Source: Bryoerythrophyllum caledonicum (lineage: Eukaryota; Streptophyta; Bryopsida; Pottiales; Pottiaceae). From it: a stretch of DNA of 64,000 bases. Below are positions 1 to 64,000 of the stretch, piece by piece (positions within the stretch are counted from its first letter, which is position 1; the number at the start of each line of letters is the position of its first letter). The stretch lies in contig OZ020519.1 of the NCBI GenBank assembly GCA_963971425.1, positions 9,068,028 through 9,132,027 of the forward strand, given 5' to 3'. A model generated the notes under the pieces. It made no database searches. It was not told where the DNA came from and worked only from the letters and a program-made list of their open reading frames with translations. The translations under genes were made by a program, and so were the position numbers.

Positions 1-3000
1 AAAAGGTGGTTTTGATTGAGGTGATGGGGATTTTAAATGTTTCTTCAAGGGTTGTCATTGAGGGAATGAAGGTGGTGGCCCTAGCACCCGCGGTGATGAC
101 AATGAGGGGGTCTACTTTCCATCCTAATGTTTGAATAGCGTCAAGTAATGGTTGGTATTTGTTTGTTTTGTTTGCAATAGTGTCCGGAGAGAATCTATCA
201 TTGCAATATGTGAATTCAATAAACTGAATAGTGAGACTCGGGTCTATGTGGTTTGGTGGTGGGTCTTTGTGTGAAAGCCCTCTAACACATAGTAGGTCTG
301 GTTTGAGTCTTGCATTGCAGTGGCATCTTTGAGTGTGACAAATGCATGGTAAAAGCCAAGGGGGGACCGTATTTTCTTGTGGGTTGTCATTAAAGGTTCC
401 TGCATTCATGAGAATGAAGCACCGGGATTTGGTTGATGAAATAAGTAGTTTACGAATAGCCCATACGGCTTTGTTATGTCTTTTGACAATTAATGAGTGT
501 ATATGAGGGTTTTGGCACTTGAGTAAGACATGTAGCCATGTGTCCCGGTCCGTGGTGTTGCAAATTGGGCATGTAATTGTAGGGAATCTTTCAATTCCGA
601 AGAAGAGTTGTTTGCGGGCATTTCCCATGTATTGTCCGGTGCGGAATTTGATTAGGCATGTGATTTGTGCGTCCGTAATTATGGGGTTTTTCCAAAAATT
701 GTTGGACAGTTCGTTGTGAATATTTGGGTTGCCGGTCCATTTATCAACATTGGGGAAATTTTCTGTGAGTTTTTCCAAGTTATTTACAAGATCATGTTTT
801 TTGAGGTATTTGTCCAAAAAACGTATGGGTCCTTTGTCTGGAGTTTCTCCCATAGAGGGCCATTCATATCTGTGAAAGTAATATGGGGTGGCATGGGCGT
901 GTTCGTATGGGTGTTCTGCATTTTTGTGGGTTTTTTCTTTTCCTTCCTTTGCTAGTTTGTCGGCTTGTTCATTGCCGTCAATATTGGCATGAGCACGGAC
1001 TTTGTGGAGTGTAGTAATCTGTGTGCGATTTTGAAGCATTGTAACCATAGATGTAAGGATGGTTTTGTCCGGGTGACTGTTGTGTAAAGTGGGGTGTTTT
1101 ATGTGTGTATTAAGGAGATATAATACATTTATGCAATCTGTAAAAATGTGAGCCGGTTCGTTTGGGTATTGAGTGGTGATTATCTTAAGGGTTTTGTGTA
1201 TAGCCATCATTTCGGCTCTTAGGATATTTTGGAGTCCATGTAGTCTTTTACCTAGTTTTATTTGTTTGGTTGAATTGTATACCCCATAACCTGCTTTTTC
1301 TCGGTGCCAGTGTCCTGGGCTTACTTCGGTTGGTTCTTTGAAGGAGCCGTCAGTGTAGTAGCTAAAGTTGGGGTCAAATTTAAGGACGGTATTGGTTTGG
1401 TAGTTGGGGAATGGAAGGTTCATTTCGGTAATTGGTAGTGCAGAGATGTTTATGTGGGGGGTTTTAGACCATTTTTTGTTACGGTTTACACGGATTAAAA
1501 TAGGTGTGGGTGGGGCAATAGCGGTGTATACCTTGTTGATATTTAGATTTTTTGCTATTAAAGTGAGATGAGTGAAGTTTTCCATGTTACCTATTTCTTG
1601 AGTTTGGTGATGTATACATAGAATACGTAAGGTTGCTGGTTCAAGGCGGGGTGTTAGTATTTGCGGTGGTATAGTGGGTTCTTTATATGTCATAGAGTCC
1701 GCTTCAAATAGTACTATGATGTGGGAGTCCGGGAATGGGCCTGAGTGTGGGTTAGAGTTTTGGTACCATTGAGTGTCGGGAGTGATAATAATGGTGATGT
1801 TGTGGTTAGGATCGTTGTTTGCCGCTAGGCGTGCCCAATGTATTGCTTGTTGAGTTTCTACTTCGTTGTGAGGGTGTGCAAGGCCTATTCCGCTCCATCT
1901 ATGATCAAAGGCTTTTCCGAGAGACCCAAAAATCTTATCCCGCTCGAATGGGGAGTAGAATTTTGAAATTTTTGTGGAGCATGTAACGGGAGATGAGAAG
2001 TATGAGTGTGTGATATTCATAGATGTAATAAGGTAGTTTAGGATGGGGTCGGGTAATGTGTAGTGTGCATTTTTAAGAGGATCATTTTTGGGTATACGGT
2101 ATTTATATCTCTGATATAGCCAAACAATTTCAGTTTCGAATGTTTGGGGTGTTGGTTCAATGTTAATGGGGGTTTGTAGTGCGTTTTGGTATTGGTTCCA
2201 CAGCCATTGTAGTCTAGTGAGTGGTATGGTTATTAGATGACTCCCATTACCTTCGTATATGTGGGCATTATCTTGTTGTATTTTGATAGTATTTGTTTGT
2301 GCGAGGATGTCTGTTTCGGGGTTACATTCGGTTGTGAAGATGTTAAGGAGGGGGATAATAAGGGGTGGCGTGACAAATCTATTATCTCGAGGTTGTGCTT
2401 GAGGGTGGTGTAATTGTATGATACTTAGGTAGTAATTGTTTTGAGTTCTAAGGTAGTATTGTGTGAGAATTTTGGTGTTGTGTAAGGAAGTATTTGGGTT
2501 GTGCCACGGAAAAAGATTTCTTTGTGAGAGCCATTTGGTATAGGTGGTGTTATTGTGGGACCAATGGCATAGGTATGACGTATATTGTTTACTTATGTTG
2601 TAAGAATCAATGTACTTTCTATGTTTGTGCGCGGTTATGTTGTTTATTGGATGTATGGAAGGATTTTTTAATATATGTGGTGGGGGGGTATATGGTCGTG
2701 ATTGTGGCGGATTTAGGGGAATTAATGGGGGGTTGTTGTTGGGGTGGATGTCATTGTGGCTAATGATGTACGCGTCTTTAAGTGTGTAAGGTGGGGCGTG
2801 AGTGGTGCAAGGGTTGGGGCATATAGGGAGGCATGTAGGGTGACAAAATAATTGTTTAGCAATATTTAGTGCACTTTTTATTAATTTGTGAGGGGTACCG
2901 TAGAATGTTTTGTAGCTCTTGTCGTCCATAAGGTGTGTTCCATTTGGTAGTGTAATTTGTTTTAGGTCGGTAATGTTTGCAGAAAAAAGTTTTTGTAGGA

Positions 3001-5353
3001 GTTTGTCGGATAATTGACAGTCAAGTCTAGGGAGGTTATGTATTTCATTTGCCCAGTTTTGTTCGAGCGGCGCGGGGCCTGGTAGGAAATCTTCTAGTGT
3101 GCTTTTTAGAAATGTTTGACCTTCTGTTTTGAGTAAGAAGAGTGTGCGGGTAATGGGAGACCGAAGACAATCAGTTTTTTTAAGTCTTTGGAGGTATTGT
3201 GCTCCACCATAAATGGCGAGGGTGTGCCGAAGGAGTCCACTATAGATTAATCCTAGTCGTCCCTTGTCGTTAAGTGCATTCTGGAGTTGTTCACCAATGC
3301 AACGTAGATAGGCATTTTTGAGGGAAAAAGCTTCTAATCCGAATAGTTCGTGGGGGAGTTGTGTAATGACATTGGGCGTGCAATTAGGGAGTCCGCATAC
3401 TTTCTTTTGTAAGGCTATGATTTTTTTATCAAGTTTGTTTATGGCGGGCATGGAATAAGGGACCGCATAAAAACTATATGAGATACCCGGACGTATGACG
3501 GTATCAATCATTTTTATTTTTTGTTGCAATGTGGCCGGACATAGTGTAAGTTCCTTGCATTGTTTAATTAGTTTTGTAGTAGTAGCTTGGATTTGAATTT
3601 TCCATTTTAGTGATGGGACTAGGTTTATTCCAAGGTATATGTAGGATTGATTTTGGTTGAGAACTGGAATTGGTTGGTTACGATATTGGATATTGGTAGC
3701 TTGAATGAGGGCTTTGAATGCGGTCGGATTTATTTTGGATTTATTTGGGCACCCGGTTACGGCACATTTCTGGACCCCAAGTTCCATCCCGGTCCATAGA
3801 CAAAATTTGTCTATTTTGTCTAATTGAATTTGGAGTGATTTAAGGCGACCGGAGATGGCCGCTAGATCGTCGGCATATGCAGCGGAGTTTACGGTGATTT
3901 CTGAGGTGCCAAATGTGTAGCCATTATTGCCTCTTTGAAGCCATCTCAATAGAGGTTCTAGAAAAATGATAAAGAGGTATGGGCTCAGTGTATCGCCTTG
4001 AATGGTACCACGTTGGATGGGGATAGGGCGCGTTTTACCAAAGAATTCTCCGGTGTATGTAGTTGTAGATTGAGAGTATATATTACCAACCAGTTTGACA
4101 GCGTCTTCTGGATATCCAAGATCACTCATTATGGCTAGCAATCGAGGATGGTCAATGGAACCGAATGCGTTTTTAAAGTCAATGTAAAGTATGTAAATGT
4201 CTTTATTAGTGAATTTTGCATCTTCAAGTGCGGCAATGAGGGTTTGAAGTTGTCGTGTGGTACTTCTCTCGGCTCTAAATCCTTCTTGGCTTTCGTGTAG
4301 TATTTGGTGTATTTCCCCGTAAGCCGATAATATTGATGTTAGTGTGCTAGTATATAATTTATAAATGGTGTTAGCTAAGGCAATAGGTCGGTGGTTGGGT
4401 AGCACATATGGGTTTCCTTTTTTGTATAATAAGATTGTTAGACTTGTTTTCCAAGATGCGGGAATGGATTTTTGTTTGTAACAATGAAGGAAAAATAATG
4501 ATAGGAGGTCGTGGAATCTTGGGGGCATATTTTTTAGAATTGAGTTGGGTATATGGTCCGGGCCGGGGGCTTTGTTAGTTCCCAAATTTTTTAGGCACAT
4601 GTTGTATGTGTCTCTGTTATAATATGTGTGGAGAGGTATTGTTGGTTCGCCTCTTTTGTCAATGGTGAATCCGTCTAAGTCATGCCACGGGTATTGCCTA
4701 ACTCCGCACGTGCATGTTGATGTGTGTTGTGGTTGGAAGTGGCATGGGGGGGTGGTTGGTCTATTGTTTATGGATTGTTGAAAATGTATTTCGTTTGCAA
4801 TGTCATCAGGGCTCGTTAGAATGTTATTGTTTTGGTCTAAGATGCAATCTAGTGGTAGGTTTGTGTTATTTTTGAAGACTTTTCTATTAATCTTTTTTGG
4901 GCTAGTTTCGTACAGTTGGCGGTATTTAGATATGGCTTTTTTGACACATTCTCTTGCATATCTTGTAGTAATTTTTCGAGCTTCTGTATTGGCATTTTTT
5001 GCAATGATTGCAATGTCTTTTAGCCATTCTTCGTGAGAGGTGTTAGGTAGTGGTATTTGAGGGATATGAGGGTGACGGAGGTTTTGTAGTTCGGAGATTA
5101 TGGGGTGGGTTCGCCAATTATGATTAGTTTTAGCGGTGTAAATTGTTTTGCGAATGGTGTGGTATGTAGCAAGGTGTTGTTTCCACTTTTTGGCTAGTTT
5201 TCTCGGGAGATATCCCCCTTGTTTTGACGTTCGAGGTGTGAGATGTGGGATCGAAGGCGCTTTACAGGTTTTTTCTAAAATAATAGAAATTTCATTAATT
5301 AGTTTGTCAAGAGTCTTGCAAGTTTCTTGCCATTGTATGTGTGTAAGGTGTTG
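1..5353 (-). CDS. LINE A ORF2, C-terminal part: RT, chromodomain-like, RNase H and RLE (partial at window edge)
   Basis: The minus frame with codons at positions 2 mod 3 appears open from the insertion at 5353 to base 1. Landmarks sampled along it are in one frame. RT motif A (YIDFKNAFGSID) lies at 4151-4192 and motif C (AYADDLA) at about 3857-3880. A chromodomain-like stretch (YLCHW...KWLSQRNLF) lies near 2.5 kb. A methyltransferase-like segment lies near 1.7-1.9 kb. The RNase H motif HIFTDCINVLYLL is at about 1115-1150. The C-terminal RHNKAVW, KPDLLCV and FIEFTYCND motifs of a restriction-like endonuclease lie at roughly 460, 300 and 215. No stop was found at the points checked, and the frame leaves the window without one. 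The frame also matches ORF2 on the other side of the insertion, so this is one gene interrupted once. Confidence 0.8.
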
Positions 5354-5431
5354 GAGGGGGAAGTAGTTCCAGTTTACTAATTCCTTGTCCGGTGGGCATG
5401 GTCTTAGTAGTGGAACGAACAGACACTTTAT

Positions 5432-7699
<2,268 letters not shown>

Positions 7700-7701
7700 C
7701 G

Positions 7702-9342
7702 CTAGTTTGACATGTCCATATTGCCTTCAATTTCGAGTGTATCGGGATGGTCGGCTTGAAGGGTTTCCAAGGTGATTCTCATCTGTTTTTGGAGGAGGGC
7801 TATTTGGACTCTTGAGTTTCTATTTGATTCGGCTTGAACCTTGTCCGCATATACCTTAGCTTCCTCCACAATCTCGCTTTTGAGCAAGCTCATTTCTTTC
7901 CTCATTTCCCCCAATGTTGTTTCTGCACCTTTGTTTACAGCTTCCTCAACCATTCGGTTGAGGTCTGATTTGGTGAAGTTTTGTGTTGGTGCATTCTCCA
8001 AAGCTTGCACGGTATTGGCAAGGGCGGTATTCACGTCAGTGAAGCCAAGCCGTGCAAGTTCCTCAGATGTTGGAGCGTTGCTTCCATCCAAACTTTTTGG
8101 ATGGGGGCAAAACTCGACATATTTACCTAGTATTTTTGCATTCTGTTTGACAAACTTTTTGTATACGGCGGCATTGAGACATTGGACATTACAAGACCCT
8201 ACATGTTTACTATTTTCCAATCGGAAGAAGACACCAGCCACATTTCTTTCACCCATATATGCTTTGATGCCCTCTTCTAGTGATGAGGTGGATTTGGATT
8301 TGTTCAGATTTTTGACAATCAAGACTACGGCATTTTTCTTCGCCTTGTCATCTTCTGACATTTTTTCCTTGCTTGCGAATGTTGCTTCCATAAGCTCATT
8401 GGAAAAGGCAATTTTTTGTGACCTAATCCTTTTTGCCTCATCCGGTGACGGTGCTTTGATCCAAGCAAAATCCGCCCCTTCATTTTTTTGGACATTGGTC
8501 ACTTCAAAATCTAGACCTCTAGAGAAACCATCCTTGATAACTTCCTCAAACATGTTATGCCACTTTTTTCCTTTCAAGTTTGCACTATTTACCCTTATAG
8601 AGAGTAAACTTGCAATGGCAATCGAGTCAAAGGATTTGCATATTTTACCCCTACAAATTTTTTCATCCAATTTAAGGATGAACGGTCGGATACCTTTGAG
8701 GAGCCCTGTTCCATCCATATTGGGATTTTTAAGATGTACTTTGATTGCTCCACTCCATCTTTTGGAGCCATGATAACACATGATTGCAATGGGTTCACCA
8801 AGTATATCCCCCACTTCAATTTTCATGTCCAACAATCGAGCAACCACCTTGGCCATAACATCATCTTTTAATATCACTAGTTCTCCTAGCTCAAAGAAGA
8901 TGCCAACATGATAATCAAGTGCAAACCCGTTTTCATCAATCTCAAGTTCATGGGGGAGTTGTGTTAGATTGTAATGATTTCCACCATCCTTGTCATTTCT
9001 TTTGGAAGGCCATTCTTCCTGAATGACATATGGGAAGGCAGGGATGGATTCATTACATTCTAATGCTTCCCCATGACTCATACCCATTCTAACCAATTCA
9101 CTTACAGAGTAATTTGGTTCAATAGGGAGGGATTGGTCCATGGCAAGTAGGTTAAGAGCATGAAATCCTAGCCAAAAGGGAGCACGTTGAAATTCGGGAA
9201 TTTCTTTGCCCTTAACCTTCTTTTGGCTTGAGAGGATTTGAACGCCACTAGACCTTTTCTGACTCAAGATTTCTACTTCAACCATTTGACTATCACAGAA
9301 GAGTTTCTTGGAGGCAGATGCAACACTTGAAGATGACGCCAT
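7702..9342 (-). CDS. LINE A ORF1: RRM-like, coiled-coil nucleic-acid-binding protein
   Basis: A protein of 546 residues if begun at the ATG at 9342-9340 (MASSSSVASASKK), chosen because similarity-free basic sequence lies upstream. The middle contains an RRM-like region: VVLIVKNLN resembles RNP2, and KHVGSCNVQCLN lies where RNP1 would be. The C terminus is a predicted coiled coil (GEMRKEMSLLKSEIVEEA onward). It ends at TAG 7704-7702, overlapping the opening of ORF2 by about 25 nt in the -1 frame. Plant LINE ORF1 proteins commonly pair an RNA-binding domain with oligomerisation segments, so it is probably the RNP-forming protein. No CCHC knuckle was seen. Intact. Confidence 0.7.
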   Translation of the reverse strand: MASSSSVASASKKLFCDSQMVEVEILSQKRSSGVQILSSQKKVKGKEIPEFQRAPFWLGFHALNLLAMDQSLPIEPNYSVSELVRMGMSHGEALECNESIPAFPYVIQEEWPSKRNDKDGGNHYNLTQLPHELEIDENGFALDYHVGIFFELGELVILKDDVMAKVVARLLDMKIEVGDILGEPIAIMCYHGSKRWSGAIKVHLKNPNMDGTGLLKGIRPFILKLDEKICRGKICKSFDSIAIASLLSIRVNSANLKGKKWHNMFEEVIKDGFSRGLDFEVTNVQKNEGADFAWIKAPSPDEAKRIRSQKIAFSNELMEATFASKEKMSEDDKAKKNAVVLIVKNLNKSKSTSSLEEGIKAYMGERNVAGVFFRLENSKHVGSCNVQCLNAAVYKKFVKQNAKILGKYVEFCPHPKSLDGSNAPTSEELARLGFTDVNTALANTVQALENAPTQNFTKSDLNRMVEEAVNKGAETTLGEMRKEMSLLKSEIVEEAKVYADKVQAESNRNSRVQIALLQKQMRITLETLQADHPDTLEIEGNMDMSN

Positions 9343-10578
9343 TCTGAACAAAGCAAGAAAAAGGTATTGGAGTTGGTTTTTGTCTTTGCCTTTCAAATAA
9401 CTTCTTATCATCTTAACTACAACCTCATTCCACAAATTAAGTTGTGGGCCTGTTTGAGAGTTTGTAGTTAAGAAGAAGTTTATACTTGCAACAATATTGG
9501 CAACATAGCTTGCATACAATAGACACCATTCATTCCTAACCATTTGCCTACAATCTCTACCCACAATCTCTTTAGTATCACATCTTGTGTAGAGTATACA
9601 CCATTCATTTATGCTCATTTTCACCATCTTATGGAAGAAGAAGGTGTTAAATGGCGGGATACTACGTTGCCTAGTAATTTCAGCACACATACACACATGG
9701 GAGGTGCCCAAATAGAGGTCACCTCCCCAAGCAAATAAATATTTATAAAAGATTTGTGCAAAAGTCCATAGGTTTGCAAAACCCCAATGATGATAGAGTC
9801 TAACTAATGGGGGGAGTAAGAGAAGGCTTTGACCTGATTGTTTGGACCTTCCGTTTTTGAGGCACAAGCACCCTTGCCAGCAGGTTCTCCAAGTATGTAC
9901 CGTCCTATGGCATTCGTTTCTACTAAGAGTCCGTTGGTTGTTTACTGGTTTACCTTTCACTCCAGGCTTTCCGCTCTTCCCTTCAGGTCTCCCGTTCTTT
10001 GCTCCAGGCCTCCCAGCCTCTCGAAGGGTTTGCAGGTGCTCACGTTGTTCGGTGTTCTCTTCTGGTCTCCCGTACTTCCTTCTGAGTCTCCCACCTCCGT
10101 GAGTGCGTTTCAGGTACTCTTGTTGCGCGTAGTCCTTGCTTGCAGAAACTCCGCTTGTCCTCCAGCGTTCGTGGGCAGGTTTGTGACGAGCCTCCGCCCC
10201 AGACTTCTCGGTCTCCCGAGCTCCTTCCTTCTGAGACTCGTAATGCACCAGATCGTGCTCTTTACGCCTCAGCTTTATGAGCCCGCCCCAGAACTTTCTC
10301 TCTGCGCCCACATCACGTCTTCTCTGAATACCCCTGTGACTTCTGCGCCGCTTGAGCGCATACGCGCGCAAGGTATTCGAGTTGGGGTTCGTGCGGCTCA
10401 CCGGTCTTCGACGTAGAGCGTATGAGATTACGGTGTTACGCTGTGAACATGCGTGAGAGTTGGCTTCCACCTTCGATGGGGAGGATCGCTTTGGGAGGTG
10501 GGTCCTTGTGGCTGTCAGGGTTGGCCTCCTTATGTCGGCAGCGAGTGGATTCTTTCGGCATGTCACCAGGACCAGCAA
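9343..10578 (-). other. Open frame extension upstream of LINE A ORF1 (5' UTR or N-terminal extension)
   Basis: The ORF1 frame stays open for 412 more codons up to a non-ATG start at 10578. The encoded sequence is Arg/Lys/Gly-rich (for example GRPEEN, GRPGAKN, GRPEGKSGKPG) with no recognised domain. It is GC-richer than the rest of LINE A. It may be the 5' UTR/promoter of LINE A or unrelated flanking DNA. Confidence 0.35.
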
Positions 10579-12940
10579 ACTGCGGCAACTTGGCTGGAGA
10601 TCAGGTTGGCTGTAGATCAGGTTAAGCAGGTGCCGCGTCTTGCTGAGAGGTAGCAGCTTGTTTCGTTCTCGTTTGCTTCTGCACTTGTGTTCCGTTTTCC
10701 TGTTCTCTTCACGTCCTAGTTTTTCCTATAAGATCCTTAGTAATGGTGAGATTTTGTACACACGAAGGTTATGGATGGTACTAAAATTCACAGGAGCTAT
10801 TGTGCGTAGTGAATCCCGATGCGATCTATAAACACATTGAATTCGAGCCCTAATCTTTTGCTGATGATACCAATAAAAACACCATTCTCTTACGTTAAAT
10901 GCAGAAAAGAGGGTAAGAATGGCTTCACTGTGTGTAGATGCCGGATCGGTGGTGGAGAAGGTTGCGGCTGTCTTCCGAGTCAGGCCGCTAGGTGGGACCT
11001 CGCCGCCTGAATGTGCGCTTGCTCGCCTTGCCAGGTAGTCTCTATCACTTCGCGTTGAGGACGCTCGCTCCCGGAAGGAACAGGGTGCAGAAGCGGGGGG
11101 CCTATGTGCTGAATGAGCGAAAGAGGATTTCTGTGGGAGAAGGTATAGTGTTATATACCTTGCTGTGTGTCTTTGAGGTGTGACGAATATGTCTGTTGAC
11201 GTTGGATGCATCTTGTTTACTTGTTGCTGGCGGCTAGGGTTGTGGAGAGGTGCTAGCCGCTCGATTAGATATTTGGATTTTGGATCTAGGCTTGGAAATT
11301 TCTGCACTTGGTCTTTTTTGGGGGCGGCGACATTAGGGTTTCTTCTGGTCTTGATGCATGATGGTTTAGTACCGTTGACAGTTTGCTCTTGTTGTAGGAG
11401 GGGCGAAATGGCGTCCATAATGGTGGCCCTCCCTCTGCAGATGTTAGAGTACCTAGGTGGGAGAGGGGGACATGAAGGAGACCATGGAGTTGGTGTAGGA
11501 AGACTTACCTTGCAATGTACGTACCTGTCTTCTTGAGTTCGGTCTTGTTTTTTGTTGTGGAGCTCGAGTGGTTGTTGGTTGTGTTGTGTTGTGGTTTGTC
11601 CCGGCGATGTTTTGATCTTGATGTGTATGGTGCAGGCCGGTTCCTGAGTGTTGCTTCCCTCTTGTCTTCGGTGCATGCCTCTTCTCCACTGCTGCGTACG
11701 TCTAAGGCCTCCATACACATATGTGTGTGCAGAGCGAGCTGCCTTGACTTCGTTGTTTGATACTCTACATCCGCTTCCTGCGTGTGGCACCCACGTCGCT
11801 GTAGTTTGCGGTTGGGGCTCCCTGTCTTTGTTCCTGGTTAGGGCACCTCGGTGAATGAAGGGAGCCCAATTCTCATGTGTGTAGACACACATAGTCGTGT
11901 TGTTGCCAGCTTGGACTCCTAGGCTGCTGCTGCTTGTATATCGTAGGTACCTATGTCTTGTAATATGCTACATCTGTGAGGATCCGAGTTTATCATTAGT
12001 GTGGACAGGATATGTTACCTCCGTGCTTGTTGATGTCCTGTTACTTCTGCATGGTCTTCTTGTGTGTGTAGTCGAGTAGTTGTTTGTCTTGTTCGTGGTC
12101 TTGTCTTGCATGTTGCAGAATCGAGGCTCCATGTCCATGTTGCAATTTCTATGGCATATACTCTGATGTTTTTGTTGTGTGCTCCCTGCTGCGTTTGTTG
12201 TCATGTCGTTTTGGAGCCACTTCAAGTTGTTGTAGTCTGGAGCGTCTTTGTAGGACTAGCTGTGTTGTTTCTGCAGTGGTTGTTGCTGTACTAATAGTTG
12301 TGTGTGCCTAAAGAATAATGTGCTTTGTGGCAATCTTATGGTGTGAAATCTAATAGTGTAAGCATGTTTTAAAACTAAGCAAGTAGAGAGGGTGAGGTTT
12401 GGAAGGAACGTACCTGTGAAGTGAGATCGGTGCTGTCTTGATCGTTGGTTCTTGTACAATGATTTGGACGTCATTGTATGTTGATAGGCATTATTCTTGT
12501 GATTTGATTGTATCCTTTGTGTGTGTCTTGTTGTGTCGTTTTGATGTACCTGTTTGTTAGAAAGGAAGTAATATGCAATGGAAAAAATGAGAAAAATGAG
12601 TGTGGTAAGGAGAAAATATCTGGTTGTCGTTTGTTGGGCAGCTTGAACTTGTGCAGCATCTTGTTGAATGAGGTCTGGTTCGGATGGTTCAAGTGTAGAG
12701 TGTGTAAGTACCTTTACCCTACTCAGATCTAGATCTTAGATATGGATCTTGCGGTGAAGGACGTGGATTGGTTGCTACTGACCTAGTCCAACACAGGGCC
12801 CGCTGCAGATCTTCCTCATAGATCATAACCTCCAGTTTCCAACAACCTTTTTGCAAGATCCAATCTAATTCTAATCCAATAAGCCCTATCCCAACACATG
12901 TATGTACTTCCCACACCTTTCAACAAATTTTGACACACAC
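10579..12940. other. No confident gene; possible old LTR-type or 5'-element sequence
   Basis: Open frames on both strands are compositionally odd and match nothing recognised. A primer-binding-site-like TGGTATCATCAGC lies on the minus strand near 10861-10873. A TGTTGGGATAGGGCTTATTG sequence, resembling an LTR start, lies on the minus strand near 12.88-12.90 kb. Several CAGGTAC donor-like motifs occur on the minus strand. No paired LTR was found, so no element is called. Confidence 0.3.
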
Positions 12941-13081
12941 AAGTGGGCTTGCGAGTAAGGACCAGCACCTCTTACTGCCTTGTGGGACAGAATTTGTCTA
13001 ACACTTTGAACCCTCCTCACCAGGAAATGCGGAGCTACTCAACACCCATCCCTCCGATCGTTTTCAAAAAAAAAAAAAAAA

Positions 13082-13288
13082 TTGCAAAAAACCCTAGAAG
13101 ATGCATTGGAAGAGAACAACAAGAAGATGAGGATTGAGAATAGAGAATACACGGATAAGCTCCACGAAGAACTTGTTGCACAAATGGAGAGCATTCAAAA
13201 CTCCATGCAAGCCACCATCGAAGCCATGAAAGCCATCAAAGGAAGAGTAAAACCAAGACAAATTGAAGACACACCGCCAAACATGTGA
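13082..13288 (+). pseudogene. LINE B ORF1, C-terminal remnant (coiled coil)
   Basis: The last 66 codons of an ORF1-like protein (KLHEELVAQMESIQNSMQAT region), predicted to form a coiled coil like the end of LINE A ORF1. Everything N-terminal is absent: the sequence is preceded by an A-run at 13065-13080. It ends at TGA 13286-13288, and the ORF2 frame is again -1 relative to it, the same arrangement as in LINE A. Confidence 0.6.
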
Positions 13289-14068
13289 AGACAATAGACC
13301 ACACGGTAATACATATTTACCATACCATTAGCTACAATACTCTACATCAAGTACTAGAGCTATACAAGTACAAAAATACGTTATACCAATATTGTACTAC
13401 TCACTATACTCAATACAATCATTGTATACTACACACATGGCCCAAGACACATACTAATACACACATAAATACATATACACACATATACATACACACATAC
13501 ACACATGTATACACATATACACACATACATATATTCATACACACACTTATAGATATACAAAGATACATACATACATACATACAAACAACCACACATACAC
13601 ACACCCACACAAATACAAATAAACAAAAAGATACACACACATACGTAGACACACCCACATACACACGTATAAAAACACGGAAACGCATACACATACAATC
13701 ACACGCCCCACCCATAAACAAACACTCACATACACCAACAAATATAACCACATATAAACTCACATACATACACACACTCAAACACATCAAAACAAACATA
13801 CAAAGAATCACATACCCACACATCTACATAAAAATACACAACAAGTCCAAAAAGTACATAAACATCCACCCATACAAAGACATCTACACAACCAAATACA
13901 CACACATAAACTCAAACACACACATAATACATACATACACACACAAATACCCACACACCCACATACTAAAAAATAATAATAATAACAACAAAATCCACAC
14001 AAATACAACCTCAAAGACAAATAAAAAGAGATATCATAAAAACACATATAAACAAGTCCAAAAAAACC

Positions 14069-14129
<61 letters not shown>

Positions 14130-14292
14130 TAACACACACCCAAATATAACACTTAAAATCACTAACATAAACAAATCACCAAAAAAACCCATAAACAAAA
14201 ACTTACAAACAAACATGAACAAAAACACCAAAACCAAAAACATAAAAACAAAAGATTATCCAAAATACACATATAAACCAAAAATAGTATAA
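13285..14292 (+). CDS. LINE B ORF2 leader, low-complexity Thr/His/Asn/Lys-rich
   Basis: 335 codons in the ORF2 frame, opening at a GTG that overlaps the ORF1 stop; no ATG in the standard position. The first half translates a (CA)/(TACA)-type microsatellite into Thr/His/Tyr/Ile. The second half has Asn runs built of AAT triplets (14071-14123) and Lys/Asn-rich sequence. It ends in TAA (14290-14292). After that single stop the same frame continues into a degenerate 2A and the 2764-codon frame. It is equivalent to the poly-Asn leader of LINE A and has no recognisable fold. Confidence 0.6.
13430..14124 (+). repeat. CA/TACA-rich microsatellite and (AAT)n run inside LINE B leader
   Basis: About 530 bp of irregular ACACATAC-type repeats (13430-13965) are followed by an (AAT)n run of about 17 triplets at 14071-14123. 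The reading frame of ORF2 runs through both without a stop. The strand is almost devoid of G. Confidence 0.85.
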
Positions 14293-14310
14293 CAACATAT
14301 AAAACCCTTA

Positions 14311-14364
14311 CACTATAAAGGCTTACTAATACTTAGCAAAGACATAGAAAACAACCTAGGACCC
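14311..14364 (+). pseudogene. Degenerate 2A motif, LINE B first copy
   Basis: In the ORF2 frame the peptide reads LLILSKDIENNLGP and then Met-Pro. The Pro of the essential NPGP is replaced by Leu, and GG is replaced by SK compared with the intact copy at 15.6 kb. On the known requirement for NPGP it should not support skipping. Confidence 0.75.
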
Positions 14365-17300
14365 ATGCCCAAAGTACTAAAAAGACACCCCAGAATACAT
14401 AAGATAAACGCCAAAAACTACTTTATACCAAACACCATAAAACTACAACCAGAATACAAACATATTACTAGAACAATTGCACCCCTCCTCAATACCACAC
14501 ACGCCCCACACCAAGTACATAACTCAACACACCCAAACGTTGCCCAGTATACACAACAAAAAAATACGCACCCATCAACACATATACTATACGCCATAGT
14601 AATTACCATTCACCCCAAACCTGACAAAAGTAACCGACTGATAGAATTACAAAACCCAAACACAACCACATGGACTAACACACTATTACAAACCCTATCA
14701 AACTTACAAAACCCACCCGAAAGAAACATTAACACTCCACACCCTTACACAACATTCATGGAAGCTAACCTAAACACCATAAACCACAACACATCAATAA
14801 ACAAAAAGATATATGACTTTATACATAACCAAAACACACCCCCACCAAATGACATGATAAAACAAAAATTTCCCTACCTTCCAGACACAAAGATAAACGG
14901 ATCACTAAAATGCCTAAATCCCTTCCCAGAATATACACACCCACCCCCAACGACACATCACATTTCATCACAAAACCACAACCCACATACAAACAACAAC
15001 AACACAAACAAAATAACAGGGAACGCTTCATCCCTTAACACCGCACTCCCAAGCCTACAAAACATAGTTACCCACACTAACACACCACCGGCACTCATAG
15101 TTATACAAGAAACAAAAGTCTCGGCCACAAAATCCACAAAACACATACAAAGACTATTTCCAAATACATATACTAAAACAATTACCAAAACACATACAAA
15201 TAAAAACTATCAAAAAATACATATAAATACATATATATACACAAATATAAATACTACCTACAATACGCACACACACACCAACACAACACCCACCACATAT
15301 GAAAAAAGATGCAAAAATACAAGTCAATATATACATATCAAGAATAACACAAACCAAAGTACAAAAACAAACACCAAACTAATTAACAAAAATAACATAC
15401 AAAACAATAAACCAAAACAAAAAAATAAACCTAAGAAAATCAATACAAGGGAAACCCACTTAAAAGAAAGAAAACATAATACTCACATTCTTCAATACAA
15501 GGGAAAAATCAAAAACAAAACAAAACAATATATTAGACAAACAAAAAAACATACAACCATTAAACATAATAACAAACCACCACACTATAAACTACTACTA
15601 ATACTTGGAGGAGACATAGAAACCAACCCAGGACCTATGCCAAACGTACTAAAAAGACACCCAATACAACACAAAAAGAATGCCAAAATATATTTCATAC
15701 CAAACACAATAAAATTACAACCGGAATATAGACATATTGCCCAATCATTTGCACCTTTACTAAACTCCACACATACACTACACCTATCATACGCCAACAC
15801 ACACCCACACATTATCCAATATATACAACAACAAAACGAACATCCCTCACCACATATCCTATACGCTATAGTAACTACAATCCACCCACACATAGACGAA
15901 TGTAACCTCATATTAAATCAACAAAATCCAAACATAACTCAATGGACTAATGCACTACTAAACTCCCTTGCTAACCTACATAACTCTCCCGAAAGACACA
16001 TTAACACCCCACACCCTTATATATCATTCATTGAAAATAACCAAAACATTATAAACCATAAAACATCAATACATAAAGAACTTTATGATTTCATACACAA
16101 TCATCGTACACCACCATCACAAGATACTATAAAACAAAAATTTCCATACCTTCCCAACAATCTAATTATTGAATCACTAAAATGTCTCGACCAAATACCA
16201 GAATACACCCACCCACCCCCCCCACCCCCTTACCTACATCCACAAAACCAAAACAATAACCCAAATCACGAAAATACATATATAATCACATGGAATGCCT
16301 CTTCTCTAAACACTGCCCTTCCTAGCTTACAAACTCTGGTTACATATACGAACACACCGCCAGCCATTATAGTTATACAAGAAACAAAACTATCCGCCAC
16401 AAAATCCACAAAATACATACAAAATATATTCCAAGACTATAAACTCATTTTCAACAATACACATGCACTCACAAGATGTATCCAACAAAGGAGACCATAC
16501 ACACCGGGCCGTGGAGGTCTCCTTACACTAATACATAAAAAATATGCTTTCCCGGGCAACATCAAGAAAATCCCTACCCCTGTGCACATATCTCCTTACC
16601 TGCAAATAATCAAAATCACTAACTATCCACTACAACCATGGCTAGTCCTTCATATGTATATGCCATCTCACCCCGAAGATACTAGATTTATCAATGACAT
16701 ACAAAACACTATCACAACTCAAATAAATAACAACCCAAACCACACATATGTACTATGTGGTGATTTCAATAGAGACATAGCATTAATTGGGCGCCACAAT
16801 GGAAATCATAACACCCCTCCTCAAATCATAGACCACCAATGGCGCCAATTCACCGAAAACCTAAACTTCAATTACATCAAAACCGACACACAATTCTCTA
16901 GACAAGGGGGCTATAATTATAGTGATTGGAGTCTAATAGACGGATTCTATATAAATGCCAACAATAATACACAATACACTTCTACAACAAACAAAGATAT
17001 TATTCTAAACTCGGACCACTCACCTATACATCTACACATACCAAATAACACTTTAATTAATAGAACTCCCACAACACTAAACAATGACACTATATGCATA
17101 CTCAACCCCATTCCAAAAGATAACTTAGAAAAATTCAATACAAAATTCTTTGAAGAACAATCCACACTAATAGACTCCCTCATAAATACTCTTGAGAATA
17201 ACAACCAACTATCACGAGTACAATGGCAAGAAGCATGTGTAACCCTAGACACACTCACCAACGAAATCTCCAACACACTAGAACAAACTTGTAGAGCACA

Positions 17301-20300
17301 CCCAATACCCCAATTAACAAACAGAATATCTCAACAAGGAGGATATCTACCACGAAAACTCTCTAAAACTTGGAAACAACATCTTACTATATACCATGTT
17401 ATACGAAAAACTATAAGACTTGTAAAAAATAATTCCCAATGGCGCAACCACCCCATATGTAATGAAATACTAACTCTACAAAATAGCCAAATTCCCACCC
17501 CACCGCCCCCGGATATGCCCCATGATACATGGATAAAAGATATCGCATTAATTGCAAAAAACGCCAACATACAAGCCAGAAAAATAACTTCAAAACACAC
17601 CAAAGATAACGTTAAAAAAGCCATCTCAAAATATAGACAAATATATGAAATAAGTCCTAAAAAAATCAATAGAAGAGTCTTTAAGAATCTAGAATCCCCA
17701 CCACTAGATTGTATCACAGATCAATTTAACAATATTTTAACTAGCCCAGAAGACATTGCGAATGAAATATTCAACCAACAAACAAAAACCAATAGACCAA
17801 CAGTACCAACATGCAACTACCAACTACAACATCATAATAAATGTACATGTGCAGTACGCCAATATCCATGGCATGACCTTGATGGATATACCCTGGAGAA
17901 AAGAGGTGAACCAGAAATCCCACTACATCAATACCTTAATAGAGCCACATACGACACATGCCTTCAAAATCTTGGTAACAACAAAGCCCCAGGCCCAGAC
18001 CGCATACCAAACTCAATACTCAAAAACATGCCTCCAAAATTTCATAAATTATTATTCCTATTTTTCTCTCACTGTTATAAACAAAAACAAATACCGACCT
18101 CATGGAAATCAAGTGCAACAATATTACTATACAAAAAAGGTGACCCATCTATACTACCCAACCATAGACCAATTGCACTAGCTAACACAATATACAAATT
18201 CTTCACTAGTACACTCACCTTTATACTATCCTCATACGGCGAAAAATTCAAAATCCTACATGATAGCCAAGAAGGATTTAGAGCAGAGAGAAGCACCGCT
18301 CGACAAATACAAACTATAATAGCTGCACTAGAAGACGCAAAATTCACTAACCAAGATATATACATATTATATGTTGATTTTAAAAATGCCTTTGGTTCAA
18401 TAGACCATGCCCGACTTCTAGCAATAATGATAGACCTTGGCTACCCAAAAGATGCCATCACACTTGTAGGAAACATCTACTCCCAGTCATCCACTCAATA
18501 TATTGGTGAACACTTTGGGAAAACAAAACCCATACCTATAGAAAGAGGAACCATACAAGGAGACACCCTTAGCCCATATTTATTCATTATATTCTTAGAA
18601 CCACTACTTAGATGGCTAGAACGAGGCAACAACGGATACACGTTTGGCACATCACAAGTCACAATAAACTCTGCCGCATACGCAGATGACCTCGCCGTCA
18701 TAACTAACAAAATCAAACATGTACAAATACAACTCAATAAAATTGATAGATATTGTAAATGGGCTGGTATGGACGTAGGTGTTCCAAAATGTGCCGCTAC
18801 CGGATGCCCAAACAAATCCAAATTAAACCCTACCACTTTCAAAGCCCTAATACAAGCCTCTAACATTAATTACCGCAATCAACCAATCCCCACACTACAT
18901 CAAAATGAGCCATACATATACCTAGGTATAAATCTTGTCCCTTCACTAAAATGGAAAATCCAAATCCACGCTACAACCACAAAACTCATCAAACAATGCA
19001 AAGAACTAACAACATGCCCAACCACCATGAAACAAAAAATAAAAATGGTTGATACCGTACTACGCCCAGGTGTGGCATACAGTTTCTACGGTGTACCATA
19101 CTCTATGCCAGCTATCAAAAAACTTGATAAAAAAATAATAGCCATACAAAAAACCATATGTGGATTACCAAAATGTATGTCAAATGCAATAACCCAACTA
19201 CCACATAACCTATTTGGACTTGAAGCTTTCTCCCTAAAAAACGCATACCTCCGATGTATAGGCGAACAACTGCAAAATGCTTTAAACGATAAAGGAAGAC
19301 TTGGGAAAATATATAATGGATTAACTCACTATGTCCTTGCCCAATATGGTGGCGCTGAAAACATACCGAGAATTAAAAAAAGTGACTGCATAAGATCACC
19401 AATAACACGAACATTCTTCTTATTAAAACATATAGCTAAAGCCCACCTTAAAAGTACGCTCCCGAACTTCCTCACTAATCCTACAACACTAGAAATACTA
19501 TGGCGCCAAGAAACATTAAATCATAACACACTCAATGCCCAACTCTCCCAAAAGCTTCTACAAAAACTCCTCTCAAAAAATATTTTTGAACTAAACCAAA
19601 TTACCTTACCTAACGGTACACACATCATGAACAATGAGGACTTCAAAACCTACCACTTCACCCCATCTAAACTAATAAAGAGTGCCCTAAGTGTTGCTAA
19701 ACAACTATTTTGCCACATAACATGCCCCACTATATGTCATACTCCTTGCAACATACATCCATACTCTCATACACTTAAAGATCCATTCATCACCCTCAAC
19801 AATAACATCATCCCAAGAAATATTCCCACACCAACCAATCCCCCTAACCCTCCACATACATACCACCCCCGCCCCCCAACATACATCCCCAAAAACCCTA
19901 CCACATATCCCATTAATAATATCATAAACCATAAACATATCCAACACACAGACACAAATAACATACAAAATACCTACACAAAATACCTATGCCAATGGCA
20001 ACACAATGATAATACATACAATAAATGGCTCCCTCAAAGAGACCTTTTTCCACGGCATGACACCAATACCTCCACACATAACACTGAAAAATTAAAACAA
20101 TACTACCAAGAGATCCAAAACAAAATATACTCAGATATCATCCTTGCCCACCATCCACAAGAACAATCCTCAGACTCAAGGTCCGTAACGCCACCCATAA
20201 TTATCCCACTCTTAAACATCTACACAACAGAATGCAACCCCGAAAATGATATCCTTACATCCTCAAACACAATTCAAATAGATAACAATCAAGCACATCT

Positions 20301-22659
20301 ATACGAAGAAAACGGCCGACATTTACACACCATACCCATTACCCGGCTCCAATGGTTATGGAACCAATATCATACAAAATTACAATCCCCTACAAACATT
20401 GAACCAACAACCCAACCCTTTGAAACCGAACTAATATGGCTTTACCAAAGATATAAATATCGAATACCAAAAACTGACCCCCTCAAAAATGCGCAATACA
20501 CAATACCCACCCCCATTTTAGATTCACTAATATCATCCTTTAACATCGAACACTCATACTTTTCCTCCCCAATCACATGTCCTACCAAACTAAATAAATT
20601 CTACTCACCGTACGAAAGAGACAAAATATTTGGATCCCTAGGCAAGGCCTTTGACCACAAATGGATCGGAAATGGAATAGCTCACCCCCACAACGAGAAA
20701 GACATAGAACAAGCCATACATTGGGCTAGACTTGCCGCCAAACACGATCCAAACAACACAAAAACAATCATCGTCACACCGAACAACAATTGGTACCAAA
20801 ACAACAACCAACATTCAAACCCATTCCCAGATTCCCACATCATTGCATTATTCGAAGCAGACACAATACCATACGAAGAACCTAATATCCCACCCGAGCT
20901 AAAAAAACCCCGAATAGAGCCATCTACATTACAAATACTATGCGTCCATCATCAAAATCAAAACCTGGGCTCCCTAGAACAACTTGCGGAACTTACCTCC
21001 ATAACAGACAATCTAGACATACAACGACCATACACAAAACCGGCCCCACCAACACCCATACAAACCCCCGTAAACAAAAGTAAAAAATGGTCAAAATTAA
21101 ACTATGACAACAACACATTAAACTACTCCGTCATACCTCCCCCTCTCCCAAACTACCCAGCTCATACCACACCAAAATTTAACCCCGCATACAGTTATTA
21201 CACCGACGGCTCCTTTAAACCACCGGAACAAATTAGCCCGGGCTCTTGGCGAAGAGAAAAAGCTGGCTATGGCATATATAATTCTACCAAAGAAATCAAA
21301 CTAGCCAAAAGACTCCATGGACTACAAAATATCCTCAGAGCAGAACTCATGGCCATTCACAAAACACTACAAATCATCACAACAAAATACAAAAATGAAC
21401 CTGCACATATATTCACCGATTGTATAAATGCACTCTACCTACTAAACACTCAAATAACACACCCAACCCTTCACAACAGTCACCCCGACCAAACCATACT
21501 AACATCAATGGTACAAATGTTACAAAAACGTACACAAATCACAACCCTTCACAAAGTCAGAGCCCATGCCAACATTGATGGCAACGAACAAGCAGACAAA
21601 CTTGCAAAAGAAGGCCGAGAAAAAACACACAAAAACGCCAAAGACCCTCACGAACATGCTCATGCCACCCCATACTACTTTCAAAAAGAAGATTGGCCTT
21701 CCAAAGAAGATACCCCCGACAAAGGCCCAATTAGATTTCTGGGCAAATATCTCAAAAAACAAGACCTCTACAACAACCTGGACACAATCTCAGAAAATAT
21801 TCCTAACATAGAAAAATGGACTAACAATAACGACATAGACAATGAACTCTCTACAAACTTTTGGAAAAACCCCATCATCTCAGACTCACAAATAACGTGC
21901 CTCATCAAATTCCGTACGGGTCAGTACATGGGAAACGCTCGCAAACAACTCTTCTTTGGAATAGAAAGATTCCCATCCATAACATGCCCCATATGCCCCT
22001 CCACGGACCCCGACACATGGCTTCATGTGCTACTCAAATGCCAAAACCACCACATACACTCTCTAATTGTTAATAGACATAACAAAGCGGTATGGGAAGT
22101 CCGAAAACTAATCACCTCCTACAATAAATCGAGATGTTTCATACTTATGAACGCCGGCACTTTTAATAGCAATCCACAAGAAAACACGGTCCCCCCATGG
22201 CTACTTCCATGCTCATGTATGACCCAAAGATGTCATTGCAACGCTAGGCTCAAACCGGACATTCTTTGTGTCAAAGGTTTACCATACAACGACCCACCAC
22301 CCGAGAACATCAACCAAGACTACACCATTCAATTCATTGAATTCACATATTGCAACGATAGATTTTCTCCGGAAACAATACAAAACAAAATTGACAAATA
22401 TCAACCCCTCATTGACGACATCATTGCCATTGGATGGAAGGTAGACCCCCTTATTGTTATCACATCCGGCGCTCGTGCCACCACCTTTATCCCATCTATG
22501 AAAACTCTCGAAGATACCTTCAAGATACCCATTGATACAATTAAAACTACCTTTAAAAATATTAACACCATCGCTATTCAACATGCCATGTCTATTTTAC
22601 TGTATAAACGCAAAATCGAAAACAACCAAGTCCTCCCTGATAGGCAAGACCCCCCTTAG
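14365..22659 (+). CDS. LINE B ORF2: duplicated N-terminal region, 2A, APE, RT, chromodomain-like, RNase H, RLE
   Basis: One uninterrupted frame of 2764 codons. Residues 1-275: a diverged, truncated copy of the post-2A domain and the start of an endonuclease. 276-405: Thr/Asn/Lys-rich. 410-424: intact 2A GGDIETNPGP. 425-635: unknown domain. 640-890: APE endonuclease (VIQETKL, CGDFN with D800, SLIDGFY, NSDHSP with D884-H885). 1240-1460: RT with motif A YVDFKNAFGSID (D1338) and motif C AYADD (D1441, D1442). About 1865-1915: chromodomain-like (KYLCQWQ...KWLPQRDLF...LKQYY). RNase H from YYTDGS (D2281) through AELMAI and FTDC to HANIDGNEQADKLA. 2541-2680: CCHC (CPIC...H...C), RHN, KPDI (D2632) and IEFTYCND (E2659) of a restriction-like endonuclease. 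Such APE plus RLE elements are the Dualen/RandI type. It appears intact and may be recently active. Confidence 0.9.
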   Translation: MPKVLKRHPRIHKINAKNYFIPNTIKLQPEYKHITRTIAPLLNTTHAPHQVHNSTHPNVAQYTQQKNTHPSTHILYAIVITIHPKPDKSNRLIELQNPNTTTWTNTLLQTLSNLQNPPERNINTPHPYTTFMEANLNTINHNTSINKKIYDFIHNQNTPPPNDMIKQKFPYLPDTKINGSLKCLNPFPEYTHPPPTTHHISSQNHNPHTNNNNTNKITGNASSLNTALPSLQNIVTHTNTPPALIVIQETKVSATKSTKHIQRLFPNTYTKTITKTHTNKNYQKIHINTYIYTNINTTYNTHTHTNTTPTTYEKRCKNTSQYIHIKNNTNQSTKTNTKLINKNNIQNNKPKQKNKPKKINTRETHLKERKHNTHILQYKGKIKNKTKQYIRQTKKHTTIKHNNKPPHYKLLLILGGDIETNPGPMPNVLKRHPIQHKKNAKIYFIPNTIKLQPEYRHIAQSFAPLLNSTHTLHLSYANTHPHIIQYIQQQNEHPSPHILYAIVTTIHPHIDECNLILNQQNPNITQWTNALLNSLANLHNSPERHINTPHPYISFIENNQNIINHKTSIHKELYDFIHNHRTPPSQDTIKQKFPYLPNNLIIESLKCLDQIPEYTHPPPPPPYLHPQNQNNNPNHENTYIITWNASSLNTALPSLQTLVTYTNTPPAIIVIQETKLSATKSTKYIQNIFQDYKLIFNNTHALTRCIQQRRPYTPGRGGLLTLIHKKYAFPGNIKKIPTPVHISPYLQIIKITNYPLQPWLVLHMYMPSHPEDTRFINDIQNTITTQINNNPNHTYVLCGDFNRDIALIGRHNGNHNTPPQIIDHQWRQFTENLNFNYIKTDTQFSRQGGYNYSDWSLIDGFYINANNNTQYTSTTNKDIILNSDHSPIHLHIPNNTLINRTPTTLNNDTICILNPIPKDNLEKFNTKFFEEQSTLIDSLINTLENNNQLSRVQWQEACVTLDTLTNEISNTLEQTCRAHPIPQLTNRISQQGGYLPRKLSKTWKQHLTIYHVIRKTIRLVKNNSQWRNHPICNEILTLQNSQIPTPPPPDMPHDTWIKDIALIAKNANIQARKITSKHTKDNVKKAISKYRQIYEISPKKINRRVFKNLESPPLDCITDQFNNILTSPEDIANEIFNQQTKTNRPTVPTCNYQLQHHNKCTCAVRQYPWHDLDGYTLEKRGEPEIPLHQYLNRATYDTCLQNLGNNKAPGPDRIPNSILKNMPPKFHKLLFLFFSHCYKQKQIPTSWKSSATILLYKKGDPSILPNHRPIALANTIYKFFTSTLTFILSSYGEKFKILHDSQEGFRAERSTARQIQTIIAALEDAKFTNQDIYILYVDFKNAFGSIDHARLLAIMIDLGYPKDAITLVGNIYSQSSTQYIGEHFGKTKPIPIERGTIQGDTLSPYLFIIFLEPLLRWLERGNNGYTFGTSQVTINSAAYADDLAVITNKIKHVQIQLNKIDRYCKWAGMDVGVPKCAATGCPNKSKLNPTTFKALIQASNINYRNQPIPTLHQNEPYIYLGINLVPSLKWKIQIHATTTKLIKQCKELTTCPTTMKQKIKMVDTVLRPGVAYSFYGVPYSMPAIKKLDKKIIAIQKTICGLPKCMSNAITQLPHNLFGLEAFSLKNAYLRCIGEQLQNALNDKGRLGKIYNGLTHYVLAQYGGAENIPRIKKSDCIRSPITRTFFLLKHIAKAHLKSTLPNFLTNPTTLEILWRQETLNHNTLNAQLSQKLLQKLLSKNIFELNQITLPNGTHIMNNEDFKTYHFTPSKLIKSALSVAKQLFCHITCPTICHTPCNIHPYSHTLKDPFITLNNNIIPRNIPTPTNPPNPPHTYHPRPPTYIPKNPTTYPINNIINHKHIQHTDTNNIQNTYTKYLCQWQHNDNTYNKWLPQRDLFPRHDTNTSTHNTEKLKQYYQEIQNKIYSDIILAHHPQEQSSDSRSVTPPIIIPLLNIYTTECNPENDILTSSNTIQIDNNQAHLYEENGRHLHTIPITRLQWLWNQYHTKLQSPTNIEPTTQPFETELIWLYQRYKYRIPKTDPLKNAQYTIPTPILDSLISSFNIEHSYFSSPITCPTKLNKFYSPYERDKIFGSLGKAFDHKWIGNGIAHPHNEKDIEQAIHWARLAAKHDPNNTKTIIVTPNNNWYQNNNQHSNPFPDSHIIALFEADTIPYEEPNIPPELKKPRIEPSTLQILCVHHQNQNLGSLEQLAELTSITDNLDIQRPYTKPAPPTPIQTPVNKSKKWSKLNYDNNTLNYSVIPPPLPNYPAHTTPKFNPAYSYYTDGSFKPPEQISPGSWRREKAGYGIYNSTKEIKLAKRLHGLQNILRAELMAIHKTLQIITTKYKNEPAHIFTDCINALYLLNTQITHPTLHNSHPDQTILTSMVQMLQKRTQITTLHKVRAHANIDGNEQADKLAKEGREKTHKNAKDPHEHAHATPYYFQKEDWPSKEDTPDKGPIRFLGKYLKKQDLYNNLDTISENIPNIEKWTNNNDIDNELSTNFWKNPIISDSQITCLIKFRTGQYMGNARKQLFFGIERFPSITCPICPSTDPDTWLHVLLKCQNHHIHSLIVNRHNKAVWEVRKLITSYNKSRCFILMNAGTFNSNPQENTVPPWLLPCSCMTQRCHCNARLKPDILCVKGLPYNDPPPENINQDYTIQFIEFTYCNDRFSPETIQNKIDKYQPLIDDIIAIGWKVDPLIVITSGARATTFIPSMKTLEDTFKIPIDTIKTTFKNINTIAIQHAMSILLYKRKIENNQVLPDRQDPP
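15592..15636 (+). other. 2A ribosome-skipping motif, LINE B intact copy
   Basis: Encodes LLLILGGDIETNPGP followed by Met-Pro, with skipping expected between 15633 and 15634. It would separate the low-complexity leader and truncated first copy from a ~2340-residue APE-RT-RLE polyprotein. Confidence 0.85.
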
Positions 22660-22906
22660 GAACTTCGCCACTCTGTCTCTCCCTGATTGGCTGCCTGTTT
22701 GGTTTTGCTTTTTGTTGTTTAGTTTGATCGTGGTTGGTCGTTGTTGGTTGGTTTCTGGCTACTCGTTACATAGTGTCTACCCTCGAAAGGGGGAAGTAGT
22801 TCCAGTTTGCTAATTCCTTGTCCGGTGGGCATGGTCTTAGCAATGGAACGAACAGACACTTTATTCACGCCGGTTCCCTTCGGGAACCGGCGTTCTTCTT
22901 CTTCTT
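22660..22906 (+). other. LINE B 3' UTR with hairpin and TTC tail
   Basis: After the TAG there are about 210 nt of UTR, then the conserved tail (AAGTAGTTCC, GGTGGGCATGG, GAACGAACAGACACTTTATT). A perfect 10-bp stem CGCCGGTTCC/GGAACCGGCG with a CTTCG loop follows at 22868-22892, then TTC repeats to about 22906. The same tail ends the insertion at 5354-5470 and the SINEs at 32.2-32.6 kb. In stringent LINEs such a 3' structure is what the RT recognises to prime reverse transcription. Confidence 0.85.
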
Positions 22907-23643
22907 CTTTATACTTGAGCCATTAACATATTTGGCATTAAATGAAGTAAATTATAAAATATTAATGGCTAAAGGTGGACTAAGCTATTTCGTACTCAGT
23001 TTTGGCAGTCACTGTTGATCTACACTCTAATCTCCCTAACGCTACACTTGTTCGTATCATAGATCGATTTGAATTTGCCACAAGGTTTGAGATTAAAGGT
23101 TCAAGATGAGAAATGTTTTCGTATACTAAACTTATGTGGCACCATTCCAAGGGCTTATATGCATTGTTACAAGTTGCTCATGACTATGATTGTAATGAGG
23201 TTTTGTTGTAATCATCATGTGAGGAAGCAAGGGCAAATGAAAACATTCCACAAAAATTATCAAGCTTGTGGGCATCTAGCTCCAATTCACAAAAGTTACA
23301 TACATCAACTCTAACAAAGGCTTGTAGAATGATTGGAAGTTTGGTTGTAAATATGGTGGTGTAATAATCACACTTGATGGTTTTCATATGGTTTTAAGAT
23401 TATACACAATAGTAGCCAATGTGTACATCAATAGTGGCTATGATGATCCTTTGATAATATAAATTATATTGTTTTTCCTACTCTTATCAATCTTTACTCC
23501 CACTTTTTCATACAAACTCAAACATTTACAAAAGAGTTTGATTGTGAGTTCAACTAGACATTGATGTATCTTAGTCTCCATTGGATAACAAAACATAGTA
23601 GCTAAGGCATTATTAACATTTGGATAACTTTCATGGTTATTAA
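22907..23643. other. Intergenic, nothing recognised
   Basis: AT-rich sequence between LINE B and the MITE. Short frames only, no repeat or gene signal seen. Confidence 0.5.
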
Positions 23644-24452
23644 CCCCTAAAGGACCGATGTCCCCTCGGGGGACATTTTGAGTTTGGGTAAGGTACCACG
23701 TTCTCAATTCTAGGCATTATTTTCTGAGATTTTTTATTAAATGGCCACCTTTTCATTAGCTTTGCGTAGACACAAATTTCGTAGAATTCCGACTTACGGT
23801 TCAAAAGTTACAATTTGTTTTCACTTACACATACAAATAGTGCAGCAGTTTAATGTGACAAATCACAAATATTGTCACCAAACTTTAATAACTTCTAAAT
23901 TCAATAGAAGTTCGAGTTTTTGTCCATTTAAAAGACTGAAAATGTCCTCTTGGAAAGGAAATTAAGATCTTTGCATCTACCGTACGGATTTGTGAATTTC
24001 AAATATTTGAGAAGGATTATGATATATGCAAAATATAAAGTGTATTGTTGATTCTCGGCACATAGGTGCATTGCAGGATTTTTTAGGACATCTTCTACAC
24101 CTCTTCTACTTCTAAAATTTGGTGCACATGTGCTTAACATGATCCTTTTGAAGTTAAGACAATAAAATCACGGTCCGTAGTGCAAAAAGTTGCCATAGAA
24201 GGTGGTCGAAGTTTGTTGAAGGTGTATAGTATGACCTGAAAAAGAGATTATGTCGCACTTCAAAGACTAATATCTTTCAATCCGTGCGGTCAAACTTACC
24301 AAAAATTTCACCACACACTCTCATACAAGTCTAGTACAAGATCCTACGGTTAAATTTTCAAAAAAATGATTTTGTATCATTTTGTGTTGAATGTGCTGAA
24401 AATGGCAGTTTTGGAGTGTTTTTGAGGAAAAATTGCCTTGGTCCTTTAGGGG
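23644..24452 (+). mobile_element. TTAA-flanked MITE (family 1), 809 bp
   Basis: Begins CCCCTAAAGGACC after TTAA (23640-23643) and ends GGTCCTTTAGGGG followed by CTAA. The termini are inverted repeats of about 13 bp. A perfect TGTCCCC/GGGGACA stem lies just inside the left end. Internal sequence (for example the CAATCCGTGCGGT stretch) is shared with copies at 55.87 and 61.42 kb. TTAA target plus CCC-type termini is the piggyBac pattern, but no transposase is present, so the superfamily is inferred. Confidence 0.75.
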
Positions 24453-24456
24453 CTAA

Positions 24457-25275
24457 ATGATGATAAAATTCACTATGTGTTTGCAACTCACAGTTGAACT
24501 CCCAATTCGCGCCACCTAATTCCTAACCTTCAAGGACATCTCTTGCTGCTAATCTTTTTATGAATATCTTCATTCCTTCTCCTTCATCATTCATACTCAC
24601 AAATCTCTGTATATTCCGCATCAAAACACAAGTATCCAATTAGATGAACAATGCCACTCCTTTCAACAAGGGTATTCAAAGCACATTCGGAGGCTCGTTG
24701 GAAGGATCAAGAGGCCAAATATTACTCCCCCAAATCCATATGTCACCGAGTGGATTGTGTGTCACTCCAAAGGAGTGGATAATAGCTCAACCATAAGAAA
24801 AAATTCCAAAACCCAACGACCTATGATCGAAACAAAGAAAGATGATCATTTGTCTTTGAAGGAGTCCCTGTGAATCAAGTGCCTTTGAATGAGTTGATTT
24901 ACGGGTAGTGAATGAATTGATTTCAATTAATAGTGAATGAATGTTCTAGGGATGGTAAATGAATGGTGAATGGAAGTCGTATGGATAGTGAATGAATAGC
25001 AAATGAATATTGTATGGATAGAGGATGTATTATAGATGGCCGATGGATGGATATTTGATGTGTTTTGGTTGAAATCCATCCATAATCTTATATGAAATTC
25101 ATCCAACATTCATCCACAGTGATCAACCATTATTCATCCACGGTTTATCGTCTTGTTTGAGGAAGAGAAGCGATATGTGAAGAGGAGAACTCGCGCAAGC
25201 TCACAAGTGCGAGAAAGTCGAATTTGCGGAGGCGAGCGATGATCGGAGCCGCCTGCGCTTGATTCCCGTCTCAAG
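24457..25275 (+). other. Region upstream of ARPC3, with a degenerate GAATGAAT/GTATGGATA repeat
   Basis: No gene is seen from 24457 to 24880. 24900-25140 holds an irregular tandem of GTATGGATAGTGAATGAATA-like units. From about 25150 the DNA becomes GC-richer and probably contains the ARPC3 promoter and 5' UTR. Confidence 0.4.
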
Positions 25276-26754
25276 ATGGTGCGAATCGTCTCGTCTCTGT
25301 CTCTCCATCGCTCTTTCTGCGGTCGTTTCTATGTCAGAGTCAAGGAAGTTCCGCAGGATTGAGATTCGTAGATGATTGAGAAAGAGCGATGGAGTTAGGG
25401 TTCTAGGATCTTGGGTTTGGATGCAAGTGGCCAAGAGTTCTCCCTGGATGCGTTATGGGTTTTACAGATCACGATGAATTGGAGATTGAATGGAGAGAAG
25501 AGACCTAATGTGTTTGGTGTTGATGAATTGGAGATCGAGGTGTGAATGGAGAGAAGGTTTTGGCCGTGAAGTACTAGGCTCGATGTTTTGATCTGTTTTT
25601 CAATCGATGACTTGAGTTTAGTAGATTTTACGTGGGAAGTGAAGTGACGGTATCAAGCCTAGACCTAATTTTTTTGGTGTTAATTTCCTAATCTAGATTT
25701 CCTTCCTGTGAGGTGATCTGCTTTCCAGTGTCGTACACTATTCGCATAGCATGTTTTGAATATCCGATTCAGACAAAGTGCTCATTGTTGTGTGCAGGTA
25801 TATCATTCATCGGTTAAGGTTGATCCAGAGACGCAACAGGCATGCAGTTGTCCATTACTTCCTCTAAAAAGCCACATCAGAGGACCTGCTCCTCCTGCTG
25901 AAGCAGGTACATCAATGATTTGTGTCCATCCTGCTCAAACTAGCTTGCTTCTTGTTTATTGAGTGGAAGCTATCATAAATATGCTACATTATGAACCTAT
26001 CTGTCAAGTGAGGCAAAGAACCTAAACCTCTTTTCTCATTTAAATTCAGAGCAAGAGGATAGAGGCATGACCCCTCCTTCCTCCTTCCAAAGGGCAGCTA
26101 AAACTAGTTCTAACTAGTCCATCAAGCTCTTCTATGAAGAGTGTACAAGGATTGTGAATCATAAAAGGCGTATCTTAATTGAAGAATTCTAGTGCAGACC
26201 AGAAAGACCTAATACTTATAAAGAGTGATCAGACAAAAGTATTAGTATCATAAAAGCGGCATCATAAAATAGTAGTATTACAAGTTAAAAGAGGAGAACA
26301 AATAGCAGTACTGCACCTTATTGATCTTACATGCTTCTAGTAATGCTTCATATGAGGAGCTCTAAGAGAATTACGTGAATAATGAATACCAGGTAGTACG
26401 GACATCATCGATGAAGCCATCAGCTTCTTCCGAGCCAATGTCCTCTTCCGGAAGTTCGAGGTGAAGGGCTCGGCGGACAAGCTGCTCGTCTACCTGACGC
26501 TCTACATCAACATGGCCCTGAAGCGGATCGAGGCGTGCAAAACGGAGGCGGATGGAGTGAAGGCCATCATCAACCTTGGCCTGGAGAAGTTTCCCATTCC
26601 TGGGGAGCCTGGGTTCCCTTTAGTGGGCCTGTTCACCGCGCCGCAGACAAAAGACGAAGGAGGTACTACTCTTTCAGTGTGGGTCAGTCTAGTAACTGTG
26701 AAGAGTGGAAACATCTCTTTTGACTAGTTTCACTTCTCAGAAGCTAACTATGGT

Positions 26755-26789
<35 letters not shown>

Positions 26790-26935
26790 ACTTGTTGCGG
26801 AACTACTTTAAGCAGCTGCGAGAAGAGACTAGTGGAAGGTTGATGGAGAAAGTATACCGTCAAAACGGCACACCCAACAAGTGGTGGCTGGCGTTTGCGA
26901 AGAGGAAGTTTATGAATATCATGATGCCTCTCTAA
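25276..26935 (+). CDS. ARPC3: ARPC3, Arp2/3 complex subunit 3 (four exons)
   Basis: Encodes the p21 subunit of the Arp2/3 complex, which nucleates branched actin at membranes; in plants it works downstream of SCAR/WAVE. Exons: 25276-25278 (the ATG alone), 25798-25906, 26393-26662 and 26790-26935, giving 175 residues, the usual plant length (about 174). The joined protein starts MVYHSSVKVDPETQQ. It contains CPLLPLKSHIRGPAP, TDIIDEAISFFRANV, a FPIPGEPGFP loop and ends with NGTPNKWWLAFAKRKFMN, all family signatures. Every intron is GT-AG and the phases close exactly (0, 1, 1). The first intron cuts immediately after the start codon. The third intron ends in a TG repeat instead of a normal polypyrimidine tract. 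Exon 1 rests on family knowledge of the MVYHSS start and is the least certain part. Confidence 0.92.
26758..26786 (+). repeat. (TG)n run at the ARPC3 intron 3 acceptor
   Basis: A TG dinucleotide run of about 13 units ending directly at the CAG acceptor (26787-26789). It occupies the place of the polypyrimidine tract. Confidence 0.85.
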
Positions 26936-27958
26936 TAGCTCTTCTTTATTTTCTCCTTCCTTTCATTCTTTTAGATAAATCGATTTGCATAATGATATCA
27001 TGGTTTTCTCTTTAACCTTAGAATGGTGGAGCACCAACTGATCAGAATAAGTGACTGGTGCTCCCCACGACATACTAATTAGTTAGATCAATGTACTTTT
27101 GAGTGAATAATCAGTTGCCACACCTTGTTGAGAGCAACAGACGACTTTGTTTATTTAACATCACTTGACACTAACATCATGGTTTTGTCGACCTTTCTGG
27201 TGAAGGTTATGTGACAATCTATCTGTTTCTAGTTCCGCATTCTTCTCTGAAGTAGGGAGACTAACAGTAAATCCCTCAGTAAGAGAGTATATAGAGTTGT
27301 ACCTCTTGGAAATCCCGAAACTCCCTCATGCGCAGTCCAGATCATTCGGTTGGTTTCTGTTTTGTGGATTCCAATGTTCTGCTTCGTGAACATCTCCCCT
27401 TGAATCATTTGCGCAGTGACCAAGTTAGATCCCCAGTTCAGCTTGTAACGCACTTAACCAACGGAAGATGAACATCTGATCAGACATTGATTTCAGGAGA
27501 TGGCATCAAAGTAGTACCACATAAATCAACTTGGCTTGCGGCGCGGCGGATTCAGCGTCCGGAACAGTTCACATCATATGATCTGAAACAACCTGGAAAA
27601 TATGTTCTCGAATCGCACACACCGAGAACGATTTACAAGGTTGTTGATGGAATTTACAAACACCGAGGTTTTCATTCTGGCAGCAGGTGTGGAAATGGGA
27701 TCGGGCACGAGCATCTGAGGGCCGTCTCCGCCGCCGCCTGCTCCCGAAATAGCATTGCAGGCTCAACAACTAGATCACCTTTTGAGGTGCGCGCAGCCAG
27801 GCTGTTGCAACAGCGGGATTCCGGGTTCAAGCTACGACTCCCGCACCGAGTTTATCCTCGTAAGTCAACTGGGCAGACCCAGTTTCTGTCTGGAGCTCTA
27901 TGTTTCTCTTCCGTGAGGCTGCGTGAGGACGAGGAGGAGGAGTGTGCGAGCTGGGGAA
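26936..27958 (+). other. ARPC3 3' UTR and intergenic space, nothing else recognised
   Basis: AT-rich downstream of ARPC3, becoming GC-rich from about 27.7 kb where the promoter and 5' UTR of the next gene must lie. No repeat or RNA gene identified. Confidence 0.4.
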
Positions 27959-30208
27959 ATGGCGTCGTACTCCATAGATGAGTTTCTCGGGGAAGGGCTG
28001 CTCAAGGATCTGGGGCCTAAGTTTGCGGAAGACGGCTGGGACGATGTGCCCACGATCAAGGTGATCGGCCTCGACGACATGGAAGCGCTCGGCCTCACCG
28101 ACGCGCAACGGGTAAGTGCCGCAACGCATTCCACATCTGACGAAGCAGCACAGCATCCGGAAGAGCGGTCTGGTTGTTGCGTGGTTTTGGAGCCCTAGTT
28201 TTGAGTGTCTGTGGATTTGGATGTTCAGGACGCGTTGGAGCTGCGAATCTACCTGCACAACCGGTCGCTGATGAAGTACGCGGCGAGTATGGAGTCGTCG
28301 GGAGTGGGGCTGATCGACCTGATGAGCATGAAGGCGGCGGATCTGGTGGCCAAGTTCGGGATGCGCAAGACGCACGCCGCGACCTTCGTGGACACCTCCA
28401 TGTCATGCGGCATTCAGATGCCGCCCGACCTGGAGCTTCCGCGCGGGCCGTCGGGGCGGCAGCGCTCCTACACCAACTCTCGCAACGTGAACCCAGCGTT
28501 GTCGTCTACCCCGCCGCCGCTGAGCAAGCCTCCTTCTCGGACCTCATTCGGAAGCCTCTGCTCCAGGGACAACTCCTCCGCTTCCACCCTGCGCGACTCG
28601 AATGCGGACTCCGCATCCGCCACTCCCCCCTGTGAATCGAATGCGGACAACGCGACCGAGTGCGGCGGGTTCGAGCCGCCGTCTCTGCTGCGCCCCATCG
28701 ACGCCACCAAACCCAACCAGCCCAAGGGCATCTTCGGTGCCAACTCCACCTCCCAAAGCTCGAAAGCGCCCAGCTCCGGGGATGTCACCAAGCTGTCGTC
28801 CATCGAGAAAGTGTCGCTCCGGCTCCTCGCCCCGGACCACAAGAACGGCGTCAAACCTGTCGCTGAACAAGAAGCCAAGAAGAAAGGCACCAAGAAGCCC
28901 CAAACGTTCAAAGCATCCACTCTCTTCTCCGAAAAACCCACTCTCTTCTTCTGCATCCGCCGACCAGGGTACATGCTCTCACACTCTCAAACCTTCCCCA
29001 AACCTTCCAAAAACCTTGTAGATTCTTCTCAAACCTCGTTAAACCCTGAGCTTGTTGCTGTCTTCAACCAGGTGTGATATGTCGAGAAGTGTGATGTGTC
29101 TTCAACCAGATGTGTGTGATGTGTGTTGAAGCAGGTGTGTGATGTGTCGAGCGGAAGCGCATCAGCTGTTTGCGCGGAAGCCGATCTTCGACGCACTGGG
29201 GATCCAGCTGGTTGCGGTGGTGCTGGAGGATCTGGACGACGAGGTGTGGGCGTTCTGGCCGTGGTACTGGGCGGGCATGGTGGTGCTGGACGAGAAGCGG
29301 GAGTTTTTCAGGGCGCTTGGGGGCGGCAAGGTGATGAAGGACAACCTGTTGACGGGGTTCTTCCTGAACCCCATCGCGCGCCTCAACTGGAAGCGCGCCA
29401 CCAAGACGCCGGGCATCGAGTACAACCACAAGGGCGAGGGCAGCATCAAAGGCGGCCTCTACATCGTGCGCGGCGGCCGCGGCGGCGTCGCGTACCAGTT
29501 TGCCGAGCGCAACTTCGGCGACTGGGCTCCTCTCGACGAGATCATCCAAGTCTGTCACATCATCAAGGTAACACATCTCTATAATCTCACCTTGTCTTCC
29601 ATCAACACAGCTCAAGGTAACACATTACAGTCAGTATAATCCCACCTTGTCTGCCATCAACACATTACAGTCAGTATAATCTCACCTTGTCTGCCATCAA
29701 CACAGCTCGTCCAGGTAACACATTACAGTCAGTATAATCTCACCTTGTCTGCCATCAACACAGCTCATCCAGGTAACACATTACAGTCAGTTAGCTCCCT
29801 TTACAACAACCTCGTTTGTTCTGCCTGCTATATATAAAGGTTGCTATATCGGGCGGAAAGAATGCGTAATGAGTGTTGCAGCAAGAGTTGTTGTTGCAAA
29901 GAGAGGAGATTTCTTTTGACCCAAGTTGCTTGTTATAATGAACTTGTTGTTGTATTGTATGGTTCTTTCTGCCTACTATATATAAAGGTTGCTACATCGA
30001 GGGGAAAGGATGACTAAATGAGTGTTGCAGCAAGTGTTGTTGTAAAGAGAGAAGATTTGTTTTGACCCAAGTTGCCTGTTATAATGAAATTGTTGTTTTA
30101 TTATATGCTTCATGTCATCTCTAAAATATGATGTCATAGTGTTTGGAATTAAGACGGCTGCTGTGGTTTGTGCAGGAAGAGGAAGTCTTGAAGCAGGAGA
30201 AGCGATAG
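27959..30208 (+). CDS. SAM-domain / PRXL2-type peroxiredoxin-like fusion protein (four exons)
   Basis: Exons 27959-28111, 28229-28968, 29135-29567 and 30176-30208 join with exact phases to 452 residues. Residues 1-110 form a SAM-type domain (SIDEFLGEGLLKDLGPKF, VIGLDDMEALGLTDAQR), possibly followed by a second helical repeat (MKAADLVAKFGMRKTHAATF). A Ser/Pro/Asn-rich linker follows to about residue 290. The C-terminal part is a thioredoxin-fold AhpC/TSA domain of the PRXL2/FAM213 group: FCIRRPGCVMCRAEAHQLF (CxxC redox pair, coded across the exon 2/3 junction), GIQLVAVVLE, MVVLDEKREFFRALGGG, GGLYIVRGGRGGVAYQF and NFGDWAPLDEII. It is probably a redox protein brought to a partner through SAM oligomerisation; substrate unknown. 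Introns carry tandem repeats that copy the splice sites. The short last exon (EEEVLKQEKR) is less certain. Confidence 0.85.
29568..29795 (+). repeat. Minisatellite copying the exon 3 donor region
   Basis: Three to four imperfect units of about 48-66 bp (TAATCTCACCTTGTCTGCCA followed by TCAACACAGCTC). Three of them end in CAAGGTAACAC or CCAGGTAACAC, near-copies of the true donor CAAGGTAACAC at 29565. Confidence 0.8.
29818..30107 (+). repeat. Tandem duplication of ~145 bp in intron 3
   Basis: Two diverged copies of a unit starting TCTGCCTGCTATATATAAAG and passing GAGTGTTGCAGCAAG and TTTTGACCCAAGTTGC. The units contain TATATAAA, which is TATA-like, but no transcript can be inferred. Confidence 0.7.
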
Positions 30209-30477
30209 TGAGTTGCCTGTACTTTTAGTTGATTTTTCATCAGGTTAGGAATCACAGAGATATTTTTTTTATAAAGATTTTACCTCTTGCAGCAGCTGAT
30301 GTAGATAGTTTGCTTGATTGATCACTTGCTTGGTGCAGATGTTGAATTAAACATGTTTTTCTACAGAGAAAATTATAGGTATTATGGGCTTGCATGTCAT
30401 TCCAATCTTAATTCCTTGATTGATGGCCATCAAACTTGGTGCCGCACAGATTTTGGTGCTGGTTTCTCATTCCCAGC

Positions 30478-30683
30478 TCAACGTCAGTCGGGAACTGTAT
30501 AGACACGTATTTTGCTCTGTAGAATACTTTAAATGTATTAAAGTTTAGCAAAGAAAAACACCTTTGGATTGAAGATCCTTCAACATCTTTCATTTGGAGG
30601 TCGTTTCAATATCTCAACCTTATCATGTCCAAGTACGACAACATTCATGTAGAATATTGTGGCACCTTATGATGTTTAAGTGT
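30478..30683 (+). mobile_element. Short MITE copy (family 2, decayed)
   Basis: About 205 bp sharing CAACGTCAGTCGGGAAC, the TATTAAAGTTTAGCAA region and TCTCAACCTTATCATGTCCA with the copy at 38497-38698 and, inverted, with 56821-57189. Its right end GATGTTTAAGTG is followed by TTAA. The left terminus is decayed. Confidence 0.6.
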
Positions 30684-30810
30684 TAAAAAGCTATTGATGA
30701 TGTATTTGTTTTTCAATTTGCTGACATGCAGCCATTTATATAGTATTGTTAGTGTTCCTTTTGAGTAGTCTCAAAGTTGGAGACACTCTGAGAACATTGG
30801 TACATTTTTC

Positions 30811-30900
30811 TAAGTTCGTGGGCATAGACTTAGTGGTGGAACGAACAGACACTTTATTCATGTTGGCTTTCTTCGGGGAGCAGGGTTGCTCTTTGTTTTT
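30811..30900 (+). mobile_element. LINE/SINE 3'-tail fragment, diverged
   Basis: Contains GTGGGCATAGACTTAGTGG and GAACGAACAGACACTTTATT, the conserved tail, then a decayed hairpin (TTGGCTTTCTTCGGGGAGC) and a T-rich end. Heavily 5'-truncated. Confidence 0.7.
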
Positions 30901-32142
30901 TTCTTTCTAAGATCCGTTTTTGTGATTAGACTTTTCTTTGGAAGACGTGCATTTTCTTCTTGATGTGGTTTTGCAGCAAAACATAAAACAAGAAATTATG
31001 AGCAGAAGTAATGAGCTGGCACTCTCATAATTTCAAACTTACATTCATGTACTGTGACGATTCTGCGTCCATGGATCTCAAATTACAAGAAAATGCCACC
31101 AGAAACCAAAGCTACATCTTCATGTTGAGTTAAAGTACATTGACCCTGTCTACGCACGGAAGAAAAAACCATGTTGCACTCTTCATATGCATGTATCTTA
31201 CAATTTGTGCAGGCTTTTGGTTAACTTGAAAATCCTATAGTTGAAAATAGTAAAAAATAGTTACAACTAGTCTTGCAACGTCTCATCTTAGAGAGGCAGT
31301 TTTGGGGTGGTTGTGGTGAAACATTGGAGTTTTCATGAAAATAAAGGGAGTTGACTCCGCATGTCACCCAAATCTTATGGTCTTATTTTAGTAATTGGGA
31401 GCACATGTACATGGTGACTTGGTTTGGAAAAGCAGTGGGGGAACCGCTAGTCAAGTTTTTGGGAACTTGGAGTACTATGGGGGAGCTTTAGCTTGCATTG
31501 GGTAGGGCTCAAGAGCACTGATTTTCATTACTACTCATGCATTTCATTGGTGCAGAAAAAGGAAGTGGGAAATTTCTAATAAAATATATTTTGAAGCATT
31601 AAATATCTCACCATGTCTATCTCCTCTCTAATAGGAAAACTCTTTTGTCTCTATCTTTTAAAGGTTAAATGTATTTCTACTTCAAACATAGAAGTTCCCG
31701 AATTTATTTTCAAAATAACCATCTCAAAATAGTTGCTAGTACAAATGTTGCCTATGATACTTCTACATCTAAGTTGTTATGTATGTCCTTGATGATTTTT
31801 ATTACTTACTTGGAATTTTTAATAATTCTTATGTGAACCACTTCCTTCTTTCATTATTTTTAATCAGTAAAGTGTATTACAAAATTACTGAAATTTCCTG
31901 ATAATTACAATTCATCTCAATTGTATGAACATAATTCAAATTTTATTCATACCATACAAAGGCATTGCTATTTTAGAAAATAAATATGATTAGTCATTAT
32001 TGAGGATAGATGGTTACAAATAGGTAGTAGAGATTTCGTTTTAAATACTTCTTCTGTTTTTTTTTTTAATAGATGAAGAGGTGTCAATCATGTATGGATA
32101 TTTTCCTTTTAAAGAATTTCCTAGAAATAAAAGCTCATAAAA
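30901..32142. other. Intergenic, nothing recognised
   Basis: AT-rich sequence without a coding frame of note or a recognised repeat. Confidence 0.4.
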
Positions 32143-32151
32143 GAGAAATAG

Positions 32152-32869
32152 GAAAGAAGAACTTTGGTCTCCAAAGGAGACCATCGTGAATATAGTGTTT
32201 GTTCATTCTCTTCACTAAGCATATGGTCACGGGACATAGACTACTGTAATAGAACTACTCCCACCTAAGGCACCATGGCCTTGGTGTAGTGGTTTGGGTC
32301 ATGGCACACCAGTGAGGTGGTTGTGAGTTCAAGTCCTATTGCCGGCGTGGTGCCTACCACCATAGTCCACCCAATTATGGTGGGGGGTCCCATGGCCTCG
32401 TTGTATGGGGACCCACAAGCCCTTGGGAGAGATGACATGTCGGTTGTCTCTAAGGCAATTAGTATAGGGAATCACTTAGTGTAGAAAAGTGTTTACCCTC
32501 AAGAGTGGGGAGTAGTTCTATTACACTAGCCTATGTCCGATGGCCATATGCAAAGTGAATAGAATGAACAAACACTATATTCACGCCGGTCTCCTTTGGA
32601 GACTAGAGTTCTTCTTCTACTTCCCCCTCTCAAGGGTAAACACTTTTCTACACTAAATGCTTCCCTATATTAATTGCCTTAGAGACAACCGACAAGACTT
32701 CATCTCCTCCAAGGGCTTTGTGGATCCCCATACAATGAGGCCATGGGACCCCCCACCATAATTGGGTGGACTATGGTGGTAGGCACCACGCCGACAATAG
32801 GACTTGAACTCACAACGACCTCACCGGTGTGCCATGACCCAAACCACTACACCAAGACCATGGTGCCTT
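32152..32869 (-). mobile_element. Outer SINE, split by a second SINE
   Basis: A tRNA-derived SINE on the minus strand. The 5' body is at 32869-32629 and the 3' tail at 32266-32152, separated by the + strand copy. It is flanked by GAGAAATAG at 32143-32151 and 32870-32878. The tail rc contains GGGAGTAGTTCTATTACA, AATGAACAAACACTATATTC, a GGTCTCCTTTGGAGACC hairpin and a TTCTTC end. Restored length is about 356 bp. Confidence 0.85.
32267..32616 (+). mobile_element. Inner tRNA-derived SINE with LINE-type 3' tail, 350 bp
   Basis: The head carries pol III promoter boxes: A box TGGTGTAGTGG at 32282-32292 and B box GAGTTCAAGTC at 32325-32335, at tRNA-like spacing. The last ~130 bp (from about 32489) resemble the LINE B 3' end: GTTTACCCTC, AGTAGTTC, AATGAACAAACACTATATTC, a CGCCGGTCTCC hairpin and TTC repeats. 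It is inserted in the outer SINE with imperfect 12-bp duplications (CTACTCCCACCT at 32255-32266, CTACTTCCCCCT at 32617-32628). It is non-coding and depends on a partner LINE. Confidence 0.9.
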
Positions 32870-32878
32870 GAGAAATAG

Positions 32879-33543
32879 AGACTTATACAACAATCCTTTG
32901 AAAGGCAAATCCTTTTGTTTTTTTTGTGAACTTATTATGTTCTAGAATGAAAATTCTTCAAAAGTCTCCTGAGGGGACTCTTGGAAAATTAGAGGTTAAC
33001 TCCTACAGGTCCATGACTATGTTTCCTAAAAAAATCTTCTAAACTGCCCCTTTAAGATGAGAAATCATGAGACTAATCTAACCATATTTTTAGTTTTTCA
33101 ACCATAGGATATTCAAGTTTATTACTACAAAAAGACCCTCAAAACATTTCGTTAACTTTGACCTAGTGGACTGTAAGATAAATGCATTTGAAGAGTGCAA
33201 TATATTTTTTCTTCTTTGCGCGGATAGGGTCAACGTACTTTGATTCAAGACAATGGCATGTTCTCACTACACATTGCATAAATTTTATGGTTTCTAATTC
33301 CATCACCACGAGCTCAATTTTGTAGATTTGGAATAATACAAAATCAAAGTAAAGTAGACTACTTTTGCTTTATTTCATTTTACTTCATCTATGAGCTATT
33401 ACTTTTTCTTTTCTTGTAATGGAAAGGAAAAGTACAATAAAGTAAAATAAAGTAAAGTAAAAGTAGCGAGTATATATATACTTGAAATAATTGTCACCTA
33501 AAATTATTGTGAATATAAACAACAATTGTGTGAAGATACAATA
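32879..33543. other. Intergenic, nothing recognised
   Basis: AT-rich, with an AAAGTAAAATAAAGT-like simple stretch near 33.43 kb. No gene seen. Confidence 0.4.
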
Positions 33544-33901
33544 TAAGGTAATCCCCCTCGTAACCAACAAAAACCCATAGCCAACGTCTATAAAACTAGG
33601 GTATATCCAACCCTCTTCCATCCCATTACCACCAACTCAGTTCCAAAAGGAGGTTTTTAATTAGTCACGACCCTTACTTTTGGTCGTTGGTTGTGGGGGG
33701 TACCTACTGCTGGCCACCCACTAAACATGGCTGCTCAGTTTGAAAATTCATAACTAATTCAGTTTTCAACGAAAAAATATGAAATCACTTGGGTTGGAAT
33801 CGTAATTCCACTGGCTATCATTGAAAAATAATAGTGTAATTATCTCCTCTCTCCATATATGCACATTCCTTAACTTGTCGGTTTTAGGGGGGCATACCTT
33901 A
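33544..33901 (-). mobile_element. MITE (family 3), 358 bp, abutting the RING-CH gene
   Basis: Termini TAAGGTAATCCCCC and GGGGGGCATACCTTA are imperfect inverted repeats. It is the reverse complement of 55182-55542 over its whole length. Its right end lies 7 bp before the ATG at 33909, so it forms the promoter-proximal region or 5' UTR of that gene. No transposase or clear target duplication. Confidence 0.75.
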
Positions 33902-33908
33902 TTTCAAT

Positions 33909-34388
33909 ATGGCGGTTCTAGAGGACAACTATGAGAAGATGGTGTGCAAAATATGTTGCGATCCTATTTTGGATTTGGGATGCCATTGTGAGAAAACAGG
34001 GCGCCAAGCACATAAGAGTTGTGCGCTCAGATGGCTCACGCGCCCAAAGCTGGACGTTGATCTTTCGAGCGTCAACCAAGGTTTTCATAATTATTGTGAG
34101 ACATGTAGGGCCAGTTTATCACCATTGATTTTCTTCCTACTCAAACGAAAGATGTATCCTTTTGAGTTGACAAGAAGGGATCATGAAACTCAGGAGGTGG
34201 TGATTGAAGTTTCGGAAGACATTCATGGTGTGAGGGATCAACGTCCACCACGTCCGAATCCCGTCTCTCGGAATGACACATTAGAATGTGAATTAGAACG
34301 TGCTAAGGATTGTATGTCAATGTTTTTCGTAGCGTCATGCTTGTTTTTAGTAGTGTTCGGCTTTATTATAAAGTCATATACACAATAG
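33909..34388 (+). CDS. RING-CH (MARCH-type) membrane protein, 159 aa, probable E3 ubiquitin ligase
   Basis: Single-exon frame with an ATG at 33909. Residues 13-66 hold a RING-CH pattern: CKIC, then CHC, H-x2-C (AHKSC) followed by RWL, and YCETC. The Cys/His order C4HC3 and the Trp after the fourth pair are RING-CH hallmarks. Near the C terminus a hydrophobic stretch (MFFVASCLFLVVFGFII) is a single membrane span with a short Lys-containing tail. It is likely a tail-anchored or single-pass ubiquitin ligase acting on membrane proteins; substrate unknown. The C2-C3 spacing (8 residues) is shorter than typical. Typical MARCH proteins have two spans, so this is a reduced form. A family-3 MITE sits directly upstream. 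It could also be an expressed captured fragment of a larger gene. Confidence 0.7.
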   Translation: MAVLEDNYEKMVCKICCDPILDLGCHCEKTGRQAHKSCALRWLTRPKLDVDLSSVNQGFHNYCETCRASLSPLIFFLLKRKMYPFELTRRDHETQEVVIEVSEDIHGVRDQRPPRPNPVSRNDTLECELERAKDCMSMFFVASCLFLVVFGFIIKSYTQ

Positions 34389-34435
34389 AAATGAAAGTAA
34401 TGTAATTTCTCCAATGAATGAGAAAATGTTTGAAA

Positions 34436-34550
34436 CAGACACTGAGACAGACACAGACACACAGAGAGACAGACATAGAGACACACACAGAGACACACAC
34501 ACAGACACGGGCGCACATGCACAGGCACACACAGACACAGACACACACAT
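34436..34550 (+). repeat. CAGACA-type microsatellite
   Basis: Irregular run of CAGACA/GACACA/CACACA units just downstream of the RING-CH gene. Confidence 0.85.
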
Positions 34551-34686
34551 GGTTTTGCAAATGGTAATGACATTTAATGATTCCGTGATAGTAAACAAGA
34601 GCGCTCTCCTCTAAAACTGATCCGCTGTAACAATGCTCAAGAAAGGGTGAAAAATTCTAAGGTACTTCTGTATACTACAAACGACG

Positions 34687-36429
34687 TCATTTCTCACCTT
34701 TAGCTTTGGCCTTCTTCTTCCTCTCCTTGAGAAGATCGATCTTGGCGGCCTTCTTGGCTTGCCCCATCTTGGCCGCGTCATAGAGGCCACGCGCCTTGCG
34801 CGTCATCATCATCCTGCCCATCTGCACAGCTTCGTCACCTTCCGGAAGAGCAGCTCCCGAAGGTGAGGTAGCATGCGCTTCTTCAGCGGCAGCAGATGGA
34901 GTGAGAGAAGCGGAGTAAGAGATCCCCGCCATCTCCTTGCTCAAGTCATGAGTGAACGCCTTCTCCAGCGAGACGGTGGCCTCGGGAGCTGGAGCTGTGG
35001 TGAGGTTCTCAAACACAGGCAGATCATTGTCCGCTTGTTGCATGCGCTTGATGGTTTCGGCGTACTCTGGGACGTAGCCCTCGGCTTCGCTGTCCACGAA
35101 CGGCGAGAGATGCGGCGGGCAGATCTTGCCGACTAAGTAGGCGTCCGAGGGGAGCAGGAACCTGTTGTTCACGCTGTCGAACACCCACTGCGGCTGCACG
35201 TACTCCCGGGAGAGGAACTTGTGGCCTTGGGTGGGTCTGTCCACGATGTGGTGCGTGATGGCCTCGTCCGACTCGGGGAAGGGCGCGCCCTCGCCGTCCC
35301 ACGACACTGCGCCGCCGAAGGCACGGATCACAAAGAGGAGGGCTTCGCGAGGGACCTCTCTCGAGAGGAAGAACTTGAATTCCTTGAAGAGCTTCACTGA
35401 GGAGTCCATCTCTTCGTCGTCGTCGTCCTCGGGTGCGGGTGCAGCGGGTGTCGTCGCTTGCTCCTTGTCGATCGCTGAGAGCCTGGTGTGGAGCGAGGCG
35501 AGCCTAACTTGCGACTCGAGAGTGCGTGGGTCTTCCATTTCGGTGTCGGAGTGATCAGGCTTGGGTGTTTCTTCGTCTACTGCGACTGGGGTGGCAGCGG
35601 CAAGGCCTTTCATCAATCCGTAGAGTTCGTTGGCGGCTTTCTCGAGGTTGGCGTCGAGGAGAGGCGGATACCGGAGGCCGAGGTCGTGGTAGAGCTTGAA
35701 GTTGACGAAGCCGACGAGGGTTTTGTAAAACTCCAGGAAGGTGAGCATGACGCGGAAGTCGACGTCGGAGGGGAGGACCTGGCTGGTGGAGTGGGGGGTG
35801 AGCCAGGTGATGGACTGGCCGCCGACTTCGGCCTGGTAGTACACGCCCTTGACGGAGACGAACACTTTCCGAAGCGCGCGCACGCGGATGCAGTACGCCT
35901 GCCACTGGAGGGAGAGGCGGCGCGCGCTCTCGATGTGCTCGGGGCGGATCTTCTGGCTGTTGTCCGCGGGCAGCCATGCGAACAGGTGCAGGATGGTGAG
36001 CGGGTCGTCCAGGTCGCGGAGCGCGTCCACGAACGACGGGTAGCGCTCGTTCACCAGGTGGTTCAGGTTCCACTCCGGCTTGTTGCCCAGCAGCCGCTGC
36101 ACCAGGTCCAGGTTCCGCTTCGCGCGCGCCTTGGTGATCTTCTTCTCATACGCCTTGAGCTCCCGGCTGCGGTCCAGCAACGGTTCGTGCGCCAGAAACG
36201 CAATGTCCTTCACGTGGTAGTACGTCTTGTTGTGGCCCTCCACCTTCTTCCGCGGCTCCCGCGGATGAATCCCCTTCAGGATGCATAGCCGCCGAAACTC
36301 CGGCAGCTTGATCTGCAGCCGGTTCAGCGCCTTGTTCCGCGTTATGTACTTCGCCGCCTGCCCCTCCTTCCGCCGCGCCGGCGCCAGATACTGCTTCGAC
36401 TTCGACTTATGCTTCGTGGGCCTCGTCAT
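34687..36429 (-). CDS. PES: Pescadillo (PES), 60S ribosome biogenesis factor, single exon
   Basis: 580 residues from ATG 36429-36427 (MTRPTKHKSKSKQYL); an upstream in-frame TTG is not used here because pescadillo proteins start close to this point. The protein is a nucleolar subunit of the PeBoW complex (PES-BOP1-WDR12) needed for 27S pre-rRNA processing and large-subunit assembly. The N-terminal pescadillo domain is evident (KYITRNKALNRLQIKLPEF, RRLCILKGIHPREPRKK, HIESARRLSLQWQAY). An acidic linker follows (EDDDDEEMD), then a BRCT domain (residues ~345-440: FKFFLSREVPREALLFVI, FGGAVSWDGEG, YVQPQWVFDSVN). The C terminus is Lys-rich. Length matches the family. No introns, which is unusual for a plant PES gene but the frame is intact. 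It is transcribed divergently from the CGR3-like gene. Confidence 0.96.
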   Translation of the reverse strand: MTRPTKHKSKSKQYLAPARRKEGQAAKYITRNKALNRLQIKLPEFRRLCILKGIHPREPRKKVEGHNKTYYHVKDIAFLAHEPLLDRSRELKAYEKKITKARAKRNLDLVQRLLGNKPEWNLNHLVNERYPSFVDALRDLDDPLTILHLFAWLPADNSQKIRPEHIESARRLSLQWQAYCIRVRALRKVFVSVKGVYYQAEVGGQSITWLTPHSTSQVLPSDVDFRVMLTFLEFYKTLVGFVNFKLYHDLGLRYPPLLDANLEKAANELYGLMKGLAAATPVAVDEETPKPDHSDTEMEDPRTLESQVRLASLHTRLSAIDKEQATTPAAPAPEDDDDEEMDSSVKLFKEFKFFLSREVPREALLFVIRAFGGAVSWDGEGAPFPESDEAITHHIVDRPTQGHKFLSREYVQPQWVFDSVNNRFLLPSDAYLVGKICPPHLSPFVDSEAEGYVPEYAETIKRMQQADNDLPVFENLTTAPAPEATVSLEKAFTHDLSKEMAGISYSASLTPSAAAEEAHATSPSGAALPEGDEAVQMGRMMMTRKARGLYDAAKMGQAKKAAKIDLLKERKKKAKAKGEK

Positions 36430-37278
36430 TGACCCCAATTCCTAACAAAATCCCAATCCCACACCTCAATAAAATCGCCACAAACCCTAAACAGCCACAA
36501 CTACAAACCCTAACGAAACCCACACAACTCCTGTCACCCCAATTGACGTCGAGAACGTCCCGAAACGAATGAAAAAAAAACGCATTCCAGTGCCAATTGT
36601 GAGGTTTAAACCAATGTAACCTTCGAGAAGAAGCGGCGTCCGAGGTGTGAGAGGTCGGAGGGAGACGGTGAAAGCAGACGCGGAGTGGCAAGTGAGAGGA
36701 GCGTTTGCAGGGAGATGGAGACGGTGCCTCAGGGTTTAGGGTTTAGGGTTGAGGCGAAGCCCTAGAACCGGGTCATCCCAGGTATATATATATATATATA
36801 TATATTTATATTACGTAAATCAAGGTATGAAAAGGTCATACACCGGGTACAGAACTTTCCATTTCCACTCTCTCTCTCTCACTGTCCACTCTTTGTCTCC
36901 CTCACTCCCACTCCCTCTCAGATCATTTCCCAGCTTCATCACCATCACCGACTTCACATCTTCACATTCTCAGTTAGACGTTTGCATCTTGCTTCACTAC
37001 AGTAGTGTGTCGGAGAAGAGCTTGGAGTCAGCTGAGCGAACACTTTCATATGCACCAGCTGAGGTTGTAGGGTTTTAAGGGTATCGGAGAAGGAGAAGGT
37101 CGCAGGGGAGAATCAACACACACGCATGTCTGATTTGGGTTCTCGTGAGTTTACTTCCGCAAACCCTACGCGTGCATTGTGCGCCAGTGATGAGGTTTGC
37201 TCTTGTTGGAGTGCATGGAGAAGTGTCAATGGTGTGATGGAGCCTTCTGTTGTGTTTGACAGGGAGTCTGTGAGAGAG
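36430..37278. promoter_or_regulatory. Divergent promoter region with telo boxes, TA and CT repeats
   Basis: The 849 bp between the pescadillo and CGR3-like starts. AAACCCTAA motifs (telo box) occur near 36485 and 36509. A double GGGTTTAGGGTTTAGGGTT occurs at about 36730-36751, followed by another CCCTAG near 36760. Telo boxes mark plant ribosome-biogenesis and translation genes. A TA dinucleotide run lies at 36784-36806 and a pyrimidine-rich TCTCTC tract at about 36868-36920, the latter likely near the CGR3-like start site. In-frame ATGs at 37126 and 37279 compete as its start. Confidence 0.7.
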
Positions 37279-39040
37279 ATGGCAGGCATTGCCCGCCGTC
37301 CGGGGCTGCCGATCCGGCGGCCTCCGGAGACGACGCTGTTCAGCTCCAGTGCCGCAGGCGCTCCCAAGTCACGAATCTCGCCCGTGGTTTCCCTGTGCTT
37401 CCTACTTGTGGTAGCTCCTCTCTTCATTCCTGGAACGAACTTTTCCTTTTGTGAAAGCTGAACTCTTGTGAATCTCGAGCTTTGTTGTTTGTGTGTTTCT
37501 ATGTGGATTATGAATTTCTTGTGGTTTTTGTAGGGTGGCATTCTCTTGATTGGTTACTCGTATGGAGATTCGGGTAAATTTTCTACGCCTGTGATGTGTG
37601 AGGATCAATGTTTTATGATTATATCTGTTCACCTGAACCTACCACTTTTTATGTAGTTTTCCTGAGTCCGCCTCAAAAGGAAGCGGAGACCGAGCAGAAG
37701 AGCCTGATACAAGCGTTGCCAGATGAAGAGGTTGTGGAGGAGGCACCTGCTTTCGTATGGGACGGTAAGCCACAATTCTCAACAGTAAGCATCTGCATCT
37801 CTCTTCAGGTTTACCTCCAGAATGACATCCTGGCTGTCAACAGGTGACAAGGCATCATCAAAACCTGAGTGCACAGCGTCTGTCTGCGGAGTGATCGACA
37901 TTCTCCAAGACATGTACGGGAAGGCCATGCACCGGCTGCTGCACATCGGCCCGGGGACTTGCGGCGTCGTCTCGAAGCTGCTCAAGGAGACGAGCAACTC
38001 GCTGGAGGTGTGGGGCATCCAGCCGTTCAGGATGAAGCCGCCGGTCCACGAGGTGTGCCAGAGCTTCGTGAAGCGGGGCCTCATTCGAGTGGCGCAAGTC
38101 CACCGGCCCCTGCCGTACCGCTCTCGCTCCTTCTCCTTTGTTCTGGTCACGGATGCCTTGGATGTCATGAAGAAGCGCGACCTGAACGCCACGCTGCCTG
38201 AGCTCTCGCGCTTGTCGGCTCACAACCTTGTTGTGGTTGTAGGTAAAACCACTTCTGCTCAAAAACCATCCCTTCAATCTGCAGGCTCTCACCAAGTGAT
38301 CAACCGTTATTGACACTCTCGCTTGTGCAGCTAAGAGAAGGTCTTCAGCTGCTGATAACAAGGAAACACTCGGACGACCTGCAAAACTGGTGAGTGACGA
38401 AACTAAATCCCACTGTACTAAATATGATAGTTTGTCGAGTTCTTTCCAAAGTCACCCAAAGTTTCACCTTGGTTTGATTCATAATGTTACTCTTAAACCT
38501 TAAACGTCAGTCGGGAACCGTGCACGTATTTTACTCTACAGAACTCACAAAACGTATTAAAGTTTTAGCAAGACTTACACCTTCGGATTGAAGATTCTTC
38601 AACTAACATCTTTCATCTGCAGTATTTATCTCAATCTTATCATGTTCAAATACGACACCATACATGTGTCACCAGTGGCACCTTCTGACGTTCAAGGGTT
38701 AATAGACGAGTTTGGTTTGCAACCAGAATCCTCATTGAGTCAATGGAAGAGCTTGGTGGTCTTTAAACTCAAGTTGGACTCAGGTTTAGAGGCCATGTTG
38801 TAGCATGAATCTGAGGCGAGAATTGACAGTAATTGTTGTGTTGTTTTTTTTAATGTTTAGACGAAACCACGAACGAGAGATTGGTGGATGCAGCAGTTCA
38901 CTTTGGCGGGTTTGAAGGAGGACGAGGAGAAGAGGACGCACTTCGACGCCGCTGTTTCTGAGAAGAGCGGCAACAAGTCGAGTTTCCACATTTTCCACTT
39001 GATTGTGCCCTCCTTCAGCAGCCGCAAAAGTGCAAGGTAG
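37279..39040 (+). CDS. CGR2/CGR3-like Golgi pectin methyltransferase (six exons)
   Basis: Exons 37279-37410, 37534-37573, 37657-37764, 37844-38242, 38331-38389 and 38861-39040 join in phase to 305 residues. An in-frame ATG at 37126 would add 51. CGR2/CGR3 methylesterify homogalacturonan in the plant Golgi. Family features: a basic N terminus, one membrane anchor spanning the exon 1/2 junction (PVVSLCFLLV + GGILLIGYSYG), then a SAM-dependent methyltransferase-like domain. That domain includes MHRLLHIGPGTCGVVSKLL (nucleotide-binding-type loop), EVWGIQPF, FVKRGLIRVAQVHRPLPYRS, FSFVLVTDALDV and LPELSRLSAHNLVVVV. The C terminus (GRPAKL, RDWWMQQFT, FHIFHLIVPSF) also matches. Intron 5 contains a 202-bp MITE. 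The start is the least certain point. Confidence 0.88.
38497..38698 (+). mobile_element. MITE (family 2) in intron 5 of the CGR3-like gene
   Basis: 202 bp with inverted termini ACCTTAAACGTCAG and CTGACGTTCAAGGG, flanked by TTAA on both sides (38493-38496, 38699-38702). It shares internal sequence with copies at 30.48 and 56.82 kb. Confidence 0.8.
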
Positions 39041-39745
39041 CAGCGATGGTCACCTCGGAAGTCCTCCACCTTCTATTTCCAATGTGATCAATAGAGTAAT
39101 CACAATATTTGCACCAAGAATTGAGTGATTGCCATTTCTACTCAAAGAGAGTGTGAGATCTATTTTTCTGTCCATATTCAAATCTCAACCTCTCCTTTTT
39201 CTCTTAGGAAAACTCTAATCTTTTGAAAAAGGGTAGCATGTTTATGATGTATTAAACCTTTTAAGGACAAGAGACCTGTAGGTGGTCGGAGTAATTTGTA
39301 AAATGGTGGACCAATGCTTCATCTCTCTTTGATTTGCATGCGGTGAAGATGTGTGTTGGAGTTTGATGGGCAAACTATAGTGCTATTTGAAGTGACAAGT
39401 TGTGATGAAATGTATCTACTCGGTTCATCTCCTAGGCATGGTTGCAGGTGTCGTCCTTCAAGGGTTCATAGACATTCTATATCTTACCATCCAGAAGATT
39501 TGATTGAAAAAACAACCTTTTGTAGATTTTTCCTAATAGATGATAACATTTATGCGTTACATGTTAGGCCTCTTCTGTTGTACTTATATGCATGAGATAA
39601 TATCCCTTTCAAGTCATGAGTATAAACACCAATCATTTGGATCAATTCAAATGATAACAATGTCACAATTTTTTCCTTCACAATCAGCATAAGTAGAAAC
39701 AAACATACAAACTTACAATTTTTTCCAAGCCACTCTGTGAACATG
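39041..39745. other. Intergenic, nothing recognised
   Basis: 3' UTR of the CGR3-like gene followed by AT-rich DNA without repeats or frames of note. Confidence 0.4.
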
Positions 39746-39938
39746 TATAGAATGGGGACAAAAAGTTTGGCGTTTTTGCATTCCAGAAGAAGAAAAAAAA
39801 ATGTACCAAAGGCATAAAAATTGTCCCCTATCTACCAACTTTGGGACTTGGGTTCATTTATAAGCTGATTACATGCCTGCAAAGTTTTGTGGCCTAAAAA
39901 TATACCAAGATGGTTTTATAGCTGATTTACCAACTAGT

Positions 39939-40107
39939 TGTTAGCATTCTCTGTCTGTACAGTCATTAGTCACTGTTTCATCCTTGGTCCCCATTGGACC
40001 GCTTATGTCGTACTGTAGCCACGCACTCACACATGTATATATATGAGCCTCATTGCTCATTGCAGCTCTCTTAACATGAACACACTCTTCAGAGTATAAT
40101 TCTCACA
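39939..40107 (+). repeat. copia 5' LTR
   Basis: 169 bp, TG...CA. The primer-binding site begins at the next base. Confidence 0.95.
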
Positions 40108-40755
40108 TGGTATCATAGCGAACCTCTGATCCTTCACAATCACTCATCTGAGTGACACTTCTACCCATTGTGGCTACACTACCTATCACGAATAATCCTA
40201 CTCACACCAAGAAGCTAAATGGCCGGTTCTACCGCCTCAGCTACTCCTCTACACACACTCACTTGACAAAGCTTAACGGCAGGTTCCACCGCCACCAGCT
40301 AAGTCTAACACAGATTATATCTCGCACTTACTAGTCATGTTGTTCACTGTCGATCCAAGGCTCAACTACTAATCAGGCAAGGCAAAGTCCGCTCGACCGC
40401 GGCATATAATTCATGCAGGTCGTGACGTGTGCAAGTTTTCAGATTAGTCGAAGCGTATCGAGTACGAGCAAGATCTGCAGTTGCTTCAACACTCAAACGA
40501 CTTTGCGCATCAAAAATTCAACTTTGAAACCAACAGTTCTGGTTGACCAGCCCTTTTAGCTAATCCTCCGTAGCACTCATAACCTTCGGTAGTCAGTCCA
40601 TTCTTCCCACTGACTGCAACCCAGAGAGTCCACTTCAACATCGTATGTAGCTTGCCCAATATCTCTGACACTTCTGATCCGCAAACAGTGAATACACATA
40701 GGAGTGTCGATTTTTGGAAAAAACCGATACAGTCTTTTTATCAACTATATCAAAC

Positions 40756-41684
40756 ATGGAATCAGCACTCACGAGCAGAGAACTTCAGGAAACAACAAAG
40801 CTACAAGGCGCCAGCAATTACACACTTTGGTCTTTCAAGGTTGGAATGACACTATGCGGAGAACGCATCTGGCATCTCACAGAAACTGATACCAGTTTTC
40901 AGGCATTAACACTGGATGAATCCAACGTAGGAGAATCATCAACTGCTATCAATACAAGCTCGACCAAAGTACGCGGGACGAGCAAGATAAATCAAATGCC
41001 ACAATAGACCAACAACAACTAGAGGACCAGAAGACCAGAGCAATGCGAATCATCGTCTCTACAGTTAAGGACTCCATACTTCCTCACATCATGCCTCTTA
41101 GAGATCCTAGACAAATGTGGAACAAACTCCGTACTCTCTATGAATCAACGTCCATCAATAAGAAGCTAACTCTAAAGACTCAACTGTATAACTTGCGAAT
41201 GTCTGACAAAACGAGCATCGATGACCACCTGAGAAACATCAGCTCCCTTGTAGCACAATTAGCAAACATCATCGTAGTTTTACCTGATGAAGAACTCGTA
41301 GAGAGAATTCTCATGAGTCTCCCAGAATCATGGTCCTTCTACTGCCAATTTATAACAGCCAGGGAAAATCACGTTTCATATACAGAATTAGAATCACTCT
41401 TTCTACAAGAAGCTGAATGCAGGTCGCGCTACAAGACTCGCAACACTACTGAAGAAGCACTCTATACAGAAGGCATCTACAGACCCCGTGGAAGAGGAAA
41501 TAGAAATCGAGGTTCATGGAGGAACACCGGCCGCTTTCACAGCACGACTACAAGAGGCGGCGTCAACACGACGGTTATCAGGTGCCATCTGGCGGCAGTG
41601 CTCCAGCTCGCGGCAGTAGTACTCCAGTCCACGGCGGCACACGATCTCACTCAAACAGTCTATATAGACTCAACACATCACTAG
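40756..41684 (+). pseudogene. copia gag, frameshifted
   Basis: Starts ATG 40756 (MESALTSRELQETTKLQG). SNYTLWSFKVGMTL is the usual copia gag N terminus. A stop and frame change near 41005-41043 precede the UBN2-type core (DPRQMWNKLRTLYES, LYNLRMSDKTSIDDHL, LMSLPESWSFYCQ). The Arg/Gly-rich end (RPRGRGNRNRGSW) stops where a CCHC knuckle would follow; none is present. Confidence 0.8.
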
Positions 41685-41699
41685 CAGGAAGGACGCCCA

Positions 41700-44600
41700 A
41701 GCTTTCCTCATCTCCCTCACTAAACCTTGCTTCTCTCACCCCACCAGGACTTATTGAACTATGGGACAAACGGTTAGGGCATCTAGACTATCAAACACTG
41801 CATAAATTCTCATGTCAAGGATTAGTGACTGGATTACCACCTCTGAAAAATGTTCATTCTACTTGCCAATCTTGCATCCTAGGCAAGCAACATATTCATC
41901 CCATCCCTCGACAAAGCCTTTCCCAAACAACAAGACCTTTAGAACTTGTACACTCATACCTATGTGGACCATTCCCACATGCTTCTCTTACAGGCTCCCG
42001 CTACGTCCTAACCTTTGTAGATGACTACTCCAGGCATACATGGACTACTCCAGGCATACATGGGCATTTTTTATATCTACCAAGAGTGACACCTTCACAA
42101 TTTTTCAGAATTTTCAAAGTATGGTAGAAAAACAAAACTTTCTTTCTATCGCACGACTCCGTACAGACTGTGGTGGTGAATTTCTGTCAACCGACTTCAA
42201 CCATGATTGCACTCAACAAGGGAGTACACGCCACCTAACCACCGCTCATACACCACAACAAAATGGCGTCGTTGAACGGAAGAATCGTCACCTATGCGAG
42301 ACCATGCGTACGTTATTATTTGGAGCAAATTTACCAACAATACTATCGGAAGAAGCACTTCGAGCAGCCACATATATATCTAATTGAATGCCTCACCGAG
42401 CTCTATCTATGACAACTCCCCACGAAAGATATACTGGCAACACACCAGACATCTCACATTTACGAATATATGGCTGTCGCGCATACATTCACCTCAAAAC
42501 AGGTAACAAACTTCAACCAAAATCCTTGGTTTCTACACTTGTAGGGTATGACGACCAATCCAAGGCCTACAGATGTTTTGATCCCTCAAACAACAAAATC
42601 GTGATTTCTAGAGATCTCATGTTCCATGAAAATACTCTAGGTCTTCCCTCTCCAACCCCATCCAATGTCTCAAATTACAAAAATATAGAGGAATTTCTAC
42701 TCCGAAACTCTCCAACATCATCACCTTATCATGATGATCTCGGTCGCAGGCAGCTCCAACAACCCAACCTAGCTTCGACGTCGTCCCCTGCATACGACAA
42801 CACCAAATTAGACCTATCCAGTCCCACATCAGTCAACCCCCACTTCCCTGAACCTCCCTCCCGAGACCTACATACGGACATCACCCAATCCAGTACCCTC
42901 CCGGGTCTCTTCGAGCCGTGCATCTCCCCGGGTATTACCCCGACCCCACCTATTCCAACCGTCTCACATGACACCCATCCCGGCTCTCAACTTACGCCGA
43001 GGACTTCATCTTCAGGGCACTCCTTGCCGGTTCTAGACAGTCGAACCTCGCCAACCTCTTATTCTTCTGGATAGAACTTACTGATTCCAGGTATATAGAT
43101 ATCGCCAAGTTCCTCTGCCACAACTTCAACGCTGCTACTTATCACTCCACCAGAAGTATCTATCAGTAACACTCATGATCAAATCAACTATGACGTCTCA
43201 CAACATCCTCTACGCCGCTCAACAAGATTCAGGAAACAAAGCGTGAAGTTAGACGACTATATTCTCTCTGTAACCCCAGAAAACTTCAACATCTACTTTA
43301 TTGAAGCTGATGCCGGCATCACTGGTGATAATATCACTTATCATCAAGCATCACAACACTCCGGATGGATTGATGCCGTGCGCAATGAAATGAATTCCAT
43401 TCATAGGAATCATACTGGGAATCTAGTTCCGTTACCAACCAACAAAAAACCAATCACAGCCAAGTGGGTATACAAAACCAAACCTGCACTACCCGGAGAA
43501 GCACCACGACTCAAAGCCCGCCTTCTGGCTCGCGGCTTTCAGCAAAGACATGGCATTGATTTTGAAGAGGTCTTCGCTCCTATTGTAAAATGGTCCACCA
43601 TTAGAACAATTACAGCCCGCGCATCTCAACTCGGACATGACATTCACCATCTAGATGTCAAAACCGCATTTCTATACGGAAATTTAGAGGAGGAGGTATA
43701 CCTGGAACAACGACAAGGCTTTGTAGAACCCAGCCAAGAACACCTTGTCTGCAAGTTAAAATAGGCATTATATGGCTTAAAACAGAGCCCTAGGGCATGG
43801 TACGCACGCATCAACATATACCTAGTTTCACAAGGTTTCACACGTAGTGGAAGTGACAACAATCTCTATTACAAAGGTTCAGGCGACAACAAAACCCTCT
43901 TAGTTGTCTACGTAGATGATCTATTCATCACCGGCGGAGACAAAGAAACCATTAGTTGGTTAAAAAAACAACTCAAGATAGAATTTGATATCACCAATCT
44001 TGGCATAGTCAATAAATACTTAGGGGTAGAATTCAGACATCTCCCATCTGGCATCTTTCTAAACCAATCCGAATATGCTATTCAAATCCTAACCGAAAGC
44101 GGTATGTTGGAATGCAAACTTGAGCATGTTCCACTTCCCCCCGGTTTTCATCTTCTTACTGATATGGGATCACCAGAAGTTGACTCCACCTCTTATTGTA
44201 AACTGGTCGGACAATTGATTTTTCTCACCAACAGACGTCCCGATCAAGCCTTCTCTGTCGGCCTTGTCTCTAGATACATGACTGTACCACAACAAACTCA
44301 CCTGGATGTTGTTCACGACATCCTCTGCTACTTGAAGAAAACCTTCTCGTATGGCCTATTTTACGCCCGAACCATTACAAACCACATCCATGGCTACACC
44401 GATGCCGATTGGGCTACATGCCACGAAATCCGTCGGTCCACCAGGGGTTACTGCTTCATCCTCGCCGGAGCTGCTATCACCTGGCAATCCAAACGTCAAC
44501 CCACAGTAGCCAAGTCCTCCACAGACTCTGAATATGTCTCTCTCTCTATTGGTGCCTCTGAGGCCACCTGGCTTCGTTGCCTTATCTGTGAAATTCCTTC

Positions 44601-44934
44601 CTCAGCCATTCCCCCACACTCATCCCTTTCTTTTATCATCACAAGCCAACAAATCCGTGCAAACCTTGACACCTCCTCCCCTATCCTTGTTTACTGTGAC
44701 AATCAATCTGCTATTAAACTAGCCAAAAATCTTGTTTTTTATGCTAGGACTAAACACATAGAAGTTGCACATCACTTTGTGTGCCAACGCGTTTTGAAAG
44801 GAGAAATAGAGCTTCATTACATTTCAACAGATGCACAACCCGCAGATATCTTCACCAAACCCCTATCACGTACAAAATTCGAACTACACAGATCAACTCT
44901 AGGTATCACCTGCCCCACTTCTTCTCAAACCTAG
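41700..44934 (+). pseudogene. copia pol: integrase, RT, RNase H, broken
   Basis: The integrase zinc finger (KRLGHLDYQTLHKF, CQSCILGKQ) follows gag almost directly, so the protease is deleted. The first catalytic Asp is replaced in LVHSYLCGPF. The second (VDDYSRHTW) lies in a 20-bp tandem duplication at about 42025-42064 that shifts the frame. The Glu motif NGVVERKNR is present. In-frame stops occur at 42385-42387 (TGA), 43072-43074 (TAG) and 43762-43764 (TAG). RT motifs VKTAFLYGNLEEEVYLEQ and VVYVDDLFITGG, and RNase H motifs YTDADWA, KSSTDSEYVSL and VYCDNQSA, remain readable. The last domain ends at 44934. Confidence 0.9.
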
Positions 44935-45251
44935 GCACCATTTAGATACTCCAAAGCCCTATTCAAGTCCTTGAAACTCTTATACTGCACACCACTATAA
45001 CCTTTCACTTGAACTTCACACTCCCGCCAAGAGTAGAATAGACCACAATTGAAACCCCGTCTTACTGCATACACCTTTGAACCACCTCCTATAAGAGAAG
45101 GTAGCCGGATTCTCTCCTTCCCAACCTCCTGCTGCCTACCACGGCCTTCATATTTCACCTTCCTTTCTGATGCACCGAACTCGCTGACAGCGGACGCAAC
45201 CTCTGCACCCATACCAACACACTAGTTTGTCAGACACCAACCAACCGCAGC

Positions 45252-45627
45252 ACAGGCAAACCCCACACACCCTCTTACCGGTCTCCAAACCCTCCCTGGC
45301 ACTATCACTATACTCGACTGCTAGCTCGAGACAGTCCTGGACCTCCACCGCTGCTGCTAATCTTCCCGTCCACTCGCTGAGCGCCATCAACATCTGACGC
45401 AACACCAGCAAAGCAACATACAACAACGTCCACAGCAACACAGGCAAACCCCACACACCCTCTTACCGGTCTCCAAACCCTCCCTGGCACTATCACTATA
45501 CTCGACTGCTAGCTCGAGACAGTCCTGGACCTCCACCGCTGCTGCTAATCTTCCCGTCCACTCGCTGAGCGCCATCAACATCTGACGCAACACCAGCAAA
45601 GCAACATACAACAACGTCCACAGCAAC
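45252..45627 (+). repeat. 188-bp perfect tandem duplication in copia 3' region
   Basis: Two consecutive 188-bp units beginning ACAGGCAAACCCCACACACC at 45252 and 45440, apparently identical. They lie between the RNase H end and the polypurine tract. Confidence 0.9.
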
Positions 45628-45824
45628 ACACCCTGCACCCATACATATACACAAACAACTCAGTCGACTACACTCAGAAACTACTACACAACAAGCCCTC
45701 CCGTACTAGTTCCCGAACGCGACTCATGATTCAAATGCTCCTCCGGCTCTTCCCCCGCACTCATTCGCTTCGCTCTCGCCAAACTTCATCTGCGATGTTA
45801 GGACATAGACCTCGGGGGGGGGGC

Positions 45825-45993
45825 TGTTAGCATTCTCTATCTATACAGTCATTGGTCATTGTTTCATCCTTGGTCCCCATTGGACCGCTTATGTCGTATT
45901 GTAGCCACGTACTCACACATGTATATACATAAGCCTCATTGCTCATTGCAGCTCTCTTAACATGAACACACTCTTCAGAGTGTAATTCTCACA
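45825..45993 (+). repeat. copia 3' LTR
   Basis: 169 bp, TG...CA, preceded by ten G and one C, followed by CTAGT. Confidence 0.95.
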
Positions 45994-46525
45994 CTAGTAT
46001 CCTTTTCAACATGAATTAGAAGGTACGTTCTAAATGTTGAAGAGAACTAGACACCTCATGCTTCTAAAATTAAAATATTGTCATGGATGCTTTGTTTAAC
46101 ATAGATATTACACAAAAGCATCATCCGCTTGTCGATTTGAAGGTTTCCACTTGTCCTAAAAACATTTGATGTGTAAGTTTGAAAATAATAATAATTTGGT
46201 TATATAAGCAACAGTATCTTTGCAGTTTAGACCACACAACTTGTTAAAGTTGACATGAATTGAATTGAAAATGTGAGACAAGAGTGTAGTAGAGAGTTGA
46301 TTAAGGTAATGAGGATTTGCAAGATCAAAATTGGTGGGTGAAGAAGGTTTGTTTGGCTTCTGTTAGTGAGTGACTGGTAGGTGACTAGTGATGTTGAGCT
46401 CTTTGTCCCCCTGTTGAGCAATGAAAAGCCACTCAGTTGATTTGAGATTTGACTTGGTGATTTGTTCTATTACTTTAATAAGCTAGATTCTTTGCTTACC
46501 TGCAACGAGTTTGATAAAGACAATC

Positions 46526-47530
46526 ATGACAGTTCCAGATGAAATTTGTGCCCGCTTAGTGGGAATGAATGAGGAGAAAATGAGTTGTGCTAGTATTGCA
46601 AGAATTGTAGGAGAGTCAAGTAGGACAGTGCAAAGAATCATCAAGCAGTTTAGAGACCATGAAACTTACCAAGCAAATTCAAGCACTGGAAGACCCAAGA
46701 AATTTAGCGAGAGGGATGTTCGTCAAATTTTATTATTCTTCAAAACTCATCGTCGGTCATCACTTCAAGATATCTCCAATGCTTGCCCTGTGGATGTGAG
46801 TACTAGGACTATTTGCCGTGTTTTGCATGACGACAATATTTTTAATAGAATTGCGGTAAAGAAGCCTTTCTTGACACCTCTTCATACGTCGCGGCGGCTA
46901 CATTTTGCAAGACAATATTGTGGATGGAGTGCCGAAGAGTGGGAGCGTGTTTGTTGGACAGATGAATCTACTTTTGAAATTGGCAAAGTTTCAAGGCAAA
47001 TTCATGTTTGGAAAACGGCATATGAGCGATATTCATCAAGTTGTGTAGTTCCCACATTCAAGAGTGGGAGGACATCTCTCATGATTTGAAGAGGGTTTGG
47101 AGGAGACAAAAAATAAGAGCTTGTGTTTATGCCAAAGGATCATCGCAAAGCTATTGATTTTGTGGAGTTGGTCTATGATGGCCATTTGCTACAATTTATG
47201 GCCAAGTCTCAGGTGCTATACTTATGGAAGATGGAGCTCAAGTGCATTGAAGTAAATCCCCTAAAGAATGGAGAAAATTACGCATCATAGAGACAGCTTG
47301 AATGGCCTGCAAATAGTCTTGATCTCAATCCACTAGATAATGTCTCGAAGCTTTTAAAAAATGCAGTCCAATATGGCCAATCAAGTCCCAAGTCCTTAGA
47401 TGAGTTGAAGGCAACTTTACAAAGAGAATGGACATTAGTTAGTAGTAATCAACTTCTTACTTTATGTCATTCAATGCCAGCCAGGTTACAATTTATGGTT
47501 GACGCTAGACGAGGGCATACGCCTTGGTAA
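46526..47530 (+). pseudogene. Tc1-like transposase 1, decayed
   Basis: From ATG 46526 (MTVPDEICARL) the frame holds a paired helix-turn-helix (SCASIARIVGESSRTVQRI, a GRPKK linker, RSSLQDISNACPVDVSTRT). The first catalytic Asp is in CWTDESTFEIG. A TGA at 47087-47089 ends the frame and more stops and shifts follow. The remainder is recognisable to PW-TAA at 47530. The third catalytic residue is Asp instead of Glu (DLNPLDNVS). Inactive; cut-and-paste DDE family. Confidence 0.85.
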
Positions 47531-48072
47531 ATTTGCAATAAATCCTACTCTATCTGTTTATAGGCTACCAACATTTGTGCTTACATAATTAACTTATAGA
47601 TGTACATACACTCCTATATATAGGATTAGAAAACAATTTATGTGCCTTCAAAAGACTATCAAATGTCAAGCATTATTTTTGCAATTGACAACATTTCCAA
47701 TGTCTTCTAAATTGTCATTAGGCAATGATTGATGCTTCATGATGTCAACCAAGTCAAAGATAGTATGAGAATGTAAATGAAGTTCACTAATTGGTGTTCA
47801 ACTAGTTTATGCTCCTCATTGTATGGAGTTCACGCTCCTATTAGTGAACAAAGGTACTGAAATGGGTACTAGTTGGTAAAATGGGTATAAAACCATTTTG
47901 GTAAATTATTAGGCCACATTGCAAACATGTAATCAGCTTATAAGAGAACCCAAGTTCCAAATTTGGTAGGTAGGGGACAATTTATATGCCATTGGTCGAC
48001 TTTAGGTTTGCAGACTTGATCTTTTCTTCTGCTAGAATGCAAAAACGCAAAAGTTTTTGTCCCCCTACTGTA

Positions 48073-48652
48073 CAATAGGGTGACATTCAAATTGGCCGTT
48101 TAGTAGTTCCACGGATAGTGTCCTACACTGCTGCCAACTTTGACACCCTCCCCAAAGTTGAGAAATTGTTATTTTACCATGGAAATTTGGAAACAGCATC
48201 ATCTTTATGTAGAATACATGCATACCAAATTTCAAGTCCAAGAGACTTATACAAAAAAACTTATGCAAGATCTACCAACATGGGATAGCTGTGAGAAAAG
48301 TGTCACAGCTGCCAATTTTGACACCCTCCCAAGAATTGAGGAAATTTTTTTTGCCCATGAAATTTTTGGAGCAAAAACATTTTTATGTTGTTGCATGTGT
48401 GGAAAATTTCAAGTCCAAAAGACCCATACAAAAAATAATATTCCAAATCTACCAACATGTGTAGTTTTGAGAAACAAAGGGGAAAACCATTTTACTACTT
48501 CCAACTTTGACGCCCTCCTTAGGATTGAGTTTTTGTTGATACGTAGTGAAATTTTTGGCACAAGATCATCTCTACGCTCGTAACATGTGGGATAAATTTC
48601 AAAGCCAAAAGACATACATAAAAAAAGTTATTCCATATCTATCAACATGTGT
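48073..48652 (+). repeat. Left TIR of Tc1-like element 2 (three direct repeats)
   Basis: Units begin near 48136, 48312 and 48505 with TTTGAC(A/G)CCCTCC. Each continues through a CATG/AAATTT region, then ATTTCAAGTCCAA(A/G)AGAC-like and ATCTA(C/T)CAACATG motifs. Confidence 0.85.
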
Positions 48653-49272
48653 AACTATGATAAACAATTTGAAGGTCATATTGAAAATGTCAAAATATCT
48701 TTGACACCTCATGCTTTTTCATTGAACTCAATCATGTGAGTAAGCCACCAAACATAAATGCTTCTCAAAAAGATCAATAACATCTAAATGAAGAAGTGAA
48801 GAGGTGTTCCATGCAGAAGAATCCACTTGGCCATAAAGTGTGCATTAGATACATGACAAATTTTTTCTTCTAAATATCTATTGAACACTATGTAAAGGGA
48901 ATGGTGTGTGTGATTTGTGATAGACTGAATGTTGAGACAATCCTCAAAACAGAGTGTTGTATTGTGGGATGCATGAGTGTTGATTCACATTGGGCATACA
49001 TGATGAGTGATTAAGAGCAAAACAATTTTTTATGTATGCATATGGGCTTGTGTTTTGGCGACCTTTCTCTCTCCTCTCTGCTCCAGCGCCTTGGCTCCCT
49101 TCTCTCCCCCTTGCTCTGCTCCAACCGTGTTCTCCTTCTTCTGCCAATTGTCACGTGTCAATCCTGCAACCCCCTTTGCTCTGCTCTAGCCCCTTGGCCC
49201 TCTTCTCTCCCCCTTGCTCTGCTCTAACCCCTACTCTACTGTTGTAGCTAGCATCACGCACTCTATAAGTTT

Positions 49273-50283
49273 ATGATGGCAATTTCAGATGAAATTCGTG
49301 CTCGCATCATAGGTTTGAGTGAGGGAGGATTTACAGGAGTTCAAATTGCAGCTACTATATGAGTTCCTATTAGAACAGTTACAAGGTTAGTAAAAACATT
49401 TAGAGAAGATGGAACCTACAAGCGCAAACCTTGCGGTGGAAGTCACGCTAAAAAGCTTAGTGATAGAGATGTTCGTAGTATTGTGCATAACTCAAAAATT
49501 CATCGTTGCTCTTCACTCTCAGAGATTACCAATGCATGTCCTACTCAAGTGTGTAGACGTACTATTCAAAGGGTCTTACATAAAAATGGCATTTTTAGTC
49601 GAATTGCAGTCAAAAAACCTTTTTTGACACCTCGTCACATGTCTCAACGATTAGCTTTTGCTCAGAAGTACCGTGGATGGAGTGCAAAAGAGTGGGAGCG
49701 TGTTGTTTGGACAGATGAATCTACTTTTGAAATTGGAAAAAATTCTCAGCAAATTCCTGTTTGGAGAAGTGCATACAAGCGTTATTCATCAAGTTGTCTA
49801 GCTCCTACTTTTAAAAGTGGAAGGACTTCTTTAATGATTTGGGGCGCATTTGCCGGAGGACAAAAGTCATAACTTGTCTTTATGCCTAAAGATCAACGTT
49901 CTGCTAAGGATTTTATAGAAGTGGTTTACGATGCCAAATTGGTTCATTTCATGGGTCAAATTCCGCAAGGAGTGCTTATGGTAGATGGGGCACCCGTCCA
50001 TAGGAGCAAAATATGTGAAGAATGGAGACAAAGCCACCTTCTCGAAAAGCTCAACTGGCCTGCAAACTCTCCCGATCTCAATCCAATCGAGAACGTTTGG
50101 AGGATGTTAAAAGATGTTGTGCAACATGGCAAACAATGCCCTAGAAGCTTAGATGTGTTGAAGGTAGTTCTTGAAAGAGAGTGGAAGTTAGTCAATGGTA
50201 CAAAGCTCCTTCAACTATGTCATTCTATGCCCTTTAGGTTACTAGCAGTGATTGACGCTAATGGAGGACATACACGTTGGTAG
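49273..50283 (+). pseudogene. Tc1-like transposase 2 (DD34E), two in-frame stops
   Basis: About 336 codons from ATG 49273 to TAG 50281-50283. HTH region (ISDEIRARIIGLSEGG, RRTIQRVLHKNGIFSRIAVKK) and catalytic triad: D in VWTDESTFEIG, D in LMVDGAPVHRS, then 34 residues to E in NSPDLNPIENVW, i.e. the DD34E signature of true Tc1 transposases; plant mariner-like elements are usually DD39D. Only two lesions are seen, a TGA near 49360 and a TAA at 49870-49872. The stop codon lies inside the right TIR. A CT-rich stretch (49070-49235) with a duplicated CTTCTCTCCCCCTTGCTCTG lies upstream and may be its promoter. Confidence 0.9.
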
Positions 50284-50848
50284 ATATGGAATAACTTTTT
50301 TGTGTACATCTTTCGGCTTTGAAATTTATCTCACATGTTACCAACATAGAGATGATCTTGTGCCAAAAATTTCACTATGTATCAACAAAAATTCAATCCT
50401 AAGGAGGGCGTCAAAGTTGGAGGTAGTAAAATGGTTTTCCCCTTTGTTTTTCAAAACTACACATGTTGGTAGATTTGGAATATTATTTTTTGTATGGGTC
50501 TTTTGGACTTGAAATTTTCCACACATGCAAACAACATAAAAATGTTTTTGCTCCAAAAATTTCATGGGCAAAAAAAATTTCCTCAATTCTTGGGAGGGTG
50601 TCAAAGTTGGCAGCTGTGACACTTTTCTCACAGCTATCCCATGTTGGTAGATCTTGCATAATTTTTTTGTATAAGTCTCCTGGACTTGAAATTTGATATG
50701 CATGTTTTCAACATAAAGATGATGTTATCCCCAAATTTTCATGGTAAAATAACAATTTCTCAGCTTTGGGGAAGGTGTCAAAGTTGGCAACAGTGTAGGA
50801 CACTATCCGTGGAACTACTAAACGGCCAATTTGAATGTCACCCTATTG
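50271..50848 (-). repeat. Right TIR of Tc1-like element 2
   Basis: Inverted copy of 48073-48652, with the same three internal units. The inner edge overlaps the last codons of the transposase. Confidence 0.85.
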
Positions 50849-50869
50849 TACAAGGTAAGAGCAAACCAC

Positions 50870-51135
50870 CTCTTGCACATATGGACATCAAAGACGTTAT
50901 TATAGTGCCTGTTTTAAATCAAACAATCCTACTCCACATTATACAATTTATAGAATTCTCATCTTACTACAATAGATTTTTCTCTACATTATACAAACAA
51001 ACTAATGTAGAAGTTCATTCTTTAACAGTTTCCTCAACAATGGAAGGTGCAAGAGCAGCAACACATATACGCTACTATTCCGGGAACTTCTTTCCGGAAA
51101 TGTCTAGAATGCAAATACTACCACAAGAAACAATT
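50870..51135 (+). pseudogene. Possible LINE RLE-domain fossil
   Basis: The translation contains IIQFIEFSSYYNRFFS and EGARAATHI in the same order and spacing as TIQFIEFTYCNDRFSP and SGARATTFI in the C-terminal endonuclease of LINE B. The A/C-rich strand bias also matches. No other part of a LINE was recognised. Confidence 0.45.
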
Positions 51136-51710
51136 TCATAAACACTTCCATCATAGCCATTCGATATGCCATGTCCATACTAAAGAACACTAGCATTAAA
51201 CTTCCTCGTTCCAGAAACCCATATACCAAATGGGAAAGGTGTAGTGGAAATATCAACTCTTGTTGAAAGTATCCACTTTAGTTACAAATTCATTCCTCAC
51301 TTGGGATGTATATCCGGAACTTCTATACCATGTCACATCACTGGAAGAAACTTAACTACGGGATCCAACGAGAACGTAGAATTGTGAATCTATACTAGTG
51401 ACAGCAATCTAGAGGTTTCCATTTTGTCTCCATTGTTAGGGGCAGATGTACTATCAAGTTCCTCTGTTGAAGCTCCTGAAGGATACACCGATCGACATGA
51501 CCGTTCTTAGCGAAGACTGAGGTGGAGTGAAGGCCAGCTTCACGTACCAATGGTACTGATAGTGCTGTAAGCCGTCTGTTTATACTCCACGTGAACACTC
51601 TACATTCCTCAGTAGAAGTCGGTCGTGGAATTGATGCTGCAGCCGTCCTCGGAAAAGTACCCTGAAGTATGCGAGTGCAGCACAAGATGTGGACGCTGAA
51701 ATTTTTCTCA
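51136..51710. other. Intergenic, nothing recognised
   Basis: No repeat or frame of note. It probably contains the 3' UTR of the minus-strand gene that ends at 51711. Confidence 0.4.
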
Positions 51711-54117
51711 TCAATTCGACTCTCTTTGTGGTCCAGCATCATCGAGTTTGCCATCGGGGATGGACATGTTCAAGGTGGCTTCCGTGCTCTTAGATTTAGC
51801 TGAGCTTCCTGCATGCAGAGAGAGGAAATTGCACAGCTCAGTTCTTTCACACTTGACTCTAGTATCAGATATGGTGAAATCTTTTTTAGTTTCATTAATG
51901 CATTATACCTTGCGTCCAAAATCAGCACGAAGCGCCTACTCTCAGAGATTCTACAACCGGCGATAAATGGTACGTGGACTTCTGAATGAATTGCATCTTT
52001 ATGGCCTACCAGATTTTCCAGACATAGTACTTAACCGACCTCAAGGATGGGGTTCCTTACCTTCAGCTTGAGTGCTTCCGGAGGCTGTAATGGGTTCAAG
52101 TTGAACTGGACCATTTCCAAGTATGCTGAAGTCTACTTTTGTGACGGACCCATCCCTTGAATCCAGAGATCGTGAGAACCCTCGCCTAATTCCTCTGGGA
52201 GCTCTCATTTTCAAGGGAGACTTGCTGACTGGAGGCGACTTCTTTGTGATCAGCATAACATTTGGATCAATTTCTGTTAGAGCTGGCCTTGACGCATCAG
52301 CTACTTTCACCTTGGGCTTCGACTGCGTGCAAACAAGCCGCGGATTGTACGTAAGGGTGATGATACAAAACCAAGCGAAAATAGCCTTTCAATCACGGAA
52401 GGATGGAAGCGAAACTAGATATCGAATCCTCAGTCTAAACCCTTAGCCAGATGCGATCTATTTTGGTAAGAAATAGAACTGAGGTCATGAAAAGGAGAAA
52501 TCATTGGTGACTAGTTTTTAAGAGATTTTGAAAGGATGCCAGTTACGTCCCACCAGAGCATGTTCAGGATAACGCACCTGAAAGCCTGGATCCACAGAAA
52601 TTGAGAGCGCTTCAGTCGGCGTGGCTTTCTCGGGAGTTCGTACAGATTCAGGCACTACATCTGGAACTGAATTCAAGTTCTGAATAGGGAGGTCATCCCC
52701 TCTCGAAGTCTTCGACGAGTCCACAGCAGGCAAGGCGCTAGTTCCATCAGCAGCGAGAGATTTCTGTGCCCAAACAGAATTAATTGAGTCACAGTGTTCT
52801 CAGAGAACTCAAGGAACGAAATGATATCGGTTAAGATCAATGCCGTACCTCACTCGCACAGCTCTCCGTTCCATGTCCAGCCGCATTCACTATCTGTTCC
52901 AGTGACTTAGCAACATCTCCCGACTCTTTTTCTCTGAGTTCACAATCCCCAAAGGTCGCCTCAAAGAATGTGAACTGCTCATCGCTGTCTGTATCCTCGA
53001 ATCGGTAACTCGGCAGACGCGTTGAGCCACCCTCCCCACCCTCCAAGCTCCTGGAGTATGTCGTGATGATCAAAGGCTCATGGCGCCCACTCTTTCTCTC
53101 TTGCGCAGCTTCGGTCGACAACGACAAACGCGGTGCCTCAATCAGCGACACAAAACTTTCAACCTCTTTCAAAAAGTTCGTGACTGACTTCTCGAGCGGC
53201 ATCTGCTTGATGATCGGGGCAGCAAGAGAGACAAGGTTGCCCATGGTCTTGGGCTGAGAGAACGAGTCCGGCGGCAGCATGCTCGCCGCAGCATCTGCGA
53301 CGTAACTAGTTCGACCGAGAGGACTCTTCGTGCATGAACAGCAATGAGAAGTATCATCAGACTGGTCGGGATCGTCGCAAGGGTGATCATGGCGCTTCGA
53401 AGAAGTTGTGGACGACTGTAACAGCGGAAGTGAAGGCTGGTACGGCTGGTAATGCCGGCCAATCCGGCCATGCCGGCCGCCAAGACCTGAGAAGCGCGAT
53501 CGTTTCATCTCCCCGGAGCGCGACTTGGAAAGAACCTGCGTCTTCTTCTCGAGATCAGAGCTGCAGAATGACGAACCCCGAAGCTCCAGATTCTTCCCGC
53601 CGTTCAGCCTCTCAAGGCGCGCGATCGCCTCCACAAGGCGCTGGTGCGCGGCGAGATCTTGCTCTCCCGTCAACGATTTCGAGCTCCGCGCCGGACGTAT
53701 CTTCTTCCGGCATCCCACCGATATAGCTCTGTCCGTGGAGAATCTCCCGCCCCAGGCGCTGAAGGAGTGTCTGGTGGACTTCGGCGACGTCGTAGCGCGG
53801 GAGGAAACAGAGGCTCTGCTCGTCCGCGCAGGAGAAGGCGATATGCAGCAGCTGGAGCGCTCGGCATCGGAGTCCGGGAGAGAGAAGAGCTCACTGCTGT
53901 GAGGAATCTGCAACGAGTCTCCAAGACTCGCTCGCGGCGAGGACAAGGACTTCTTCGCCTCCGCATTCTCGTAGAGATGAAGAAACTTCTTGAGCGAGTG
54001 GTTGGAGTCGTATGTTTCTGAAGCTTTCAAGTCCAGCGAATTCCGGTGAGATATCGTCGCCGCCACTACTCCTGCTTTGTGCTGCGCCTCTCCGCATCTA
54101 CTCAGACACACTCCCAT
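51711..54117 (-). CDS. Unrecognised plant protein with MGVC lipidation-type N terminus (four exons)
   Basis: Function not recognised. Exons (minus) 54117-52849, 52763-52578, 52322-52061 and 51808-51711 join in phase to 604 residues with GT-AG introns and end in TGA 51713-51711. ATG 54117 is chosen because it gives MGVCLSRCGEA: Gly2 for N-myristoylation and Cys4/Cys8 for palmitoylation. An ATG 19 codons upstream (54174) would bury it. The protein is Ser/Arg-rich and largely disordered, with RxxS-type clusters, a Cys-rich HCCSCTKS patch, a helical stretch LVSLAAPIIKQMPLEKSVTNFL and a conserved-looking motif FTFFEATFGDCE. The C-terminal exons contain KSPLKMRAPRGIRRGFSRSL. A membrane-tethered scaffold or phospho-regulated protein is a guess. 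Confidence 0.75.
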
Positions 54118-54180
54118 GGCGCTCCCCCTCACGTCAACAAAATTCCTCCGAAATTCTTCAAGACTCCATTCCACAATCCT

Positions 54181-55181
54181 AAAGATTCATGAAATTCCTC
54201 GTGTAAAGAAATCTCTGCAGAGAGGAAGACACTCGTAAATCACACAGGCGGACACAGAAATAATCCAAAATATCTAAAGCAAAGGTCTATCACAGAATCG
54301 CGTCTCCCGAAAGACATTAAAACGTCTACAAATCGCAGAAGTTCGTGCAGCAAACCCGAACTTTGTTACTCAACGTTGTAATCCTTGAACCAATGCTGAA
54401 TATCATCATAAAACCAAATAAAAAAACAATACAATTCTGAGTTCATCACCATTCCAATCGAAGTTAGAAAGAAAAATGCAACAACGTACCTACTGCTCCC
54501 GATCAACTGGCAGAAACTTTACCACCACATCAGACATCTCCAAGTCCAACTCCATGCACGTCCGACTACGAATTCCCTTTGACAACCTACAGCAACACTC
54601 AGACCTTCACCTCAGCACCTGCGCAGAGAGTTTACGAAAATACGCAAGTGGAGCTCATCAAGAGACCACTGCCACAGCTCTCATTTAACAAGGCAGCCTT
54701 CACAGAATGAGCGCCTCCGTATGTTCCAAGGGCATCGCAGTGGTATCACCTAGACATGAACCGCGACGTGGCTGATACCTGGTCGATACTCCCCTTCTCC
54801 CACCCGAGTCAGACGTGGAGATCAATCATGGAGTTCATCCAGGGTCATACCTGGACGATACACGGGTGATGTCGGTGCGATACCTGTGAGATGCATAGGC
54901 GGGTATCAATCGAATTAGCCAGCACATGGAGGTTAATTTGAATTCGAAACGCCTTCAATGGAATGATTATTACTACAGGCCACCATAACCAGTAACGGCA
55001 ATGAAGCTCCAAATCGCTTCCCATATCGCACTGAGTCAGCTTAATTAATAAAGTCACTAATTCTTTCACTAGTGCAGTTCTTTCACTAATAAAGTCACTA
55101 ATAAAGTCACTAATTCTTTCACTCATACAGTTCTTTCATGAATCATTGTACGTGATTCTTCACTAATCGCTGTGGTTATCT
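54181..55181. other. Upstream region and short tandem repeats, no gene seen
   Basis: Includes the presumed promoter of the minus-strand gene. At 55045-55135 short direct repeats of AATAAAGTCACTAATTCTTTCA-type and CAGTTCTTTCA are present. Confidence 0.4.
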
Positions 55182-55542
55182 TAAGGTAAGCCCCCCTAAA
55201 ACCGACAAGTTAAGGAATGTGCATATATATATAGAGAGAGAGGAGATCATTATACTATTGTTTTTCAGTGATAGCCAACAGAATTACAATTCCATCTCAA
55301 GTGATTTCATATTTTTTTGATGAAAACTAAATTAGTTATGAGTTTTCAAACTGTGGAGCCATGTTCAATGGGTGGCCAGCAATAGGTACCTCCCATAACC
55401 AACGACCAGTAGTAAGGGTCTTGACTAGTAGAAAACCTCCATTTGGAGCTCAGGTGGTGGTAATGGGATGGAAGAGGGATAAATATACCCCAATTTTATA
55501 GGCGTTGGCTATGGGTTTTTGTTGGTTATAGGGGTTACCTTA
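55182..55542 (+). mobile_element. MITE (family 3), 361 bp
   Basis: Termini TAAGGTAAGCCCCCC and GGGGTTACCTTA. Full-length inverted partner of 33544-33901. Confidence 0.75.
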
Positions 55543-55870
55543 ATTGATTTTGGTCTGCACTGCACTGCCAGTGAGACGCCAGGTAAAAAATACGAATGTT
55601 AAATACTGTGGTGCTGGTAAATATTTTTTAAGAAATTGGGGTGAGGTAAAAAAAATGTTGAGGAGCTTTTGATATATTTGTGGTGGATTAAATTAACTTA
55701 CTCATCCTGCCGCTTCATTCAAGTGATTGTGGCCATAACAGTAGACGTTTCACTGCTTGATGTAGTAATTTTGCCTGCAAAGTCTTAATTACTGCAGTGG
55801 GAATTGCGCCCAGTACCACAGTTGCACACCAGTTTTGAATTGTTGTAGTTTGAAGTTCATGCCATCCTAA

Positions 55871-56816
55871 CCCCTAAAGGACCAGAGTCTCCTTCAGGGG
55901 GATTTCTGATTTTGTGCAGGTTCCTAAAATTCGAAAAAAAAATCCTTTTTCTCTGAAATTTTTATTCTAGATTGCCTCTGATAAGAGCTTTGTGGAGATA
56001 TATATATATATATATTTATTTTATTTTATTTTTTTTGGATTTGTGGTTTGAAAGTTAGTACCACTTAAAGCCAAAAGTAGGGACACCTGCCACCTCCAAA
56101 AATTTTGACAAAAGTTTCTATTGACATTGAGATTTTTCACACACATAAAGAGTATTTCCTTTATTGGAAATTTTCAAAAGAATTTTTTGTCTTTAGTGTA
56201 AAAAGGCATTTTATTCCAAGTCAAACATTTTCACACATTGTCGGGCAACGGGGGGAAAAAAATTCATCTTTTCTACATAAAACCTAGAGATCTTCATATT
56301 TTTCACTTTTTATTTTTTCAACAACAATATGTGGTGAAAACCTTCTTATTGACCGTTTGGATTATCATTTGAATACATACGTAGTTCTCAAAAAAATATA
56401 ATGCGAAATGGCAATTATTGAACCTCCACTCCTTGCACACTTGTTTTGAATATGCTACACCCCTTTTTTACCTCTAAACATTGGTGTGTTAGGAAATAAC
56501 ATCATGCTTAAGACAATGGTAAAAGATTTAGACCTTGTACAATGCAAAAATTTGTTACAAAGTGAAGTCAAAGTTTGTTGATCTACTCAACACAAGGAAG
56601 AAAATGAACCATTGTTTTGACTTTAAACACTAAAATCTATCTATCCGTGCGGTGGATTGCAACCAGAATTTGACGGCATGTTTATATAGAAGCCTATTTT
56701 AAGATATTATGGTTGAAAATCCAAAAATAACTTTAAAATGTGATTTTCATGTCTCTTTTTGGCAGTGGCAGTTTTGGACTGGTTTTAGAGCGAAAGTGGT
56801 CGAGGTCCTATAGGGG
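55871..56816 (+). mobile_element. TTAA MITE (family 1), 946 bp
   Basis: CCCCTAAAGGACC...GGTCCTATAGGGG, preceded by CTAA and followed by TTAA (56817-56820). Shares internal sequence with 23644-24452, and in inverted orientation with 61420-62361. Confidence 0.8.
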
Positions 56817-56820
56817 TTAA

Positions 56821-57189
56821 CCCTTAAAGGTCTGAGAAGCCACATTCGCGTTGCAACATGATGTTTTTAGTGTATTTCACCTAAAAGGTGTAAGAATTCA
56901 TGTATATGATTGGTGCAAAAGTTTAGATTTGTGTCAAGCCCAATCCAATGACACATGGCGATTTTAATTTATATCATTATTGCACCTACTAGTACATGCT
57001 TGAGAAGTTGCAAAATGGTCATGTATTCTACGTGTATGGTGTCGTATTTGAGCATGATAAGGTGAATATATTGAATGACCTCCAAACGAAAGATATTAGT
57101 TGATGTCTTGCTAAATTTAAGTACAATTTTTTGTATGTTTAGAGTAAAATACGTGACTGAATACATGGTCCTCCACTGACCTTTAGGGG
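56821..57189 (-). mobile_element. TTAA MITE (family 2), 369 bp, abutting the previous one
   Basis: CCCTTAAAGGTC...GACCTTTAGGGG between TTAA (56817-56820, shared with the neighbour) and TTAA (57190-57193). Its right half is the inverted relative of the copies at 30.48 and 38.50 kb. Confidence 0.8.
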
Positions 57190-57193
57190 TTAA

Positions 57194-58011
57194 AGACAAC
57201 ACAAAGCGACTAGGCCTAGGAGATGCCATAGTGGGTACATTTCATTGCAACCAGTGCTTTTTTTTAGGTATTTGGAGAAGTGCTACTTTGGCAATACGTT
57301 TTTTTTTAATGCTTATACTGGCGACATAATGTTTTTTTTTAGTGCGTCAGACTGGTAACCAAAGTAGATTACAGAATGCCACCATGGCGAACATGTCAGC
57401 ATTCATGACTAAGTTGTGGCAAATAAGATTTTCAAAATAACACGCAATTAAGCAATTATGCACTTGGCCATTTAAAAGTGCACTTGGGTACAACGGCGGC
57501 CATTGCGAACAAAAGTGGCAAAATTGAAAAAAAAAAAAAAAAATCAATGAAAAAAAACGTTTTCTAAAGGAAAAAAAATTGAGCTTCTGCAACAATATTA
57601 CGTACAATCATGGTTGTTCATATTGGAAGCGATTTTTTGGCATTTTCAACTAATTTGTGGTAACCCCTCGTTAATACTAGATAAATATATATTTAATATA
57701 GTTTCATAATATTTCAAAGATAGATTTGAAGGATTGTAGTATATAAACAGGCGTAATTACAAAAAAACATACTTTATGCAAGGGTTGGCAGTTGATTAAA
57801 AGATATTCTACGTAGTACATAATGCATACAATGGTGGAAACTAAATGTAGATGCTTCAACAATTGGACTTAGCTCCAATAGTAAACACTGGTTCACTCTA
57901 AAGGATTAATGACATAACGTCTTACATCACCCTTAGAATATACTACTCTTACACATACACTATATATCAATTATCATACACAACTAGTATACTCTCAAAA
58001 AGGCACACTAT
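57194..58011. other. AT-rich spacer downstream of the DUF7869 ORF
   Basis: Homopolymer A and T tracts (for example 57526-57542). No gene recognised. Confidence 0.4.
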
Positions 58012-61000
58012 CTACTCCATAGAATTTAGGGCTGCTTGCAAACGGTCGTCATCGATAGCTTCGGTTTGCATTGCAATATATTGTAGGATGTGAGCCTTTG
58101 CCGATTGAAGAATGCGAATCCTGCTTTCAACCTGCACTCCAAATACATTGCGTTTTCTCCACCCGTTGGCTCCGGATATGGTTCTTTCCGGAGAGTCTAC
58201 CCATGAAAAAATGCATGCATCTTTCTCTACCCAACTGTGGCTCTCCCCAGATGGCTCCCAGATTGAGTCCATGCAATTTGCATACCGTTGTGCAGAAGAC
58301 CCATGTCCATCAGCAACCCCCCTTTGCATGCTGGGCCAATACCAACAAACCTTTATCTTAAGTCTCCATCGGTTTTTTCCTTCCACAATCACTTTCCCTA
58401 CATAGAATGGTACACCGCCTTCTATCTCTGCTCGATCAACACTCAAGGCTACAAACTGTCGACAACGGATATCAGATTGTGGATTAAATGGTGGAAATGG
58501 GTCGTGATTACCTTCATACATTGCTCCTTCTTCGGCGCGTTCCTCAACACAGTTGCGCTCTGTTTGTTCTGCCCTACGCACTGCTTGATTAGAGGGTCTT
58601 CTTCTACGAGGACCAAAGTATCCTCGAGTCTCGGCATTTGGAAGCATGGCCACTACCTGCTCTACAACATCTATCTCGCGATTTTCTTCACTTGCACCAT
58701 CCATTACATCCAAAGATGCGCTCCCTGTAGGTCCGGTGTTGGAGAACTCTGAAGGCCAAAACGGTGAGGTACGATGCTCATTGCTACGGTCTTTGTGTGG
58801 AAATTGAGCTAAATAGAGTTTCAATCTTTCAGCCTCTACTTTTGCCTCACGATTCTTGTCCTCATGCTGCAACCTTTGAATGCACCTTTGTTTACATGCA
58901 ATGAAGTCATCCAACGCCTTCAACTCCCGTTCATCTGCTGCAAATACTTCCGCAAACGATGGTCGTTCATCCCTATTTGGCAACGACCTCAAAGTTTTCG
59001 TCCCTGCCTCCGGTCCCCATGGATCCTTGCAATAATGCTTGTGTTGTACTCGAACCTCACGAGTCCCTTCTCGATTGTCCATATAGAATCGAATGTGGTG
59101 CGGAAATGTTATGCCCACCAATGAATCCTGACTTGTCAGTAAATGAGGAGTGATGAACAATTTCCAATCCCATACATTCTCTAGCAGCCGGGCGCTAACA
59201 AATGCCTCTGTAGGAGATGTTCCTCGTTCTATAAGACTAATCATTTCCTTCAACGAGTCCACGTCCGACCTCTTCAACGTATTTGATATACAACTGAAGC
59301 GTTGATCAATATCTTCGTGGGTATGGCCCACTATAAGAAAAGATAGTTCCACCTCCTGAAAAAACCCCAATCCCACCAATGTAGCACATAGAGCAAACAT
59401 ATAAATGTTTTTGTTCTCACGGGTGCAGTTGTCGGCCTGAATTCGCAGTGTTGGTGGCAAAAAGCCCCTCCTCCGCAGCACATCTCCAATCACGTACAAC
59501 AATGTACTTACGACTTGATTGCTATCGTGTTTGTGGTGAGCCCCAAACCACACGTCGCAAAATAAACCAATCCCATGTACAAGAGCACCACACAGATGGG
59601 TCTTCACAAACCGGTGTTCAATGTTCTTCACAGTCTGACGCATCCTCGGTACCATGGTTGTGTTTTGGTCCATGCCATCCACTATGATGCACATGTACAA
59701 CTCAGGGCTAATATAACACGACCTCTTGAATATCCAATAATGCCTACGTTCTTCCATCTGGTTGCGTAGATGCAACATAAGCAACTCTTTTATCTTTATC
59801 CTTGCATCCGCATTGGTGGTTCCTTCCATGGCACATTTATACTCCCAACAATGATAACACTTTGAGAATCTCGAGAATGGAGGTACCTGAACGTGGAGAT
59901 ACTTCATGCGCCACATCCTCCGGAACGAACTCATAGAAATGGTTTCTCCATTACAAATTCTCTTGACCTCCTCGTTTACGTAATTGAATACATCAAATTT
60001 GGTTGTATTCATAGGAAGGAGAATGAGAGGCACCACTTCGTTGTCACTCTTACGGCGAATACAGCGATGAGGTTGAGGACAACCAGCTTCATCGACAAAC
60101 GATTTAAAGCAAGCCTCTGCCGCAGACATTCTAGTGCTCTCTCTGATCGGATCTGAAAGGGTATTGCCGTGAATCGATGTCACTCTTTCATATATTAGAC
60201 AGTCCTTCTTCAATTGCTTAAAGTGCCTCTGTGAATATCCAACCCCAAGAGCGTAGCAAGCATTGCAAACTTGTTTCCCATCTAACTCTGTTACAAACTT
60301 GTCTCGACGAGTTCCTTCCGTCCTTGTATAAAAAGAAACCAGCATCTGTCTCATCCACGTACTTCGTACTGAAAACTCATTGGCCCATGCATTATATCGC
60401 ATGTCCAATAGATACCTTGCTGGAACATCCCTCAAACAATTGCGTTTGCATCCTCCTTGTGCCATTGCAATTTGCACGCTTCTAAGCGATACCTTAGATG
60501 ATGCAGCTTCTGTCAATGATGGCTCTCTTGAATCTCTCCTTCTCCTATTTTGCATAGAATAGGGACGACGTGTTGGTCTAACATAAGCAAATCCATCTAC
60601 ATGGGACAAATCTCGTTCCGGAGTAGATTGGAAAAACGACGAATTCTCATCTACGGCGTTTGAAGCATGACTACTACGTCGAGACCTCTGGGTGGATCCT
60701 GGTGTGTTGATGAACTCAGGAAAACCAAACTCTGGAGCCGACACTTGTGTAGGCGATATCTGTGATCCAATGTCCCCATGGACACCTGTCATATCAGGTT
60801 CTACAGCCACTACACGTAGCAAAGATCGATGCCAACGAATGATCAAGCCAACACACATGCCAAGGCGTTCTCCTACAATCTCTCCGGTCCAATGGAATGC
60901 ATCATCTACCCTAGTGATACGCACGGCCACCTCGAATAGAAACAACTTTGACCCATTCAATTCCATGCCACTTTTGAATTGATGCTCCCTAGTTGCTAAG

Positions 61001-61236
61001 CCCACCACATCTCCTCTCTCAGAAAGCAATTTTACCGCCCTTTCTAATTCAGATGACATGATCCCAACAGATCTCTGTTGAATTTGCCTTGCACGTGCTG
61101 CTCGTACTAATCGAGCCCCCACAGAGCTATTGGAATGTATATTATCCCTTTGGATGTGTGGCCGTATTAAAGGAGTCTCAATCGTGCGGCTCTCCATTAT
61201 CACTATTGAAAACATAGGAACATTATGGCTGCACAT
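58012..61236 (-). CDS. DUF7869-type protein, putative DDE/RNase H-fold transposase, 1074 aa
   Basis: Intact single frame from ATG 61236-61234 to TAG 58012-58014; later Mets (61215, 61197) are also possible starts. N-terminal 270 residues: Arg/Ser-rich. Residues ~270-370: a Cys-containing module (GGCKRNCLRDVP, KQVCNACYALGVGYSQRHF) typical of this group. Residues ~520-700: core with CIIVDGMDQNTTMV, THLCGALVHGIG, RIQADNCTRENKNIYMFA and FLIVGHTHEDIDQRFS, whose conserved D, D and E/D residues resemble a DDE nuclease triad. After it comes a long helical, charged C-terminal part. Such proteins occur in multi-copy, transposon-like sets in plants and animals. The gene is flanked by inverted family-1 MITEs, and no terminal repeats of its own were identified. 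Activity as transposase is inferred. Confidence 0.75.
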   Translation of the reverse strand: MCSHNVPMFSIVIMESRTIETPLIRPHIQRDNIHSNSSVGARLVRAARARQIQQRSVGIMSSELERAVKLLSERGDVVGLATREHQFKSGMELNGSKLFLFEVAVRITRVDDAFHWTGEIVGERLGMCVGLIIRWHRSLLRVVAVEPDMTGVHGDIGSQISPTQVSAPEFGFPEFINTPGSTQRSRRSSHASNAVDENSSFFQSTPERDLSHVDGFAYVRPTRRPYSMQNRRRRDSREPSLTEAASSKVSLRSVQIAMAQGGCKRNCLRDVPARYLLDMRYNAWANEFSVRSTWMRQMLVSFYTRTEGTRRDKFVTELDGKQVCNACYALGVGYSQRHFKQLKKDCLIYERVTSIHGNTLSDPIRESTRMSAAEACFKSFVDEAGCPQPHRCIRRKSDNEVVPLILLPMNTTKFDVFNYVNEEVKRICNGETISMSSFRRMWRMKYLHVQVPPFSRFSKCYHCWEYKCAMEGTTNADARIKIKELLMLHLRNQMEERRHYWIFKRSCYISPELYMCIIVDGMDQNTTMVPRMRQTVKNIEHRFVKTHLCGALVHGIGLFCDVWFGAHHKHDSNQVVSTLLYVIGDVLRRRGFLPPTLRIQADNCTRENKNIYMFALCATLVGLGFFQEVELSFLIVGHTHEDIDQRFSCISNTLKRSDVDSLKEMISLIERGTSPTEAFVSARLLENVWDWKLFITPHLLTSQDSLVGITFPHHIRFYMDNREGTREVRVQHKHYCKDPWGPEAGTKTLRSLPNRDERPSFAEVFAADERELKALDDFIACKQRCIQRLQHEDKNREAKVEAERLKLYLAQFPHKDRSNEHRTSPFWPSEFSNTGPTGSASLDVMDGASEENREIDVVEQVVAMLPNAETRGYFGPRRRRPSNQAVRRAEQTERNCVEERAEEGAMYEGNHDPFPPFNPQSDIRCRQFVALSVDRAEIEGGVPFYVGKVIVEGKNRWRLKIKVCWYWPSMQRGVADGHGSSAQRYANCMDSIWEPSGESHSWVEKDACIFSWVDSPERTISGANGWRKRNVFGVQVESRIRILQSAKAHILQYIAMQTEAIDDDRLQAALNSME

Positions 61237-61419
61237 TAGTCAAAATACATGTACTAATTGTTAACCTTCAAAGCACCATTCATATGATAAAAGATATGTT
61301 TCTAAACACATATTCACTGTTCAAAATATGATGATGATATTGGACCTTTTGATAAAACAACTTTGAAATTATATAATTAAGAATTTGTAGAGCATGAACT
61401 CCTTGCGCGGAGTCTTTAA

Positions 61420-62361
61420 TCCTGAAGGTACATGACAATCTTACACCAAAAACGCTTCAAAATTGTTGGATGCCAGTGCAATGAACAAGAAACGAAACGA
61501 AAACTTTTATTTCTAGTTTTGACCGTAGGATCTGAATAAAGACTTATTAAGTAATATATAAACAAAATTTCATAAACTTTAACCGCACGGATTGAAAGAT
61601 TATAGTGTTTGAAGTCAAGCATATGGTTCATTTACTTCCCTGCGTGCATTGGATCAGCAAACTTTGACTTCACTTGGTGTCTAATTTTGCACTACAAAAG
61701 GTCTAAATCCACAACCATCTTGTTAAGCATGATGTTTGTTCCTTGTACACCAATTTTTAGAGGTAGAGAACGGGTGGAGTATATTCAAAACAACTGTGCA
61801 AGGAGTGGAAGTTCGGAATTTTTCAATTCACACTATGATATTATGTGAACTTAATATGTTTTACATTGGTAGTCCAAATGGTCAATAAAAAGGTTTACAC
61901 CACATATTGTTGATGAACAAATAAAAAGTGAAAAATAAAAGGATATCTAGGTTTTATTTGGAAAACAAGAAGTTTTTTTGGTACCTTGCCCAACAATGAG
62001 TGACAATGTGTGGAAATGTTTGACTTAGGTTGATATGTTATTTTTCACTAAAGACAAGAACTTATTTTGACAACATCAAGGAAAATAATATTACTTGCGA
62101 GTACTGAAAATCTCACATTCAACAGAGTGTCCTAGCAAGAGATTTTGGATGTGCCGGACTTGCTCGCTCTCCCCATTTGAAATTCAAAACCCTAAAACTT
62201 TTTGATCACATGTCCAATTTAGGTGAAAATTGTATTCCCACTAAAGTCTTGGTAATGCCTTTCTGTAGTAAATTTTTCAAAGATGAATTTTAGAAATTGA
62301 CACCATAAGAACCTGACCGAACTTTCAAGAAGCCCATTTTTGACACTTGATCCTTTAGGGG
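61420..62361 (-). mobile_element. TTAA MITE (family 1), 942 bp, inverted
   Basis: Left end TCCTGAAGG after TTAA (61416-61419), right end CCTTTAGGGG before TTAA (62362-62365). Inverted relative of 55871-56816 over much of its length (for example CCGCACGGAT, CCACATATTGTTG). Confidence 0.8.
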
Positions 62362-62365
62362 TTAA

Positions 62366-62500
62366 ATATGCTACACCCCTTTTGCATCCCTAAACATTGG
62401 TATAAAATAGAACTAATATCATTTCTGACATGATGATAATAAATCTAGATCATGTGTGATGCAATCTTTTGAATCCAAGTGAACTGAAACGAAGGGAATC
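62366..62500 (+). mobile_element. Fragment of a family-1 MITE interior
   Basis: ATATGCTACACCCCTTTTGC and CTAAACATTGGT match the interior of the copy at 55871-56816 in the same orientation (about 56450-56580). The termini are missing. Confidence 0.55.
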
Positions 62501-63480
62501 CAATGAACCTAGGGAATAAAATGACCCATATTCTCTACTTGGTATTACTGACACTATTGGAACTTGTTACAATCACTAATAAAAGAAAGGGGTTGTACAT
62601 CCACATAAAGGTTATTCTACAAACAACATAGTACAAAAGCTCAATCAATACATAATATTAAAGTTGTATAAAAAACAAAATTTACCTCAAGATACGTTGC
62701 AGGTGTTAGTGGTACACGCACTGTTGTTTGATGGTGTCCAACATTAAATCACCATTCCGTTGTTGTTGAACATGTTTGTCAACTCTTCGTACTTTACTTG
62801 CAACACATGCATAAAATTCATGTGGTAAACTATAAGTTAAAATCTTCTAAGTATCTTCATACTACATATAGCTCGAAATTTTAATATTATATGTAAAAAG
62901 CGGGAACCTAAGGAGAAACAAAGCAAAAGGTCCAAAGACCAAAGTCAAATTTCCTCTATTAAACTTGAGGCACAAGATTCCAACATGGATATAAGGTTTT
63001 CATGCAAATGTAAAGGTCATTTCTTTTCCCAGTTTCTAAGGTGAGCTCTCTTGCAATTGAAACCTCAAGGCAATGTAATATTTACTTCATTGACTAATTC
63101 CTGTGAACTTTGTGTTCTGTGTAAATTGGAGGAAATTTGCACATCAAGGAGATTTTTGAAACTCTGGTAAGCTTTTCAGTTTGTTTCAATTCTGAAAATG
63201 AGGGAACTCCAAGGTTAGGTTCTTGATGCTTGAAGTTCAGTGAGAGTTATGATAGTGTTAGGTGAGTACAAATATTTTAGTACACAATTGAGAACACCAA
63301 CTTGAGTGCGTACAAAATTGCAAATTCAACAAAGTTGAGTGAATACACATGTAACAGTCAACAACTCGTGAGTTCAGCCTTCGTTCAACTGAAAGTATTA
63401 CACCAAAATCACACAGAATTGAAGTCGAGAGAGTAGCTAGCATTATGGCAGTAGATCCTCAGTATGGCACATTAACTCAC
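62501..63480. other. Intergenic, nothing recognised
   Basis: AT-rich, no repeat or frame of note. Confidence 0.4.
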
Positions 63481-63481
63481 T

Positions 63482-63675
63482 GCCTTAAACCCTAGCTGCC
63501 ACACCCAGGCACCCAAACCCTAGCCGTCGCACCGAAGACCTAGCCGCCACACCCAAACCCTAGCTGCCGCACCCAAGACCTAGCCGCCACACCCAAATCC
63601 TAGCTGTCACACCCAAATCCTAGCCGCCGCACCGAAGATCTAGGCGCCGCATCCAAACCCTAGCCGCCATTCCCA
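63482..63675 (+). repeat. Minisatellite with AAACCCTAG core
   Basis: About eight imperfect units of ~22-24 bp built on CACCCAAACCCTAGC(C/T)GCC, with variants CCGAAGACCTAGCC and CCAAATCCTAG. Confidence 0.85.
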
Positions 63676-64000
63676 TGGAGTTCGCACGACACCTCATGGA
63701 GTACCCGTAGACTGGAGGTGTGCGCGCGCGCACCCCCAACTGCTGGTGCTCCTCTATCAATCCAAAAACGACCTGGCCTTCGTAAGTTTCCGTCGCGTGC
63801 CACCTCTTGACGACAATTGAAGAGCTTTATGAGTTCAGGGTTTCCATTAAAATTTAGGATTTTTTAGTTAAGGCGCCACAACCCTACAGAACCCTTGCAG
63901 TGGCCTAGCGGCGCGGCAGCCTCCCGGCATCAATCTCTCCGCACAGGCGCGGCGCTAGCGCTCCAGACCGCGGCGCACGCTCACGCGAGGCGGCAGGGCG
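63676..64000. other. GC-rich, CpG-rich end of window
   Basis: GC rises sharply toward 64000 (GGCGCGGCGCTAGCGC and similar). This looks like the promoter or first exon of a gene beyond the window; no frame could be assigned. Confidence 0.3.

Follow-up and report, generated by a model that had tools for sequence, protein, structure and literature searches.

The window analysed here, a stretch of 64,000 nucleotides, contains two long copies of one LINE family. LINE B is a single open frame of 2788 codons from stop to stop (14293..22659, plus strand); position 14365, taken as its start by the first-pass annotation, is a methionine codon directly after a decayed 2A-like peptide. LINE A, on the minus strand (2..7114, read 7114-2), is cut by the start of the window and aligns with LINE B in one frame over residues 431-2754, at 68% amino acid identity. 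Its single in-frame stop sits within its one interrupting insertion, a family copy of 118 bp that has lost most of its 5' part (5354..5471, plus strand) and is flanked by an 11-bp target site duplication (TSD; GTAAGGTGTTG, 5343-5353 and 5472-5482). Sequence comparison also revealed an older 3'-end fragment of the family at 30798..30888 (plus strand). A low-complexity repeat with a 9-base period (7152-7537) adjoins LINE A on its 5' side; it gives an asparagine run in the LINE A frame and may be part of the LINE 5' region.

The host could be judged from a pescadillo gene at 34690-36429 (minus strand). Its product is 84% identical to that of Ceratodon purpureus and 60% to that of Sphagnum, with named vascular plants at 57% or less among the 120 matches listed of 5532. 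Marchantia reached 71% over 47% of the length, and four further rows stood at 82-85% and one at 70%. By this protein comparison the host is a moss, and not Ceratodon itself.

The first-pass annotation had described one frame with APE, RT, RNase H and CCHC-RHN-KPDI motifs, and every motif it named is present in LINE B. Pfam matches comprised Exo_endo_phos (residues 665-837, 8e-7), RVT_1 (1284-1547, 5e-27), PCIF1_WW (2031-2165, 3e-10) and RNase_H (2300-2442, 2e-12), and the full order of the product is 2A, N-terminal domain, APE, RT, CAPAM-like domain, RNase H and restriction-like endonuclease (RLE). The extra modules that had been suspected, but not named, are therefore a 2A peptide and a PCIF1-like domain. 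LINE A had been said to keep all the motifs; it carries NSDHFP and KPDLL as variants and the one in-frame stop, the rest being the same.

The N-terminal domain (15637..16260, plus strand; about 208 amino acids) had no Pfam match above the cut-off, the best being Tuberin at E 0.006. It is followed on the same strand by the APE-type endonuclease (16285..17082; QETK, CGDFN and NSDH), identified by Pfam and alignment. Its catalytic residues are kept across relatives: D824 in 17/17 rows, D908 and H909 in 15/15, and the glutamate, scored by eye, in 14/16, with aspartate in P0005 and P0009 unaligned at that point. The RT (17833..19212, plus strand) was recognised by Pfam, by the RT tree and by sequence search, which revealed kinship with R2, and the RNase H (21190..21618, plus strand) by Pfam and alignment.

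The C-terminal segment (21973..22620, plus strand) has the CCHC zinc motif, RHN and PD..E..K of an R2-type RLE. Within it, C96, C99, H109, C114, R126, H127, P186 and E214 were invariant in a 15-row alignment, and D187 and K230 nearly so. In the numbering of the whole frame, E2683 was present in 14/14 rows and D2656 in 13/14 (glutamate in one); Lys 2699 was nearly invariant, and position 2702 was lysine in only 2/15 rows. Searched alone against the PDB with phmmer, the RLE segment gave no match. Since such searches were too weak for both this and the CAPAM-like segment, we predicted their folds. The RLE model had a mean pLDDT of 79, and Foldseek returned seven matches at E<=0.001, every one an R2 protein, spanning both the helical/zinc part and the nuclease core. 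The fold comparison that the first-pass annotation had proposed thus gave a predicted R2-type RLE fold, and together with the Pfam match and conserved residues of the APE it bears out the proposal that two types of endonuclease are encoded in one frame.

A search with the conserved part of LINE B returned 37 proteins. In P0004-P0007, matches to PCIF1, RT and RNase H are accompanied by one to OTU or Josephin towards the N-terminus, at the place where the moss element has its N-terminal domain. This protease match lies below the Pfam cut-off in P0004-P0006 and above it in P0007, which also has APE and 2A and a PCIF1 match below the cut-off, and in P0021, from the volvocine green alga Pleodorina starrii, which reads Josephin-APE-RT in a record that ends within the RT. 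A second search, with RNase H plus RLE, returned 170 proteins, with identity of up to 88% among the 120 matches listed; judged by these protein matches, the group bearing RNase H and RLE is widespread. The LINE-like protein P0036, a distant relative, is unusual in having an accessory SET domain (PF00856) alongside its RT.

APE, RT, RNase H and a CCHC motif can all occur in plant L1 elements, whose RNase H is named in PMC4640811. One alternative reading of the locus would be an ordinary plant L1-type LINE, with a C-terminal zinc region that resembles an RLE by motif only. The RT tree bears directly on this. Its alignment took in 50 sequences and kept 48 (a 5' piece of LINE A without RT and the too short P0003 were left out), and the tree has 44 rows, since moss_B, L014, L015 and C2Aminus were omitted as duplicates or near-duplicates. 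The moss elements grouped together with support of 100/100, with P0005 as sister (99/96), inside a 24-row clade (99/98) whose better preserved members have APE and RLE. R2, the L1 chain, Fusarium and Choristoneura rows and rows with PF02902 fell outside; several of these are long-branched, so their order is unsure. The one named algal row of the clade, P0021, is treated as Dualen on the ground that all core-Reinhardtinia examined are reported, in the text available to us, to have such families (PMC8226300). The phylogeny suggested at the outset thus places the RT apart from the L1 chain, other APE rows and R2, in an APE-plus-RLE clade that includes a volvocine alga. This position outside L1 (represented by one row), the predicted R2 RLE fold of the C-terminus, and the retention of the PD..E..K set as far as distant relatives together make an ordinary L1 element highly improbable.

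A cysteine protease domain is reportedly an accessory feature of Dualen (Kojima and Fujiwara, 2005), and the moss element has no Pfam match to OTU or Josephin. Dualen/RandI is defined by APE and RLE in the same element and is listed with RNase H (PMC4640811, as excerpted), and the moss element has all three. The first-pass annotation had used the same definition, which holds, but its restriction of the group to green algae was too narrow, as Dualen LINEs are listed for cryptophytes as well (PMC12747079, in part). The moss element further resembles the elements of Chlamydomonas, other volvocine algae and cryptophytes in an RT position apart from R2 and L1 and in a microsatellite 3' tail, which is (TTC)n here and (ATT)n or (CTATTT)n in the RandI elements described in PMC3747384. 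It differs from them in its moss host, that tail, a 2A before the polyprotein and the missing protease match.

Likeness to R2 is confined to RT sequence kinship and the zinc-motif/RLE fold of the C-terminus. R2 carries an RLE, is not known to have an APE, RNase H or a CAPAM-like domain, and is site-specific, inserting at one site in 28S rDNA. In contrast, the moss element has an APE, occupies dispersed sites and falls outside R2 in the RT tree. The element very probably belongs to the Dualen group of non-LTR retrotransposons, and its reading as a dual-endonuclease element was right. The suggestion of a land-plant branch likewise agrees with the moss host and the position of the RT; in the literature searched we found no land-plant Dualen case, among the matches listed. 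Two LINEs in Physcomitrium patens, reported without a clade in the part of PMC7466625 available, could be an earlier sighting of a relative.

We then compared dN/dS by domain for pairs among LINE B, the young copy C2A, L013 and L016, LINE A having dS at or near saturation. Values were 0.08-0.12 for APE, 0.07-0.11 for RT, 0.10-0.18 for the CAPAM-like domain, 0.05-0.13 for RNase H, 0.07-0.11 for RLE and 0.16-0.21 for the N-terminal domain. The highest upper bound of the 95% bootstrap intervals was 0.37 (N-terminal domain), and those of APE and RLE were at most 0.20. The stretch from the CAPAM-like domain to RNase H was looser (0.28-0.41). The RLE of L014 gave 0.36 over 161/210 aligned codons, which we put down to its shifted end. 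Purifying selection therefore acts on each of the six domains tested. Both nucleases are kept by selection in transposing elements, a constraint that is silent on which reaction each performs.

The domain between RT and RNase H (20248..20937, plus strand) was assigned to the PCIF1/CAPAM type by Pfam, fold and alignment. Its predicted fold matches PCIF1/CAPAM; with phmmer against the PDB the moss segment reached PCIF1 at E 0.64 only, and the corresponding segment of relative P0006 did so at E 3.6e-5. Its likely CAPAM-like identity thus rests on Pfam, the modelled fold and this relative. PCIF1/CAPAM is a cap-specific adenosine N6-methyltransferase with a catalytic NPPF, whereas the moss domain has AHPH and lies within a retrotransposon polyprotein. 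The domain could nonetheless be an active N6-adenosine methyltransferase that marks the cap-proximal adenosine of the element, for instance stabilising or hiding its RNA: the fold and Pfam score are clear, selection on the domain is strong, and loss of the motif is not uniform, P0005 and P0006 retaining ANP. However, NPPF is complete in 0/15 rows and its asparagine is kept in 2/15, and we regard activity of this kind as unlikely. We infer instead a CAPAM derivative with a degenerate catalytic motif, which would bind the element's own RNA at its capped 5' end without methylating it. Plant-lineage retrotransposons that carry a methyltransferase domain have a precedent in the captured cytosine methyltransferases of charophytes and dinoflagellates (PMC5890265, in part); those are cytosine DNA methyltransferases, in contrast to the cap-adenosine-type fold seen here.

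The 5' part of LINE B is duplicated. Ahead of the 5' coding part lies an older copy of it in tandem (14230..15151, plus strand), which has 73% nucleotide identity to 15505-16423 and contains the decayed 2A-like peptide LLILSKDIENNLGP (14323..14364, plus strand), recognised by its sequence and the duplication. The possibility that an extra ORF1 occupies the first 430 codons was considered and rejected. Since residues 1-430 are a decayed duplicate plus low-complexity sequence, the conserved polyprotein corresponds to about residues 441-2788 of the frame. The upstream sequence differs among other moss subfamilies, and L013 and the near-identical L014 and L015 have two intact NPGP motifs in frame, at frame positions 472 and 537. 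Such varied 5' parts would be explained if template jumping by the RT had repeatedly added pieces at the 5' end.

An intact 2A (StopGo) peptide, LLLILGGDIETNPGP, lies immediately before the N-terminal domain (15592..15636, plus strand). Its DIETNPGP fits the pattern (D/G/C/N)(V/I)ExNPGP (given in PMC12846837), and 2A is described as functional in plant cells generally (PMC4981915). This last source, as far as it was available, also describes non-LTR retrotransposons with a 2A from trypanosomes and other species, which share D(V/I)ExNPGP in a retrotransposon protein with the moss element. Odon 2013, a paper cited in PMC12846837, calls such elements APE-type in its title, and we met no RLE-bearing 2A retrotransposon in the literature searched, part of which consisted of excerpts. 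The motif in the moss element might be an unused relic, with translation beginning at the conserved methionine: a methionine directly follows NPGP in the five moss copies examined, and the sequence before the 2A is hardly alignable between moss subfamilies and holds no conserved protein. Against this, the 2A forms a stretch of 25 codons constrained between moss copies while the remaining upstream frame is much less constrained, and P0004, P0007 and P0016 also have the motif ahead of the next domain, as against 0/258 other proteins compared (120 of them C-terminal pieces, unable to show it). We regard an unused relic as unlikely. We favour a putative 2A activity, judged by the motif: translation would start upstream, and the ribosome would skip a bond at the 2A, so that the enzyme polyprotein would be separated from a short leader that evolves fast.

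At the other end, folding and alignment of the 3' UTR (22660..22907, plus strand) indicated two hairpins followed by a (TTC)5 tail (22893-22907). For the two-hairpin structure of 26 pairs, 88.9% of cells in the 3'-end alignment (A4) could pair and eight pairs were changed on both sides, compared with 34-44% of cells for slid versions of the structure. Within-pair shuffling gave a mean of 86.3%, reaching 88.9% in 0/500 and eight double-changed pairs in 29/500. The 23-base core of the alignment is invariant by choice of the search pattern and so uninformative. The fold z was -5.1 for the window copy and -1.0 to -1.5 for the three other sequences folded, and RNAalifold's own consensus had 19 pairs, against 26 in the structure tested. 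The evidence for the hairpins is moderate; together with the UUC tail they would be the recognition signal for the RT.

The abundance of the family was assessed in the 437 Mb assembly. A PF12237 search gave 2614 candidates, of which 150 were scored; all of these exceeded the cut-off, and 33 lay in a frame of exactly 3087 codons. Ten of these 3087-codon copies matched an eleventh at 999-1000/1000 bases on the 5' side and 800/800 on the 3' side. The 23-base word of the 3' end occurred 3148 times with at most one mismatch, and its reversed control not once. The family, known here from genome sequence alone, is therefore large and recently active, with thousands of full or partial copies.

Young copies end in a (TTC)n tail and were flanked by a TSD in 24/29 cases with both anchors; its length was 10 bp (1 copy), 11 (4), 12 (13) or 13 (6), and its first T could be part of the tail. 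Of 31 copies fetched, two lacked an anchor and three a match, and one chance-size match of 7 and one neighbour duplicate were also dropped, leaving the 24 used. A convincing TSD was not found for 4/29 young copies, nor any for LINE B in the window. Site-specific insertion was rejected, as the sites differ and share a weak preference at the nick, its first T possibly coming from the tail. Small 5' truncations were usual, and strong ones (67-152 bp left) occurred in 9/29 loci read, these being the first places on one contig rather than a random sample (L083 of 30, unoriented, was left out; L001-L008 and L012 contributed a listing or frame length only). A SINE parasitising the 3' end of the family was also rejected: the nine shortest loci have no common 5' head and differ in their break points, and are thus truncated copies. 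Tail, 10-13-bp TSD and 5' truncation show that the insertions are products of target-primed reverse transcription. Exactly one extra G lay between TSD and element at 6/24 junctions (L018, L020, L022, L039, L053 and L063), as left by non-templated addition or cap copying.

Random breakage would explain the narrow range of TSD lengths less well than a second cut made at a defined distance. We therefore propose a division of labour, in which one endonuclease would nick the first strand and the other would cut the second, with a constant offset of some 11-12 nt between them; alternatively, one nuclease may act twice. It is also possible that one nuclease cuts and the other is retained as a DNA- or RNA-binding module. 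In R2 the zinc knuckle/RLE region belongs to the core by which target and RNA are held; by analogy a non-cutting RLE could still be conserved, the R2 fold match does include the helical/zinc part, and neither conservation nor dN/dS separates cutting from binding. A dead nuclease would, however, be expected to lose its catalytic residues, as happened to the motif of the CAPAM-like domain in this very protein, and those of both RLE and APE are retained in the proportions given above. The binding-module reading is a real, if minority, possibility. Our fuller scheme, in which the nucleases would split nick and priming from the second-strand cut while the CAPAM-like domain would hold the capped 5' end, such that capped RNA would be the preferred template, is equally tentative. 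If it is true, the moss family would be a living model of the stage in which LINEs changed from RLE to APE. The position of Dualen has been interpreted, in the portion of PMC4640811 at hand, as evidence that APE elements arose by replacement of the RLE.

Taken as a whole, we assign a probability of roughly 85% to the reading of the locus as a Dualen-group LINE of a large, recently active moss family, including the proposed roles of the 2A, the 3' signal, the two nucleases and cap binding. The APE-plus-RLE architecture would then be represented in a land plant by a large and recently mobile family rather than a relic. Because its two nucleases are under similarly strong selection, the role of each is directly testable. 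The conserved CAPAM-derived domain suggests unsuspected cap sensing by a retrotransposon of its own RNA; for the 2A, the suggestion is one of translational recoding in a mobile element of plants.

Other mobile sequences appear to share the window. A 1075-amino-acid frame with DUF7869 (E 2e-50) at 58012-61239 (minus strand) is perhaps another transposon protein. Two frames with HTH_Tnp_Tc3_2 (46487-47089 and 49363-49872, plus strand) lie in surrounding DNA that is 70-73% alike, and frames at 40920-44934 (plus strand) resemble, by eye, a broken Copia-type LTR element.
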